Part shown: positions 1 to 37,615 of the stretch, piece after piece | Layout: the number at the start of each line of letters is the position of its first letter | How positions within the stretch are numbered: the first letter of the stretch is position 1 | IMG/VR virus record: IMGVR_UViG_3300043137_000155 | Location: 1-37,615 of that record | Source of the DNA: a virus | Length of the DNA stretch: 37,615 nt | Reading direction: 5' to 3' (one strand) | Notes under the pieces: generated by a model | Told to the model about the DNA's origin: nothing | The model's database searches: none | The model's input: only the letters and a program-made list of their open reading frames with translations | Translations under genes and position numbers: made by a program

Positions 1-163
1 CAATAGCAGGTTGCGCTCCTACTGTTGCCTGCGTAGCATTCCTCCCATTGCCTGACAAATCCGGCCATACAGACGCATCGCTGCCTGTATCACTGAGCCA
101 CAAAGCTGGGCTAAGTGAGAGAGGATTGAAGCCGAAGCTGTATGGATTGATGATAAAGCTCAT
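1..163 (-). CDS. LamG-like tail/fibre protein, N-terminal fragment (cut by window edge)
   Basis: The reading frame starts at the ATG at 163 and runs off the left edge after 54 codons. Its stretch NPLSLSPALWLSDTGSDASV is nearly the same as residues 26-45 of the complete paralogue at 663-1475, so it is the start of a concanavalin/LamG-like fold. Such folds in phage fibres often bind sugars. The ATG overlaps the TGA of the upstream gene (ATGA). The matching C-terminal part sits at the other end of the window (37510-37615), so the gene probably spans the junction of a circular map. The function is inferred from fold and position. Confidence 0.8.
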   Translation of the reverse strand, partial: MSFIINPYSFGFNPLSLSPALWLSDTGSDASVWPDLSGNGRNATQATVGAQPAI

Positions 164-660
164 AATCTTGTGCCGATGAGCGTTAGTTTCAAACCTGCGG
201 CCACGCCTCCACTTTGTGTTACTTCTATTGTTATCTCCGAATCGTCAGCCAATGACGAGTCACTGATTGCTGTTGTTGTGCTAGTTTTTGATCCAATAGC
301 AAGGGTCAGCAAAGAACTTAAAACAGTAGCACCACTTTCTTTAACATTTACTATGACCGAAGACACCGTTGGCGCAGTTGTCAGACTAGCTCGCACTGAC
401 GTGAGAGTCATCCCATAGGGCATTCGGAAGGTCACTTTTAACCCCGTAGTCAGTGCGGTTGTCTCATCAGAGCAGGCAAGCTGAATGGTCTCTGGTATTG
501 CCAACAGTGTCCTCTGTGCTGCTGCATCAGCAGCTTCAATCAATGCTGCACCTGCTGCGGTAAACGTAAACTTACGGTCAGCACTTGATTGCGTGCCATA
601 GAATAGTCCACCAGTTGCAGCCGTGGCTGCTGTTAGGTTAGCGAGTGTTGAGTCAGGCAT
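160..660 (-). CDS. Putative tail-fibre / receptor-binding beta-sandwich protein
   Basis: This 166-residue protein is rich in T, A, S and V and has almost no charged helix-forming stretches. Residues 1-50 (LTAATAATGGLFYGTQ and what follows) resemble the short linkers of phage fibres. From about residue 58 (IQLACSDETTALTTGLKVTF) to the end it looks like a beta-sandwich module that recurs in phage fibre and bacterial adhesin proteins; I recognise the pattern but cannot name a Pfam family. It overlaps the next gene by ATGA and lies 2 nt from the LamG-like gene upstream. It is probably a minor virion surface component; its ligand is unknown. Confidence 0.7.
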   Translation of the reverse strand: MPDSTLANLTAATAATGGLFYGTQSSADRKFTFTAAGAALIEAADAAAQRTLLAIPETIQLACSDETTALTTGLKVTFRMPYGMTLTSVRASLTTAPTVSSVIVNVKESGATVLSSLLTLAIGSKTSTTTAISDSSLADDSEITIEVTQSGGVAAGLKLTLIGTRL

Positions 661-662
661 AA

Positions 663-1475
663 TTAGTTTAGAATAAGTTTAGAAGAATTGTCAGCGAGCA
701 GCAAGAAGTCGGTATTGTTGGCTAGCTTTAAGTATGAAAATGGCGCAATCCATTTGTTGCGAAGGTAAGTTTCAACCGATTGACGGTCAGTGTCACTTAA
801 GGCAGATGGGAAGACAAGGATTTCAGCCATGTCTCCCTTAAAGTTAAACATTCCCGTGAAAGCACCACCATCGAAAGCTGCACCTACCGTTCTGCGAGAT
901 GAAGTATCATCAGTAAAGAATCCTGTGTCTGCTGTAAATTGCGCTGCGTTCGCTCCGTGTTTTAGCGATACGCCTGCTGCTGTGGACACGATAGAGATGA
1001 TCTCAAAAGACGATCTTAGTGTGTAGCCAGATGATATAATGCTAGTTCTATACGTTCCCCAGTCATTACTGATGGCAGATTGCGGGATCATAAAGCACTT
1101 CAAAGGAGTGTTTATGGCAGCAGCACTAAAGATGGTGCTATTTCCAGTTGTCGTTTGAGTGCTATAGCAAACGGCAAAGATTGTGTTGTCACCAGACACA
1201 GAATAGGTATGCGTTAAATAATCATCTGTGCCGTCAAAGCGTCTCACCTGCCTACCATTAAGAGCACCACTAATGATAGCAGGTTGTGATCCTGATGTCG
1301 CTTGAACCGCATCTCGTCCATTGCCTGAGATGTCAGACCACACCGAAGCGTCACTGCCTGTATCACTCAGCCACATGGCAGGACTTAACGACAGAGGATC
1401 AAAGCCAGCACTTAGCCCGAAAGCGCTATCGAATGCGCCTCTTCTAAAGCTAAAGGCTGAAGTGAAGGCGTTCAT
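663..1475 (-). CDS. LamG/concanavalin-like tail protein
   Basis: This 270-residue protein has an N-terminal F/A/S-rich leader (MNAFTSAFSFRRGAFDSAF). A lectin-like jelly-roll follows, with the marks LSPAMWLSDTGSDASVWSDI, SGNGRDAVQAT, RRFDGTDDYL and a closing GDMAEILVFPSALSDTDRQ helix. This arrangement is typical of LamG/Laminin_G_3 domains on phage fibres and bacterial surface proteins and suggests carbohydrate binding. The last 25 residues are a hydrophobic extension that the paralogue split over the window ends lacks. Its ATG overlaps the upstream stop as TAATG. Enzymatic activity is not evident. Confidence 0.75.
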   Translation of the reverse strand: MNAFTSAFSFRRGAFDSAFGLSAGFDPLSLSPAMWLSDTGSDASVWSDISGNGRDAVQATSGSQPAIISGALNGRQVRRFDGTDDYLTHTYSVSGDNTIFAVCYSTQTTTGNSTIFSAAAINTPLKCFMIPQSAISNDWGTYRTSIISSGYTLRSSFEIISIVSTAAGVSLKHGANAAQFTADTGFFTDDTSSRRTVGAAFDGGAFTGMFNFKGDMAEILVFPSALSDTDRQSVETYLRNKWIAPFSYLKLANNTDFLLLADNSSKLILN

Positions 1476-1735
1476 TAATTGTCGATGACAATGGAGACGC
1501 CAGTTGTGCCAGAAGAAGATTTGATGCGGATTTCGTTGGCGTTAGCAACAACACTAACGCCAACGGAGCCGCCGACAGGAATTGTTATCTCTTTATTTGA
1601 CCCAGAGTCGCCGGCCATCTCAATAAGAAGAGTGCCAGATGTGCCGTTAAGGATCGAAACCCTAGAGGCGGGAATGCTCGCTAATGCGACATAGCTGGAG
1701 GTTGCTGTTACTGAGCGTAATTGGGAAGCGGCCAT
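1475..1735 (-). CDS. Small beta-rich putative virion protein
   Basis: This 86-residue protein consists of short alternating hydrophobic strands (SYVALASIPASRVSILNG, TLLIEMAGDSG, EITIPVGGSVGVSV, EIRIKSSSGTTGVSIVIDN). It has no cysteine, signal peptide or TM helix. It sits between the giant internal virion protein and the fibre-like genes and couples to the next gene through TAATG. Composition and place suggest a small tail or fibre-base protein. No family is recognised. No SD is visible before its ATG; a 52-nt gap separates it from the upstream stop. Confidence 0.6.
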   Translation of the reverse strand: MAASQLRSVTATSSYVALASIPASRVSILNGTSGTLLIEMAGDSGSNKEITIPVGGSVGVSVVANANEIRIKSSSGTTGVSIVIDN

Positions 1736-1787
1736 AGTGCGGTATGTTGGTGTTGATTATCAGATTTGCAACTCATTATTGAGAAAG
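1736..1787 (-). other. 52-nt gap between giant virion protein and fibre genes
   Basis: This is one of few gaps in the late region. On the minus strand it contains a small inverted repeat, CTCA-ATAA-TGAG, and a TGATAATC string that could act as a -10 element, but no convincing -35 lies at the right distance. I see no terminator and no SD. Confidence 0.3.
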
Positions 1788-4700
1788 TCAGTCTTCTTCC
1801 TTTCCGTAGAACAGGGTTGTCGTGTCCTTAAATACTCGGTCAGCAACACCTGGCGCAGCGCCAGCCGGTGAGAATGGAGTGCTAAGAGCGCCACCGGCCT
1901 TCATGATTTCCCATGCTCCACCAAGATAGTCCTCATCTTCCATTTTCTCTGGTAGTTTCTCTATAGATTTCCAGAACTGTTCAGATATATCCACGAGCGG
2001 ATTTGCAGATGATCGCCAATTGCGAGGCTTGTCCTGTTCCTCTCCTGTAATTTTCTCCGCAGCATAAGCGACCGCTGATGCGATAAAGAACTCAGCCGCA
2101 GCGCCAAGAATGAATAAACCTTGTAACGGGCCAACGAGCGCAGCACGAATGAAGTTATCAACCTCCCATTCTTCGTCGTCGTCCTTAAACATTGAGCGGG
2201 TGACAGCATTCGCGACTTGGAACATCAGCCCAGGAATAACCCAGTAAGCCAAGACCTTTCTCACTACTTCCTCGTTAGTGGATCCGCCACGCCTCCATTT
2301 CATGATTGCTTCTCCGACAAGGCTCAGTTTCTGTTGAGGATCAGAAGAGAACATTGACAGAAGATTAAACACGCCGGTTGCATCATTCTGCATTAGTGAT
2401 CGGCCTGACCAGTTATTTGGTTGAGCCGTTCTAGGCACAGCAATCTCCATTTCCCGTGCCGCGTATTTATGAGCGGCTTCATCACCAACATTTGCATTCT
2501 CTGCTTGCGCTAATCGATCACCGTAGACCATTGCAGCAGAGTAGGATGTCAGCACAGCATCGGCATACTGAGTCGGCATTGATCCATAGAGCAATGCGTT
2601 TTCAACAAGTCGCAAAATTATGTTTTTAGATTTCCCACGGTTCGCTAAAATTTCCCTGATCTCAGGAGTTCCTCCAAGCTCAAGTCGGTTTTGAATGATG
2701 TTAGTATCCCACATCCGACTCCAGTGCTGAATGCCTCTGGCAAATGCCGCAGGCCAACGTGTAATTGAGATTTCGCCCAACGAATAGAACACGCTAGAAA
2801 GCGTCTTGATTGATGTGCCAATATTAAAAGCAAGTGCCTTGAGTGCTATGCCAGATTTGACGTTACGCATCATTCTGGAGGAGTGTATAAGCAACGCTCC
2901 TTTACTGACACCTCGCGCCATCTCTAACTGCACCCATGCAGATACTGCCTGCATTGCCTCGTCACCGTGTTCCGACTGGATTGCCGCACGCACTTCTGGG
3001 TTCAGCATAACGGCTTGAGTATCGCGAAGATATTCAGCCATGTTGATCCAGTAATCCATCTGTGCGAAGTGCGATTGATACACTGCCAACGCGCTTTCGA
3101 TTCTCAGCGATGAAGTCCGCCCACGCCGAGTTTTAACGGCACCAGGGTTTGCTGATTGCGAAACGACATTGGAGTTTAGCGGATCAAGACTTGCTTGATT
3201 GCCTTGATGGTTCTTGAGCAACGGAGCGTAGAACTGAATCTGTGGCATCCGAGTATTGAATAACCGCATGAAGACTTCGTTGGCGGCATCGTATTCGTTC
3301 GCGTATTCCGCACCAAACCATGACAGCCAGTTCTTGGCTTTGTCAGACATGAAATCCTCAAGCTCGGCCTGAGTGATATTGTCATATCCATGGACAGTCT
3401 GTTGATCAAGGATGCCTGGTTGGCGCAATGCCATTGCCATGTAGACCGCTTCCATCTGCGACAATGGAATCTCAATGCGAGTGCCCTTAACCTTGATGCG
3501 CTCAATGGTTAGGTTGCGCTTGCGTGATGTTGGCAGGTTAGACCATGCGTCCATCTCGTCCTCCCACATCTGCGCTTCTTCAGCGGAATAACCAAATGTA
3601 GATGGAGACTTGATAATGCGCTCGACTTCCTCAACAGTCTTCGTGTCCTTCTCTCTAACCTCGCCTTCCATTTTGGTGACTCGACTGCGCTCGACTTTGG
3701 TTTCCATTTTTTCCAATTCGATGTCAAGGCTGATCTTTGACTTGGTGCCGTAGAGGCTACGCATGAAATCACGCAGACTCTTCTTTCGTGCCGCCTGTCG
3801 AGTTTCAAACGCATTCACTCCAAGAATCATCCGCTCATCAAATTGATCAGCAGTCTTATTAGATCGGCCAAAGACTGAAGAGAGCACAAATCGATGTGAA
3901 CCATGCTCGCGAAGGAATCCCTTTATCATGCCCTTTGTGGTGCCCTTCCCTTTGTCCTTGCCTCGTTGCACTGTCGCAGCATTAGCATCGCCAGCAAACG
4001 CATCAGCCTTCGCTTGCTCTACCATTTTGGCGACTTCAGCAGCACGAGCCTCATCCAGCACCTTACGAGCATCTCGACCCTGCTTCATGAGATCTTTAAG
4101 ATACTCGTGCGCTACGTCCATTTCTTCTGCTGTAGTCTGCTTGCCATAGAGATCGCCAAAGATCTCAAGCAATTGACTCTTAGCGAATGCATCGGCGGCA
4201 TCCTCTGAAGTCTGCGCTGATATGATTTCCGCCTCATAGCGTGCCGCTTCCTTGACGGTTTCGTCGTCCGACAGATTCGACATCGCGATGATCGTGTTCA
4301 ACTCGTCCTGTACAGTGACAATGAATTTTGACTTTGGAATATCACCGGCCTTGCCTTTAACCGCAGCGGCTTCAAGCATTTTGTCGAGCCGTTCGCCGTA
4401 ACCTTTCTTGAGGTATTTCTCAATAGCCTTCTCAACCTTCGGCATGCGATCTTCGATAAACCTAAGACGCGCTTCGTCGGATGACAGTTTAGCCAATGTT
4501 GAAATGCTGCCGATTGTGCCGCGAATCTCGGTGGGCATAGACGAAACGATAGCGTCATGCATCTGGATCCAGCCGTTGAGCTTGTCCTTCATCAGTGCCG
4601 CTTTTGCCTGTTCTGGAGTCGTCTCTTTCTCAAGCGACTTTTTCACCCAATCAGGAGTCTTGTCGGTAACTTTGCCAAGCTTCTTGATTCGGCTGGCTTC

Positions 4701-7700
4701 CATCTCTGCAAGCTTGCGCTTTGCAGCACCTGGGCGACCGACATCATAGAGCGAATCAGCCGCTATCTTTTGAGCACGTTTAAGTGCCATCATGCCAATC
4801 TTGAGCTTAACTTCAGGTGATCCCTCAAAGATTGGACGCAATGATTGCTCTATTCGTCCTGTAAAGTCTGATCGGGAGATTGAGAAAGATACAGCATTTG
4901 GATTGTTCCAATTGTCTACTGCTTCTTGAACTTCTTCACGAGTTACGCCCCAAGCTTCAAAAGTATAGTCGTTGCTTGTATTATTTAACGCATTCTCAAA
5001 CTCAGTTACAACGGCACTGAGCGACTGATTTCTTCTGGGTAATACTGGAGTAAATCCTCCATCATTCCCTGTAGTACTGGCACTGTCAGAAACTCCTCCC
5101 CGTGTTCCTTTTTGTCCTTTGCCACCCATAGATCTAGACGATGTCCCTGAGTCGGCCCTAGTTGTTTGCATTGATCCACCGTCCACGCTGCTTTCATTCG
5201 CTTGGCTAGTTCTGACGGCTGTTGATTCTGAGTCTGCTGTGATTTCTGCATAAGCGTTAGGGTTATACGTCATGTATACCAGAGGTGGCTCAACAAGTCC
5301 ATCCCAAGATTGAGTTTCCCATACATGCATTAGATCTTGCATTTTACCAGGCTCTTGATGGTATTGAGGATCAAATGCTAATGTTTTTACTGCTTGGAAC
5401 CCACTGCGAGCATACAATGTTGGCAGCAATCCAAGCGGCTTTTTCTTTGATGCAACAGCATAGCAATCAAGTTGAGTGCCGCCTTCAGCAATAGCTTTTG
5501 CCATAATAAGCGGAAGCACTCCTTGTGCTCCGCCAGTATTATTAACCACACCAACAATGCACCAATCTTTAGTAGGATCACCAACATCGCCATCTTCATT
5601 GTTTGGGCGTTTAAGCGCAAACCATGCATCCATTTCTCCAAGGCGGTAAACCTTCATTTTGCCATCAGATATCAATGACTTAACTTTTTCAAGCGTGTAA
5701 GCAGTTAATGTGACTGCTTCATTTGAATTACGAATAGCGCGAGGAAATTCAGCTAATCCGGCAGCTCCAGCACGATCCATTGTAATCCATTTTTGACCAA
5801 GAGCAGCGACTATGGTTTTAGCTGTAGCTGCATTAGTCTTTACCGTTTGAAGATTATTCCATTCGGTTGCCATATTTGGAGTAATAACTTCATGGTCAAT
5901 AGAAGTTCCTCCATCTACTTTAAGGTGAAATGTGTGAGCGCCAACTTTCTTGCCTTTTCCAAAAAGTTCTGCTGACATCTGTGGCATGCCAATCGAATAA
6001 GGAATAGGCGTGCGGAAAAAGACAACAGCCTTACCTGGAACAAAAGTATTATAACTGCCATGAACAGGCACGCCATAAGCCTCATTAGTCATGCCTTTGC
6101 CTTTAGCATCAAGACCTTCACGCAGTTCTTTTACATCAACTTCAATGAGCGATGTGAGTGAACGTGTTGGAGTTGAATGATAGGAATCGTCACGAGTTAC
6201 TCTTTGAATTTGGCCCATCGGTGGAGCGCCCAAATTCTCTGCTGTTGCTGACGATAATTTTTCAGCAATAAATCCTCGCGCAGGAAAAGTCAAAGGTGTA
6301 ACAAATGCCGTCATTTCTTTCCCACTAAATTTTGTGGGAAACTTTAAAACAGGTGTGATTTCCGATATTGTTTGTTTAGCTGCTTTAATCGCATTCTTCG
6401 CTTTCTTTAAATCTAACGAAGTCTTTTTCTTTATTAAAGAGACATCCAAAGGTTGGATATCAAGCACAACATCTACAACTGGATTACCTTTTTTTGGAGC
6501 GACCTTAACGCCAATAAAACTTTTTTTAATATCTAATGTTCGCGCTTTATCGTCTTCGACTAATTTTTCAAGAAGCGCAGTTTTTTCTTCTTTAGATTTA
6601 AGTGCAGCATATTCATTCTGCGCTTTTACAAGAATAAGAATATCTTCTGCGTGTTTAAGCTTTACGGCATTTGATGAAATTAATGACCCTGCGGCATGAA
6701 TAACTAAAGTGGCAAGATCTTGTTCTTGTTTATCTGTAATCCGTCCTTCATCAACATAGCGTGCCACTTCTGATAGTTTTGATCCAACAACATCAGAGTT
6801 AGACACATGCGCGTCTTCTTCCATAAGGTAAGGTGAAACAAGAAACTTTTCTCTTCCATCTTTCCCAATGTAAATTGCGTCAGTGCGAATTGCTCTATTG
6901 AGTTTTTTTAACCAAAACTCTGGTTTTGCTGAAGCCCATCCAACTTTGCCCATGTATCTAGGATTGACTACAAATCCTGGCCCACCATTGGCGGCAATAT
7001 CAAGAGTGAATTGACCGCCGGCAGCAGTGCGATCTGCCTCCATAACCAGAAACTTTTTATTAACAAAGAACGGATCAAGTATTGACGGCATGCCAGCACG
7101 ATCTGCTAAAATATTAGCGGCAACAGTTTGAACGGAAAGTGAGAACGAAACTTGCCCTTCATCAGCACTACCCATAGACATAGACACACCACCTTCATTT
7201 AGTAGCGCCTGATCTCCAATTGTGTCCTCAATAACAGAATACGATCCATTTGCATTGCGCTCGTAGATTCGATGCGGAATGTCATTGATTGCCAAATTGT
7301 TTGGCGGCGTGATGTATTTGTCGCCACTCCATGTGTCGTCTGGAATTAGCTCAATCATGTGCGTATCAGCATAGCGACCAGAACTTTTGCCGCTCATGAA
7401 CACTGCTCCCTCGTAAGCTTGCTTCGTGTTTTGCCGAGCACGAACTAATCCAGACTCACGCAAATCAGCTAAACCTTCTTCGCCAATAAATCGGTATGCG
7501 CGATCCTTTCGATACAAGATATTGTCACGAACTCCAACGCCATCTCGGCTAGCAATGCGCTCCATCATTGAAGTTGGCTGAACTCTAATCGCTTCGTTGT
7601 ATGCGATATCTTCGGGTGAAGCTATAGCCATTGACATTGTTGTAGATGGCAACACGCCAGAGTCCGCAGCAAGGCCAGCAGCAGTGTCAACAACGGCATC

Positions 7701-10475
7701 TGCGTTGCGATTAGACACATTCAGACCAACGCTCTTTTCAAGCGCATCGATGAAGTCCTGGTTCATGCCATTGGCATCGTAAACCGCTTTGATCTGCGAT
7801 GCTCGGTAAAGGATGTTGAGAGTCTTCTCACCAACTAGGTCGATAGCGTCTTTCAGTTCCATGCCGGCAATGCTCGACTGGAGACTGCCCAGGTAAAGAT
7901 TAAGCGGCATGTCAGAATCAAAGGTCGGACGCTCGACGGCTTTAGCGGTCTGCACATAATAGGACTTCGCGATGTGTGAGAATGCTTCAATGATTTCCAT
8001 GTTGGAAACCTGATCGTCGTCGGCAGTGGCAATCAAGGGCATGTGCTTCTGGCCCATTTGCATAGCTTGCTCTTTCATCTTCGCCTCGACATCTCTGATT
8101 TGTAAGATGAGTTTTGTGCGACTCATCGGATCATTCATCATTCGCTTCACGCCGACCTCTGCGCTTTCCTCAATAAGATCAAGAAGACTGCCGCCGCTAT
8201 AAAGTGTTATGACTCCAGTTGAAATGCCTTCGCGTTGTTCAATTGAATTTGTGCCTAAAATTCGATAGTTCTTATTATCCTTAACTTCAGATTCAAGGGT
8301 AGCATCTTCAAATGAAACATCCTCTGCGGCTCCATCAATTTGGTCTGTCAGTTTAATGCGCTCATCTACCTGAGAAGCAGTTGATGGGAAAAGCTCAGTG
8401 AATGTCTTTGTAAACATATCAAAGTCCATCAAAGCAATATCAAGACCCTGCTTTTCTTGTAAGCTAGTATTCATCGATGTGATGAATTCTTGCTCTGCTT
8501 TTCTAATGCTGGCTTGTCTGTTTTTAACGTAAAGCATCTGCGCTTCATTCGCTTCACTGATGGAATTGAATTGTGCGCTGACACCTGAATCAACGACTTC
8601 GCCTTTTGATCCTCTTAAGATAGGAGTCGTGAACTGATACTTGCCATTGCCAAGGTTTGAAACGGTTCCAAGACCAAATTCTTTTTTGAGCTTGTTGTAA
8701 TACTCAAGAGAGTTAGATGCTTGTGTATTAACCTTTTCTTCAGCTTCTTTAATCTGTTCTGGAGTTGCTTTGTTGGCTTTATCAAAACCTTGTCGAAACA
8801 GTTTATCGACCTCGTTATAATTACCCTTTAATCCTTCGGCTGTAATTTGGTTGGCTAAATCAGGAGAAATGCCACTAGCGACCATGTAATCAGGCGAGGT
8901 CATCAGTGCTCGTGAATTTTTTACGTCTGCAATGGAGATTCTGCCAGCCATTAGAAATGAGATAACAAGAGCAGGGCCAAACGTCTCCTTGGCAATGTCC
9001 GAGATCTTCGGCATACGCTCGTCCCAATCAGCCTTAGCAATACCACTCTCAATTGACCATTCAGTCTGCCACTCAGAAAGCAAATCTTGAGTGACAAGCG
9101 GTGTCACTGTCTGCATGATTTCTTCTGTGATCTCGGTGCCAGTGTTAAGTGAACCACGAATTGCCAAACGAATTGCAGCACTCTTGATGCTCGTGGTTGA
9201 TGCTTTCAACCATTTGTCAATGAATGGAATTTTGATCTTGCCTAGTGGTAGAGCATTAGAAAGAAACTCCTGCCCAGCCATGATCGGCGCAGCAAAAAAC
9301 GCGACTATCTCAGAGTTCTCAAGTGACGCGCCAGCATTAACAGCTTCAATTGTTGCTTCATCCCTAAACTGTCCTGTCATAATAGCAATTGATGCAGGGC
9401 CGTTAATAAATGTAGCAGTCATTAACGGTGCCATGCGTGCAATACCAATGCCGGTATCCTCCCACCAGTTATTGCCTTCAATCGGATTGATCTTGTTTTG
9501 AGCCATCATTCTGATTTGACCGGCTAACACCTGAAGATCTCGACGTTTTGTAGCTAGTCCAGATGTTGCCTTTGCTAAACCTGGAAGGTTCATAGCAGAG
9601 AGTCCAGCTTCCAAGCCACTGTAAGCCATAGACTCAACCATATTGGCTGTGCCTGTTTTTGCTTTTTCAATCTCGCGATCCATTGCAAGCATGATCTTTT
9701 CAAGATAAACACGCTTTTCTTTTGGCGCAGCAGCACCGATTTCGCCGATGGCATTGATCGCAAGCAGACGTTCCTTTGGCGGCAATGGCAATAAGCTTTC
9801 TGCCACTTTCTCAAAAGCGGTGTAAGCACCCTCCGCTTTTGTATCATAACCTTCAATAGTCTTCGCCGCCTGGTCAATGATGGTGCGATATGGCGCAAGC
9901 TTCTGCGTGTATTCCATGTGCAGATCTTGAATCGACTGGTGATAGTCATCAATGCGACCGGCGACCGGCGAGCCAGTTAAGCCGACATCAAATTCACGCA
10001 TTGCACTGTCAGCGGTAAGATCTCGTGCCGCTGCGCCAAATGCAAAGTTGTGAGCATTGTCCTGCGCTTTGTAGTTCTCTCTGACAAGGTTGTAGAACTC
10101 GTCGTTAGTGACGTTCTTCTTTGGCAGTTTAAATACCTGCTGGGCATAGGCATCCTGATAAGCTGGAAGCGTTAGGCTAAAATAATCGACAGGCTTCTTT
10201 TCTTGGCGAGCAATCCAAGCAGTGTTGGCAGCACCTTTCTTGATGTTTGCTATATCTTCAGGCGCTGCTCCAAAGCCAGCCATGATGTCATCATTGATCT
10301 CGACGCCCTCGACTGTATCTGTCGTAAATGCTTTTTTAACGCCTTTATCAATCTTCAAATCTTCAGCTTTAAAATATTCATCAAGGGCAGTTGCCATCTT
10401 GAATTTTTGCATGTCAGGAATAGCTGGATCCTCAATGCCTAAAGCGAATTCCTTTGCCTGTGTTTCGTTAATCAT
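1788..10475 (-). CDS. Giant internal virion / DNA-ejection protein (T7 gp16-like, polyvalent)
   Basis: This single uninterrupted frame of 2895 residues is about 23 percent of the window. It follows the gp14- and gp15-like genes and starts by ATGA overlap, the slot held by gp16 (1318 residues) in T7. From the N-terminus: helical charged region to about 330; hydrophobic helices about 340-415; a possible ADP-ribosyltransferase-like stretch about 985-1080 (YRFIGEEGLADLRESGLVRA); a region with WASAKPEFWLKKLNRAI about 1165; a lysine-rich coiled coil about 1290-1390; a GNAT-like stretch about 1560-1745 ending near LPTLYARSGF; a Ser/Gly linker about 1747-1818; a long helical coil about 1870-2230; a conserved-looking C-terminal domain with IQFYAPLLK and several hydrophobic helices about 2740-2810. 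Segments resembling SFSLS recur near 945, 1108 and 1860, at domain edges. In T7-like phages such proteins are ejected into the host to help DNA entry. The internal domain calls are tentative; the gp16 role rests mainly on synteny. No transglycosylase motif was recognised. Confidence 0.75.
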   Translation of the reverse strand: MINETQAKEFALGIEDPAIPDMQKFKMATALDEYFKAEDLKIDKGVKKAFTTDTVEGVEINDDIMAGFGAAPEDIANIKKGAANTAWIARQEKKPVDYFSLTLPAYQDAYAQQVFKLPKKNVTNDEFYNLVRENYKAQDNAHNFAFGAAARDLTADSAMREFDVGLTGSPVAGRIDDYHQSIQDLHMEYTQKLAPYRTIIDQAAKTIEGYDTKAEGAYTAFEKVAESLLPLPPKERLLAINAIGEIGAAAPKEKRVYLEKIMLAMDREIEKAKTGTANMVESMAYSGLEAGLSAMNLPGLAKATSGLATKRRDLQVLAGQIRMMAQNKINPIEGNNWWEDTGIGIARMAPLMTATFINGPASIAIMTGQFRDEATIEAVNAGASLENSEIVAFFAAPIMAGQEFLSNALPLGKIKIPFIDKWLKASTTSIKSAAIRLAIRGSLNTGTEITEEIMQTVTPLVTQDLLSEWQTEWSIESGIAKADWDERMPKISDIAKETFGPALVISFLMAGRISIADVKNSRALMTSPDYMVASGISPDLANQITAEGLKGNYNEVDKLFRQGFDKANKATPEQIKEAEEKVNTQASNSLEYYNKLKKEFGLGTVSNLGNGKYQFTTPILRGSKGEVVDSGVSAQFNSISEANEAQMLYVKNRQASIRKAEQEFITSMNTSLQEKQGLDIALMDFDMFTKTFTELFPSTASQVDERIKLTDQIDGAAEDVSFEDATLESEVKDNKNYRILGTNSIEQREGISTGVITLYSGGSLLDLIEESAEVGVKRMMNDPMSRTKLILQIRDVEAKMKEQAMQMGQKHMPLIATADDDQVSNMEIIEAFSHIAKSYYVQTAKAVERPTFDSDMPLNLYLGSLQSSIAGMELKDAIDLVGEKTLNILYRASQIKAVYDANGMNQDFIDALEKSVGLNVSNRNADAVVDTAAGLAADSGVLPSTTMSMAIASPEDIAYNEAIRVQPTSMMERIASRDGVGVRDNILYRKDRAYRFIGEEGLADLRESGLVRARQNTKQAYEGAVFMSGKSSGRYADTHMIELIPDDTWSGDKYITPPNNLAINDIPHRIYERNANGSYSVIEDTIGDQALLNEGGVSMSMGSADEGQVSFSLSVQTVAANILADRAGMPSILDPFFVNKKFLVMEADRTAAGGQFTLDIAANGGPGFVVNPRYMGKVGWASAKPEFWLKKLNRAIRTDAIYIGKDGREKFLVSPYLMEEDAHVSNSDVVGSKLSEVARYVDEGRITDKQEQDLATLVIHAAGSLISSNAVKLKHAEDILILVKAQNEYAALKSKEEKTALLEKLVEDDKARTLDIKKSFIGVKVAPKKGNPVVDVVLDIQPLDVSLIKKKTSLDLKKAKNAIKAAKQTISEITPVLKFPTKFSGKEMTAFVTPLTFPARGFIAEKLSSATAENLGAPPMGQIQRVTRDDSYHSTPTRSLTSLIEVDVKELREGLDAKGKGMTNEAYGVPVHGSYNTFVPGKAVVFFRTPIPYSIGMPQMSAELFGKGKKVGAHTFHLKVDGGTSIDHEVITPNMATEWNNLQTVKTNAATAKTIVAALGQKWITMDRAGAAGLAEFPRAIRNSNEAVTLTAYTLEKVKSLISDGKMKVYRLGEMDAWFALKRPNNEDGDVGDPTKDWCIVGVVNNTGGAQGVLPLIMAKAIAEGGTQLDCYAVASKKKPLGLLPTLYARSGFQAVKTLAFDPQYHQEPGKMQDLMHVWETQSWDGLVEPPLVYMTYNPNAYAEITADSESTAVRTSQANESSVDGGSMQTTRADSGTSSRSMGGKGQKGTRGGVSDSASTTGNDGGFTPVLPRRNQSLSAVVTEFENALNNTSNDYTFEAWGVTREEVQEAVDNWNNPNAVSFSISRSDFTGRIEQSLRPIFEGSPEVKLKIGMMALKRAQKIAADSLYDVGRPGAAKRKLAEMEASRIKKLGKVTDKTPDWVKKSLEKETTPEQAKAALMKDKLNGWIQMHDAIVSSMPTEIRGTIGSISTLAKLSSDEARLRFIEDRMPKVEKAIEKYLKKGYGERLDKMLEAAAVKGKAGDIPKSKFIVTVQDELNTIIAMSNLSDDETVKEAARYEAEIISAQTSEDAADAFAKSQLLEIFGDLYGKQTTAEEMDVAHEYLKDLMKQGRDARKVLDEARAAEVAKMVEQAKADAFAGDANAATVQRGKDKGKGTTKGMIKGFLREHGSHRFVLSSVFGRSNKTADQFDERMILGVNAFETRQAARKKSLRDFMRSLYGTKSKISLDIELEKMETKVERSRVTKMEGEVREKDTKTVEEVERIIKSPSTFGYSAEEAQMWEDEMDAWSNLPTSRKRNLTIERIKVKGTRIEIPLSQMEAVYMAMALRQPGILDQQTVHGYDNITQAELEDFMSDKAKNWLSWFGAEYANEYDAANEVFMRLFNTRMPQIQFYAPLLKNHQGNQASLDPLNSNVVSQSANPGAVKTRRGRTSSLRIESALAVYQSHFAQMDYWINMAEYLRDTQAVMLNPEVRAAIQSEHGDEAMQAVSAWVQLEMARGVSKGALLIHSSRMMRNVKSGIALKALAFNIGTSIKTLSSVFYSLGEISITRWPAAFARGIQHWSRMWDTNIIQNRLELGGTPEIREILANRGKSKNIILRLVENALLYGSMPTQYADAVLTSYSAAMVYGDRLAQAENANVGDEAAHKYAAREMEIAVPRTAQPNNWSGRSLMQNDATGVFNLLSMFSSDPQQKLSLVGEAIMKWRRGGSTNEEVVRKVLAYWVIPGLMFQVANAVTRSMFKDDDEEWEVDNFIRAALVGPLQGLFILGAAAEFFIASAVAYAAEKITGEEQDKPRNWRSSANPLVDISEQFWKSIEKLPEKMEDEDYLGGAWEIMKAGGALSTPFSPAGAAPGVADRVFKDTTTLFYGKEED

Positions 10476-12094
10476 TTGGATTTAGTCGGTGAGTTTAATT
10501 CTTTCTCTTTAGCCAGCACTGTTGGAACAACCTGCCGCGCTCTATTCATCAGGTCTGCATAATTACCAGATGGCGACTGTTGGTTGAACATAGATGCGTC
10601 TATGTCCCTTTCATCAGTAAGTCTTGCGGCACCAACCTTAATGCCTCGTGAAGCATATACGTCCATGTAGATTTTTTGCAATGCCGGCCAAGTCTGTCTT
10701 TCTGGCGGCAGTTTACTGTAGATGTCTTCAATCTCCAATTCCATTTGATGTTGCTTCATCAAAGTGTCACTGCGCTTTTTGTAGTCTTCTGGTTTCTTGT
10801 CGTCACCTGGATCTCCAAAAAACCCACCCTGACGGGATTCAGTTAACGTCTGATGAATTACGCTAGAATGCTTTGAATATCCATCTGGAGCACCTTTTTT
10901 TAAAGCTTCATTAAATTGATCGGTTAATGGCAATGTCATTGTTGGGTCAAACTTTTTCAACCTAGCAATCAAGCTAGCGATTTCAATCTGACCAGTATTT
11001 TCAGGGTCTTGATTTTTATCGTATGATCTGATTAAATTGGTAGCCCTTGAATAAATAATATCTGCTGATGATTTATCAGTAGGAGCGGGATTGATAAAGA
11101 TTTTTTCAAGTTCTGTTTGCTGACTTTTATCCATATAAATGTAATATGGTTGCACTTGCTCGGCATTGTTAATTGAGCCATCAAGAACCTTATCAACAAT
11201 GTTTTTTTGTTCTCCCTTTTGGTAATCAATAAGAACATTTTCAGCCAAGTTTGTTAACTGGCTTCGATCTTCTTCTGAAATCTCTGGCAAATAATTTCGA
11301 TTTTTTAATTTTAAGATATGCTGTTTAGGGTCGGCATATCTTAGATCTGAGTCTTCTCTGAAAAGTTTTGTTCTTTCATTGCCTTTAAGTGCCAATCCAA
11401 AATTAACTGGAGTTATTGCTCCAGCCTTTTTTGCTTCTTCTAACATTTCAGGAATTGCTTTAATTGCTTCTGGATCTCCTTTATTTGCAGCCTCCATTGT
11501 TGCAGTAAGATCTTGTCTCAAGTCTTGTTGTTTCTGTTGAGTTGTTTTGTTTAAAATTCCATCAACTTGAGTCCCAGGAAGGACTGATCGCGCTGCCTCT
11601 GCCGCAGCGGCAGCCTCGTCATATTTTTTAGCATTAATCAAAGATTCGATTGAATTTATCACCCTAGCCTCGGACTGCTTAAACACATCAGCCTGCACAC
11701 GAATCGACCCGTTAGTGCTCCAGTTGGAAAGCTTGCTCTCTAGTTGCAGTCGAGCCTGTGGCGTGAGCGCCATCGATTTGGTATCGTTGGCAACCTTGGT
11801 TGATAGCTCGCTCCATTTAGCTGCCCAGTTGGCATCATCGTTCATGCCTTCGGGTGACCTCTGGTAGTCGAGGAACTGCTTGTCGGCATCGTTCATCGAC
11901 AGAGTGGCAGTCGTGACATTGCTGATGTCATCCGCCTTGTTCTTCATCTCAATCATCTTGAACCCAGCTTGGCCGATATTGGATAAGCCTTCACCGAGTG
12001 CTGCGTTGGTTACCGCAGGAAGATTCGGTGTCTTGATCGTTGCGTTGCCTGTGGCTTGTGCCGTTGGGCTTTGAAGGATGGGTATGCGTGCCAT
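10472..12094 (-). CDS. Internal virion protein (T7 gp15-like)
   Basis: This 540-residue, highly charged and helical protein has many Q/K/E-rich segments and no TM helix. I chose the ATG at 12094 (MARIPILQSPTAQATGNATI) because it lies 1 nt after the TAA of the upstream gene, while the longer frame only adds residues inside that gene. The N-terminal IPILQSP and the following Ala/Gly-rich helix are common starts for podoviral internal core proteins. It ends by ATGA overlap with the giant ejection protein. In the gp14-gp15-gp16 series it would form the ejected core or trans-envelope channel. The assignment rests on order, length and composition rather than a catalytic motif. Confidence 0.7.
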   Translation of the reverse strand: MARIPILQSPTAQATGNATIKTPNLPAVTNAALGEGLSNIGQAGFKMIEMKNKADDISNVTTATLSMNDADKQFLDYQRSPEGMNDDANWAAKWSELSTKVANDTKSMALTPQARLQLESKLSNWSTNGSIRVQADVFKQSEARVINSIESLINAKKYDEAAAAAEAARSVLPGTQVDGILNKTTQQKQQDLRQDLTATMEAANKGDPEAIKAIPEMLEEAKKAGAITPVNFGLALKGNERTKLFREDSDLRYADPKQHILKLKNRNYLPEISEEDRSQLTNLAENVLIDYQKGEQKNIVDKVLDGSINNAEQVQPYYIYMDKSQQTELEKIFINPAPTDKSSADIIYSRATNLIRSYDKNQDPENTGQIEIASLIARLKKFDPTMTLPLTDQFNEALKKGAPDGYSKHSSVIHQTLTESRQGGFFGDPGDDKKPEDYKKRSDTLMKQHQMELEIEDIYSKLPPERQTWPALQKIYMDVYASRGIKVGAARLTDERDIDASMFNQQSPSGNYADLMNRARQVVPTVLAKEKELNSPTKSK

Positions 12095-12095
12095 A

Positions 12096-12719
12096 TTATG
12101 ATTTAATTGGTGCGCCAGAAGCGGATGCTCCACCGGCAGGAGCTTTGCTTGGACGAGTGGTGAATCCTGAGTATGCGTTCATTGCAGTGCCAGCAAGATT
12201 GGAAACAAGCTGCCCAGCCGCTTGACTCTTAATAGCGGCGGATTGCTGCCTACCCATGTCCATAATCGACTGCCCTTCATAGGCCAATTGACGCTGAGAG
12301 AGATCTGCCATGTATTGCTGATCGCTGAGTTCGATCTGCTGCTTGGCCCATGTATCAGCCTCAAGCGATAGACTACTGCCTGTGCCCATTAACGCTCCGC
12401 TTGAAGCCATTGCTGCCTGCTGTTGCGCCCTGAATCGCGCCTGCTCTGTTGCTGCTCGACGTTGGTTCTCCTGTTCTTGTTGTGCCTGGCGTTGCTGCTC
12501 CTGGCCGATAGCCTTGGCTTGAGCACTAGCATTGAGTTCTGCCTGCTTTGCTGCGGTCTGTGCAGATTTATATGACATGACAGAACCAGTCACAGAAGCA
12601 GCGGTTACTGCCAGTAATATGGGAATCTCAAAGCCAGTATTACATGGCGGAGTTCTCAACCATCCAAAGTTGGAGCAATTTAGCGGAAGGAAATCAAGGC
12701 AGTCTTGATGTGATTTCAT
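12096..12719 (-). CDS. Internal virion protein (T7 gp14-like), start uncertain
   Basis: The certain part starts near EIPILLAVTAASVTGSVMSY, an N-terminal hydrophobic helix. A long Gln/Ala coiled coil follows (QEQQRQAQQEQENQRRAATE), then LSLEADTWAKQQIELSDQQY and a Gly/Ser/Pro-rich tail. This matches gp14-type core proteins of T7-like phages. The start is a problem. The ATG at 12719 used here adds 30 odd residues and overlaps the upstream gene by 26 nt without an SD. A TTG at 12659 is an alternative. An out-of-frame ATG lies just before the CNTGFEIP codons, where related proteins often begin with Met-Cys. It lies directly between the gp13- and gp15-like genes. Confidence 0.65.
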   Translation of the reverse strand: MKSHQDCLDFLPLNCSNFGWLRTPPCNTGFEIPILLAVTAASVTGSVMSYKSAQTAAKQAELNASAQAKAIGQEQQRQAQQEQENQRRAATEQARFRAQQQAAMASSGALMGTGSSLSLEADTWAKQQIELSDQQYMADLSQRQLAYEGQSIMDMGRQQSAAIKSQAAGQLVSNLAGTAMNAYSGFTTRPSKAPAGGASASGAPIKS

Positions 12720-13122
12720 AGGTGATCTGAGTGCTCGTTGTTGGTGATACATTCCAGCCGTCAATTTTGGCAAATTGAGCAAGCCGCTTTATGCAGTGAG
12801 TTCTGATAAATTGATAATTCAATGGGTTGCCTTCACAGTCTACGAGATTGGTTAAGAATTCTTTAATCGTGCGCCACATGATCTGCCATGCCGCCATCGA
12901 TGTCTTAAAGCTACTATTAGGACGGGTGACAAAATTATCAACCATTGCTATTGGGACATCAAACAAAAGGTAGACCCAAGATGCAGCACAGGGATCACCG
13001 GCATCATCGGTAACAATAAACCCGTTTTTGCTGAGAAATGCAGGATGGAACTGCATATCTCTCGCCTTCGCCCATTCGGCCACGGTATCAAAGTCATCTG
13101 GAGTGTAGGCGCGGATGTTCAT
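12694..13122 (-). CDS. GNAT-like protein (T7 gp13 position)
   Basis: This 142-residue protein starts MNIRAYTPDDFDTVAEWAKA, the beta1-alpha1 opening of a GNAT acetyltransferase fold. A strand pair follows (GFIVTDDAGDPCAASWVYLL), and RLAQFAKIDGWN stands where the usual YERLGF helix-strand sits. A clear acetyl-CoA loop (RxxGxG/A) is not obvious, so the fold may be structural rather than catalytic. T7 gp13, also between gp12 and gp14 and required for virion morphogenesis, has a comparable fold. The ATG at 13122 follows the upstream TAG by 1 nt and has AGGAG about 12 nt before it, so I prefer it to a start 39 nt upstream. Confidence 0.65.
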   Translation of the reverse strand: MNIRAYTPDDFDTVAEWAKARDMQFHPAFLSKNGFIVTDDAGDPCAASWVYLLFDVPIAMVDNFVTRPNSSFKTSMAAWQIMWRTIKEFLTNLVDCEGNPLNYQFIRTHCIKRLAQFAKIDGWNVSPTTSTQITYEITSRLP

Positions 13123-13123
13123 G

Positions 13124-16100
13124 CTAGAGTCCAGCTCCTGATGTGCCGTCGATTTCAACATCCAATATCATGCCGGTTAGATTGAATGGGAGTGGGTGCC
13201 GTGATGCGATCACGATATCCAAGCAGTTGTTCCAGTCGTGATTGACTACGTCTGGCAGAGTCTGGCCGGTGACGTAGCCTGTAGTCGTTGCGCTCAGTGA
13301 TGGTGAGATCGGGAACGCATCAATGTTCGTCGTGTTGATTCGGGTGCTGTAGGTGTAATTGGCATCAGCCAATCGATTCCAGACCTGCCCGTAGAATGAA
13401 CGGAATAAACGGAACGCCGCACGAGCGACTCTCCATTTACGCATTTGAGCGGTTCCATCGCGTAACTGCACCTCAACCCTGTTTGGGATAATGTAAGCGG
13501 TGTATGGTAGGCCCACGTTCATTGGAGCCGCTACTGAAGAAAGGGCAAAGGTTACGTTTGTGGCTCCAGCGGTAGCTTCAATAGGTTCTCCTGACGATCC
13601 GACAGATGTGGTGCCAAAGATTAGTGATCTGCTTGTCAGGTTTGTATTACCTGAAACATTAAAAATTGATGTCGTTGTTCCTGTCGGTGTTAGTATGCTG
13701 TAGCAATCACAGAAGAATCCAGCCTTGCCAGTAGCATGCTGGGTTAGTGATGCAGTCGCATAGTTAATGTCAGACGATGTAACTGCGGCAATCATAACTG
13801 AGCCATCAATTGACTCAAGATTGCTAATAGTGTCATTTTTTCTACTTGTTAGAAAAATTAACGAATCAGCCGCAGTCGTTGCACTGTAAAGCGTGCAAAG
13901 CGACAGAATCTTGTCTCCAGTAAATGTGCGGTGAGAGTGCCAGGCTGTGACTGAATTTTCGCGATCATAGGTAAATCCACTCCATGAACCATCAGCATGG
14001 ACAAGCCACAAGATAGGGTCAGGCGACTGTGAATAAGCCATGTATTGCACAGGTGATCTACTTGGTATGTGCTCCGCTAGAAGCGTCATATCTGGCGCAG
14101 AATAGCCATCCTTCTCAAAGACATAAGCAAACTCACGCAAACGGTCGTCCCGCGTAAGCCAGAGCAGGGAATCGCCAGAAAGCACCGGCTGGAGATTCGA
14201 CGAGCCATATCGGCTCCACCTGCGGAGGCGGACGTTGGACGGAGTCAATGCCGAATCGGTATCGCCGGTGTCCATCGTCCACTCTTCACCGCTCGTGCCG
14301 ATGACCATTGTGCGTTTAAATGACGCTAGCCATTGAATCTCGTTTGTCTGAGTTGCTGCGAGAGTGACATCAAGGCCAGACGTATCAAATGCGCCTGGTA
14401 AGAAAGTATAGAAATCGTCAGTTTGGCTTCCCCAAATTCGTGTTGGCTCAGTAGCCGTGGACGCAAAGAATAACCGCTGATCATGGAATGCCAACGTGCG
14501 AGGATAGCCACGATCTACTGAGAATGCCGCTTTACGGTAAATAGGGAAACTGATTCCAAGCACTTCATTTGGAATCAATGAATCTGATGCTAGTTTTGGC
14601 ACTCCAATAAATTGCCACGGGACAAATGCTGAATAGCTATTTATCAGGAATGGGACGTTTAGAATGCCACTTAGAGGCTCAATGGTCATCTGCGCGAGGC
14701 TAGACGCTGCGGTCGCGCGAATTGTGACTGCGCGATACCAAGCACCAGTGTTTGGAGCCTTTCCAGTGTAAACAATAGAACCTTCTTGAAGGTGATTGAT
14801 ATACCACTCGCGCACGCTTGAGTAGTTGACTTGATCAAACGATTCTTCAATGCGGACTACTGTTCCAACAGGCGCGGATCCACTTGTCCAAGTTGTCCTA
14901 AAAATGTATTCGTCTTGAATGAATACGGATGAACTTGTGATTGTTGCAAGCGAAGCACTTCCCATTAATTCATTGGCAAATCTCTTGATCGATGTTGGCG
15001 ACAATAACCAATTTGCTCCAATTTCGTTGGCACTAAACACGGTGCTGGAACTGCTGATAAGCCTGTAATCAGTAATTTGTAGACCAGTGCTTTTGTATTT
15101 TACCAAGACCCATGTCGGCGCAGTTCCATCAGGAGCGTTTGTTGCGCTTGCCGCTACATTAGAAGTGGACACATAATTGCTTGCTTTGTATTCAACAATC
15201 ACGCCAACAGGATATGTCGCGCCAATATTCCATGACGAACTGTATGTAGCCTCAGTCCAATCTGCTATTTTAAATATACCACCAGTTGATGTTGTCGCCG
15301 AATTGTAAACAAATGTGCGAAGATATGAAGAATTAGTTTGAACATACCAAGCACCAGTTCCTGCTGTGTAAGTCCCACCTAAAGTAGTAGCATACTGAAG
15401 TAAAAATGTATTAACACCATTGACTGTGACCAAACCTTGTCCATTGGCATTTATAGCACCACCAACGCCATAAACTGTCACTGAATCACCAGTGCTCAAT
15501 CCATGACCGTTTGATGTTATTTGAACAAATCCTGTAACTAATGATGCTCCTGTAATTGCTTTGATAATTGGTAAAGTGACAATATCACCAAGTGAGTAAG
15601 TATCGGCAAAGCCTTGACTCCAATTATCTGCATTGTATTGAATGCGTAGAGTGTCGCCATTCGATGTGGCATCTAAGACAGGCGCGAATTGAAACGGCAC
15701 ATTCTCAAATGTCCATGTGCCAGCACTTGTTCTTGTCAATCTCTTTGGATGCTTTGTCGGACATGTTAAAAACATCACATTATTCAACTGAACAAAGTGC
15801 AGTAATGAAATTTCCTCAGCGGTGTAATCAGTAGTTAATGGTGACGGTGAATCTACAGTAAACACACCGGCTGAATACGAATAAATGACAATCGAATTAA
15901 CTTTAAATCCAATAACATAGTTAACCGTGGTGCTGCGCCTAAATGGAATGATTCGCAAGATATCGGCATAAGTTCCAGCAAGAGTAACTCCAAAGCGCAT
16001 TCCTGGCCTTTTGAACGCTCCGCCGTAAGACCTAACCATAAAGTTCTCAAGCATGCGGCACCCTGTCGCATACTTCTCGGCATCGGTTCTGCCGTCCATA

Positions 16101-16159
16101 ACAGGCGACATCTCGCCGCCATTAAAGATCGACTTGATTGTTTGAATCTGTGAACTCAT
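13124..16159 (-). CDS. Tail nozzle / tail tubular protein B-like (T7 gp12 position)
   Basis: This 1011-residue beta-rich protein opens with IFNGGEMSPVMDGRTDAEKYATGC and RPGMRFG, which I recognise as the usual start of large tail proteins in podoviruses with this portal type. Around residues 195-272 there is a beta module (VQITSNGHGLSTGDSVTVYG, then GTYTAGTG) resembling the FCCH-like domain also found in phage tails. The shorter tail protein upstream carries a similar module. Later segments such as FASTATEPTRIWGSQTDDFY and WLTRDDRLREFAYVFEKDGY look like propeller blades, as in T7 gp12 nozzles. It starts by ATGA overlap. It probably forms the distal tail tube through which DNA leaves. Confidence 0.8.
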   Translation of the reverse strand: MSSQIQTIKSIFNGGEMSPVMDGRTDAEKYATGCRMLENFMVRSYGGAFKRPGMRFGVTLAGTYADILRIIPFRRSTTVNYVIGFKVNSIVIYSYSAGVFTVDSPSPLTTDYTAEEISLLHFVQLNNVMFLTCPTKHPKRLTRTSAGTWTFENVPFQFAPVLDATSNGDTLRIQYNADNWSQGFADTYSLGDIVTLPIIKAITGASLVTGFVQITSNGHGLSTGDSVTVYGVGGAINANGQGLVTVNGVNTFLLQYATTLGGTYTAGTGAWYVQTNSSYLRTFVYNSATTSTGGIFKIADWTEATYSSSWNIGATYPVGVIVEYKASNYVSTSNVAASATNAPDGTAPTWVLVKYKSTGLQITDYRLISSSSTVFSANEIGANWLLSPTSIKRFANELMGSASLATITSSSVFIQDEYIFRTTWTSGSAPVGTVVRIEESFDQVNYSSVREWYINHLQEGSIVYTGKAPNTGAWYRAVTIRATAASSLAQMTIEPLSGILNVPFLINSYSAFVPWQFIGVPKLASDSLIPNEVLGISFPIYRKAAFSVDRGYPRTLAFHDQRLFFASTATEPTRIWGSQTDDFYTFLPGAFDTSGLDVTLAATQTNEIQWLASFKRTMVIGTSGEEWTMDTGDTDSALTPSNVRLRRWSRYGSSNLQPVLSGDSLLWLTRDDRLREFAYVFEKDGYSAPDMTLLAEHIPSRSPVQYMAYSQSPDPILWLVHADGSWSGFTYDRENSVTAWHSHRTFTGDKILSLCTLYSATTAADSLIFLTSRKNDTISNLESIDGSVMIAAVTSSDINYATASLTQHATGKAGFFCDCYSILTPTGTTTSIFNVSGNTNLTSRSLIFGTTSVGSSGEPIEATAGATNVTFALSSVAAPMNVGLPYTAYIIPNRVEVQLRDGTAQMRKWRVARAAFRLFRSFYGQVWNRLADANYTYSTRINTTNIDAFPISPSLSATTTGYVTGQTLPDVVNHDWNNCLDIVIASRHPLPFNLTGMILDVEIDGTSGAGL

Positions 16160-17010
16160 AAGGCGTATCCTCCGCGAGAAAGGACAGATTGCGAATCCTC
16201 AAACGGAGTGATTCGACGACCTTTGCCTTCGTTGGAATCACGAGACTTCACGGGTGGTGCTGCTGCCTTCAGGAAGTATTGGTGAAGCTCGGTAGCCCTG
16301 CCGCTACTGCCGGCGGTATCGGAGGCGATGTAAGACGCAAGCAAATAGCTGAATGCAGTCACGAAGTCGGCTGGGTATTTCGTGATGTCGGTGATGCGCT
16401 GAATGTATTTAAGGTTGATCGTTTCGTCATCGCAAAGGATCACTCCTTTTTCGAGCAGGAAGTCTGAGCCATCATCCTCATTCTGTCCACCGTCGGCATT
16501 GATTGAGATAGGACGCAAGCAGTCGGTCGGCGGTGTGTGCTGGAAGTCGTAAGCGAACTGAGGGATGCCAACGGCTTTGCCTGTGTCGTTGGTGTAAGTG
16601 CCAGCAAAGATTGAGCCGTCGAGCGTGTAGTTGTTGGCATCAATGCGTGTGATATACCACTGACCATTGGCAACGGTTACGCCGACAACGTCCTTAATGT
16701 AAACACGATCACCAGTGACGTAGCCATGACTCGTGAACGTGATTTTGATTAGACCACCTTGATTGGTAACTGCTGCGCCGGCGAGAGTTTGATAGGTGAT
16801 CGTCTGCCGCTTGCGATTAGTGGCAAAATTCCATGGGTGCATTCGCAGCGTCTCATCAAGTGCGGTGTAAACAGGCGTTCCAGCTTCGGGATTCCACCAC
16901 TTACGGATGCTCGCAGCTTGCTGAGTGCTGTCTGTTGATAGTGCTGCCAATGCTCGTCCACCAAGGTGGGCAATTGCCAGATTTGCGATCTCGGTTGCTG
17001 TTGCTGCCAT
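16156..17010 (-). CDS. Tail tubular protein A-like adaptor (T7 gp11 position)
   Basis: This 284-residue protein opens with a helical part (MAATATEIANLAIAHLGGRA, then IRKWWNPEAGTPVYTALDET and MHPWNFATNRKRQTI), the signature of gp11-type adaptors that join the portal to the nozzle. A beta module is inserted at residues 80-150 (ITFTSHGYVTGDRVYI, GTYTNDTGKA). Helices follow (PTDCLRPISIN; YPADFVTAFSYLLASYIA), which usually pack on the portal ring. I chose the ATG at 17010 over the in-frame GTG at 17028, because the longer form would begin within the U-tract side of a terminator. It ends by ATGA overlap with the nozzle gene. No SD is visible. Confidence 0.8.
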   Translation of the reverse strand: MAATATEIANLAIAHLGGRALAALSTDSTQQAASIRKWWNPEAGTPVYTALDETLRMHPWNFATNRKRQTITYQTLAGAAVTNQGGLIKITFTSHGYVTGDRVYIKDVVGVTVANGQWYITRIDANNYTLDGSIFAGTYTNDTGKAVGIPQFAYDFQHTPPTDCLRPISINADGGQNEDDGSDFLLEKGVILCDDETINLKYIQRITDITKYPADFVTAFSYLLASYIASDTAGSSGRATELHQYFLKAAAPPVKSRDSNEGKGRRITPFEDSQSVLSRGGYAL

Positions 17011-17028
17011 AGTAGTGGGATAATACAC

Positions 17029-17062
17029 AAAAAGCGGAGAAGTGCAACAGCACCGCTCCGCT
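17029..17062 (-). terminator. Rho-independent terminator after small structural genes
   Basis: On the minus strand AGCGGAG pairs with CTCCGCT (7 bp). Inside it GTGC pairs with GCAC around a TGTT loop, with a 2x2 mismatch between the two stems. A run of five T follows. It lies just past the stop at 17080 and before the gp11-like gene. Confidence 0.85.
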
Positions 17063-17079
17063 CTTTGGTTAGTTTAGGA

Positions 17080-17550
17080 TTAACCTAGAGTGTAGGTGAT
17101 CGTCCAGAGCTGCGTGTGGGAAGCTGCAGTACCAGTTAAAGTTCCCCAAGTTACATAAACCCAAGCAGGCGCTGTTAGTGTCACTGGAGCTGTATTAGCG
17201 GTTCCAGGGAATCCGTGAAACTGTTTAGCTCCAGCAGCGTTTCCAAGTGCAATATTATCTGCATAGGCAGCAGCCGCGCCAGTTCCGTCATCGTAGATGT
17301 AACCTACATCTCCAGTCAATGCGGTGGCCGCAGCAATGCCGTGATCAACAGAGCAACTGTTTGCAATTACTCGCGCACCTTTTGGAAGGCGGACAAGGTA
17401 AAGAGGATCGGCAAGGGCGGCGGTGTAAGCTGTGCGAGTTACCTGCACAGTATGAACATTGCCACCGTTAAGTGGCAGTGTTGGACGTTCGGAGCCGTCA
17501 GAAAGAGCGGCAAGTTGGTCAGTTGCGAATGTGGTGTATACGTTAGCCAT
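17080..17550 (-). CDS. Putative capsid decoration / head protein
   Basis: This 156-residue protein is rich in A, T, G and V, with alternating strands and little charge (YLVRLPKGARVIANSCSVDH, DVGYIYDDGTGAA, PAWVYVTWGTLTG). It has one cysteine and no signal or TM segment. It lies two genes downstream of the major capsid protein, before a terminator and the tail adaptor gene, the place where podoviruses often encode head decoration or fibre proteins. No family is recognised with certainty, so the role comes from position and composition. No SD is seen before the ATG. Confidence 0.6.
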   Translation of the reverse strand: MANVYTTFATDQLAALSDGSERPTLPLNGGNVHTVQVTRTAYTAALADPLYLVRLPKGARVIANSCSVDHGIAAATALTGDVGYIYDDGTGAAAAYADNIALGNAAGAKQFHGFPGTANTAPVTLTAPAWVYVTWGTLTGTAASHTQLWTITYTLG

Positions 17551-17586
17551 AAGGGTATTTTATTGAGTGTTGAGCTTTAGTGAGGT

Positions 17587-17817
17587 TTAGATTGCTGGGA
17601 GCGGGTAAGTTTTATTAGTGAGTGCGTTAATTGCAGTAACCACATCAGTGACTGGTGTAGTTGATGCGACGGAAATCTGCCGAATGAAGCGGCGAAGAGC
17701 GACAACGTTAGTATCGTCAATCACAAGGTCATCATCCGTCTCAGTCTCCAGAGTTGTATTCTGCATTGTGTTGCGACCAGGAGTAATCCTGACTTGGTAT
17801 GTAATGCGTTCAGCCAT
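17587..17817 (-). CDS. Small putative structural protein
   Basis: This 76-residue protein starts MAERITYQVRITPGRNTMQN. It has an acidic DDDLVIDD segment in the middle and a C-terminal half with VVALRRFIRQISVAS. It is not recognised. It lies 51 nt past the capsid stop, beyond the capsid terminator, and 36 nt before the next gene, so it is probably transcribed by read-through. The leading strand-forming residues resemble small head-associated proteins, but nothing proves it. Confidence 0.5.
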   Translation of the reverse strand: MAERITYQVRITPGRNTMQNTTLETETDDDLVIDDTNVVALRRFIRQISVASTTPVTDVVTAINALTNKTYPLPAI

Positions 17818-17833
17818 ATTGGTAGATTTAGAA

Positions 17834-17857
17834 AGAGGCGGTTTTTACACCGCCTCT
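17834..17857 (-). terminator. Terminator directly after the capsid gene
   Basis: On the minus strand AGAGGCGGT and ACCGCCTCT form a perfect 9-bp stem with a GTAAAA loop, followed by TTCTAAAT. It starts 12 nt past the capsid stop codon. The downstream U-run is short, so partial read-through to the next two genes is likely. The stem is palindromic and could also act on the other strand, where no gene is seen. Confidence 0.85.
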
Positions 17858-17868
17858 CTCAGTTCAGA

Positions 17869-18768
17869 TTAGGGAGTTTCGTCAGCGTAGATACGAACCA
17901 CTTTTTCGTTCTCAGTGCGAACTGCACCGAGCATCATTGTGGAACGGATCTGAAGGGCGTGGCGGCGGGTAGGCAGAATGTCCATCTGCACCTTGCGGTC
18001 GGACATTGCGAACTTGATTGCACTCTTGTGAAAGGCAAACACGGAGCGGATGTCAGCGACCGAGGAAACGGTGCCGATTGGCAAGCGCTGCGAGGACAAA
18101 AACTTGAAACCGAGGAAGGTGTCAAGTTGACCAGACACAAGAGCTTTGACGCTGCTGTAGTCTTCGCTGGTCACTTCCGTAGTGCGGAGGAGATCTTGAA
18201 TCTGTTGAGCGCCACAAACGATCATGCGATCAGAGTTTGGAACTTCAGCCAGATCCATCAGGTATTTAGCCCGACGAAGTTTGCCAATGGTAAGACCGCT
18301 TTGTGCGCTTGTGCCGTTTTCCACATAGCTTGATGCAATGGAATAGCTAGCGTTAAACGAATCAGATGTCGTGCCGTCTTCACCGATAAAGCGAGTAGCG
18401 TCAAAGGCGGAGATGATTACGTCATCGATTGCACGGTTGAATGCCATCGCATGGGATTGAACTTCGTCGCTCGTTGGAAGAACGATAGAACCGAGGAAGT
18501 GCTTGTCGAACTCGTCGAACACGGTGACCTTTTCCTTCGGACGCTGGGTAAGCCAGTATTTGCTACCATCGAACTCACCGTCTGGAGTGTCACCTTTACG
18601 GGTGAGAACGTCCTGAGCTTCGGAGTCGTTGATAAGGTTGAAGGATTTCTTTTTGCCTGTGAAGTCGGCGCGGGTGACCGATGCAAGCAGACGGGAATCC
18701 ATCTGTTGGAGTGCCTGAGAGAATGAGCGTTCAAACTCAATTGGGTAGAATGTATCAATGGTAGCCAT
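17869..18768 (-). CDS. Major capsid protein
   Basis: This 299-residue protein matches the Phage_capsid_2-like pattern of HK97-fold coat proteins. It has an N-terminal helix with FERSFSQALQQMDSRL, a segment DFTGKKKSFNLINDSE, then LTRKGDTPDGEFDGSKYWLT and REDs of the spine-helix type (HAMAFNRAIDDVIISAFDAT). The P-domain contains MDLAEVPNSDRMIVCGA and QLDTFLGFKFLSSQRLPIG. It ends with IRSTMMLGAVRTENEKVVRI. It would assemble the icosahedral head together with the scaffold encoded just upstream. It is the only late gene with a private promoter, a long leader and a strong terminator, consistent with very high expression. No canonical SD precedes its ATG. Confidence 0.88.
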   Translation of the reverse strand: MATIDTFYPIEFERSFSQALQQMDSRLLASVTRADFTGKKKSFNLINDSEAQDVLTRKGDTPDGEFDGSKYWLTQRPKEKVTVFDEFDKHFLGSIVLPTSDEVQSHAMAFNRAIDDVIISAFDATRFIGEDGTTSDSFNASYSIASSYVENGTSAQSGLTIGKLRRAKYLMDLAEVPNSDRMIVCGAQQIQDLLRTTEVTSEDYSSVKALVSGQLDTFLGFKFLSSQRLPIGTVSSVADIRSVFAFHKSAIKFAMSDRKVQMDILPTRRHALQIRSTMMLGAVRTENEKVVRIYADETP

Positions 18769-18915
18769 AATTGTGGTGAAATGAGGTAAGGTTGGATGAC
18801 CTGCTCAGAGTGAACAGTGTCGGAAGTTGCTTGCTTCCAGTGCTCCTTGGTTGCCTTCAGTGAAGACCTCGTAGACCGGCTACCAGCTTGTCTATTGCTA
18901 GGGCTGATGGCGAAT

Positions 18916-18941
18916 ATTCTCATAAATGATAACCAATGCAA
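18916..18941 (-). repeat. 26-nt conserved block, copy 1 (capsid promoter region)
   Basis: Read on the minus strand: TTG, three free bases, TG, one free base, TTATCA, three free bases, ATGAGAAT. The same positions agree at 22625-22650 before the portal operon (19 of 26 identical). It overlaps the -10 of the capsid promoter, so it may be a phage-specific promoter or a regulator site. Confidence 0.6.
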
Positions 18942-18954
18942 GAACTTTTCTCAA
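18926..18954 (-). promoter_or_regulatory. sigma70-like promoter for the capsid gene
   Basis: On the minus strand a -35 box TTGAGA (18949-18954) and a -10 box TATCAT (18926-18931) are separated by exactly 17 nt. It lies downstream of the scaffold terminator and about 160 nt upstream of the capsid ATG. Four of six -35 and five of six -10 bases match consensus. Confidence 0.6.
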
Positions 18955-18962
18955 TTTTGATA

Positions 18963-18977
18963 ATCGTGACTCACGAT
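18963..18977. promoter_or_regulatory. Operator-like palindrome upstream of the capsid promoter
   Basis: ATCGTGA-C-TCACGAT is a perfect 7-bp inverted repeat around one base. Its edge lies 8 nt upstream of the -35 box. A TCGTGA half-site repeats near 18991. The position suits an activator or a repressor. The HTH proteins at 23025 and 30122 are candidate binders. Confidence 0.5.
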
Positions 18978-19019
18978 AAATGGCTGATTTTCGTGAGCTA
19001 GCCTAGTTTACTGAGCAGT

Positions 19020-19052
19020 AAAAAGGGCCAGGCCCATTAAGACCTGACCCTT
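19020..19052 (-). terminator. Rho-independent terminator after the scaffold gene
   Basis: On the minus strand AAGGGTCAGG pairs with CCTGGCCCTT over 10 positions (one U-G wobble in RNA) around a 10-nt loop, and a run of T follows. It lies about 60 nt past the scaffold stop and separates the portal-scaffold operon from the capsid gene. Confidence 0.88.
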
Positions 19053-19114
19053 GCTCATGTTGAGGACACTTGAGCTAGTGCAGAAACGCCGACACAACTC
19101 GGCACCTCAAATTT

Positions 19115-19939
19115 CTAGGAAGTAGCGGCAGCAAACAATCTCTGAAGCTGGGTTAATGCAGCTTCTTGTTTCTCGGCACCGTTCTTGCCCTGGTAGTCGT
19201 CGCCTTTGCGAATGCGTTCGGCTTGCTCTTGATAAGTAGCGGTAGCATTGTCACTGCTAATCAAGCCGGTATCTTCACGCAGAAACTTATCAATCGCCAA
19301 TGAGGCGCGGATAAATTCAGGATCGTTTGCGAGCTTGCTACTCTTGATGTCAATGCCGACCGCTAGCGCACCACGAGCCGCGCGTTGCCAGTTGTTTGGC
19401 GCATCTACGCCCCACTCTGTGTTCATACTGTCGATCACGCCTTGAATCTGCTGCGCTTCCATTTCGGCCGACTTGGCAATCATGCCGCCTAGGTTCTCAT
19501 TGCTGACATCAATCAGCTTATGCAGAGCCTCTGGTGGAATGCCATACTCTGCCGCGATTGTCGCCGCTTTAGTAGCAGCATCAGAGTTCCAGACCATGCC
19601 TTCTGGCAAGTTGTCTGGTGCCTGAAGCCCGTAGTCTTCTGGCTTCTCAGGAGCGCCGGTGATTTTCCGCACCTCAGCTCGGTAAGCGGCGATCTGTTCT
19701 GGCGTTGCCTTCTCGCCAGGAATCTTAATCTCGCGCTTTTCGGAAAATGCCTTCTCAAGCGACTGATAAGATGCGCCGAGTTGATCGACCTTCGGCTCGC
19801 CTTTGGCTTCATCCCAGAACTTGGCTGGAATGTAATCAGGACGAGTGACCGCTGATGGCGCAATGTCTGGCGTTGCCGGCGTTGGTGTGATCTGCGTGTT
19901 GAGCGCAGTCGTTTCTGTGGATTGTGTTGTTGTTTCCAT
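19115..19939 (-). CDS. Scaffolding / capsid assembly protein
   Basis: This 274-residue acidic, helical protein has a Thr/Pro-rich disordered start (about residues 1-35), then PDYIPAKFWDEAKGEPKVDQ, LGASYQSLEKAFSE, and a KITGAPEKPEDYGLQAPDNL motif. These are the hallmark segments of scaffolds in podoviruses with this type of portal and coat. The C-terminal helix is short and ends in LQRLFAAATS. I chose the ATG at 19939, 5 nt past the upstream stop, over the frame start 30 nt upstream inside that gene. It lies between portal and coat, as expected, and is the last gene before a terminator. Confidence 0.82.
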   Translation of the reverse strand: METTTQSTETTALNTQITPTPATPDIAPSAVTRPDYIPAKFWDEAKGEPKVDQLGASYQSLEKAFSEKREIKIPGEKATPEQIAAYRAEVRKITGAPEKPEDYGLQAPDNLPEGMVWNSDAATKAATIAAEYGIPPEALHKLIDVSNENLGGMIAKSAEMEAQQIQGVIDSMNTEWGVDAPNNWQRAARGALAVGIDIKSSKLANDPEFIRASLAIDKFLREDTGLISSDNATATYQEQAERIRKGDDYQGKNGAEKQEAALTQLQRLFAAATS

Positions 19940-19944
19940 GATGT

Positions 19945-20316
19945 TTATTTGACGTTGATTGCTTTCCAATGATTGAATTCACTTGGCCCGTAGGTATTCA
20001 CGAATCGCATCTGGAATTGCTGTGGATTTTCCCAGTAGTTACCGAATGCGCTGGTGTCCCAACGTGATGGAGGCGGCGGCAGTTGAACTGACAAGGATTC
20101 CTTGACGGTTGGTTCTTCGACTGCTGGTTCTTCGGCTGGTTCCTCTTGTAGGGATCCAGTAATAACCACCTTTAGGTTTGGATTATCTGCGGCATCTCGG
20201 ATTTGCCCGATGATTCTGCCGCTGATTTTTTCGGATGCGTAGATGCCATCGTCGAGGATGCGACCGATAAGCTCGCCATCTCGAAACACTTCGTTGTTTT
20301 CTGTGATGTTGATCAT
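19945..20316 (-). CDS. Small conserved phage protein of the portal operon
   Basis: This 123-residue protein starts by ATGA overlap at 20316, and a longer frame would lie inside the upstream gene. Residues 1-55 form a beta-type repeat (EVFRDGELIGRILDDGIYAS, then ISGRIIGQI). An acidic, proline-rich low-complexity stretch follows (EEPAEEPAVEEPTVKE, then PPPPSRW), and the end is an aromatic segment with FGNYWENPQQFQMRF. It is not recognised by name. Its place between portal and scaffold suggests a head-assembly accessory role. Confidence 0.6.
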   Translation of the reverse strand: MINITENNEVFRDGELIGRILDDGIYASEKISGRIIGQIRDAADNPNLKVVITGSLQEEPAEEPAVEEPTVKESLSVQLPPPPSRWDTSAFGNYWENPQQFQMRFVNTYGPSEFNHWKAINVK

Positions 20317-20600
20317 AGTTGTTCTGTTGGTTTCTCTGGTTTCTCGTCGTAACGGGAAAGGTATGTGTCGAGTAGCCATCTGACGTGCGCTTTGCTGCCA
20401 TCAGATAACCCTGCCTTGATTGCATCGGTGCCGCTTGATTGGGTGAATACGGTAGCGAACACGCCTCCGCACGTTTGGTTCATCCACCTGAACACAAGTT
20501 GGAAATCTTCGTTGTTAAACAGGCGAAGAACCGCACCAATCAGCGATGGTTTCTCGTCTTCTCGCAGTGGAGCCAGCAGTTGTGTTATAGGTGCTTCCAT
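20313..20600 (-). CDS. Small helical protein downstream of portal
   Basis: This 95-residue protein has LIGAVLRLFNNEDFQLVFRW, then VFATVFTQSSGTDAIKAGLS and AHVRWLLDTYLSRYDEK. It is predicted to be helical and soluble, with one cysteine. It starts 10 nt past the portal stop and ends by ATGA overlap with the next gene, so the three are translated together. Similar small proteins beside the portal occur in other podoviruses, but I cannot give it a function. Confidence 0.6.
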   Translation of the reverse strand: MEAPITQLLAPLREDEKPSLIGAVLRLFNNEDFQLVFRWMNQTCGGVFATVFTQSSGTDAIKAGLSDGSKAHVRWLLDTYLSRYDEKPEKPTEQL

Positions 20601-20610
20601 TTGGTTTTGA

Positions 20611-22305
20611 TCACATCATTGATTGGGCAACCTCTTTGGCTTTATCGACTCCGCCAATGTCCTTCACGGCACCGGCTACCTGTTGCGCCATCATCATCTG
20701 CTGCTGCATTTGCTGCGCCTGAGCGCGACCTTGACGAATCGCATCGACTTCTTCTTGTGGGCGAAGGAATGACGGATCGACACCGGCAAGTCTTGAGCTT
20801 TCACGGATGAACCAGGATGGATTGACTTCATCAACGACTTCAGGGAATACCTGCGCCAGTGATGCGATCTTCTGAACCATTGTGTCAGCAGCACGCAGAG
20901 ACAGACCACGCAGCGCCAATGCTAATCGATTAGTCATCGTGATGACTGGATTGGGAACCTGCACGAGGTTTGGCCCGATCTGCTGAACCGCTTCACTCGG
21001 TGGAGGCGGAAGCATGCCATTCTCGGCCCACGATTCAAACAGGCGAATCATCATCGGCTGGATCGTGTCAGTGGTATCGCGATCAAATGCAGGACTGATA
21101 GCGTCGAGCTTCTCACCTGCTAGTTGGCCAGCTTCAAATGCAGTCATCTCGCGATTGTTCGCGGCGTTCATTGAAAACATCTGGAACATGTCGAGATGGC
21201 ACCGGCGGCGGATCATCTCTTGGCGCATCTTGACACGCTCCAATGCCATTGACCAGTCGCCACTGACGTTCAAAGGATAGATGGAATCGGGATTTAGACC
21301 TGCGCCGTAGTAGTTCATCGCACGAGCAGATGTCTTCAGCGTGCCTTCAAACGTGTCTGGCACCATCATCGGTGGAAACACGGTCTTCTCGGCGTAAACA
21401 TCCATCATCTTCTGCATGAAGTTAAGCTGCCGTGATTCAGGAAGGATTGAAAAGCCTGGCCCGTAGCCCCACATATCGCTAACGTCGAGCGCATCCCATT
21501 TCAGGAAACGTCCAACATGGAATGGGAACGAGTCGAAACCGCTTTCTTGAACGATCTTCTGGCTTTGCTTCTCGACGTATGCAGAGACAAATGCCTTCTT
21601 TTTGCCTGCTGCCATTCCCATGTCGTTGCCACGCTCACTAACAGGTCGAGGCTCAACGATGTGAATGAACGTAAACTTCTTGTCTGCGTTATTGTCTAGC
21701 GCCTCTTTAACTACCACTGGCAATTCATCCCTGCCAAACTTACCTTCAGCCTGTCGAGCAGTCAGCTCAAACTCACGCATGACGCAATTTGCCGCGCCAT
21801 TGTGATCGGTGTCGAACACATACGAACCGATCTTGATTTTCTCAAATCGGGTCTGGTTGTCTGGCGTTACTTGCGAGAATAAACATGACGTTCCGAATCC
21901 CCAAAGATCGAATAGAGATTCGTGCCTTTCGGCGTAGAAGTTACTGTTGGCGATGTATTCCGACGAGAGCATTGAACACTCGCGAAGCCAGTTCTTGACC
22001 GCATCATTGTTGCGAAACTTAAGGATAGGCGTGAACTCCATCCACGGCTGGGTCTTGTCGGTAGTCCATGCCATATAGCCAGCAACCGCACGTTCAATGG
22101 CATCCATGCCGGTGATGTCGTAGAGGCGAGCGTCACGCTGATTTGCCGGCGTGTAATCCTTTTGAGTGATTCCAGCTTTGCGCGTGAAGATATGCTCCGC
22201 GATCTCTTGCCAGGCTGTGTCCCAAATAGCACGAGCGTCTCTAAGCGTGTTGTAACGCTTAAGCCATCCAGCAGTGCGGTCGTTGCCTTCGGTGTATTCG
22301 CTCAT
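20611..22305 (-). CDS. Portal (head-to-tail connector) protein
   Basis: This 564-residue protein fits the Head-tail_con family (PF12236). Its N-terminus has WLKRYNTLRDARAIWDTAWQ and AEHIFTRKAG. The body has AWTTDKTQPWMEF, FNASNFYAE-like SNFYAERHESLFDLWGFGTS, and VGRFLKWDALDVSDMWGYGP followed by ESRQLNFMQKMMD. An ARAMNYYGAGLNPDSIYPLN segment and the helix MRQEMIRRRCHLDMFQMFSM also fit. The C-terminus is Gln/Met-rich (QQMQQQMMMAQQV), as often in the portal barrel. Twelve copies would form the ring at one capsid vertex that docks terminase and later the tail adaptor. It starts by ATGA overlap with the small proline-rich gene upstream. Confidence 0.9.
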   Translation of the reverse strand: MSEYTEGNDRTAGWLKRYNTLRDARAIWDTAWQEIAEHIFTRKAGITQKDYTPANQRDARLYDITGMDAIERAVAGYMAWTTDKTQPWMEFTPILKFRNNDAVKNWLRECSMLSSEYIANSNFYAERHESLFDLWGFGTSCLFSQVTPDNQTRFEKIKIGSYVFDTDHNGAANCVMREFELTARQAEGKFGRDELPVVVKEALDNNADKKFTFIHIVEPRPVSERGNDMGMAAGKKKAFVSAYVEKQSQKIVQESGFDSFPFHVGRFLKWDALDVSDMWGYGPGFSILPESRQLNFMQKMMDVYAEKTVFPPMMVPDTFEGTLKTSARAMNYYGAGLNPDSIYPLNVSGDWSMALERVKMRQEMIRRRCHLDMFQMFSMNAANNREMTAFEAGQLAGEKLDAISPAFDRDTTDTIQPMMIRLFESWAENGMLPPPPSEAVQQIGPNLVQVPNPVITMTNRLALALRGLSLRAADTMVQKIASLAQVFPEVVDEVNPSWFIRESSRLAGVDPSFLRPQEEVDAIRQGRAQAQQMQQQMMMAQQVAGAVKDIGGVDKAKEVAQSMM

Positions 22306-22607
22306 TGCGCGGTTTCTTGTGTGGCTGCACTGATTTTACCTCTAACCTTATCCATTGCTGTTAGCATTGGCGGCCTTGGCTTAGCGTAGGCTTGAATCGG
22401 CGCGGACATTTTAGGAGTAGCCATAGGCCCAGTGCCTGCACCAAGTGAAGTCTGAGCACCAAGCATGGCACTCTGCGGTGTAATGGTAGAGCGCAACCCT
22501 TGGCGACGACCTGCTGCCATCAGAGCCTGTTCACCTTGAGCCATGTCGGCGCGAACTGGTGCCGGTGGCGGCGGCGGCATTTTGGGTTCTTTTGCTTTAC
22601 CACCCAC
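22302..22607 (-). CDS. Small proline-rich protein preceding the portal
   Basis: This 101-residue protein starts with GTG at 22607. The start is decided by a full SD, AAAGGAGG, 5 nt before it, the strongest in the window. The sequence opens with lysine and a polyproline run (KAKEPKMPPPPPAPVRADM), then ALMAAGRRQGLRSTI, and it appears largely disordered. Such proteins are often found directly before the portal gene in related podoviruses, but their role is unknown. It overlaps the portal by ATGA, so its strong SD probably also drives portal translation. Confidence 0.7.
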   Translation of the reverse strand: MGGKAKEPKMPPPPPAPVRADMAQGEQALMAAGRRQGLRSTITPQSAMLGAQTSLGAGTGPMATPKMSAPIQAYAKPRPPMLTAMDKVRGKISAATQETAQ

Positions 22608-22624
22608 AGGTTCCTCCTTTGTGA

Positions 22625-22650
22625 ATTCTCATTTCTGATAATCATATCAA
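22625..22650 (-). repeat. 26-nt conserved block, copy 2 (portal operon)
   Basis: This is the same pattern as at 18916-18941: TTG, TG, TTATCA and ATGAGAAT at identical spacing. It lies 18 nt upstream of the GTG of the first portal-operon gene, in a 62-nt gap. If it is a promoter, the leader is very short. A conventional -35 is not clear here (TTGCGC lies 20 nt before TATCAG), which favours a phage-specific element. Confidence 0.55.
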
Positions 22651-22669
22651 ATCTGAGAAAGCGCAAGGA

Positions 22670-22996
22670 TTACTTTTTGCGGTAGATTCGGCGCAGTCTT
22701 TGGTAGTCAATCCAGTGGATTTCTCCGTTATGCTCTCGACAGAATCCCAGCCATTGACGTGTCTCTTTGCGTGGGTCGATATCCAGAAACTCTGATATAT
22801 TGCCTACGGCAAGCGTGATAAAAATCGCTTCTTGCTGGCAATTCTCACCAAACTCGCGCACGGCATCAACGGCCAAGATGAAACAGTCTGGCGAGCTGTA
22901 GACGTAGCTTGAGTCATCTAAGTGCTCTAACAGAGTCCGAGTGAAATCCATGCCTAGCTCGGCGGCCAAGAGTGCTGCTTGTTTTTGCGGTGTCAT
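22670..22996 (-). CDS. Hypothetical protein upstream of the portal operon
   Basis: This 108-residue protein starts MTPQKQAALLAAELGMDFTR and includes SSYVYSSPDCFILAVDAVRE and REHNGEIHWIDYQRLRRIYR. It has a helical N-terminus, two or three cysteines and a basic end. It is not recognised. It lies between the HTH gene and the shared 26-nt block, making it the last gene of the terminase transcript. It could be a packaging or regulatory accessory protein, but nothing shows this directly. Confidence 0.55.
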   Translation of the reverse strand: MTPQKQAALLAAELGMDFTRTLLEHLDDSSYVYSSPDCFILAVDAVREFGENCQQEAIFITLAVGNISEFLDIDPRKETRQWLGFCREHNGEIHWIDYQRLRRIYRKK

Positions 22997-23024
22997 CGTG
23001 GTAAACTGTGTATAATTGCGAGCT

Positions 23025-23330
23025 TCAATTGCACTTGCGAGTTTGAGCCGGCTTGCCGTTGGTCACCCGATAGACTCGCACAGCAGTCACCGAGCACTTT
23101 AAGATTCGGGCAAGATCGTGATTATTGTAAGTCATCCAAGCTCTATCGCCAATCTGCGGCAGTTTTGCTTTGAGCACAGAGCGTTTAGCTTTGTCAGGCG
23201 CTCGCGGTAATCCTCTTGCCCGTCGAGCAGTCCGCACTGTCTTGTCGCAGCATCCTAATTGCATGGCAATTGCTTCGTTGGTCTGATCCCAATTAGTTAT
23301 GCCGCTGAAGTCGATTTTGTTGTGTTTCAT
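23025..23330 (-). CDS. Putative DNA-binding protein with two HTH motifs
   Basis: This 101-residue basic protein has two candidate helix-turn-helix units: residues 18-40 (NEAIAMQLGCCDKTVRTARR) and 68-92 (NNHDLARILKCSVTAVRVYR). Each shows the small residue-turn-recognition helix pattern. I chose the ATG at 23330; the longer frame would need a TTG inside the small membrane gene upstream. It lies between the terminase genes and the portal operon, directly upstream of the first shared 26-nt block, so it is a reasonable candidate for a late-gene regulator. A packaging-site recognition role is an alternative. Confidence 0.6.
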   Translation of the reverse strand: MKHNKIDFSGITNWDQTNEAIAMQLGCCDKTVRTARRARGLPRAPDKAKRSVLKAKLPQIGDRAWMTYNNHDLARILKCSVTAVRVYRVTNGKPAQTRKCN

Positions 23331-23337
23331 GATGAGG

Positions 23338-23469
23338 CTAACGATATGCTCCGCAAAGGTAAGCGGCAGCAATCAATATTAAGCAGATCCAAAAAGGTAA
23401 TTCATCTGGACAATGTGGAGAAACTACGGCGTAAATAACGCATAAAAATAAGAAAAGTAAGTCGAGCAT
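23338..23469 (-). CDS. 43-residue two-helix membrane protein
   Basis: A small frame fills the gap between the large terminase and the HTH gene. It starts 5 nt past the terminase stop (MLDLLFLFLCVIYAVVS) and ends in TAG 7 nt before the HTH ATG. The first 17 residues are a hydrophobic helix, HCPDELPF is a short loop, and WICLILIAAAYLCGAY is a second hydrophobic helix ending in a basic residue. The precise fit in the gap and the clean membrane pattern support it as a real gene. Function unknown; an extra holin-like or superinfection role is conceivable. No SD is clear. Confidence 0.55.
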   Translation of the reverse strand: MLDLLFLFLCVIYAVVSPHCPDELPFWICLILIAAAYLCGAYR

Positions 23470-23474
23470 GATGA

Positions 23475-24776
23475 TTATGTTTGCTGCCACTCTTGTCGGC
23501 GCTTCGGCCCTTCGGGTGAGCTGTAACCTGCGATGAGTCCAAGTCGATCCGCCTCGGCCATTGTCCTAACGCCATCGGCAACGTGAGAAGCCCATGTGTG
23601 CAGCGGCACATTGCGGACAATACCAGAGCTTGAATCGGGTGCCATCTCGTATGATTTGAGTCCTTTGACGCCAGTCTCGCAAGCAGGCAGCCTGAACTCA
23701 AAAGTCGGCATGAGTCCCATAACGTAATCAATGCCCTGCCAAACGTCAGGAATTACGGGAACAATGACCATGTTTGTGAAACCTGCAGCTCTTGCATCTG
23801 ACTCAAACGTGACGCCGTTGCGCTGAGTTTGCTTGGCATCGTGCGGAAGGTAGTGCTTGCCGTAGCTGTAGCCTTTGGCTTGCATATGAGCAAAACGCTC
23901 TGTCACGGTTAGCGGTAGGCCGATGTCGCAATCGATCCACCTGAAATGCCCGAATGCCGAACGCTGCCCATACCAAACGGTTGTATTGCGTGGTCCGCCG
24001 AGATCCCAGAATGTGTGAACAGGCGATCTGCCATCAATCGGAAACTCGCCAATTCTGCCCTCGGCTGCTGCTGCGGTCATGTAGCGGCCATAGATGGCGC
24101 TCTCGTTCGCGATGTTGAAATCACAGTAAAACTCTTGTCGAATCAAAGCTTCGGACATTCCTGATCTGCGCTCCTCATCAATGTCCTCAAGCGAAATGGC
24201 TCCCGTGTCTTCTACGCTGAGCACCTGCGTAAACCAAGTCGGGTTAGACTTTACGGTCTTGAGCAAATCGAAGAAATGATTTTCGCCCCTCGGAGTGCCG
24301 TTGAACCATGCAAAACCTCCGTTTTCTGCTAAGATCGGACGAGTGTAATCCCACGCCAATGGGTTCTGGTTTTGGTATTCGCTGAACACAACGCCGTAGT
24401 AGTTACCGCCGACCACGTCGAGGTTGTCAGTGCCTAGGATCTGGATCGTGGAGCCGTTAATAAGCTCAATACGCATGTCAGTTTGATTCGGCGGCTTCGC
24501 GAGCAGTTCCTTCGGGATGTGATCAATTACGCGCATTCCGTTGGTCACGTCTACGTTCATCCATAAAGCTTTCCTGCCTAGCGCAGCTGTAGGAAAATAA
24601 TACGCCAGATTGCATGGCTTCTCTACTGCTTTGGTGATCAATCGGTTAAAGCATAATTTGTCTTTGCCGGCGCGGCGATGGAACACCATCAGGCAACGCT
24701 TGTGCGAGTCCATGCCTCTCCACATATCGCGCTGGTAATCTCGCGGTTTAAACCTGTGCGGTAATTCGATTGTCAT
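23475..24776 (-). CDS. terL: Terminase large subunit
   Basis: This 433-residue protein carries both enzyme halves of the packaging motor. In the ATPase, the Walker A motif is HRRAGKDKL (residues 33-41), the Walker B-like motif is GVVFSE (128-133) and the coupling motif is FNGTPRG (158-164). In the RNase H-like nuclease, the acidic residues are in FWDLGG (D258), IDCDIG (near 282-284) and LPHDAK (D313). It pumps DNA into the prohead through the portal and cuts the concatemer. It is somewhat shorter than many TerL proteins (often 450-600). It starts by ATGA overlap with the small subunit. Confidence 0.92.
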   Translation of the reverse strand: MTIELPHRFKPRDYQRDMWRGMDSHKRCLMVFHRRAGKDKLCFNRLITKAVEKPCNLAYYFPTAALGRKALWMNVDVTNGMRVIDHIPKELLAKPPNQTDMRIELINGSTIQILGTDNLDVVGGNYYGVVFSEYQNQNPLAWDYTRPILAENGGFAWFNGTPRGENHFFDLLKTVKSNPTWFTQVLSVEDTGAISLEDIDEERRSGMSEALIRQEFYCDFNIANESAIYGRYMTAAAAEGRIGEFPIDGRSPVHTFWDLGGPRNTTVWYGQRSAFGHFRWIDCDIGLPLTVTERFAHMQAKGYSYGKHYLPHDAKQTQRNGVTFESDARAAGFTNMVIVPVIPDVWQGIDYVMGLMPTFEFRLPACETGVKGLKSYEMAPDSSSGIVRNVPLHTWASHVADGVRTMAEADRLGLIAGYSSPEGPKRRQEWQQT

Positions 24777-25138
24777 TCTTTGCGGATGATGATTTCCATT
24801 GTTCCATCAGTCTCAATTTTGTCAGGCTCATTCCAGCCATGCATTCGACCTAGCAGTTCAGCTGCACGCAATTGCTGTGGATCGGCTTCAATCGCACCAT
24901 CAACAACGTCCCAAATAAACTTCACAAGATCCTCTTTTTTTCGTTCAGTTTTCTCAGCTAGCCCAGAGCGAATCTCCGCAATGCGTTCCTTCATACCATG
25001 AATTACCATGAACTCAGCAGCGTGAGTGTCGGCATCTTTAGTTTTGCCAGTAGCCTGTCGCCACGCTTCGGAAGCATTTCCACAAATGCAGAAATTCTGT
25101 GCAAACTGTTCATGTTTAATGTTTTTCAGCGCAGGCAT
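24773..25138 (-). CDS. terS: Terminase small subunit
   Basis: This 121-residue protein lies directly before the large terminase and overlaps it by ATGA. The N-terminal half is a DNA-binding helix region of terminase_2 type (HEQFAQNFCICGNASEAWRQ, then ATGKTKDADTHAAEF), where the usual wording is sAtqAAirAGYS. The following coiled part has ERIAEIRSGLAEKTERKKED. The end contains AAELLGRMHGWNEPDKI. I chose the ATG at 25138 rather than the TTG 21 nt upstream. It would recognise the packaging site on viral DNA and hand it to the large subunit. Confidence 0.82.
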   Translation of the reverse strand: MPALKNIKHEQFAQNFCICGNASEAWRQATGKTKDADTHAAEFMVIHGMKERIAEIRSGLAEKTERKKEDLVKFIWDVVDGAIEADPQQLRAAELLGRMHGWNEPDKIETDGTMEIIIRKE

Positions 25139-25362
25139 AATTTCGGTAATGGCATCCAATATTTTAGTTCGTCCATCGTAGCTTGTTCATTCTCAAACCA
25201 ATAGTCGATTTTTTCATCTACCATTGACTGAGCGTTCAGAGATACGGTCACCCATTTCTCATCGTAACTGTTCCAGACTGCGACTAACGGCCACGGGTAG
25301 CCAAAGTCTCCGAGAATCATTATCCCATCTTTGGGAGCGGTTTCAGATGTTTTCCATTTCAT
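25126..25362 (-). CDS. DUF551-like small phage protein
   Basis: This 78-residue protein has the DUF551 pattern: W near the start, APKDGIMILGDFG, LVAVWNSYDEKWVTV, and the closing YWMPLPKL. These proteins are common in tailed phages and prophages, and their function is not known. It starts by ATGA overlap with DnaB and ends 13 nt inside the small terminase gene in another frame, tying replication and packaging genes into one transcript. Confidence 0.75.
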   Translation of the reverse strand: MKWKTSETAPKDGIMILGDFGYPWPLVAVWNSYDEKWVTVSLNAQSMVDEKIDYWFENEQATMDELKYWMPLPKLCLR

Positions 25363-26633
25363 ACGGGTATCTCCTTAAACGTAAATGTCGGCCCAGAAAA
25401 AGCAAGTGGCAGTGTCCAGTGCCGTGAGCCACCTCGGTTTTTGTCGCAGAATAGGTTACGCAGCGTGTCATCGGTGCCATCGCCGGTCTTGTTTTCCACC
25501 TTTGAAATCATAAACACACCGTCCGCATCCTGGCCAATTGCTCTCGACTCGCGGAGTTTTCCAGCATCGTTGAGCTGGGACGCTGTAAGGATGTGGGTGC
25601 CAGTGCGTTTAGCGACCTGCTTCATGCGCCGTGAGATGCGTGCGATGATCTCCTCCCTTGTCGCTCCCTTTCGACCTTCGTCTTCCATGAGTTGCAGGTA
25701 GTCCACCACTGCCACATCATAGCCTCCATGCTCAATGTCTGAAAGGATGTCAGATGCGCTCGCGGTATCGGTATTGACTAGATCGCAACCAAGCTCCGAA
25801 AGCTGCCTGATTGACCGTAAAAGCATCTCCTGCTGTGCTCGGCTTATAAGACCGCTGTAAAGCGCTCCGTTATCGACTCCGCTGTCCTCACACAGGAGAC
25901 GCATTGTCTGCTCCGTATTGGGCATTTCCAGCGAATACCAAGCCACTCTAGCGCCGGCAACTAGTGCGTTTCTCGCGCAATTCTGCATTATCGCAGATTT
26001 TCCATCACTCGGAAGTCCTGCGAACACTGTCACCCTGCCCTTTTGGAGTCCGCCGCATTTGGCATCAATCGTTGGGAAGCCAGTTGTAAAACCAGGTATC
26101 GCTCCGCCACGTTTCATTCGCTCCTCAATTTCGTCCATCGTTTGAGCTATAGCATCTTTGATCGTGATGCGTGCCAACTTGCGAACCACGGTATTCTCGA
26201 CTGCATCCATAGCCTCTTGCGCTTTGGCGATGGCATTGGCAATCGGTAACGACTCATCTGCAAATGCTGCCAGTGCTTTTTGGTGAGCTTCGATGTTTCG
26301 GCGTGCGAGGTATTTATCCTCAACAATGCTTTTGTATTGAGGGTAATTACTGGCATGCGGGACAAAGCAATAAAGCTCGGAGATGTAAGCGGCTCCACCG
26401 ACTGCATCCAACTCACCCTTGTTGCGGAAATGCTGAGTAAGTAGCGGTGCATCAATCGGTGAACCTGTATCGTAAAGCGTTACAAGTCCGGTGAAGATTT
26501 TCTTGTGAGCATCAGAGTGAAATGCGGAGACGTTGAGCGTGTTTCGAGCATCTCCAATGCGGTTAACAGGGTCTTGTAAGAAGCAGGAGAGCAGAGAGCT
26601 TTCGGCTTCGTTGGAATGAGGTAAGGTTAGCAT
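25359..26633 (-). CDS. dnaB: Replicative DNA helicase, DnaB family
   Basis: This 424-residue protein contains both DnaB domains. The N-terminal helical domain has NEAESSLLSCFLQDP and ISELYCFVPHASN. The RecA-like motor has Walker A GLPSDGKS (206-213), EMPNTEQTMRLL, Walker B VAVVDYLQLM, ASQLND, and the arginine-bearing LRESRAIGQDADGVFMI near the end. It unwinds the replication fork as a hexamer and recruits host primase and polymerase. I chose the ATG at 26633, which overlaps the upstream stop; a GTG 12 nt upstream is in frame. It lies directly after a DUF1376 gene, the likely loader or initiator. Confidence 0.92.
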   Translation of the reverse strand: MLTLPHSNEAESSLLSCFLQDPVNRIGDARNTLNVSAFHSDAHKKIFTGLVTLYDTGSPIDAPLLTQHFRNKGELDAVGGAAYISELYCFVPHASNYPQYKSIVEDKYLARRNIEAHQKALAAFADESLPIANAIAKAQEAMDAVENTVVRKLARITIKDAIAQTMDEIEERMKRGGAIPGFTTGFPTIDAKCGGLQKGRVTVFAGLPSDGKSAIMQNCARNALVAGARVAWYSLEMPNTEQTMRLLCEDSGVDNGALYSGLISRAQQEMLLRSIRQLSELGCDLVNTDTASASDILSDIEHGGYDVAVVDYLQLMEDEGRKGATREEIIARISRRMKQVAKRTGTHILTASQLNDAGKLRESRAIGQDADGVFMISKVENKTGDGTDDTLRNLFCDKNRGGSRHWTLPLAFSGPTFTFKEIPV

Positions 26634-27376
26634 ACAGATACCCACCTTCCGTTTACTGGGCCTAATTGTATTCCACCTGTAACGCTAGGCATTGGCTGTT
26701 TAGCAACAATGGCAATCGGTTTGTCTGCTGCTGCTTTGCCTAACCAGTTGAGAAAGAATCGACGTGATGGCGCTTTGTGATTCTTGATGCACCATGCACA
26801 AGCTTTCGAGTATTCCACATCAACATTGATCCCTTGATTGTTTGGATCAGTCTTGAGTGATGCCATCCACTCTTCGTCTGACATTTCAACTTTGACCTTT
26901 TTCTTAGAGTCTATAGAACTCTTACTGGCTAATGGTTTATGGTTATTGGTTATTGGTTTATGGTTGGTTGACGTTCCGTTGACGTTCTGTTGCAACGGTA
27001 ATTCAACGACCGTTGAACACTCGTTGAACGCCTGTTGACTATTTGTAACGCTAATGCGCTTGGCCGCTGATGCCTTTCCAGCCTTGCTTGCTTGTTCACG
27101 TTGAGCCTGATATGACTCCAACTCACGCTCAATTCGATTGTGAATGAGTAGCCCTTCCTGTTCTTTAAAGAATAAACGCGCTACTGATGAAACTGCATCG
27201 CGTTCAGCTTTGGAATTTGCTCGCACTATGCGGCAAAGCATTGCGTGATCAGCAGGAAGTCGCCGCTCGGTCGAGTAGTAGGAGTCCATTAGCAAACGAT
27301 AAACGCCATGTTCAACGATGCTTAAATGGGCTGTGTCGCGGTTATAATCGCCAACATGATGAGAGTAGTAGTGCAT
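26627..27376 (-). CDS. DUF1376 replication protein (probable helicase loader/initiator)
   Basis: This 249-residue protein has a clear DUF1376 domain at residues 1-100: MHYYSHHVGDYNRDTAHLSI, EHGVYRLLMDSYYSTERRLP and FFKEQEGLLIHNRIERELE. A basic linker with an AGKASAAKR motif follows, then a low-complexity region and a C-terminal part with YSKACAWCIKNHKAPSRRFF, as in DnaT/DnaD-like replication proteins. The gene pair DUF1376-DnaB is a recurrent phage replication module. It starts by TAATG overlap with the HNH gene. Host interaction is inferred, not seen. Confidence 0.82.
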   Translation of the reverse strand: MHYYSHHVGDYNRDTAHLSIVEHGVYRLLMDSYYSTERRLPADHAMLCRIVRANSKAERDAVSSVARLFFKEQEGLLIHNRIERELESYQAQREQASKAGKASAAKRISVTNSQQAFNECSTVVELPLQQNVNGTSTNHKPITNNHKPLASKSSIDSKKKVKVEMSDEEWMASLKTDPNNQGINVDVEYSKACAWCIKNHKAPSRRFFLNWLGKAAADKPIAIVAKQPMPSVTGGIQLGPVNGRWVSVC

Positions 27377-27828
27377 TACTTTGCTCCTTTCTTTGAGTTA
27401 CAACTTTTGCATAAGGTTTGAAGGTTACTAGGCCTATTGTCGCCGTGACGTTTCACAGGAATAATATGATCAATGCAAAGCTTTTCATTGCTGCCACAAT
27501 TTTTGCATTTTAATCCGTCTCTTTGAAAAATAAGACGCCTTAAAGACAAGGCGGAAATGGCAACATTGGCTTTCTTTCTTCTGACAAGATATGTTTTTTC
27601 TATTGCATCTAAAGCATCCGCCATGAGGCGAGCTGTCTTGTTTTTTTGAGAATACAGAATCTCTAATTGCTCAAGAGTTTTACTGATCTCAGCATCTACT
27701 TCACGACATGCAAAATTTGCGCGTGTAATAGCTAAATCCAACTCTGGCAAATGCTCATCAAATTTTTCTATTTTATAGATTTGAGAATGTAAATCTGCGC
27801 GTGTTAGTCTTAAATTTTCTTTATTCAT
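27376..27828 (-). CDS. HNH endonuclease
   Basis: This 150-residue protein has a helical first part, then an HNH nuclease at about residues 95-150: two zinc-binding pairs (KCKNCG and LCKSCN), the catalytic CIDHIIPVKRHGDN and the NLQTLC helix. I chose the ATG at 27828; a TTG 6 nt upstream is also in frame. In phages, small HNH genes are either free-standing homing nucleases or packaging-associated enzymes. This one sits among replication genes, far from terminase, which favours a homing type. The 135-nt structured gap lies directly in front of it. Confidence 0.85.
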   Translation of the reverse strand: MNKENLRLTRADLHSQIYKIEKFDEHLPELDLAITRANFACREVDAEISKTLEQLEILYSQKNKTARLMADALDAIEKTYLVRRKKANVAISALSLRRLIFQRDGLKCKNCGSNEKLCIDHIIPVKRHGDNRPSNLQTLCKSCNSKKGAK

Positions 27829-27835
27829 AAACAAG

Positions 27836-27960
27836 GCGCCCCAGTATTCCGAGGATTGGAAACCGTATTGCGCGGCGTCCTCGAAAGCTGGGGCGTTTTA
27901 TTTCGTTGTTCATGTTGCAATAATTTATCCAGCCGTTTCCACGCGGCTGCCTTGCGGCAA
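27836..27960 (-). ncRNA. Candidate structured RNA between two HNH genes
   Basis: This stretch has no coding frame. On the minus strand it can fold in order into TGCC-GCAA-GGCA (GNRA-type loop), an adjoining AGCCG...CGGCT stem, and a long hairpin. The long hairpin closes with CGCCCCAG/CTGGGGCG (27837-27844 with 27888-27895) and has an inner CGAGGA/TCCTCG stem (27850-27855 with 27878-27883). On the plus strand the outer stem is followed by TTTTA, but no plus-strand gene is present. It is neither a tRNA nor a classic minus-strand terminator. Confidence 0.45.
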
Positions 27961-27969
27961 TGGATGCTA

Positions 27970-28479
27970 TTAGGCAGTAACTGCCAAGCAAGTGGTTTTT
28001 AGCGATGGGTGATTGATGATGTGAGACATCGTTCCTTTTGAGCTTATGCCAAAATGTGTCATCGCTGCTTTGAAGCCATGCTCTTTGAAGTAAGCATAGA
28101 CAGCAGGATAATCGTGTTTAATCAAATGCTTTGCAGCATGCTTTGCGTGTTGCAGCCTAGCCTCTGGTGATCTGTCCATCATATTTTGTGACTGCGTTCC
28201 AATCGCAATGTTGTCGTAATGATTATTCTGCGAATTGCCATCAAGATGACGACAGACTAATCCTGGCGCATACATTGCCCGTCCGTATTTGTGAAACGCC
28301 TGGAGCCGATGCAGGTTAATGTTTCGACGACGAATCTTCGGCCCGAATGAGAATCGATAGTAGCCTTTGTAGAGGTGATATTTCACTGGCTGCCAATTCC
28401 AGGTGACCGTCAATCCATCGGTGGAAATTCGGTAGCCCATTTCATAGGCTCGCTCCTCTGACCTAAGTTCTTCGCTCAT
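27970..28479 (-). CDS. HNH homing endonuclease-like protein
   Basis: This 169-residue protein has an N-terminal part with YRISTDGLTVTWNWQPVKYH (a NUMOD4-like strand set). The HNH core follows: NLHRLQAFHKYG, then VCRHLDGNSQNNHYDNIAIG and TQSQNMMDRS. The C-terminal part AYFKEHGFKAAMTHFGIS is a helix-turn-helix that probably binds DNA. The layout fits free-standing homing endonucleases of phages. The start at 28479 is set by the SD AGGAA 5-6 nt before it and by the ATGA overlap with the upstream gene; the longer frame would need a TTG. Its mobility in this genome is inferred only. Confidence 0.82.
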   Translation of the reverse strand: MSEELRSEERAYEMGYRISTDGLTVTWNWQPVKYHLYKGYYRFSFGPKIRRRNINLHRLQAFHKYGRAMYAPGLVCRHLDGNSQNNHYDNIAIGTQSQNMMDRSPEARLQHAKHAAKHLIKHDYPAVYAYFKEHGFKAAMTHFGISSKGTMSHIINHPSLKTTCLAVTA

Positions 28480-29111
28480 GATTCCTGTGTGTCGTAGTGC
28501 CAATCATCACTGTCCTGCGTCTTCCATTTGGCGTAAGCCTCGCAGTTCCATTCGTCCACGTTCACGCGGTATTCTGGATGCACAGGAAACGGCTTCGTGC
28601 AGTGGCTAGGCTCATGCCATTTCAGTCGATTGTTAGGCTGGATCGCAAACTCACCGCAGTCGAGAGCAATAAAGTGACCTGACTTGTGCTCTTCAGGATG
28701 GATTGCCAAGCTTAGATCGGCTCCATGAGTATAGTCTGGGCCCCATTGCAGAGTCCAAAGGTAAATGCCTTCGACCCATTTACCGTCTTTAAGGTGAACC
28801 GAGACGCGCAGGCCGCTCAAGAAATTAATCTCAACAATGCTGAAATTTGCACTGAACGAGTTCCAAAGCTGGAGATGATGAAACGGATGTTCATGCTCAT
28901 GCTCGTAATCATGAAGCGCATGGATCGGTAGCTTGTCACGAAGCGCACCGTTTTCTAAGAGCACTTGAAACAAAGCGCATGAGCCTGGTATTGATCTCAC
29001 CGAAACGGCAACTCCCTTTTCGTATTGGCCTTTGTGAGCCTCATCGTTAGTCATGAACTCACGGCGGACGAGCACTTTCAATGGAGGTATTGATGATTCG
29101 TGTAATGGCAT
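28476..29111 (-). CDS. Conserved-looking hypothetical protein, histidine-rich segment
   Basis: This 211-residue protein has VAVSVRSIPGSCALFQVLLE, NGALRDKLPIHALHDYEHEH and FHHLQLWNSFSANFSIVEIN near the middle. YLWTLQWGPDYTHGADLSLA and GEFAIQPNNRLKWHEPSHC follow. It is rich in His and Trp and has no TM or signal segment. I recognise the VRS-alphabeta-LENGALxDKLPIHAL pattern from other phage genomes but not its function. An AGGAA SD 5-6 nt before the ATG at 29111 supports the first Met. Confidence 0.65.
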   Translation of the reverse strand: MPLHESSIPPLKVLVRREFMTNDEAHKGQYEKGVAVSVRSIPGSCALFQVLLENGALRDKLPIHALHDYEHEHEHPFHHLQLWNSFSANFSIVEINFLSGLRVSVHLKDGKWVEGIYLWTLQWGPDYTHGADLSLAIHPEEHKSGHFIALDCGEFAIQPNNRLKWHEPSHCTKPFPVHPEYRVNVDEWNCEAYAKWKTQDSDDWHYDTQES

Positions 29112-29112
29112 C

Positions 29113-29301
29113 TTATTTCCTGATAGTTGTTTTCATTTTCTCAATCATGATGAGCGCGAGGCTGATGTCTGATTGCATTGATTTTATCTCGGTATTTGCT
29201 GCGTTGAGTTGGCTTTCTAAGTGCCTTGCTAAAATCCTCCAGTTGAAATCAGTTCTCACGCAGTGCAGGATAAATTCATCAGTTATTGGTGTGTCGCTCA
29301 T
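29113..29301 (-). CDS. Small helical protein (coiled coil)
   Basis: This 62-residue protein starts MSDTPITDEFILHCVRTDFN. Its C-terminal half is one amphipathic helix (LESQLNAANTEIKSMQSDIS). It starts by ATGA overlap at 29301; an ATG 6 nt upstream is also in frame. This kind of small SDTPxTD protein recurs in the early regions of phages. Its function is unknown. Confidence 0.6.
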   Translation of the reverse strand: MSDTPITDEFILHCVRTDFNWRILARHLESQLNAANTEIKSMQSDISLALIMIEKMKTTIRK

Positions 29302-29579
29302 TTGCATTTGTTGTGTTCGTTGATTGGATAATCCCGCAAAAACTTGGTGGCTTCATCTACCGCATTGACCTCGTTGTCTCGGATCTCGCGGATGAGTTCT
29401 TTTGCTGCGTTGAGTTCGCGTTCCAACTCAGCCCCACGTTTGATCATGTGATTTCGCGTAGATTTCTCTGAATCAAGTAAGTTCGTCATGTCGTGCAATG
29501 CTAGCACAACCGCGTCATACTCGCGTTTCTCGACGTATTCGACCAATCGGTCCCCGTCCATTTGTAAATAGGTCTTCAT
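29298..29579 (-). CDS. Small coiled-coil early protein
   Basis: This 93-residue protein has a strongly helical pattern (RLVEYVEKREYDAVVLALHD, then MIKRGAELERELNAAKELIR). It is followed by an acidic stretch and the end LRDYPINEHNKCK. It is linked to both neighbours by ATGA overlaps. Composition resembles its downstream neighbour, so the two may interact as coils. No family is recognised. Confidence 0.6.
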   Translation of the reverse strand: MKTYLQMDGDRLVEYVEKREYDAVVLALHDMTNLLDSEKSTRNHMIKRGAELERELNAAKELIREIRDNEVNAVDEATKFLRDYPINEHNKCK

Positions 29580-29809
29580 GCTGCTTTGTATTTAGATTTT
29601 TTGGTGACGACCAGTGGATAGTTGAGATCAAATGCCCACTTCCTCATGTCTTCGATATTGTAGCCGACACGGCGCTGTGCCTTTTCAATTGGGTAACCGT
29701 CGAGCATGATTGCATTGGCTCGTTTCAAGATTCTGCGCTTCTCATCGTTGGTTAGACTAGAATGGAGCGCATACTTTTTGCTACTAGTTTTGATTTCAGT
29801 TGTGTTCAT
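29576..29809 (-). CDS. Small basic protein, possible HTH
   Basis: This 77-residue lysine- and arginine-rich protein has the stretch SLTNDEKRRILKRANAIMLD followed by GYPIEKAQRRVGYNIEDMRK. This could be a helix-turn-helix with GYP as the turn, and the end LVVTKKSKYKAA is basic. It lies just past the SSB-like gene with a 13-nt gap and overlaps the next gene by ATGA. A DNA-binding role is a guess from composition. Confidence 0.55.
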   Translation of the reverse strand: MNTTEIKTSSKKYALHSSLTNDEKRRILKRANAIMLDGYPIEKAQRRVGYNIEDMRKWAFDLNYPLVVTKKSKYKAA

Positions 29810-29822
29810 TGTTTGTTGGATA

Positions 29823-30125
29823 TCAGAAAGGAATCTCGGAATTGTCTTCGATGTCCTGGGCTTGTGGTTGTGCGCGCTGGATGCTGCGAGTCGTTTGCTG
29901 CGGCGGTGGAGCCTTTTGGCCGATGCGTTTACCGTTGCCGATGTAGGGCATCTTCACGCCAGCATCGCGATCCTCTTTGGTGCAGTCCTGCTTGACCGAG
30001 TAGTCATTGCCATAGGTGTCTGGCGACTCGTTCTCGTAGACCACAAGGTCGAGGTAAGTTCCTTTTGCGCCTTTGTATAAACGGGATTTATCAATCTTGG
30101 TTACATCTAGTTTGATTTTGATCAT
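29823..30125 (-). CDS. Single-stranded DNA-binding protein-like
   Basis: This 100-residue protein has an OB-like strand set (MIKIKLDVTKIDKSRLYKG, TYLDLVVYENESPDTYGND, DYSVKQDCTKEDRDAG). A Gln/Pro-rich linker follows, ending in the acidic tip DNSEIPF, which resembles the C-terminal peptide by which bacterial SSBs bind their partners. It is shorter than host SSBs (about 170 residues), as often in phages. It lies in the recombination cluster with RusA and RecT and would coat ssDNA. It starts by ATGA overlap. Confidence 0.75.
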   Translation of the reverse strand: MIKIKLDVTKIDKSRLYKGAKGTYLDLVVYENESPDTYGNDYSVKQDCTKEDRDAGVKMPYIGNGKRIGQKAPPPQQTTRSIQRAQPQAQDIEDNSEIPF

Positions 30126-30415
30126 AGCTTTCTTTTCTTTAGTTTGGTTTTTGGTGTTGCTGCTGCGTTAAACAATGTCGTCACAACGTCAGGAGGGATG
30201 CAGTGCATTGAGCTACCGCATAACCAATTAACGATCTGGGACATTGGAATTTTTGATGCCTCGGCTAGGCGCTTGAGAGTGATCTCATTCCGCTTCATCT
30301 CGGCCTTGATTAGCCCAGCTAAAGAGCGAGACAAATTGTCCGCCTCTACTGTCTGCTGCTTAGCCGTTGCCCGTGATTTGGCTAATGCTCGGCGCATGGT
30401 TTGGATCTCGTTCAT
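30122..30415 (-). CDS. XRE-type helix-turn-helix protein
   Basis: This 97-residue protein has a helical, basic N-terminus and an HTH at about residues 44-66 (ITLKRLAEASKIPMSQIVNW) with the usual spacing of Cro/C1-type domains. A short helix and a lysine-rich tail (KTKLKKRKL) follow. It is linked by ATGA overlaps on both sides. It may regulate early or late transcription; in a genome without a visible lysogeny module a Cro-like or accessory role is likely. Its operator is not known. Confidence 0.72.
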   Translation of the reverse strand: MNEIQTMRRALAKSRATAKQQTVEADNLSRSLAGLIKAEMKRNEITLKRLAEASKIPMSQIVNWLCGSSMHCIPPDVVTTLFNAAATPKTKLKKRKL

Positions 30416-30783
30416 TCTTTTGTAATGGTAATTTCTACTCTCGGACGCTTTGCATCCTTATCGAACACTGGACGCTCAGGCCAGAGTGCTCGGTCATTGA
30501 CGATGATGCCAGCGTCTGCGATGCCATCCTCTGCTGCTTTAAGCGATGCCATGAAGTTGGATGGATCGGGAAAAGCTTTGGTCTTGAAAAAGGCTTTCGC
30601 GTTTAGCTTGGCCTTCTCCCAGCAAGGTCTGGATTCTTTAGCATTAAATAACGCGACCAATGATGCCGCATGAGCATGCCGTCTATAGCGGCTAACACAC
30701 TTTGCTTTCACCGCCCAGTGGCACCGAGCGTTTGGCGATAATATTCGCGGCGGCAGGTCGATGACGATTGTGATGGAGTTCAT
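30412..30783 (-). CDS. rusA: RusA-family Holliday junction resolvase
   Basis: This 123-residue protein fits RusA. It has an N-terminal strand with ITIVIDLPPRILSPNARCHW, the core FPDPSNFMASLKAAEDGIAD with acids at D73, E85/D86 and D90, then GIIVNDRAL and a C-terminal VEITITKE. RusA dimers cut four-way junctions, clearing branched replicating DNA before packaging. It lies among RecT and SSB-like genes and overlaps both neighbours by ATGA. Family length is about 120 residues, so it is complete. Confidence 0.88.
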   Translation of the reverse strand: MNSITIVIDLPPRILSPNARCHWAVKAKCVSRYRRHAHAASLVALFNAKESRPCWEKAKLNAKAFFKTKAFPDPSNFMASLKAAEDGIADAGIIVNDRALWPERPVFDKDAKRPRVEITITKE

Positions 30784-30968
30784 GAGTTCTCCTTTATGTA
30801 TTTCTGAAGCGCAGCGATTAGCTCTTGCTCAAAAGTAAAATTCATGTTGTCGCAACAGTATTCGATAATGCCTTCAATAAGTCCGGTCGTGCCGTGTTGC
30901 CTTTGCACTTCGTGCATTGTCTCAACAAAATCGACGGTAACGCTCACTTCAATATTGAGTTTATTCAT
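30780..30968 (-). CDS. Small acidic early protein
   Basis: This 62-residue protein has a strand-like start (MNKLNIEVSVTVDFVETMHE) and a helical rest with GTTGLIEGIIEYCCDNMNFT and a closing KYIKENS. It is linked to RusA by ATGA and to the gene before it the same way. It is not recognised. Confidence 0.55.
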   Translation of the reverse strand: MNKLNIEVSVTVDFVETMHEVQRQHGTTGLIEGIIEYCCDNMNFTFEQELIAALQKYIKENS

Positions 30969-31207
30969 GGCTTCACCTCCCGCGCTTTGAGCATGGCGTC
31001 TGCAAATACGTAGGCTGTAAGTGAGTCACTAGTGATACCCGCGTCAGGTCTTTGTAAGCTAACCAATCCAACTAAAGCCTGACCTGCGAACCAGTCGCGA
31101 AGGGTCATGCCTGTAAATTTGCGAAAGTCTATGACTTCTCCGTTGCATCGAATTTGCTCTTCGCAGGGAAACGCTGGGCCTCCGTCATTGATTTGTGGTG
31201 TGTTCAT
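30965..31207 (-). CDS. Conserved small phage protein (GMTLRDWFAGQAL type)
   Basis: This 80-residue protein has the pattern INDGGPAFPCEEQIR, then FTGMTLRDWFAGQALVGLVS and an Ala-rich end (YVFADAMLKAREV). This signature is common among small proteins in phage recombination regions, often near ERF/RecT/SSB genes. The function is unknown. It overlaps both neighbours by ATGA. Confidence 0.7.
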   Translation of the reverse strand: MNTPQINDGGPAFPCEEQIRCNGEVIDFRKFTGMTLRDWFAGQALVGLVSLQRPDAGITSDSLTAYVFADAMLKAREVKP

Positions 31208-32382
31208 GATTCTAGTTGGTTATTCTTTACGATCTCAAAGCTTCCTTTGCTGGTTTCGGTAGCGCCATGCAGCACCTCGTCGACCAGGTTATCAAGTGCC
31301 TTGCCTTTAGCGTTTGTGCTCTGTTTGATCAGAGTCTTGACGGCACCGAGAGGGATAGAGCATTCGGCCGCGAACGCATCGCCAGTGACACCGTGCGTTG
31401 ATAGCCGGCTAAATACGGTGGTGACATCTGACACGCTCCGGCGACCTTTGCGCTCGCGCAGAGAGTAGCCATCAATCTCACCTGCTGCAATGCGCCGACG
31501 AAGTTCCAAGTCATGCGCGACAAGGAACCACTCCATGAATTTACGGCCTCCTTCTTGAATGCGGATCAGCATCTCGTTAGACATGGATGTGTGATCACCC
31601 ATGCGAGCAAAAATCTGAGCCTTAACCTGCTCGTCTGTGCCTGAGATCGTGTCTGGAACGATGGCATCTGTAACTGACAACGCAGCGGCCTGAAACGCAG
31701 GGCAGTGCATCTTTGCTTTGCACCATTTGCAGTGATTGCCGGCCACCGCATCTGCTGCTGTAGCCTGCTCTGCCGTGTTGAGTGTGCTGATTAGTTTAGC
31801 CTCAGCTTGGCGCAGCGTCTCAAGGTCGTATTGCGCGACCGTAGGTTTACCTGCCCAAGGCTGAACGATTGCAACGGTTGCCGAGGTAATCGGTCGATAG
31901 AGCGACACGAGCGCAGCCAGAGCCATGAGCTGGTGGTTATCGACCGCATCAGCGGTATCACCTCGACCCGTCTTATAGTCGATGATTAGCGCATGACTGT
32001 CTTCAATAACAATAAGATCGGCTTGACCAGTAAAACGCAGCGATTGCTGGGCTTTGTTGCTGACAACTACAGCCCGACCAAAATGTGTTAGGCCAAGCCG
32101 CACTTCTGTCAGCATTTCGGTTAAGAACACCTCGTTATCAATGTGCCTATCAATCAACGCATCAGCTTGGGCTTTGCACATATCGTGCGTCTGCTCCTCG
32201 TCGCTTGATAGCGTGCTAATATCAGCCTCGCCAGCCAGCACCGCATGGATGCGTGTTCCTGATGCCGCTGCTGCGCTCTCGGTGTCTGCAATGCCTAGTG
32301 CCATCTGATGGCTCGGAGGACATTCAACAAGGCGCTCAAATGCGCTTGCTGATGGTAATCCGTAACGTGGGTCAGTAGTCAT
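31204..32382 (-). CDS. PD-(D/E)XK nuclease with Fe-S cluster motif (DUF2800/Cas4-like)
   Basis: This 392-residue protein has the RecB/Cas4 nuclease layout. It carries C21, H46 in GTRIHAVL, the motif II-III pair FTGQADLIVIEDSHALIIDY with D122 and D135, then K137 of DYKTG, a QLMALAAL helix near 151, and CKWCKAKMHC with C218, C221 and C227. One early Cys plus CxxC-x5-C is the iron-sulfur arrangement of AddB and Cas4. The C-terminal part includes LRERKGRRSVSDVTTVFSRL. As the neighbour of RecT it is likely the resecting exonuclease of a two-protein recombination system. I chose the ATG at 32382, 1 nt past the RecT stop. Confidence 0.82.
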   Translation of the reverse strand: MTTDPRYGLPSASAFERLVECPPSHQMALGIADTESAAAASGTRIHAVLAGEADISTLSSDEEQTHDMCKAQADALIDRHIDNEVFLTEMLTEVRLGLTHFGRAVVVSNKAQQSLRFTGQADLIVIEDSHALIIDYKTGRGDTADAVDNHQLMALAALVSLYRPITSATVAIVQPWAGKPTVAQYDLETLRQAEAKLISTLNTAEQATAADAVAGNHCKWCKAKMHCPAFQAAALSVTDAIVPDTISGTDEQVKAQIFARMGDHTSMSNEMLIRIQEGGRKFMEWFLVAHDLELRRRIAAGEIDGYSLRERKGRRSVSDVTTVFSRLSTHGVTGDAFAAECSIPLGAVKTLIKQSTNAKGKALDNLVDEVLHGATETSKGSFEIVKNNQLES

Positions 32383-32383
32383 A

Positions 32384-33265
32384 TTATTTTGATCCTTTCT
32401 TTGCGAGTTCAGCCAATGGGACAAAGTTAGTATTCAAAAATGTCAGCAGCTCTTGGCTAGCTTCTTCGATTGGGTAGTATTCCTGACCACCTTCACCGTT
32501 AGCCTGGAGAGTTTCCAGCATTGTTGACCATTTAATGCCAGCATCATCAAGCTGGGAAGCTATCTGTTCGGGCAATGGTTTAGCGGATTCTTCAGCCTCA
32601 AGGCGAGCGATCTCAGATTTGAAATAAGTTGTTGGCGGAATATCTTTCAATTCTTCCTGCTTCGGCTTATCAACAAACAGCTTGCTGGCGCGTGCTGGCG
32701 TTACATCACGCACAGCAACGTCCTGAGCTTCATCTGCGGTCATCATACCCAGAGTAATGTCTGGCGCATAGAGCCTAGCAAAGAATGCGGCGCTGCGATA
32801 TCTTAGCATGAGTTCTGGCATCGTGATCCATTTGCTGCCTGACTTAGTGCTCCAGCCCTCGGCCTTAGCCATTGCAAGCGTGATCTTCGGCCCCTCTAAC
32901 ACAGAACCGTCATCTTTGCTCTTAGCCCATGCAATGCATGAGCGGTCAGCGGTGCCCTCGGTGCCTTCCATCTTGAACTGAAGAGGTTCAAATCGGCCTG
33001 ACGAATTAACCATTGCGATCAGGAATGTCGCTCTAAAGCTGGGGCGACCGTGGATGACGTCCACATTTTGAATTGTCATGAACGGATCGGTGCCGAGACG
33101 TTTGGCGATGTTGATGGCAATCGCGCAGTTGGCGATATTGCCTTGGAAGTCTTTAGGCACCAGAGTGCTTGCGGAAAACATCTTAGCTTGGCGCTGTAGC
33201 ATATCGAATGCTGCTGCTTCGCGTTGAATTTGGGTGTCGGTAGATGTGATGATTTCTGTGCTCAT
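32384..33265 (-). CDS. recT: RecT-family single-strand annealing protein
   Basis: This 293-residue protein has the RecT core: FDMLQRQAKMFSASTLVPKD, NCAIAINIAKRLGTDPFMTI, then QNVDVIHGRPSFRATFLIAM. The C-terminal fingerprint WITMPELMLRYRSAAFFARL and YAPDITLGMMTADEAQDV follows. RecT proteins bind ssDNA ends and anneal complementary strands, usually after a partner exonuclease. That partner is probably the Fe-S nuclease gene 1 nt downstream. The C-terminal 70 residues are acidic and less conserved. It is probably needed for recombination-dependent replication. Confidence 0.88.
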   Translation of the reverse strand: MSTEIITSTDTQIQREAAAFDMLQRQAKMFSASTLVPKDFQGNIANCAIAINIAKRLGTDPFMTIQNVDVIHGRPSFRATFLIAMVNSSGRFEPLQFKMEGTEGTADRSCIAWAKSKDDGSVLEGPKITLAMAKAEGWSTKSGSKWITMPELMLRYRSAAFFARLYAPDITLGMMTADEAQDVAVRDVTPARASKLFVDKPKQEELKDIPPTTYFKSEIARLEAEESAKPLPEQIASQLDDAGIKWSTMLETLQANGEGGQEYYPIEEASQELLTFLNTNFVPLAELAKKGSK

Positions 33266-33283
33266 TGTCGTTGTGTGTTGTGT

Positions 33284-33451
33284 TTAGAGGAAGCTAAGGC
33301 AGATAAATAGGAGACCGAGCAGGATGCCGCCTGCTATGGCCGAAAGGATGAGGTGGAAGTTGGCTTTGATGGCTTGCTTTTCAGCGGCAAGCCTGCGCTG
33401 GCGTGGAGTTGTGTCACGGCTTGTGTAAAATTGACGGTGCTCGTATTTCAT
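33284..33451 (-). CDS. 55-residue one-TM protein upstream of RecT
   Basis: A small frame starts by TAATG overlap at 33451 and ends 18 nt before the RecT ATG. The N-terminal half is basic and soluble (QFYTSRDTTPRQRRLAAEKQ). The C-terminal half is one hydrophobic helix (FHLILSAIAGGILLGLLFIC), giving a tail-anchored protein with its positive end in the cytoplasm. Exact fit between the two neighbours supports it. Function unknown; host takeover or superinfection roles are typical for such early proteins. Confidence 0.65.
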   Translation of the reverse strand: MKYEHRQFYTSRDTTPRQRRLAAEKQAIKANFHLILSAIAGGILLGLLFICLSFL

Positions 33452-33789
33452 TATTCGATGATGTTAAGATCGCGTATTGCGCTGTGAACCGTTGACATGG
33501 CCGTGTTAGCCTTAATTTTAATCTCGACCTCTTGCGTGTAGTTGATGAGCAAGATGCCTGGTCTATTGCCGAATTCGCTCCACTCGTAGACTCGACTAAC
33601 ATTAATGTAGCAGTCTTCACCCTTCTTAAAGCTAAGAACGCCGCCGTTAGCTATTGTGGTATCGTTTGTTTCGTGCAGCTCAAAGCCGTAGCGCACAATC
33701 GCCGAGAAAGTGTTTTCGAACCACTTACGATGCCACAAATTAAGAGTTTGAATCCAAGGTTCGAATTGAGAGATATCTGGAGTAGTCAT
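33451..33789 (-). CDS. Hypothetical early protein
   Basis: This 112-residue protein starts MTTPDISQFEPWIQTLNLWH and has mixed strands (GFELHETNDTTIANGGVLSF, DCYINVSRVYEWSEFGNRPG, ILLINYTQEVEIKIKA). It is aromatic-rich, without TM or signal, and not recognised. It ends in a TAATG overlap with the one-TM gene. Confidence 0.6.
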   Translation of the reverse strand: MTTPDISQFEPWIQTLNLWHRKWFENTFSAIVRYGFELHETNDTTIANGGVLSFKKGEDCYINVSRVYEWSEFGNRPGILLINYTQEVEIKIKANTAMSTVHSAIRDLNIIE

Positions 33790-33805
33790 TGTGATGAAAA
33801 ATTAA

Positions 33806-34000
33806 TTATTGATAGATGGCAGTCTCAATGCGGGTAATAACTAAGGCGGCAGTATCCAAATCAGGAAAGTCATTCTTGAGTGCACGTGCAGCACCTTTGT
33901 ATGTCAGCACATATGGACGAATGACGGAATATGTCTTCTCAATATGAGCGTTGTATGACTCGCTGTAGCGAGTAGTGATGATTGTGTTTAGTATCTTCAT
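33806..34000 (-). CDS. Small early protein, first gene of early block
   Basis: This 64-residue protein starts MKILNTIITTRYSESYNAHI and is basic and mostly helical (YKGAARALKNDFPDLDTAAL). The ATG at 34000 is chosen because a longer frame would run into the non-coding gap. It would be the first gene after a 97-nt non-coding stretch that likely holds the early promoter. It is not recognised. Confidence 0.55.
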   Translation of the reverse strand: MKILNTIITTRYSESYNAHIEKTYSVIRPYVLTYKGAARALKNDFPDLDTAALVITRIETAIYQ

Positions 34001-34097
34001 AGTGGTCGTTGTTATTGTTTGTCTCTGACGCCGCAATCAAAGCACAGTCCTCCCGCACTCGTCAAATTATTTCTTTTTATTTTGTCAAAAAAGTTAA
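34001..34097 (-). promoter_or_regulatory. Candidate early-promoter gap
   Basis: This 97-nt AT-rich gap separates the end of the lysis region from the early genes. On the minus strand it has TTTTTTGACA and, 23 nt further, TTTGACG. The second (TTGACG) is followed after 18 nt by TTTGAT, a moderate -10. No terminator hairpin is seen. The role follows mainly from position. Confidence 0.4.
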
Positions 34098-34304
34098 TCA
34101 CCCGTGCCGTTGCACCCATTTTGCAAGCGTGTCGGACAGTCTACAGGTGTCACCGTCATTGTATACGCACGCGCATTTTTCGTGTTCGCAACATATCCAA
34201 GTCACGCCGATTTCTCGGTGGACTTGAAGCGTTGCGTCTTTGCGTTTGCGGCATTTAGCAGTCGCACAAAAATGGTCTGCGATGCGGTCGAATTCCGACT
34301 TCAT
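34098..34304 (-). CDS. Cysteine-rich small protein (possible zinc finger)
   Basis: This 68-residue protein has six cysteines (HFCATAKCRKRKDATLQVHR, then WICCEHEKCACVYNDGDTC) with several histidines. The spacing suggests one zinc-binding knuckle or ribbon. It lies 6 nt downstream of the endolysin and is the last gene before the candidate early promoter. Function unknown. Confidence 0.6.
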   Translation of the reverse strand: MKSEFDRIADHFCATAKCRKRKDATLQVHREIGVTWICCEHEKCACVYNDGDTCRLSDTLAKWVQRHG

Positions 34305-34310
34305 AGTTGG

Positions 34311-34787
34311 TTAGACTATCTTCTGGATGTCGTAGCCTTTAGCCTCCATGCGTGCGCGGACATCAGACAAGGTCATGCCAAACGTCACTTGGAAATGTGG
34401 ATTTTCTGCAAAGGTCTTCCAGTGTCCTGCCCATTCAATTCCGTTGACCTCTGCAATGCGGCCGATCTCGGAGTAAAGTTTGTCAGCTTCGGCTGGCTTT
34501 CGCTCGTCGAGATAAACGCCGTCCTTGAATAGGCCCAGATCAATGGCTAGCCCGTAATTGTGCCATGATGATCCTGGCCGAGCTTTAGTTACAATGCGCC
34601 CAGGCTTAGTCCGTCCTTGAGCGTATAGCGCGGCTTGCGCTGACCAAGAACGCAAGCCAGAGATGACCTCAACTTTAACGCCTTTCGGTGTCATGATGCT
34701 TTCAACGATGGCTAAAAAACGATCAAGCTTTGCGAGAGCTTTCTTGTTTAAACTGCCAAGGTTTTCAATGGTTCTTTTGCTTCTCAT
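34311..34787 (-). CDS. Endolysin, M15-family L,D-peptidase (VanY/CwlK type)
   Basis: This 158-residue protein is a single M15 peptidase domain without a cell-wall-binding module or signal peptide, as in Gram-negative phages. Zinc ligands are H76 and D83 in SSWHNYGLAIDLG and H131 in NPHFQ. The likely catalytic E118 lies in NGIEWAG. The upstream VISGLRSWSAQAALYAQGR is also typical. It would cut peptide stems of peptidoglycan and needs a holin for access. Its start lies inside the small one-TM gene, with GAGGAGG about 15 nt upstream (a wide spacing), so translational coupling is likely. Confidence 0.87.
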   Translation of the reverse strand: MRSKRTIENLGSLNKKALAKLDRFLAIVESIMTPKGVKVEVISGLRSWSAQAALYAQGRTKPGRIVTKARPGSSWHNYGLAIDLGLFKDGVYLDERKPAEADKLYSEIGRIAEVNGIEWAGHWKTFAENPHFQVTFGMTLSDVRARMEAKGYDIQKIV

Positions 34788-34911
34788 ATAGTCGTTTTCT
34801 TGCCTCCTCTTCAGCTGCGTAATCGCATTTTATAAACAAAGCAATAAGAGCAAAAGCAAAGAATGAAGTAAGCGCAAAAATAGCACCCAGAGCGATGATG
34901 ATAATATCCAT
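34765..34911 (-). CDS. 48-residue one-TM protein overlapping the endolysin (holin/spanin-like)
   Basis: The frame starts right after the TAA of the phosphoesterase gene and ends 23 nt inside the endolysin. The N-terminal 27 residues form one hydrophobic helix (MDIIIIALGAIFALTSFFAF, then ALIALFIK). The rest is a charged helix (EEEARKRLYEKQKNH). One N-terminal TM and a charged tail next to the endolysin fit a small holin, a pinholin-like protein or a short inner-membrane spanin subunit. GGGAG about 10 nt before the ATG supports this start. Confidence 0.68.
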   Translation of the reverse strand: MDIIIIALGAIFALTSFFAFALIALFIKCDYAAEEEARKRLYEKQKNH

Positions 34912-35895
34912 TTAATAAACTCTCCCATTGATGATTTTGTGATTAAAAACCTCGTAGTTGCCATCGGCCTGCGTTTCCACCCACGCGAACCCGTGGTTCC
35001 AGCGATTGACGATTGCATAGTCTGGAGTGAGATCGCACAGGCATCCAGTGCTCCAGCATGATGACAACTTTTTGTTAAGCCCAGTGCTCTCGGTGTGCTC
35101 GCTAGTGCGATGCCAGTGACCACAGATCAGAGACTCCTGCACGCGCATCCAAATGCCACGGGCTGGATTGACTGGCGATGACATACCCTGCGGCAGTTCG
35201 TGCCCGTGGTAGATTGGGAGATTGCCTAACCGAATGAGTGTCAATGATGGAACGAGTTCGATCTGTAGCTCATCAAATTTGAGCAACACGGGCAATTCAA
35301 AGTCAGACACGCCCAACAATACGGGCGCATTCTTCACAAGGAACATCTCCATGCGCGCTTCGTGGTTGCCTATTTTGTAAAGGATACGAGTAGCAGGGAA
35401 CTGTTTGCGAAGATGAAATAAGAATTGGCGGATCGCATCCAGCTCATCGGCTAAAGATCGGCGCGGGTCTTTATCGTGCCGGCTTACACCGTAGAAGTCG
35501 CCAATGTCACCGTTGAGGATGATTACATCAGGCTTCTTTTTCTTGCCGTGATTGATGGCGGCATTAACTGCGACCTCGTCGTGATATGGAATATGAATGT
35601 CAGACAGAATCAAGACCTTCAGCGCACCGTCGAGGACGATTGGCTCGCGAGTTTTCGCGTGTGTCTTCGGCATAATGTTTTGTTGCCAGCCAAGAGGCTT
35701 AAACATGGATTTGTCAGCAACGTGTGTATTGCCATGCTTGCCTCTTGCGCCCCTAATTTGCCGAACCACTTGCCGAGTATTCTCTAAATCTGCGAAGACC
35801 TTTGGCATCTCTTTGTGCATTACCCGTGCAAGCGTGCGGTTCTCCAAGTCTGGAAACCGTTCGATGAATTCTCTGGCGATTTCCGTTTTGGTCAT
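34912..35895 (-). CDS. Metallophosphoesterase with N-terminal DNA-binding-like domain
   Basis: This 327-residue protein has calcineurin-like motifs: SDIH (D99, H101), NGD (D130), GNHE (176-179), and later IYHGHE and ICGHWHR. Together these form the two-metal site. The first 60 residues (EIAREFIERFPDLENRTLAR, RQVVRQIRGARGK) look like a HTH and basic arm, which hints at nucleic-acid binding. The substrate is unknown; phage relatives act on phosphodiesters or phosphoserine. The start at 35895 is set by GGAAGAGG about 8 nt before it, 2 nt past the upstream stop. It sits inside the lysis region, an unusual place for a nuclease-like enzyme. Confidence 0.85.
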   Translation of the reverse strand: MTKTEIAREFIERFPDLENRTLARVMHKEMPKVFADLENTRQVVRQIRGARGKHGNTHVADKSMFKPLGWQQNIMPKTHAKTREPIVLDGALKVLILSDIHIPYHDEVAVNAAINHGKKKKPDVIILNGDIGDFYGVSRHDKDPRRSLADELDAIRQFLFHLRKQFPATRILYKIGNHEARMEMFLVKNAPVLLGVSDFELPVLLKFDELQIELVPSLTLIRLGNLPIYHGHELPQGMSSPVNPARGIWMRVQESLICGHWHRTSEHTESTGLNKKLSSCWSTGCLCDLTPDYAIVNRWNHGFAWVETQADGNYEVFNHKIINGRVY

Positions 35896-35897
35896 GG

Positions 35898-36146
35898 TTA
35901 TTTGCCTCTTCCTATGGTTAGTGCGCGAGTAAATGCCGCTTGCGAATAGAGCTTTTCGCCCGTGCCTTTCCATCGGCCTTCAACGAATTGATATTCCGCG
36001 CCTTCAATACTTGTTATTGAGGTCGGAGTGTAGAGAGCCGATGAGTTTATTAATGACCCAGCGTTCACGGTCAAGCTCTTCGATTTGCAAGAGTTCAAGC
36101 TCGCGAGCATTGATAGACAGACGAAGAATTTCACGCTCAATTTCAT
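35898..36146 (-). CDS. Lipoprotein, candidate outer-membrane spanin (Rz1-like)
   Basis: This 82-residue protein has a lipoprotein signal: MKLSVK, a hydrophobic stretch FFVCLSMLASL, then NSC with Cys20 as the lipidated residue. The mature part is short, Ser/Gly-rich, with a basic end. The first 143 nt overlap the gene at 36004-36234 in another frame, while the rest fills the space before the phosphoesterase. Embedded lipoproteins of this kind are typical of Rz1 genes in two-component spanins. No SD is seen, so translational coupling to the outer gene is likely. The mature part is not clearly proline-rich, unlike lambda Rz1. Confidence 0.65.
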   Translation of the reverse strand: MKLSVKFFVCLSMLASLNSCKSKSLTVNAGSLINSSALYTPTSITSIEGAEYQFVEGRWKGTGEKLYSQAAFTRALTIGRGK

Positions 36147-36234
36147 GCAATCGTTGGAAGGGTTTTGATGCGTTGACTGCCAGCCAGACTTTAAGGGCTG
36201 ACTTGAGGAGTTCGATAATACCAAGTGGTGTCAT
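36004..36234 (-). CDS. Small coiled-coil protein, possible inner-membrane spanin partner
   Basis: This 76-residue protein has a moderately hydrophobic N-terminal helix (GIIELLKSALKVWLAVNAS) and then a charged coiled coil (LHEIEREILRLSINARELEL). In lambda-type spanins the inner-membrane subunit has this order (TM then coiled coil) and hosts the lipoprotein gene in another frame, as here. The TM helix is weak (internal lysines), so the assignment is tentative. No SD precedes its ATG. Confidence 0.55.
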   Translation of the reverse strand: MTPLGIIELLKSALKVWLAVNASKPFQRLHEIEREILRLSINARELELLQIEELDRERWVINKLIGSLHSDLNNKY

Positions 36235-36310
36235 AAAAATGGCGCAGGGCTAGGACATTGCACCCAGTAGAGGCTACGATTTAGAAGGTCGCTCCTTACC
36301 CTGCATTTGG
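36235..36310 (-). other. 76-nt non-coding gap with inverted repeat
   Basis: This gap sits between two lysis genes. On the minus strand GCAGGG near its start and CCCTGC near its end could close a loop of about 50 nt, followed by GCGCCATTTTTATG. It is a weak terminator or a structured leader. The T-run is directly next to the start codon of the spanin-like gene. I see no coding frame. Confidence 0.35.
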
Positions 36311-36475
36311 TTATTGACTGTCTTTTGCGGCAAGCAGCCCAAGACCGACAAGAACGCCAGTAACGGCTTCAAGTTCTTCTTTGAATTGCGGGAGCCAAGT
36401 TGAGGTGATTACGGCGAGGATGGCAAAGACGCCAACCAGTGAAGTTTTCCAGTTTTTGAGTAGGTAATCTTTCAT
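36311..36475 (-). CDS. 54-residue two-TM protein, candidate holin
   Basis: A basic N-terminus (MKDYLLKNWK) is followed by a first TM helix (TSLVGVFAILAVITSTWLP, about 11-29), an acidic turn (QFKEELEAV), a second helix (TGVLVGLGLLAA) and the charged end KDSQ. Two short TM helices in 54 residues are typical of small class II-type holins. It starts by ATGA overlap with the next small membrane gene; a longer reading of the frame would lie inside that gene. The cell-lysis role follows from shape and place, about 1.7 kb from the endolysin. Confidence 0.7.
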   Translation of the reverse strand: MKDYLLKNWKTSLVGVFAILAVITSTWLPQFKEELEAVTGVLVGLGLLAAKDSQ

Positions 36476-36639
36476 TTGCGTAGGTTTTTGATTGCTGACA
36501 GACATCCTAGGATACCAGCTAAGGTTCCGACTGCAAGTGACGTTAGCTTTAACCACAGCTCAAGCTCCGCCGAACTCGCAATAGTGCTCAAAAAAGCAAT
36601 GAACGAACCGATGAAAGGATGGATGTGGTTGTGGTTCAT
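36472..36639 (-). CDS. 55-residue membrane protein, second holin-like gene
   Basis: The frame starts at 36639 with a His-rich tip (MNHNHIHP), a first hydrophobic stretch (FIGSFIAFLSTIAS), an acidic turn (SAELELWLK) and a second helix (LTSLAVGTLAGILGCLSAI). It ends with KNLRK. It overlaps the following 54-residue membrane gene by ATGA. Tandem small membrane proteins of this kind can be holin and antiholin or a two-part holin. The frame fits exactly between its neighbours. Confidence 0.65.
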   Translation of the reverse strand: MNHNHIHPFIGSFIAFLSTIASSAELELWLKLTSLAVGTLAGILGCLSAIKNLRK

Positions 36640-36643
36640 TTTG

Positions 36644-37042
36644 TTAGAGTGGCACGTTTGGAAAGATTGGAAGAGAACAAGTTGCGCTCAAACTCGCTCC
36701 ACTTGTGGCTACGGTTGTCAGGGTGACAACGTTGCTTGTTCTTGAAGCGGTTAAGCTGGATGCAAAAATGGCCTGAATGTAATTTGTGAAAGAAGCAGCA
36801 ATATCGACTGCACTAATAACTTCAAATCCTTCACCCGTGAACCATATACTGACATTTGATGGCCCTGCCTCACCAAAGGTGATAGAATACTGAACACCGT
36901 TGATTGTTAGGAAAAAGGTGCCATCTGCCACAATTCCCTCACCAAACGTAATCGTCAGCGTAGCAGACGCACCGTCACCACTGCGAAACGCAGAAATGAA
37001 AGCGTTTTCAGGCAGATTAAAAGCTGAGTGGAATGCGTTGAT
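36644..37042 (-). CDS. Beta-rich tail/fibre protein with apparent ATC start
   Basis: The frame continues upstream of the first possible GTG (36931) to an in-frame ATC at 37042, with no ATG, GTG or TTG in between. The upstream residues read (I)NAFHSAFNLPENAFISAF, strikingly like the MNAFTSAFSF start of the LamG-like gene at 663-1475. Then SATLTITFGEG and a beta module (FFLTINGVQYSITFGEAGPS, ASFTNYIQAIFASSLTAS) follow. If it begins at 37042 it has 132 residues and lies 5 nt past the upstream stop, in keeping with the tight packing. With GTG it would have 95 residues and leave a 116-nt gap. Confidence 0.6.
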   Translation of the reverse strand: MNAFHSAFNLPENAFISAFRSGDGASATLTITFGEGIVADGTFFLTINGVQYSITFGEAGPSNVSIWFTGEGFEVISAVDIAASFTNYIQAIFASSLTASRTSNVVTLTTVATSGASLSATCSLPIFPNVPL

Positions 37043-37047
37043 AAGAG

Positions 37048-37500
37048 TTAGATGGTTATGATTTCAATCTTTCGAGCCTCGGTGATAATGTCCAGCTCAA
37101 CAAGCTTATCTAGTCCAGCGATAACGCGAGGATCATTCGAATAGACTTGTGAAAACCAAGTCGAAATCTCCAACCTTAGAGCAGCTACGGTTGAGTCAGT
37201 GCTATTAGCGATGCCAAATGTCTCCTCATCCGTAAACTCAGCCATGAAAGCTTGAGCGTTTGCCCAGATTTTGTAGTCTGGTTTATCGTTGATCTGATAA
37301 CCGTAAGTCACTGTCTCAGCCACTGTGTCAATCGTCTCAGTAGTCGTGAGATATTGAGTAGCTGGATCGTATGTCGGCTCTGCATCTTGGACGATGTCGA
37401 ACACCTCGTAGTCTGGGTCAAGACCGACCACAGGCTCGTCGTCATTGCGTGGATAAGGGCAAAGCGTTTGCGTTGGAGTGTAGTAGAGGATTTTAGACAT
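37048..37500 (-). CDS. Putative tail-fibre associated protein
   Basis: This 150-residue protein starts MSKILYYTPTQTLCPYPRND. EPTYDPATQYLTTTETIDTV follows, with the wording AETVTYGYQIND that recurs in phage tail or fibre-associated proteins. A helical second half (KIWANAQAFMAEFTDEETFG and LDKLVELDIITEARKIEI) completes it. It may be a fibre chaperone or a fibre-base piece. It starts 9 nt past the stop of the split LamG-like gene and is followed closely by the ATC-start gene. Confidence 0.6.
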   Translation of the reverse strand: MSKILYYTPTQTLCPYPRNDDEPVVGLDPDYEVFDIVQDAEPTYDPATQYLTTTETIDTVAETVTYGYQINDKPDYKIWANAQAFMAEFTDEETFGIANSTDSTVAALRLEISTWFSQVYSNDPRVIAGLDKLVELDIITEARKIEIITI

Positions 37501-37509
37501 AAAGGTGTG

Positions 37510-37615
37510 TTATGGTGTGCCCCATTTGGTGCGGAGGTAGGACTCAACGGCTTGGCGGTCTGTGGTGCTGAGTGCGGTTGGAAAGACGAGAATTTCGGCG
37601 ATGTCGCCTTTGTAA
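37510..37615 (-). CDS. LamG-like tail/fibre protein, C-terminal fragment (cut by window edge)
   Basis: The frame enters from the right edge and ends at a TAA at 37510 after 34 codons (YKGDIAEILVFPTALSTTDR, then QAVESYLRTKWGTP). It matches residues 212-246 of the complete LamG-like paralogue (FKGDMAEILVFPSALSDTDR and what follows). It ends right after the KW, without the paralogue's hydrophobic tail. Together with 1-163 it probably makes one gene that the contig ends cut in two. Confidence 0.8.
   Translation of the reverse strand, partial: YKGDIAEILVFPTALSTTDRQAVESYLRTKWGTP

Follow-up and report, generated by a model that had tools for sequence, protein, structure and literature searches.

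The locus at positions 1788-10475 of the window, by which is meant the whole viral stretch of 37,615 bases taken from an IMG/VR virus record, raises the question of what kind of virion component a single protein of 2895 residues may be. The minus strand, on which the parts of this gene cluster given below lie, carries here an uninterrupted frame of 2895 codons. Upstream and on the same strand, in podovirus order, are genes for the portal (phrog_332), the major capsid protein (phrog_3437) and tail-tubular proteins (phrog_394 and phrog_376), followed by a small gene that is also conserved, an internal virion protein of gp14 type (12096..12782; phrog_418, 4.8e-10; the frame opens with TTG and its true start may be later), a gp15-like protein of 553 aa without cysteine (10472..12133), whose synteny directly upstream of the giant frame is kept in relatives, and the giant frame itself. 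This placement right behind the gp14- and gp15-like genes supports the gp16 position assigned by the first-pass annotation, and the stated excess over twice the T7 length is also correct (2895 aa vs 1318 aa for T7 gp16). The small gene (12694-13161), encoding 155 aa and located between the tail-tubular B and gp14-like genes, is retained at this place in close relatives and in some distant ones; its N-terminus is GNAT-like by reading (MNIRAYTPDDFDTV...), without a Pfam match.

The giant protein has no Pfam match at a meaningful E-value, and neither PHROGs, NCBIfam models nor PDB sequences gave a match. A search of 50,697 phage records yielded no near DNA match to the window, no cultured phage was found to encode this giant protein, two scans of genome contigs detected no relatives as prophages, and a plasmid scan returned one weak match, to the GNAT region described below. 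When viral contigs were scanned with the whole protein and with the C-terminal and N-terminal alignments, about fifty loci emerged. Relatives with window-like backbones have full-length frames of 1933-3305 residues, apart from one split frame (L018), and synteny with gp15-, gp14- and tail-like genes upstream holds in close relatives and fades with distance.

Comparison of these proteins revealed two conserved ends and an exchangeable middle. The N-terminal backbone (residues 1-940, or to about 950; 7656..10475) is 78-97% identical in all close relatives, and the C-terminal backbone (residues 1864-2895; 1791..4886), containing a hydrophobic segment that may be membrane-inserting (residues 2775-2806; 2058..2153), is 85-92% identical in close relatives and about 20-25% in distant ones. 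Residues 950-1863 are replaced wholesale among close relatives whose ends stay shared, as expected from the modular middle proposed earlier. At the DNA level the window and L002 are 96.6% identical through codon 941 and become alignable again from codon 1863, while for L004 the values are about 78% as far as codon 941 and 98.5% from codon 1095 onward. The N-terminal backbone is itself uneven against L004: identity falls from 97% over codons 1-209 to 78% over codons 225-941, and this drop appears from the alignment to be a further recombination point, outside the cassettes.

The middle of the window protein consists of two cassettes. Cassette A (residues 947-1096, core 958-1096; 7188..7637) is mobile: it is 80-86% identical in L007, with 88% DNA identity that is confined to codons 958-1096, despite C-terminal backbones that share only about 22%. 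Downstream of cassette A, residues 1249-1270 of L007 include LEENGQKVDAG, which resembles the ends of the ADP-ribosyltransferase (ART) cassettes of L002 and L005 and is possibly a recombination scar. Cassette B (residues 1099-1863; 4887..7181) is 98% identical in L004, vs about 78% for the backbone there, and 43-51% identical in L024 and L053-L059, vs about 24% for the backbones. The dN/dS ratios are 0.14-0.15 for the cassettes (0.15 for cassette A) and 0.07-0.13 for the backbones; synonymous changes dominate in both, so the cassettes are maintained, under purifying selection. Elsewhere in the window, a DUF2800/PD-(D/E)XK nuclease gene adjoins a RecT-like gene (31204-33265, minus strand), and this recombination pair might have a part in exchanging cassettes; an HNH endonuclease gene (27376-27834, minus strand; PF01844, 3.5e-12) lies near a DnaB-like helicase gene (25359-26645).

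A scan of 28 middles against Pfam (E 0.05) identified ART-PolyVal in 15, DUF7178 in 7, and MuF_C and Kinase-PolyVal in one each; the middle of the window had none. The best ART-PolyVal match reached 1.8e-22, and several others were under the curated cut-off. The ART cassettes have a constant head (TPAQDAEYLAA...AQxMVDEAA), a variable core and a constant tail (IKSADPVT...GNVIPLSQRFN..SPDI[NR]FS). The occurrence of ART-PolyVal, Kinase-PolyVal and MuF_C domains at this position in relatives supports the polyvalent-protein character suggested for this gene, and in the close relatives examined the region does not occur as separate non-virion genes. The L018 frame, which is divided into 1683 and 1379 codons, was weighed as a case of such genes and rejected, since the split is caused by an in-frame TAG (L018 8398-8429) within a DUF7178 cassette and is therefore attributable to nonsense, readthrough or sequencing error.

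The module edges cluster at a short peptide, [F/Y/M]-S-[I/L/M/V], corresponding to the 'SFSLS' segments noticed at domain edges in the first-pass annotation. It occurs in the window as MSMA (residues 947-950; 7626..7637), MSMG (residues 1099-1102; 7170..7181), FSLS (residues 1111-1114; 7134..7145) and FSIS (residues 1864-1867; 4875..4886), of which MSMG coincides with the DNA breakpoint against L004, and FSIS marks the same junction to the C-terminal backbone in L002, L003 and L004. In 31 middles the motif was observed 137 times vs 38.8 expected by composition (3.5x), and it is depleted in the conserved backbones (20 observed vs 57 expected). Among 291 alignment breakpoints, 22.7% lie at most 5 residues from a motif vs 4.6% at random, and 38.5% at most 15 residues away vs 12.4%; since the set includes related proteins, neither motif nor breakpoint counts are independent. 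The joint is not limited to this protein family: a viral scan yielded 517 stretches related to the ART cassette, and in the 80 retained, with a median frame of 2665 residues, [FYM]S comes next after 53 of 84 cassette tails.

The joint could be a mere recombination scar or a flexible linker favoured by exchange, with no recognition partner. This possibility has only slightly less than an even chance, given the short common DNA stretches found at the junctions of the window, L002, L003, L004 and L005. However, the motif serines use both TCN and AGC codons, at background proportions across lineages, which argues that the conserved unit is the peptide and not one DNA word. The flavour of the motif also tracks the protein, being more alike within one polypeptide than expected both in the aromatic residue (F vs Y, p 0.002) and in the fourth residue (S/G vs R, p 0.001).

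The same observations, namely a position at module edges, a consistent flavour per protein and conservation as a peptide, could be explained by a protease site at which the protein would be divided into individual effectors, inside the head or in the host, formerly by its own zincin-like site. In three distant relatives (L019, L037 and L050), and only in them, HExxH is present at one column of the N-terminal backbone, and polyvalent zincins have been proposed to self-process (PMC5512222). The window has EESAE in this column (residues 769-773; 8157..8171), which fits an eroded zinc site of an ancestral polyvalent-type metallopeptidase, a reading drawn from the motif only, as no family model supports the domain. 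Processing is nevertheless unlikely. The N4 virion RNA polymerase, which has HExxH, is packaged uncut (PMC5512222), and the similarity of motifs within a protein may in part be due to relatedness or to joints having been duplicated. For the window phage in particular, zincin autoprocessing was rejected, because the site is eroded and no protease gene was recognised in the ten ORFs scanned.

The contents of the window cassettes were examined by structure prediction. Cassette B comprises an N-terminal domain without an identified fold, a lysine-rich coil (residues 1248-1380; 6336..6734; 17% Lys, long helices in the model), a GNAT domain, a Ser/Gly linker and a short helical end. In its AlphaFold2 model (pLDDT 68.9), residues 1554-1747 (5235..5816) adopt a GNAT acetyltransferase fold, matching 1y9k with a VIA-align Z of 11.8 over 141 residues (rmsd 3.0); the GNAT superfamily accounted for almost all of the 50 entries listed. 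The best Foldseek match to the model was also a GNAT, 9cr5 (E 0.042, prob 0.97), viral GNATs were matched too, and Microbacterium phage Caron has a MuF-like minor capsid protein whose tail is a weak match to the domain (E 4e-4). The following linker (residues 1748-1815; 5031..5234) is predicted to be disordered from its composition and a pLDDT below 50; residues about 1748-1830 contain 18% S, 14% G and 12% T. The GNAT-like part, the lysine-rich coil and the Ser/Gly linkers of the earlier reading are thus all recovered, the linker being Thr-rich as well, and the model holds a clear GNAT fold and not only helical channel folds. The N-terminal half of cassette B had no convincing PDB match when the model was searched as a whole cassette.

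The ADP-ribosyltransferase-like part of the earlier reading, which most likely corresponds to cassette A, could not be confirmed. Against the ART-PolyVal (PF18760) profile and its H-Y-D/E motif cassette A was negative: it had no Pfam match at E 5 and no match in PHROGs, NCBIfam or tblastn against phages, hhalign against the ART cassettes of relatives gave a probability of 2.7%, and the AlphaFold2 model (pLDDT 37) was unusable. Its candidacy as an ART was accordingly set aside.

The cassettes might also belong to the same virion protein as structural fillers, or as membrane or peptidoglycan adaptors, and not as host-acting enzymes. The CoA-loop region of the window GNAT reads NNTGGAQGVLP, which is G-rich and by eye not canonical vs Q/R-x-x-G-x-G/A, and on account of this loop (GGAQGVL) the domain may lack activity; no fold was identified for cassette A or for the first half of cassette B, and the eroded protease site in the backbone suggests that inactive remnants do occur. 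This explanation is nonetheless quite improbable in view of the recognisable ART-PolyVal, kinase and MuF_C domains that occupy the slot in relatives, and of the His- and Tyr-containing motifs (HGT..., WGLYFA) kept across seven ART cassettes. That the gene is a prediction artefact, through fusion of ORFs or chimeric assembly of a single metagenomic record, is practically dismissed, being already contradicted by many independent contigs with full-length frames and the same ends and by dN/dS well below 1 on either side of the joints.

Amino acid composition provides a further line of evidence. The giant protein of the window contains two cysteines, both within the GNAT domain. Counts over 30 relatives gave 0 cysteines in 47,734 backbone residues and 13 in 30,669 residues of the middles. 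At 22 loci the giant proteins contain 9 cysteines in 58,305 residues, and none occurs in the 13,060 residues encoded just upstream, by the gp15-like gene or the one in its position, against 303 in 33,452 (0.9%) for other same-strand ORFs of at least 200 aa; giant frames with an ART cassette from other contigs lack cysteine in 36 of 61 cases. With proteins of T7, N4 and P22 as yardsticks, tape-measure proteins being left out, the proven ejected proteins T7 gp15 and gp16, N4 gp50, gp51 and gp52, and P22 gp7, gp20 and gp16 have no cysteine and T7 gp14 has one, while the P22 portal, coat, terminase and tailspike have some. Host and composition also matter, since the portal and capsid proteins of a high-GC Microbacterium phage are likewise cysteine-free.

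The simplest reading is that cysteine is avoided because the protein must be unfolded and cross the oxidising periplasm, and that the cassettes are cysteine-poor because they travel with the ejected protein under the same constraint. The exclusion is indirect evidence that the cassettes may take the ejection route, as in the proven ejected proteins; it implies a route that avoids cysteine and not arrival in the cytoplasm. This near-total exclusion is presented here as new; it was not found stated in the literature searched, which does not in itself prove newness. A broader generalisation is offered only tentatively, and may well prove wrong: that cysteine exclusion is near-absolute in ejected proteins, that cassettes become cysteine-poor once loaded, so that cysteine content would be a readable signature of delivery across the Gram-negative envelope, and that the FS[ILMV] joint would be a generic loading point across many giant phage proteins.

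Taken as a whole, the data are probably best explained if the gene of this short-tailed phage encodes a giant ejection (internal virion) protein that carries a replaceable rack of effectors between conserved ends. Both ends would most likely be the gp16-position part of the DNA-delivery apparatus, and the rack in the window would consist of cassette A and of cassette B with its domain of unassigned fold and its GNAT-fold acetyltransferase. By the most likely route, the protein would be packaged into the head alongside its gp14- and gp15-like partners and threaded through the tail and envelope along with the DNA, after which the cassettes would act on proteins of the host during the first minutes of infection. 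Cassettes are gained, lost and exchanged as units between the conserved [FYM]S[ILMV] joints. Such swapping suggests how small phages might vary the proteins that they deliver first. The cysteine signature would offer a simple sequence test for phage proteins crossing the envelope, and the joint would allow giant uncharacterised proteins to be divided into foldable, assayable units. Elsewhere, ARTs are on record for about 3% of podoviruses only (PMC9503650), against half of the scanned members here, so the ART-bearing cassette family would be an important store of enzymes directed against the host.

Among known systems, T7 gp16 shares with the window protein the gp14-gp15-gp16 gene order, a hydrophobic segment and the lack of cysteine (outside the GNAT domain), but T7 gp16-like homologs have 609-1337 aa (PMC8954989) vs 2895 aa here. 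Homology to T7 gp16 was undetectable by hhalign against the single T7 sequence (probability 0.2-0.4%) or as a PDB sequence match, and the T7 transglycosylase (peptidoglycan-hydrolase) domain, which can move to gp15 (PMC8954989), had no Pfam match in the whole protein or the N-terminal alignment; the protein should therefore not be filed in the T7 gp16 family. The N4 virion RNA polymerase (gp50, 3500 aa) is likewise a giant, ejected, multidomain, enzyme-bearing protein with zero cysteine, and its HExxH zincin motif (PMC12633501) is kept in three relatives here and lost in the window. Homology to it was not found by hhalign (probability 4% and 0.3%), and no polymerase was recognised in the window protein. 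A stretch with E..EE..Q aligns N4 gp50 325-410 with residues 375-476 of the N-terminal backbone (hhalign E 0.011, probability 4%), which is not significant alone.

MuF polymorphic toxins (PMC5576092) are also virion proteins with a variable effector, and MuF_C occurs in one relative, but the effector there is C-terminal, whereas the cassettes here are internal, with no neighbouring immunity gene identified; the MuF domain had no Pfam match in the whole protein or the N-terminal alignment. If the preferred explanation is right, podoviruses of ~38 kb hold a delivery frame fixed and swap their cargo by cassette, like polymorphic toxins.

The closest parallel is with the polyvalent proteins (PMC5512222), which are giant multidomain phage proteins encoded among virion genes, as the synteny shows for this gene, and share the slot repertoire of ART-PolyVal, Kinase-PolyVal, MuF_C and GNAT beside other modules, as well as a remnant zincin. 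Unlike known polyvalent proteins, the window cassettes match no Pfam polyvalent family, and of the disparate activities the window polypeptide has one enzyme fold, GNAT, by the model, the ART, kinase and MuF_C domains being recognised in relatives. A further difference is that swappable cassettes are set here within a conserved gp16-position ejection frame; the joint and this placement are not described in PMC5512222, whose text has no 'linker', 'gp16' or 'internal virion'. We infer from these comparisons that the gene encodes a polyvalent-type ejection protein with swappable cassettes, which would be packaged, delivered and enzymatically active on host targets, and which joins two separate literatures, those on ejection machines and on polyvalent effectors.
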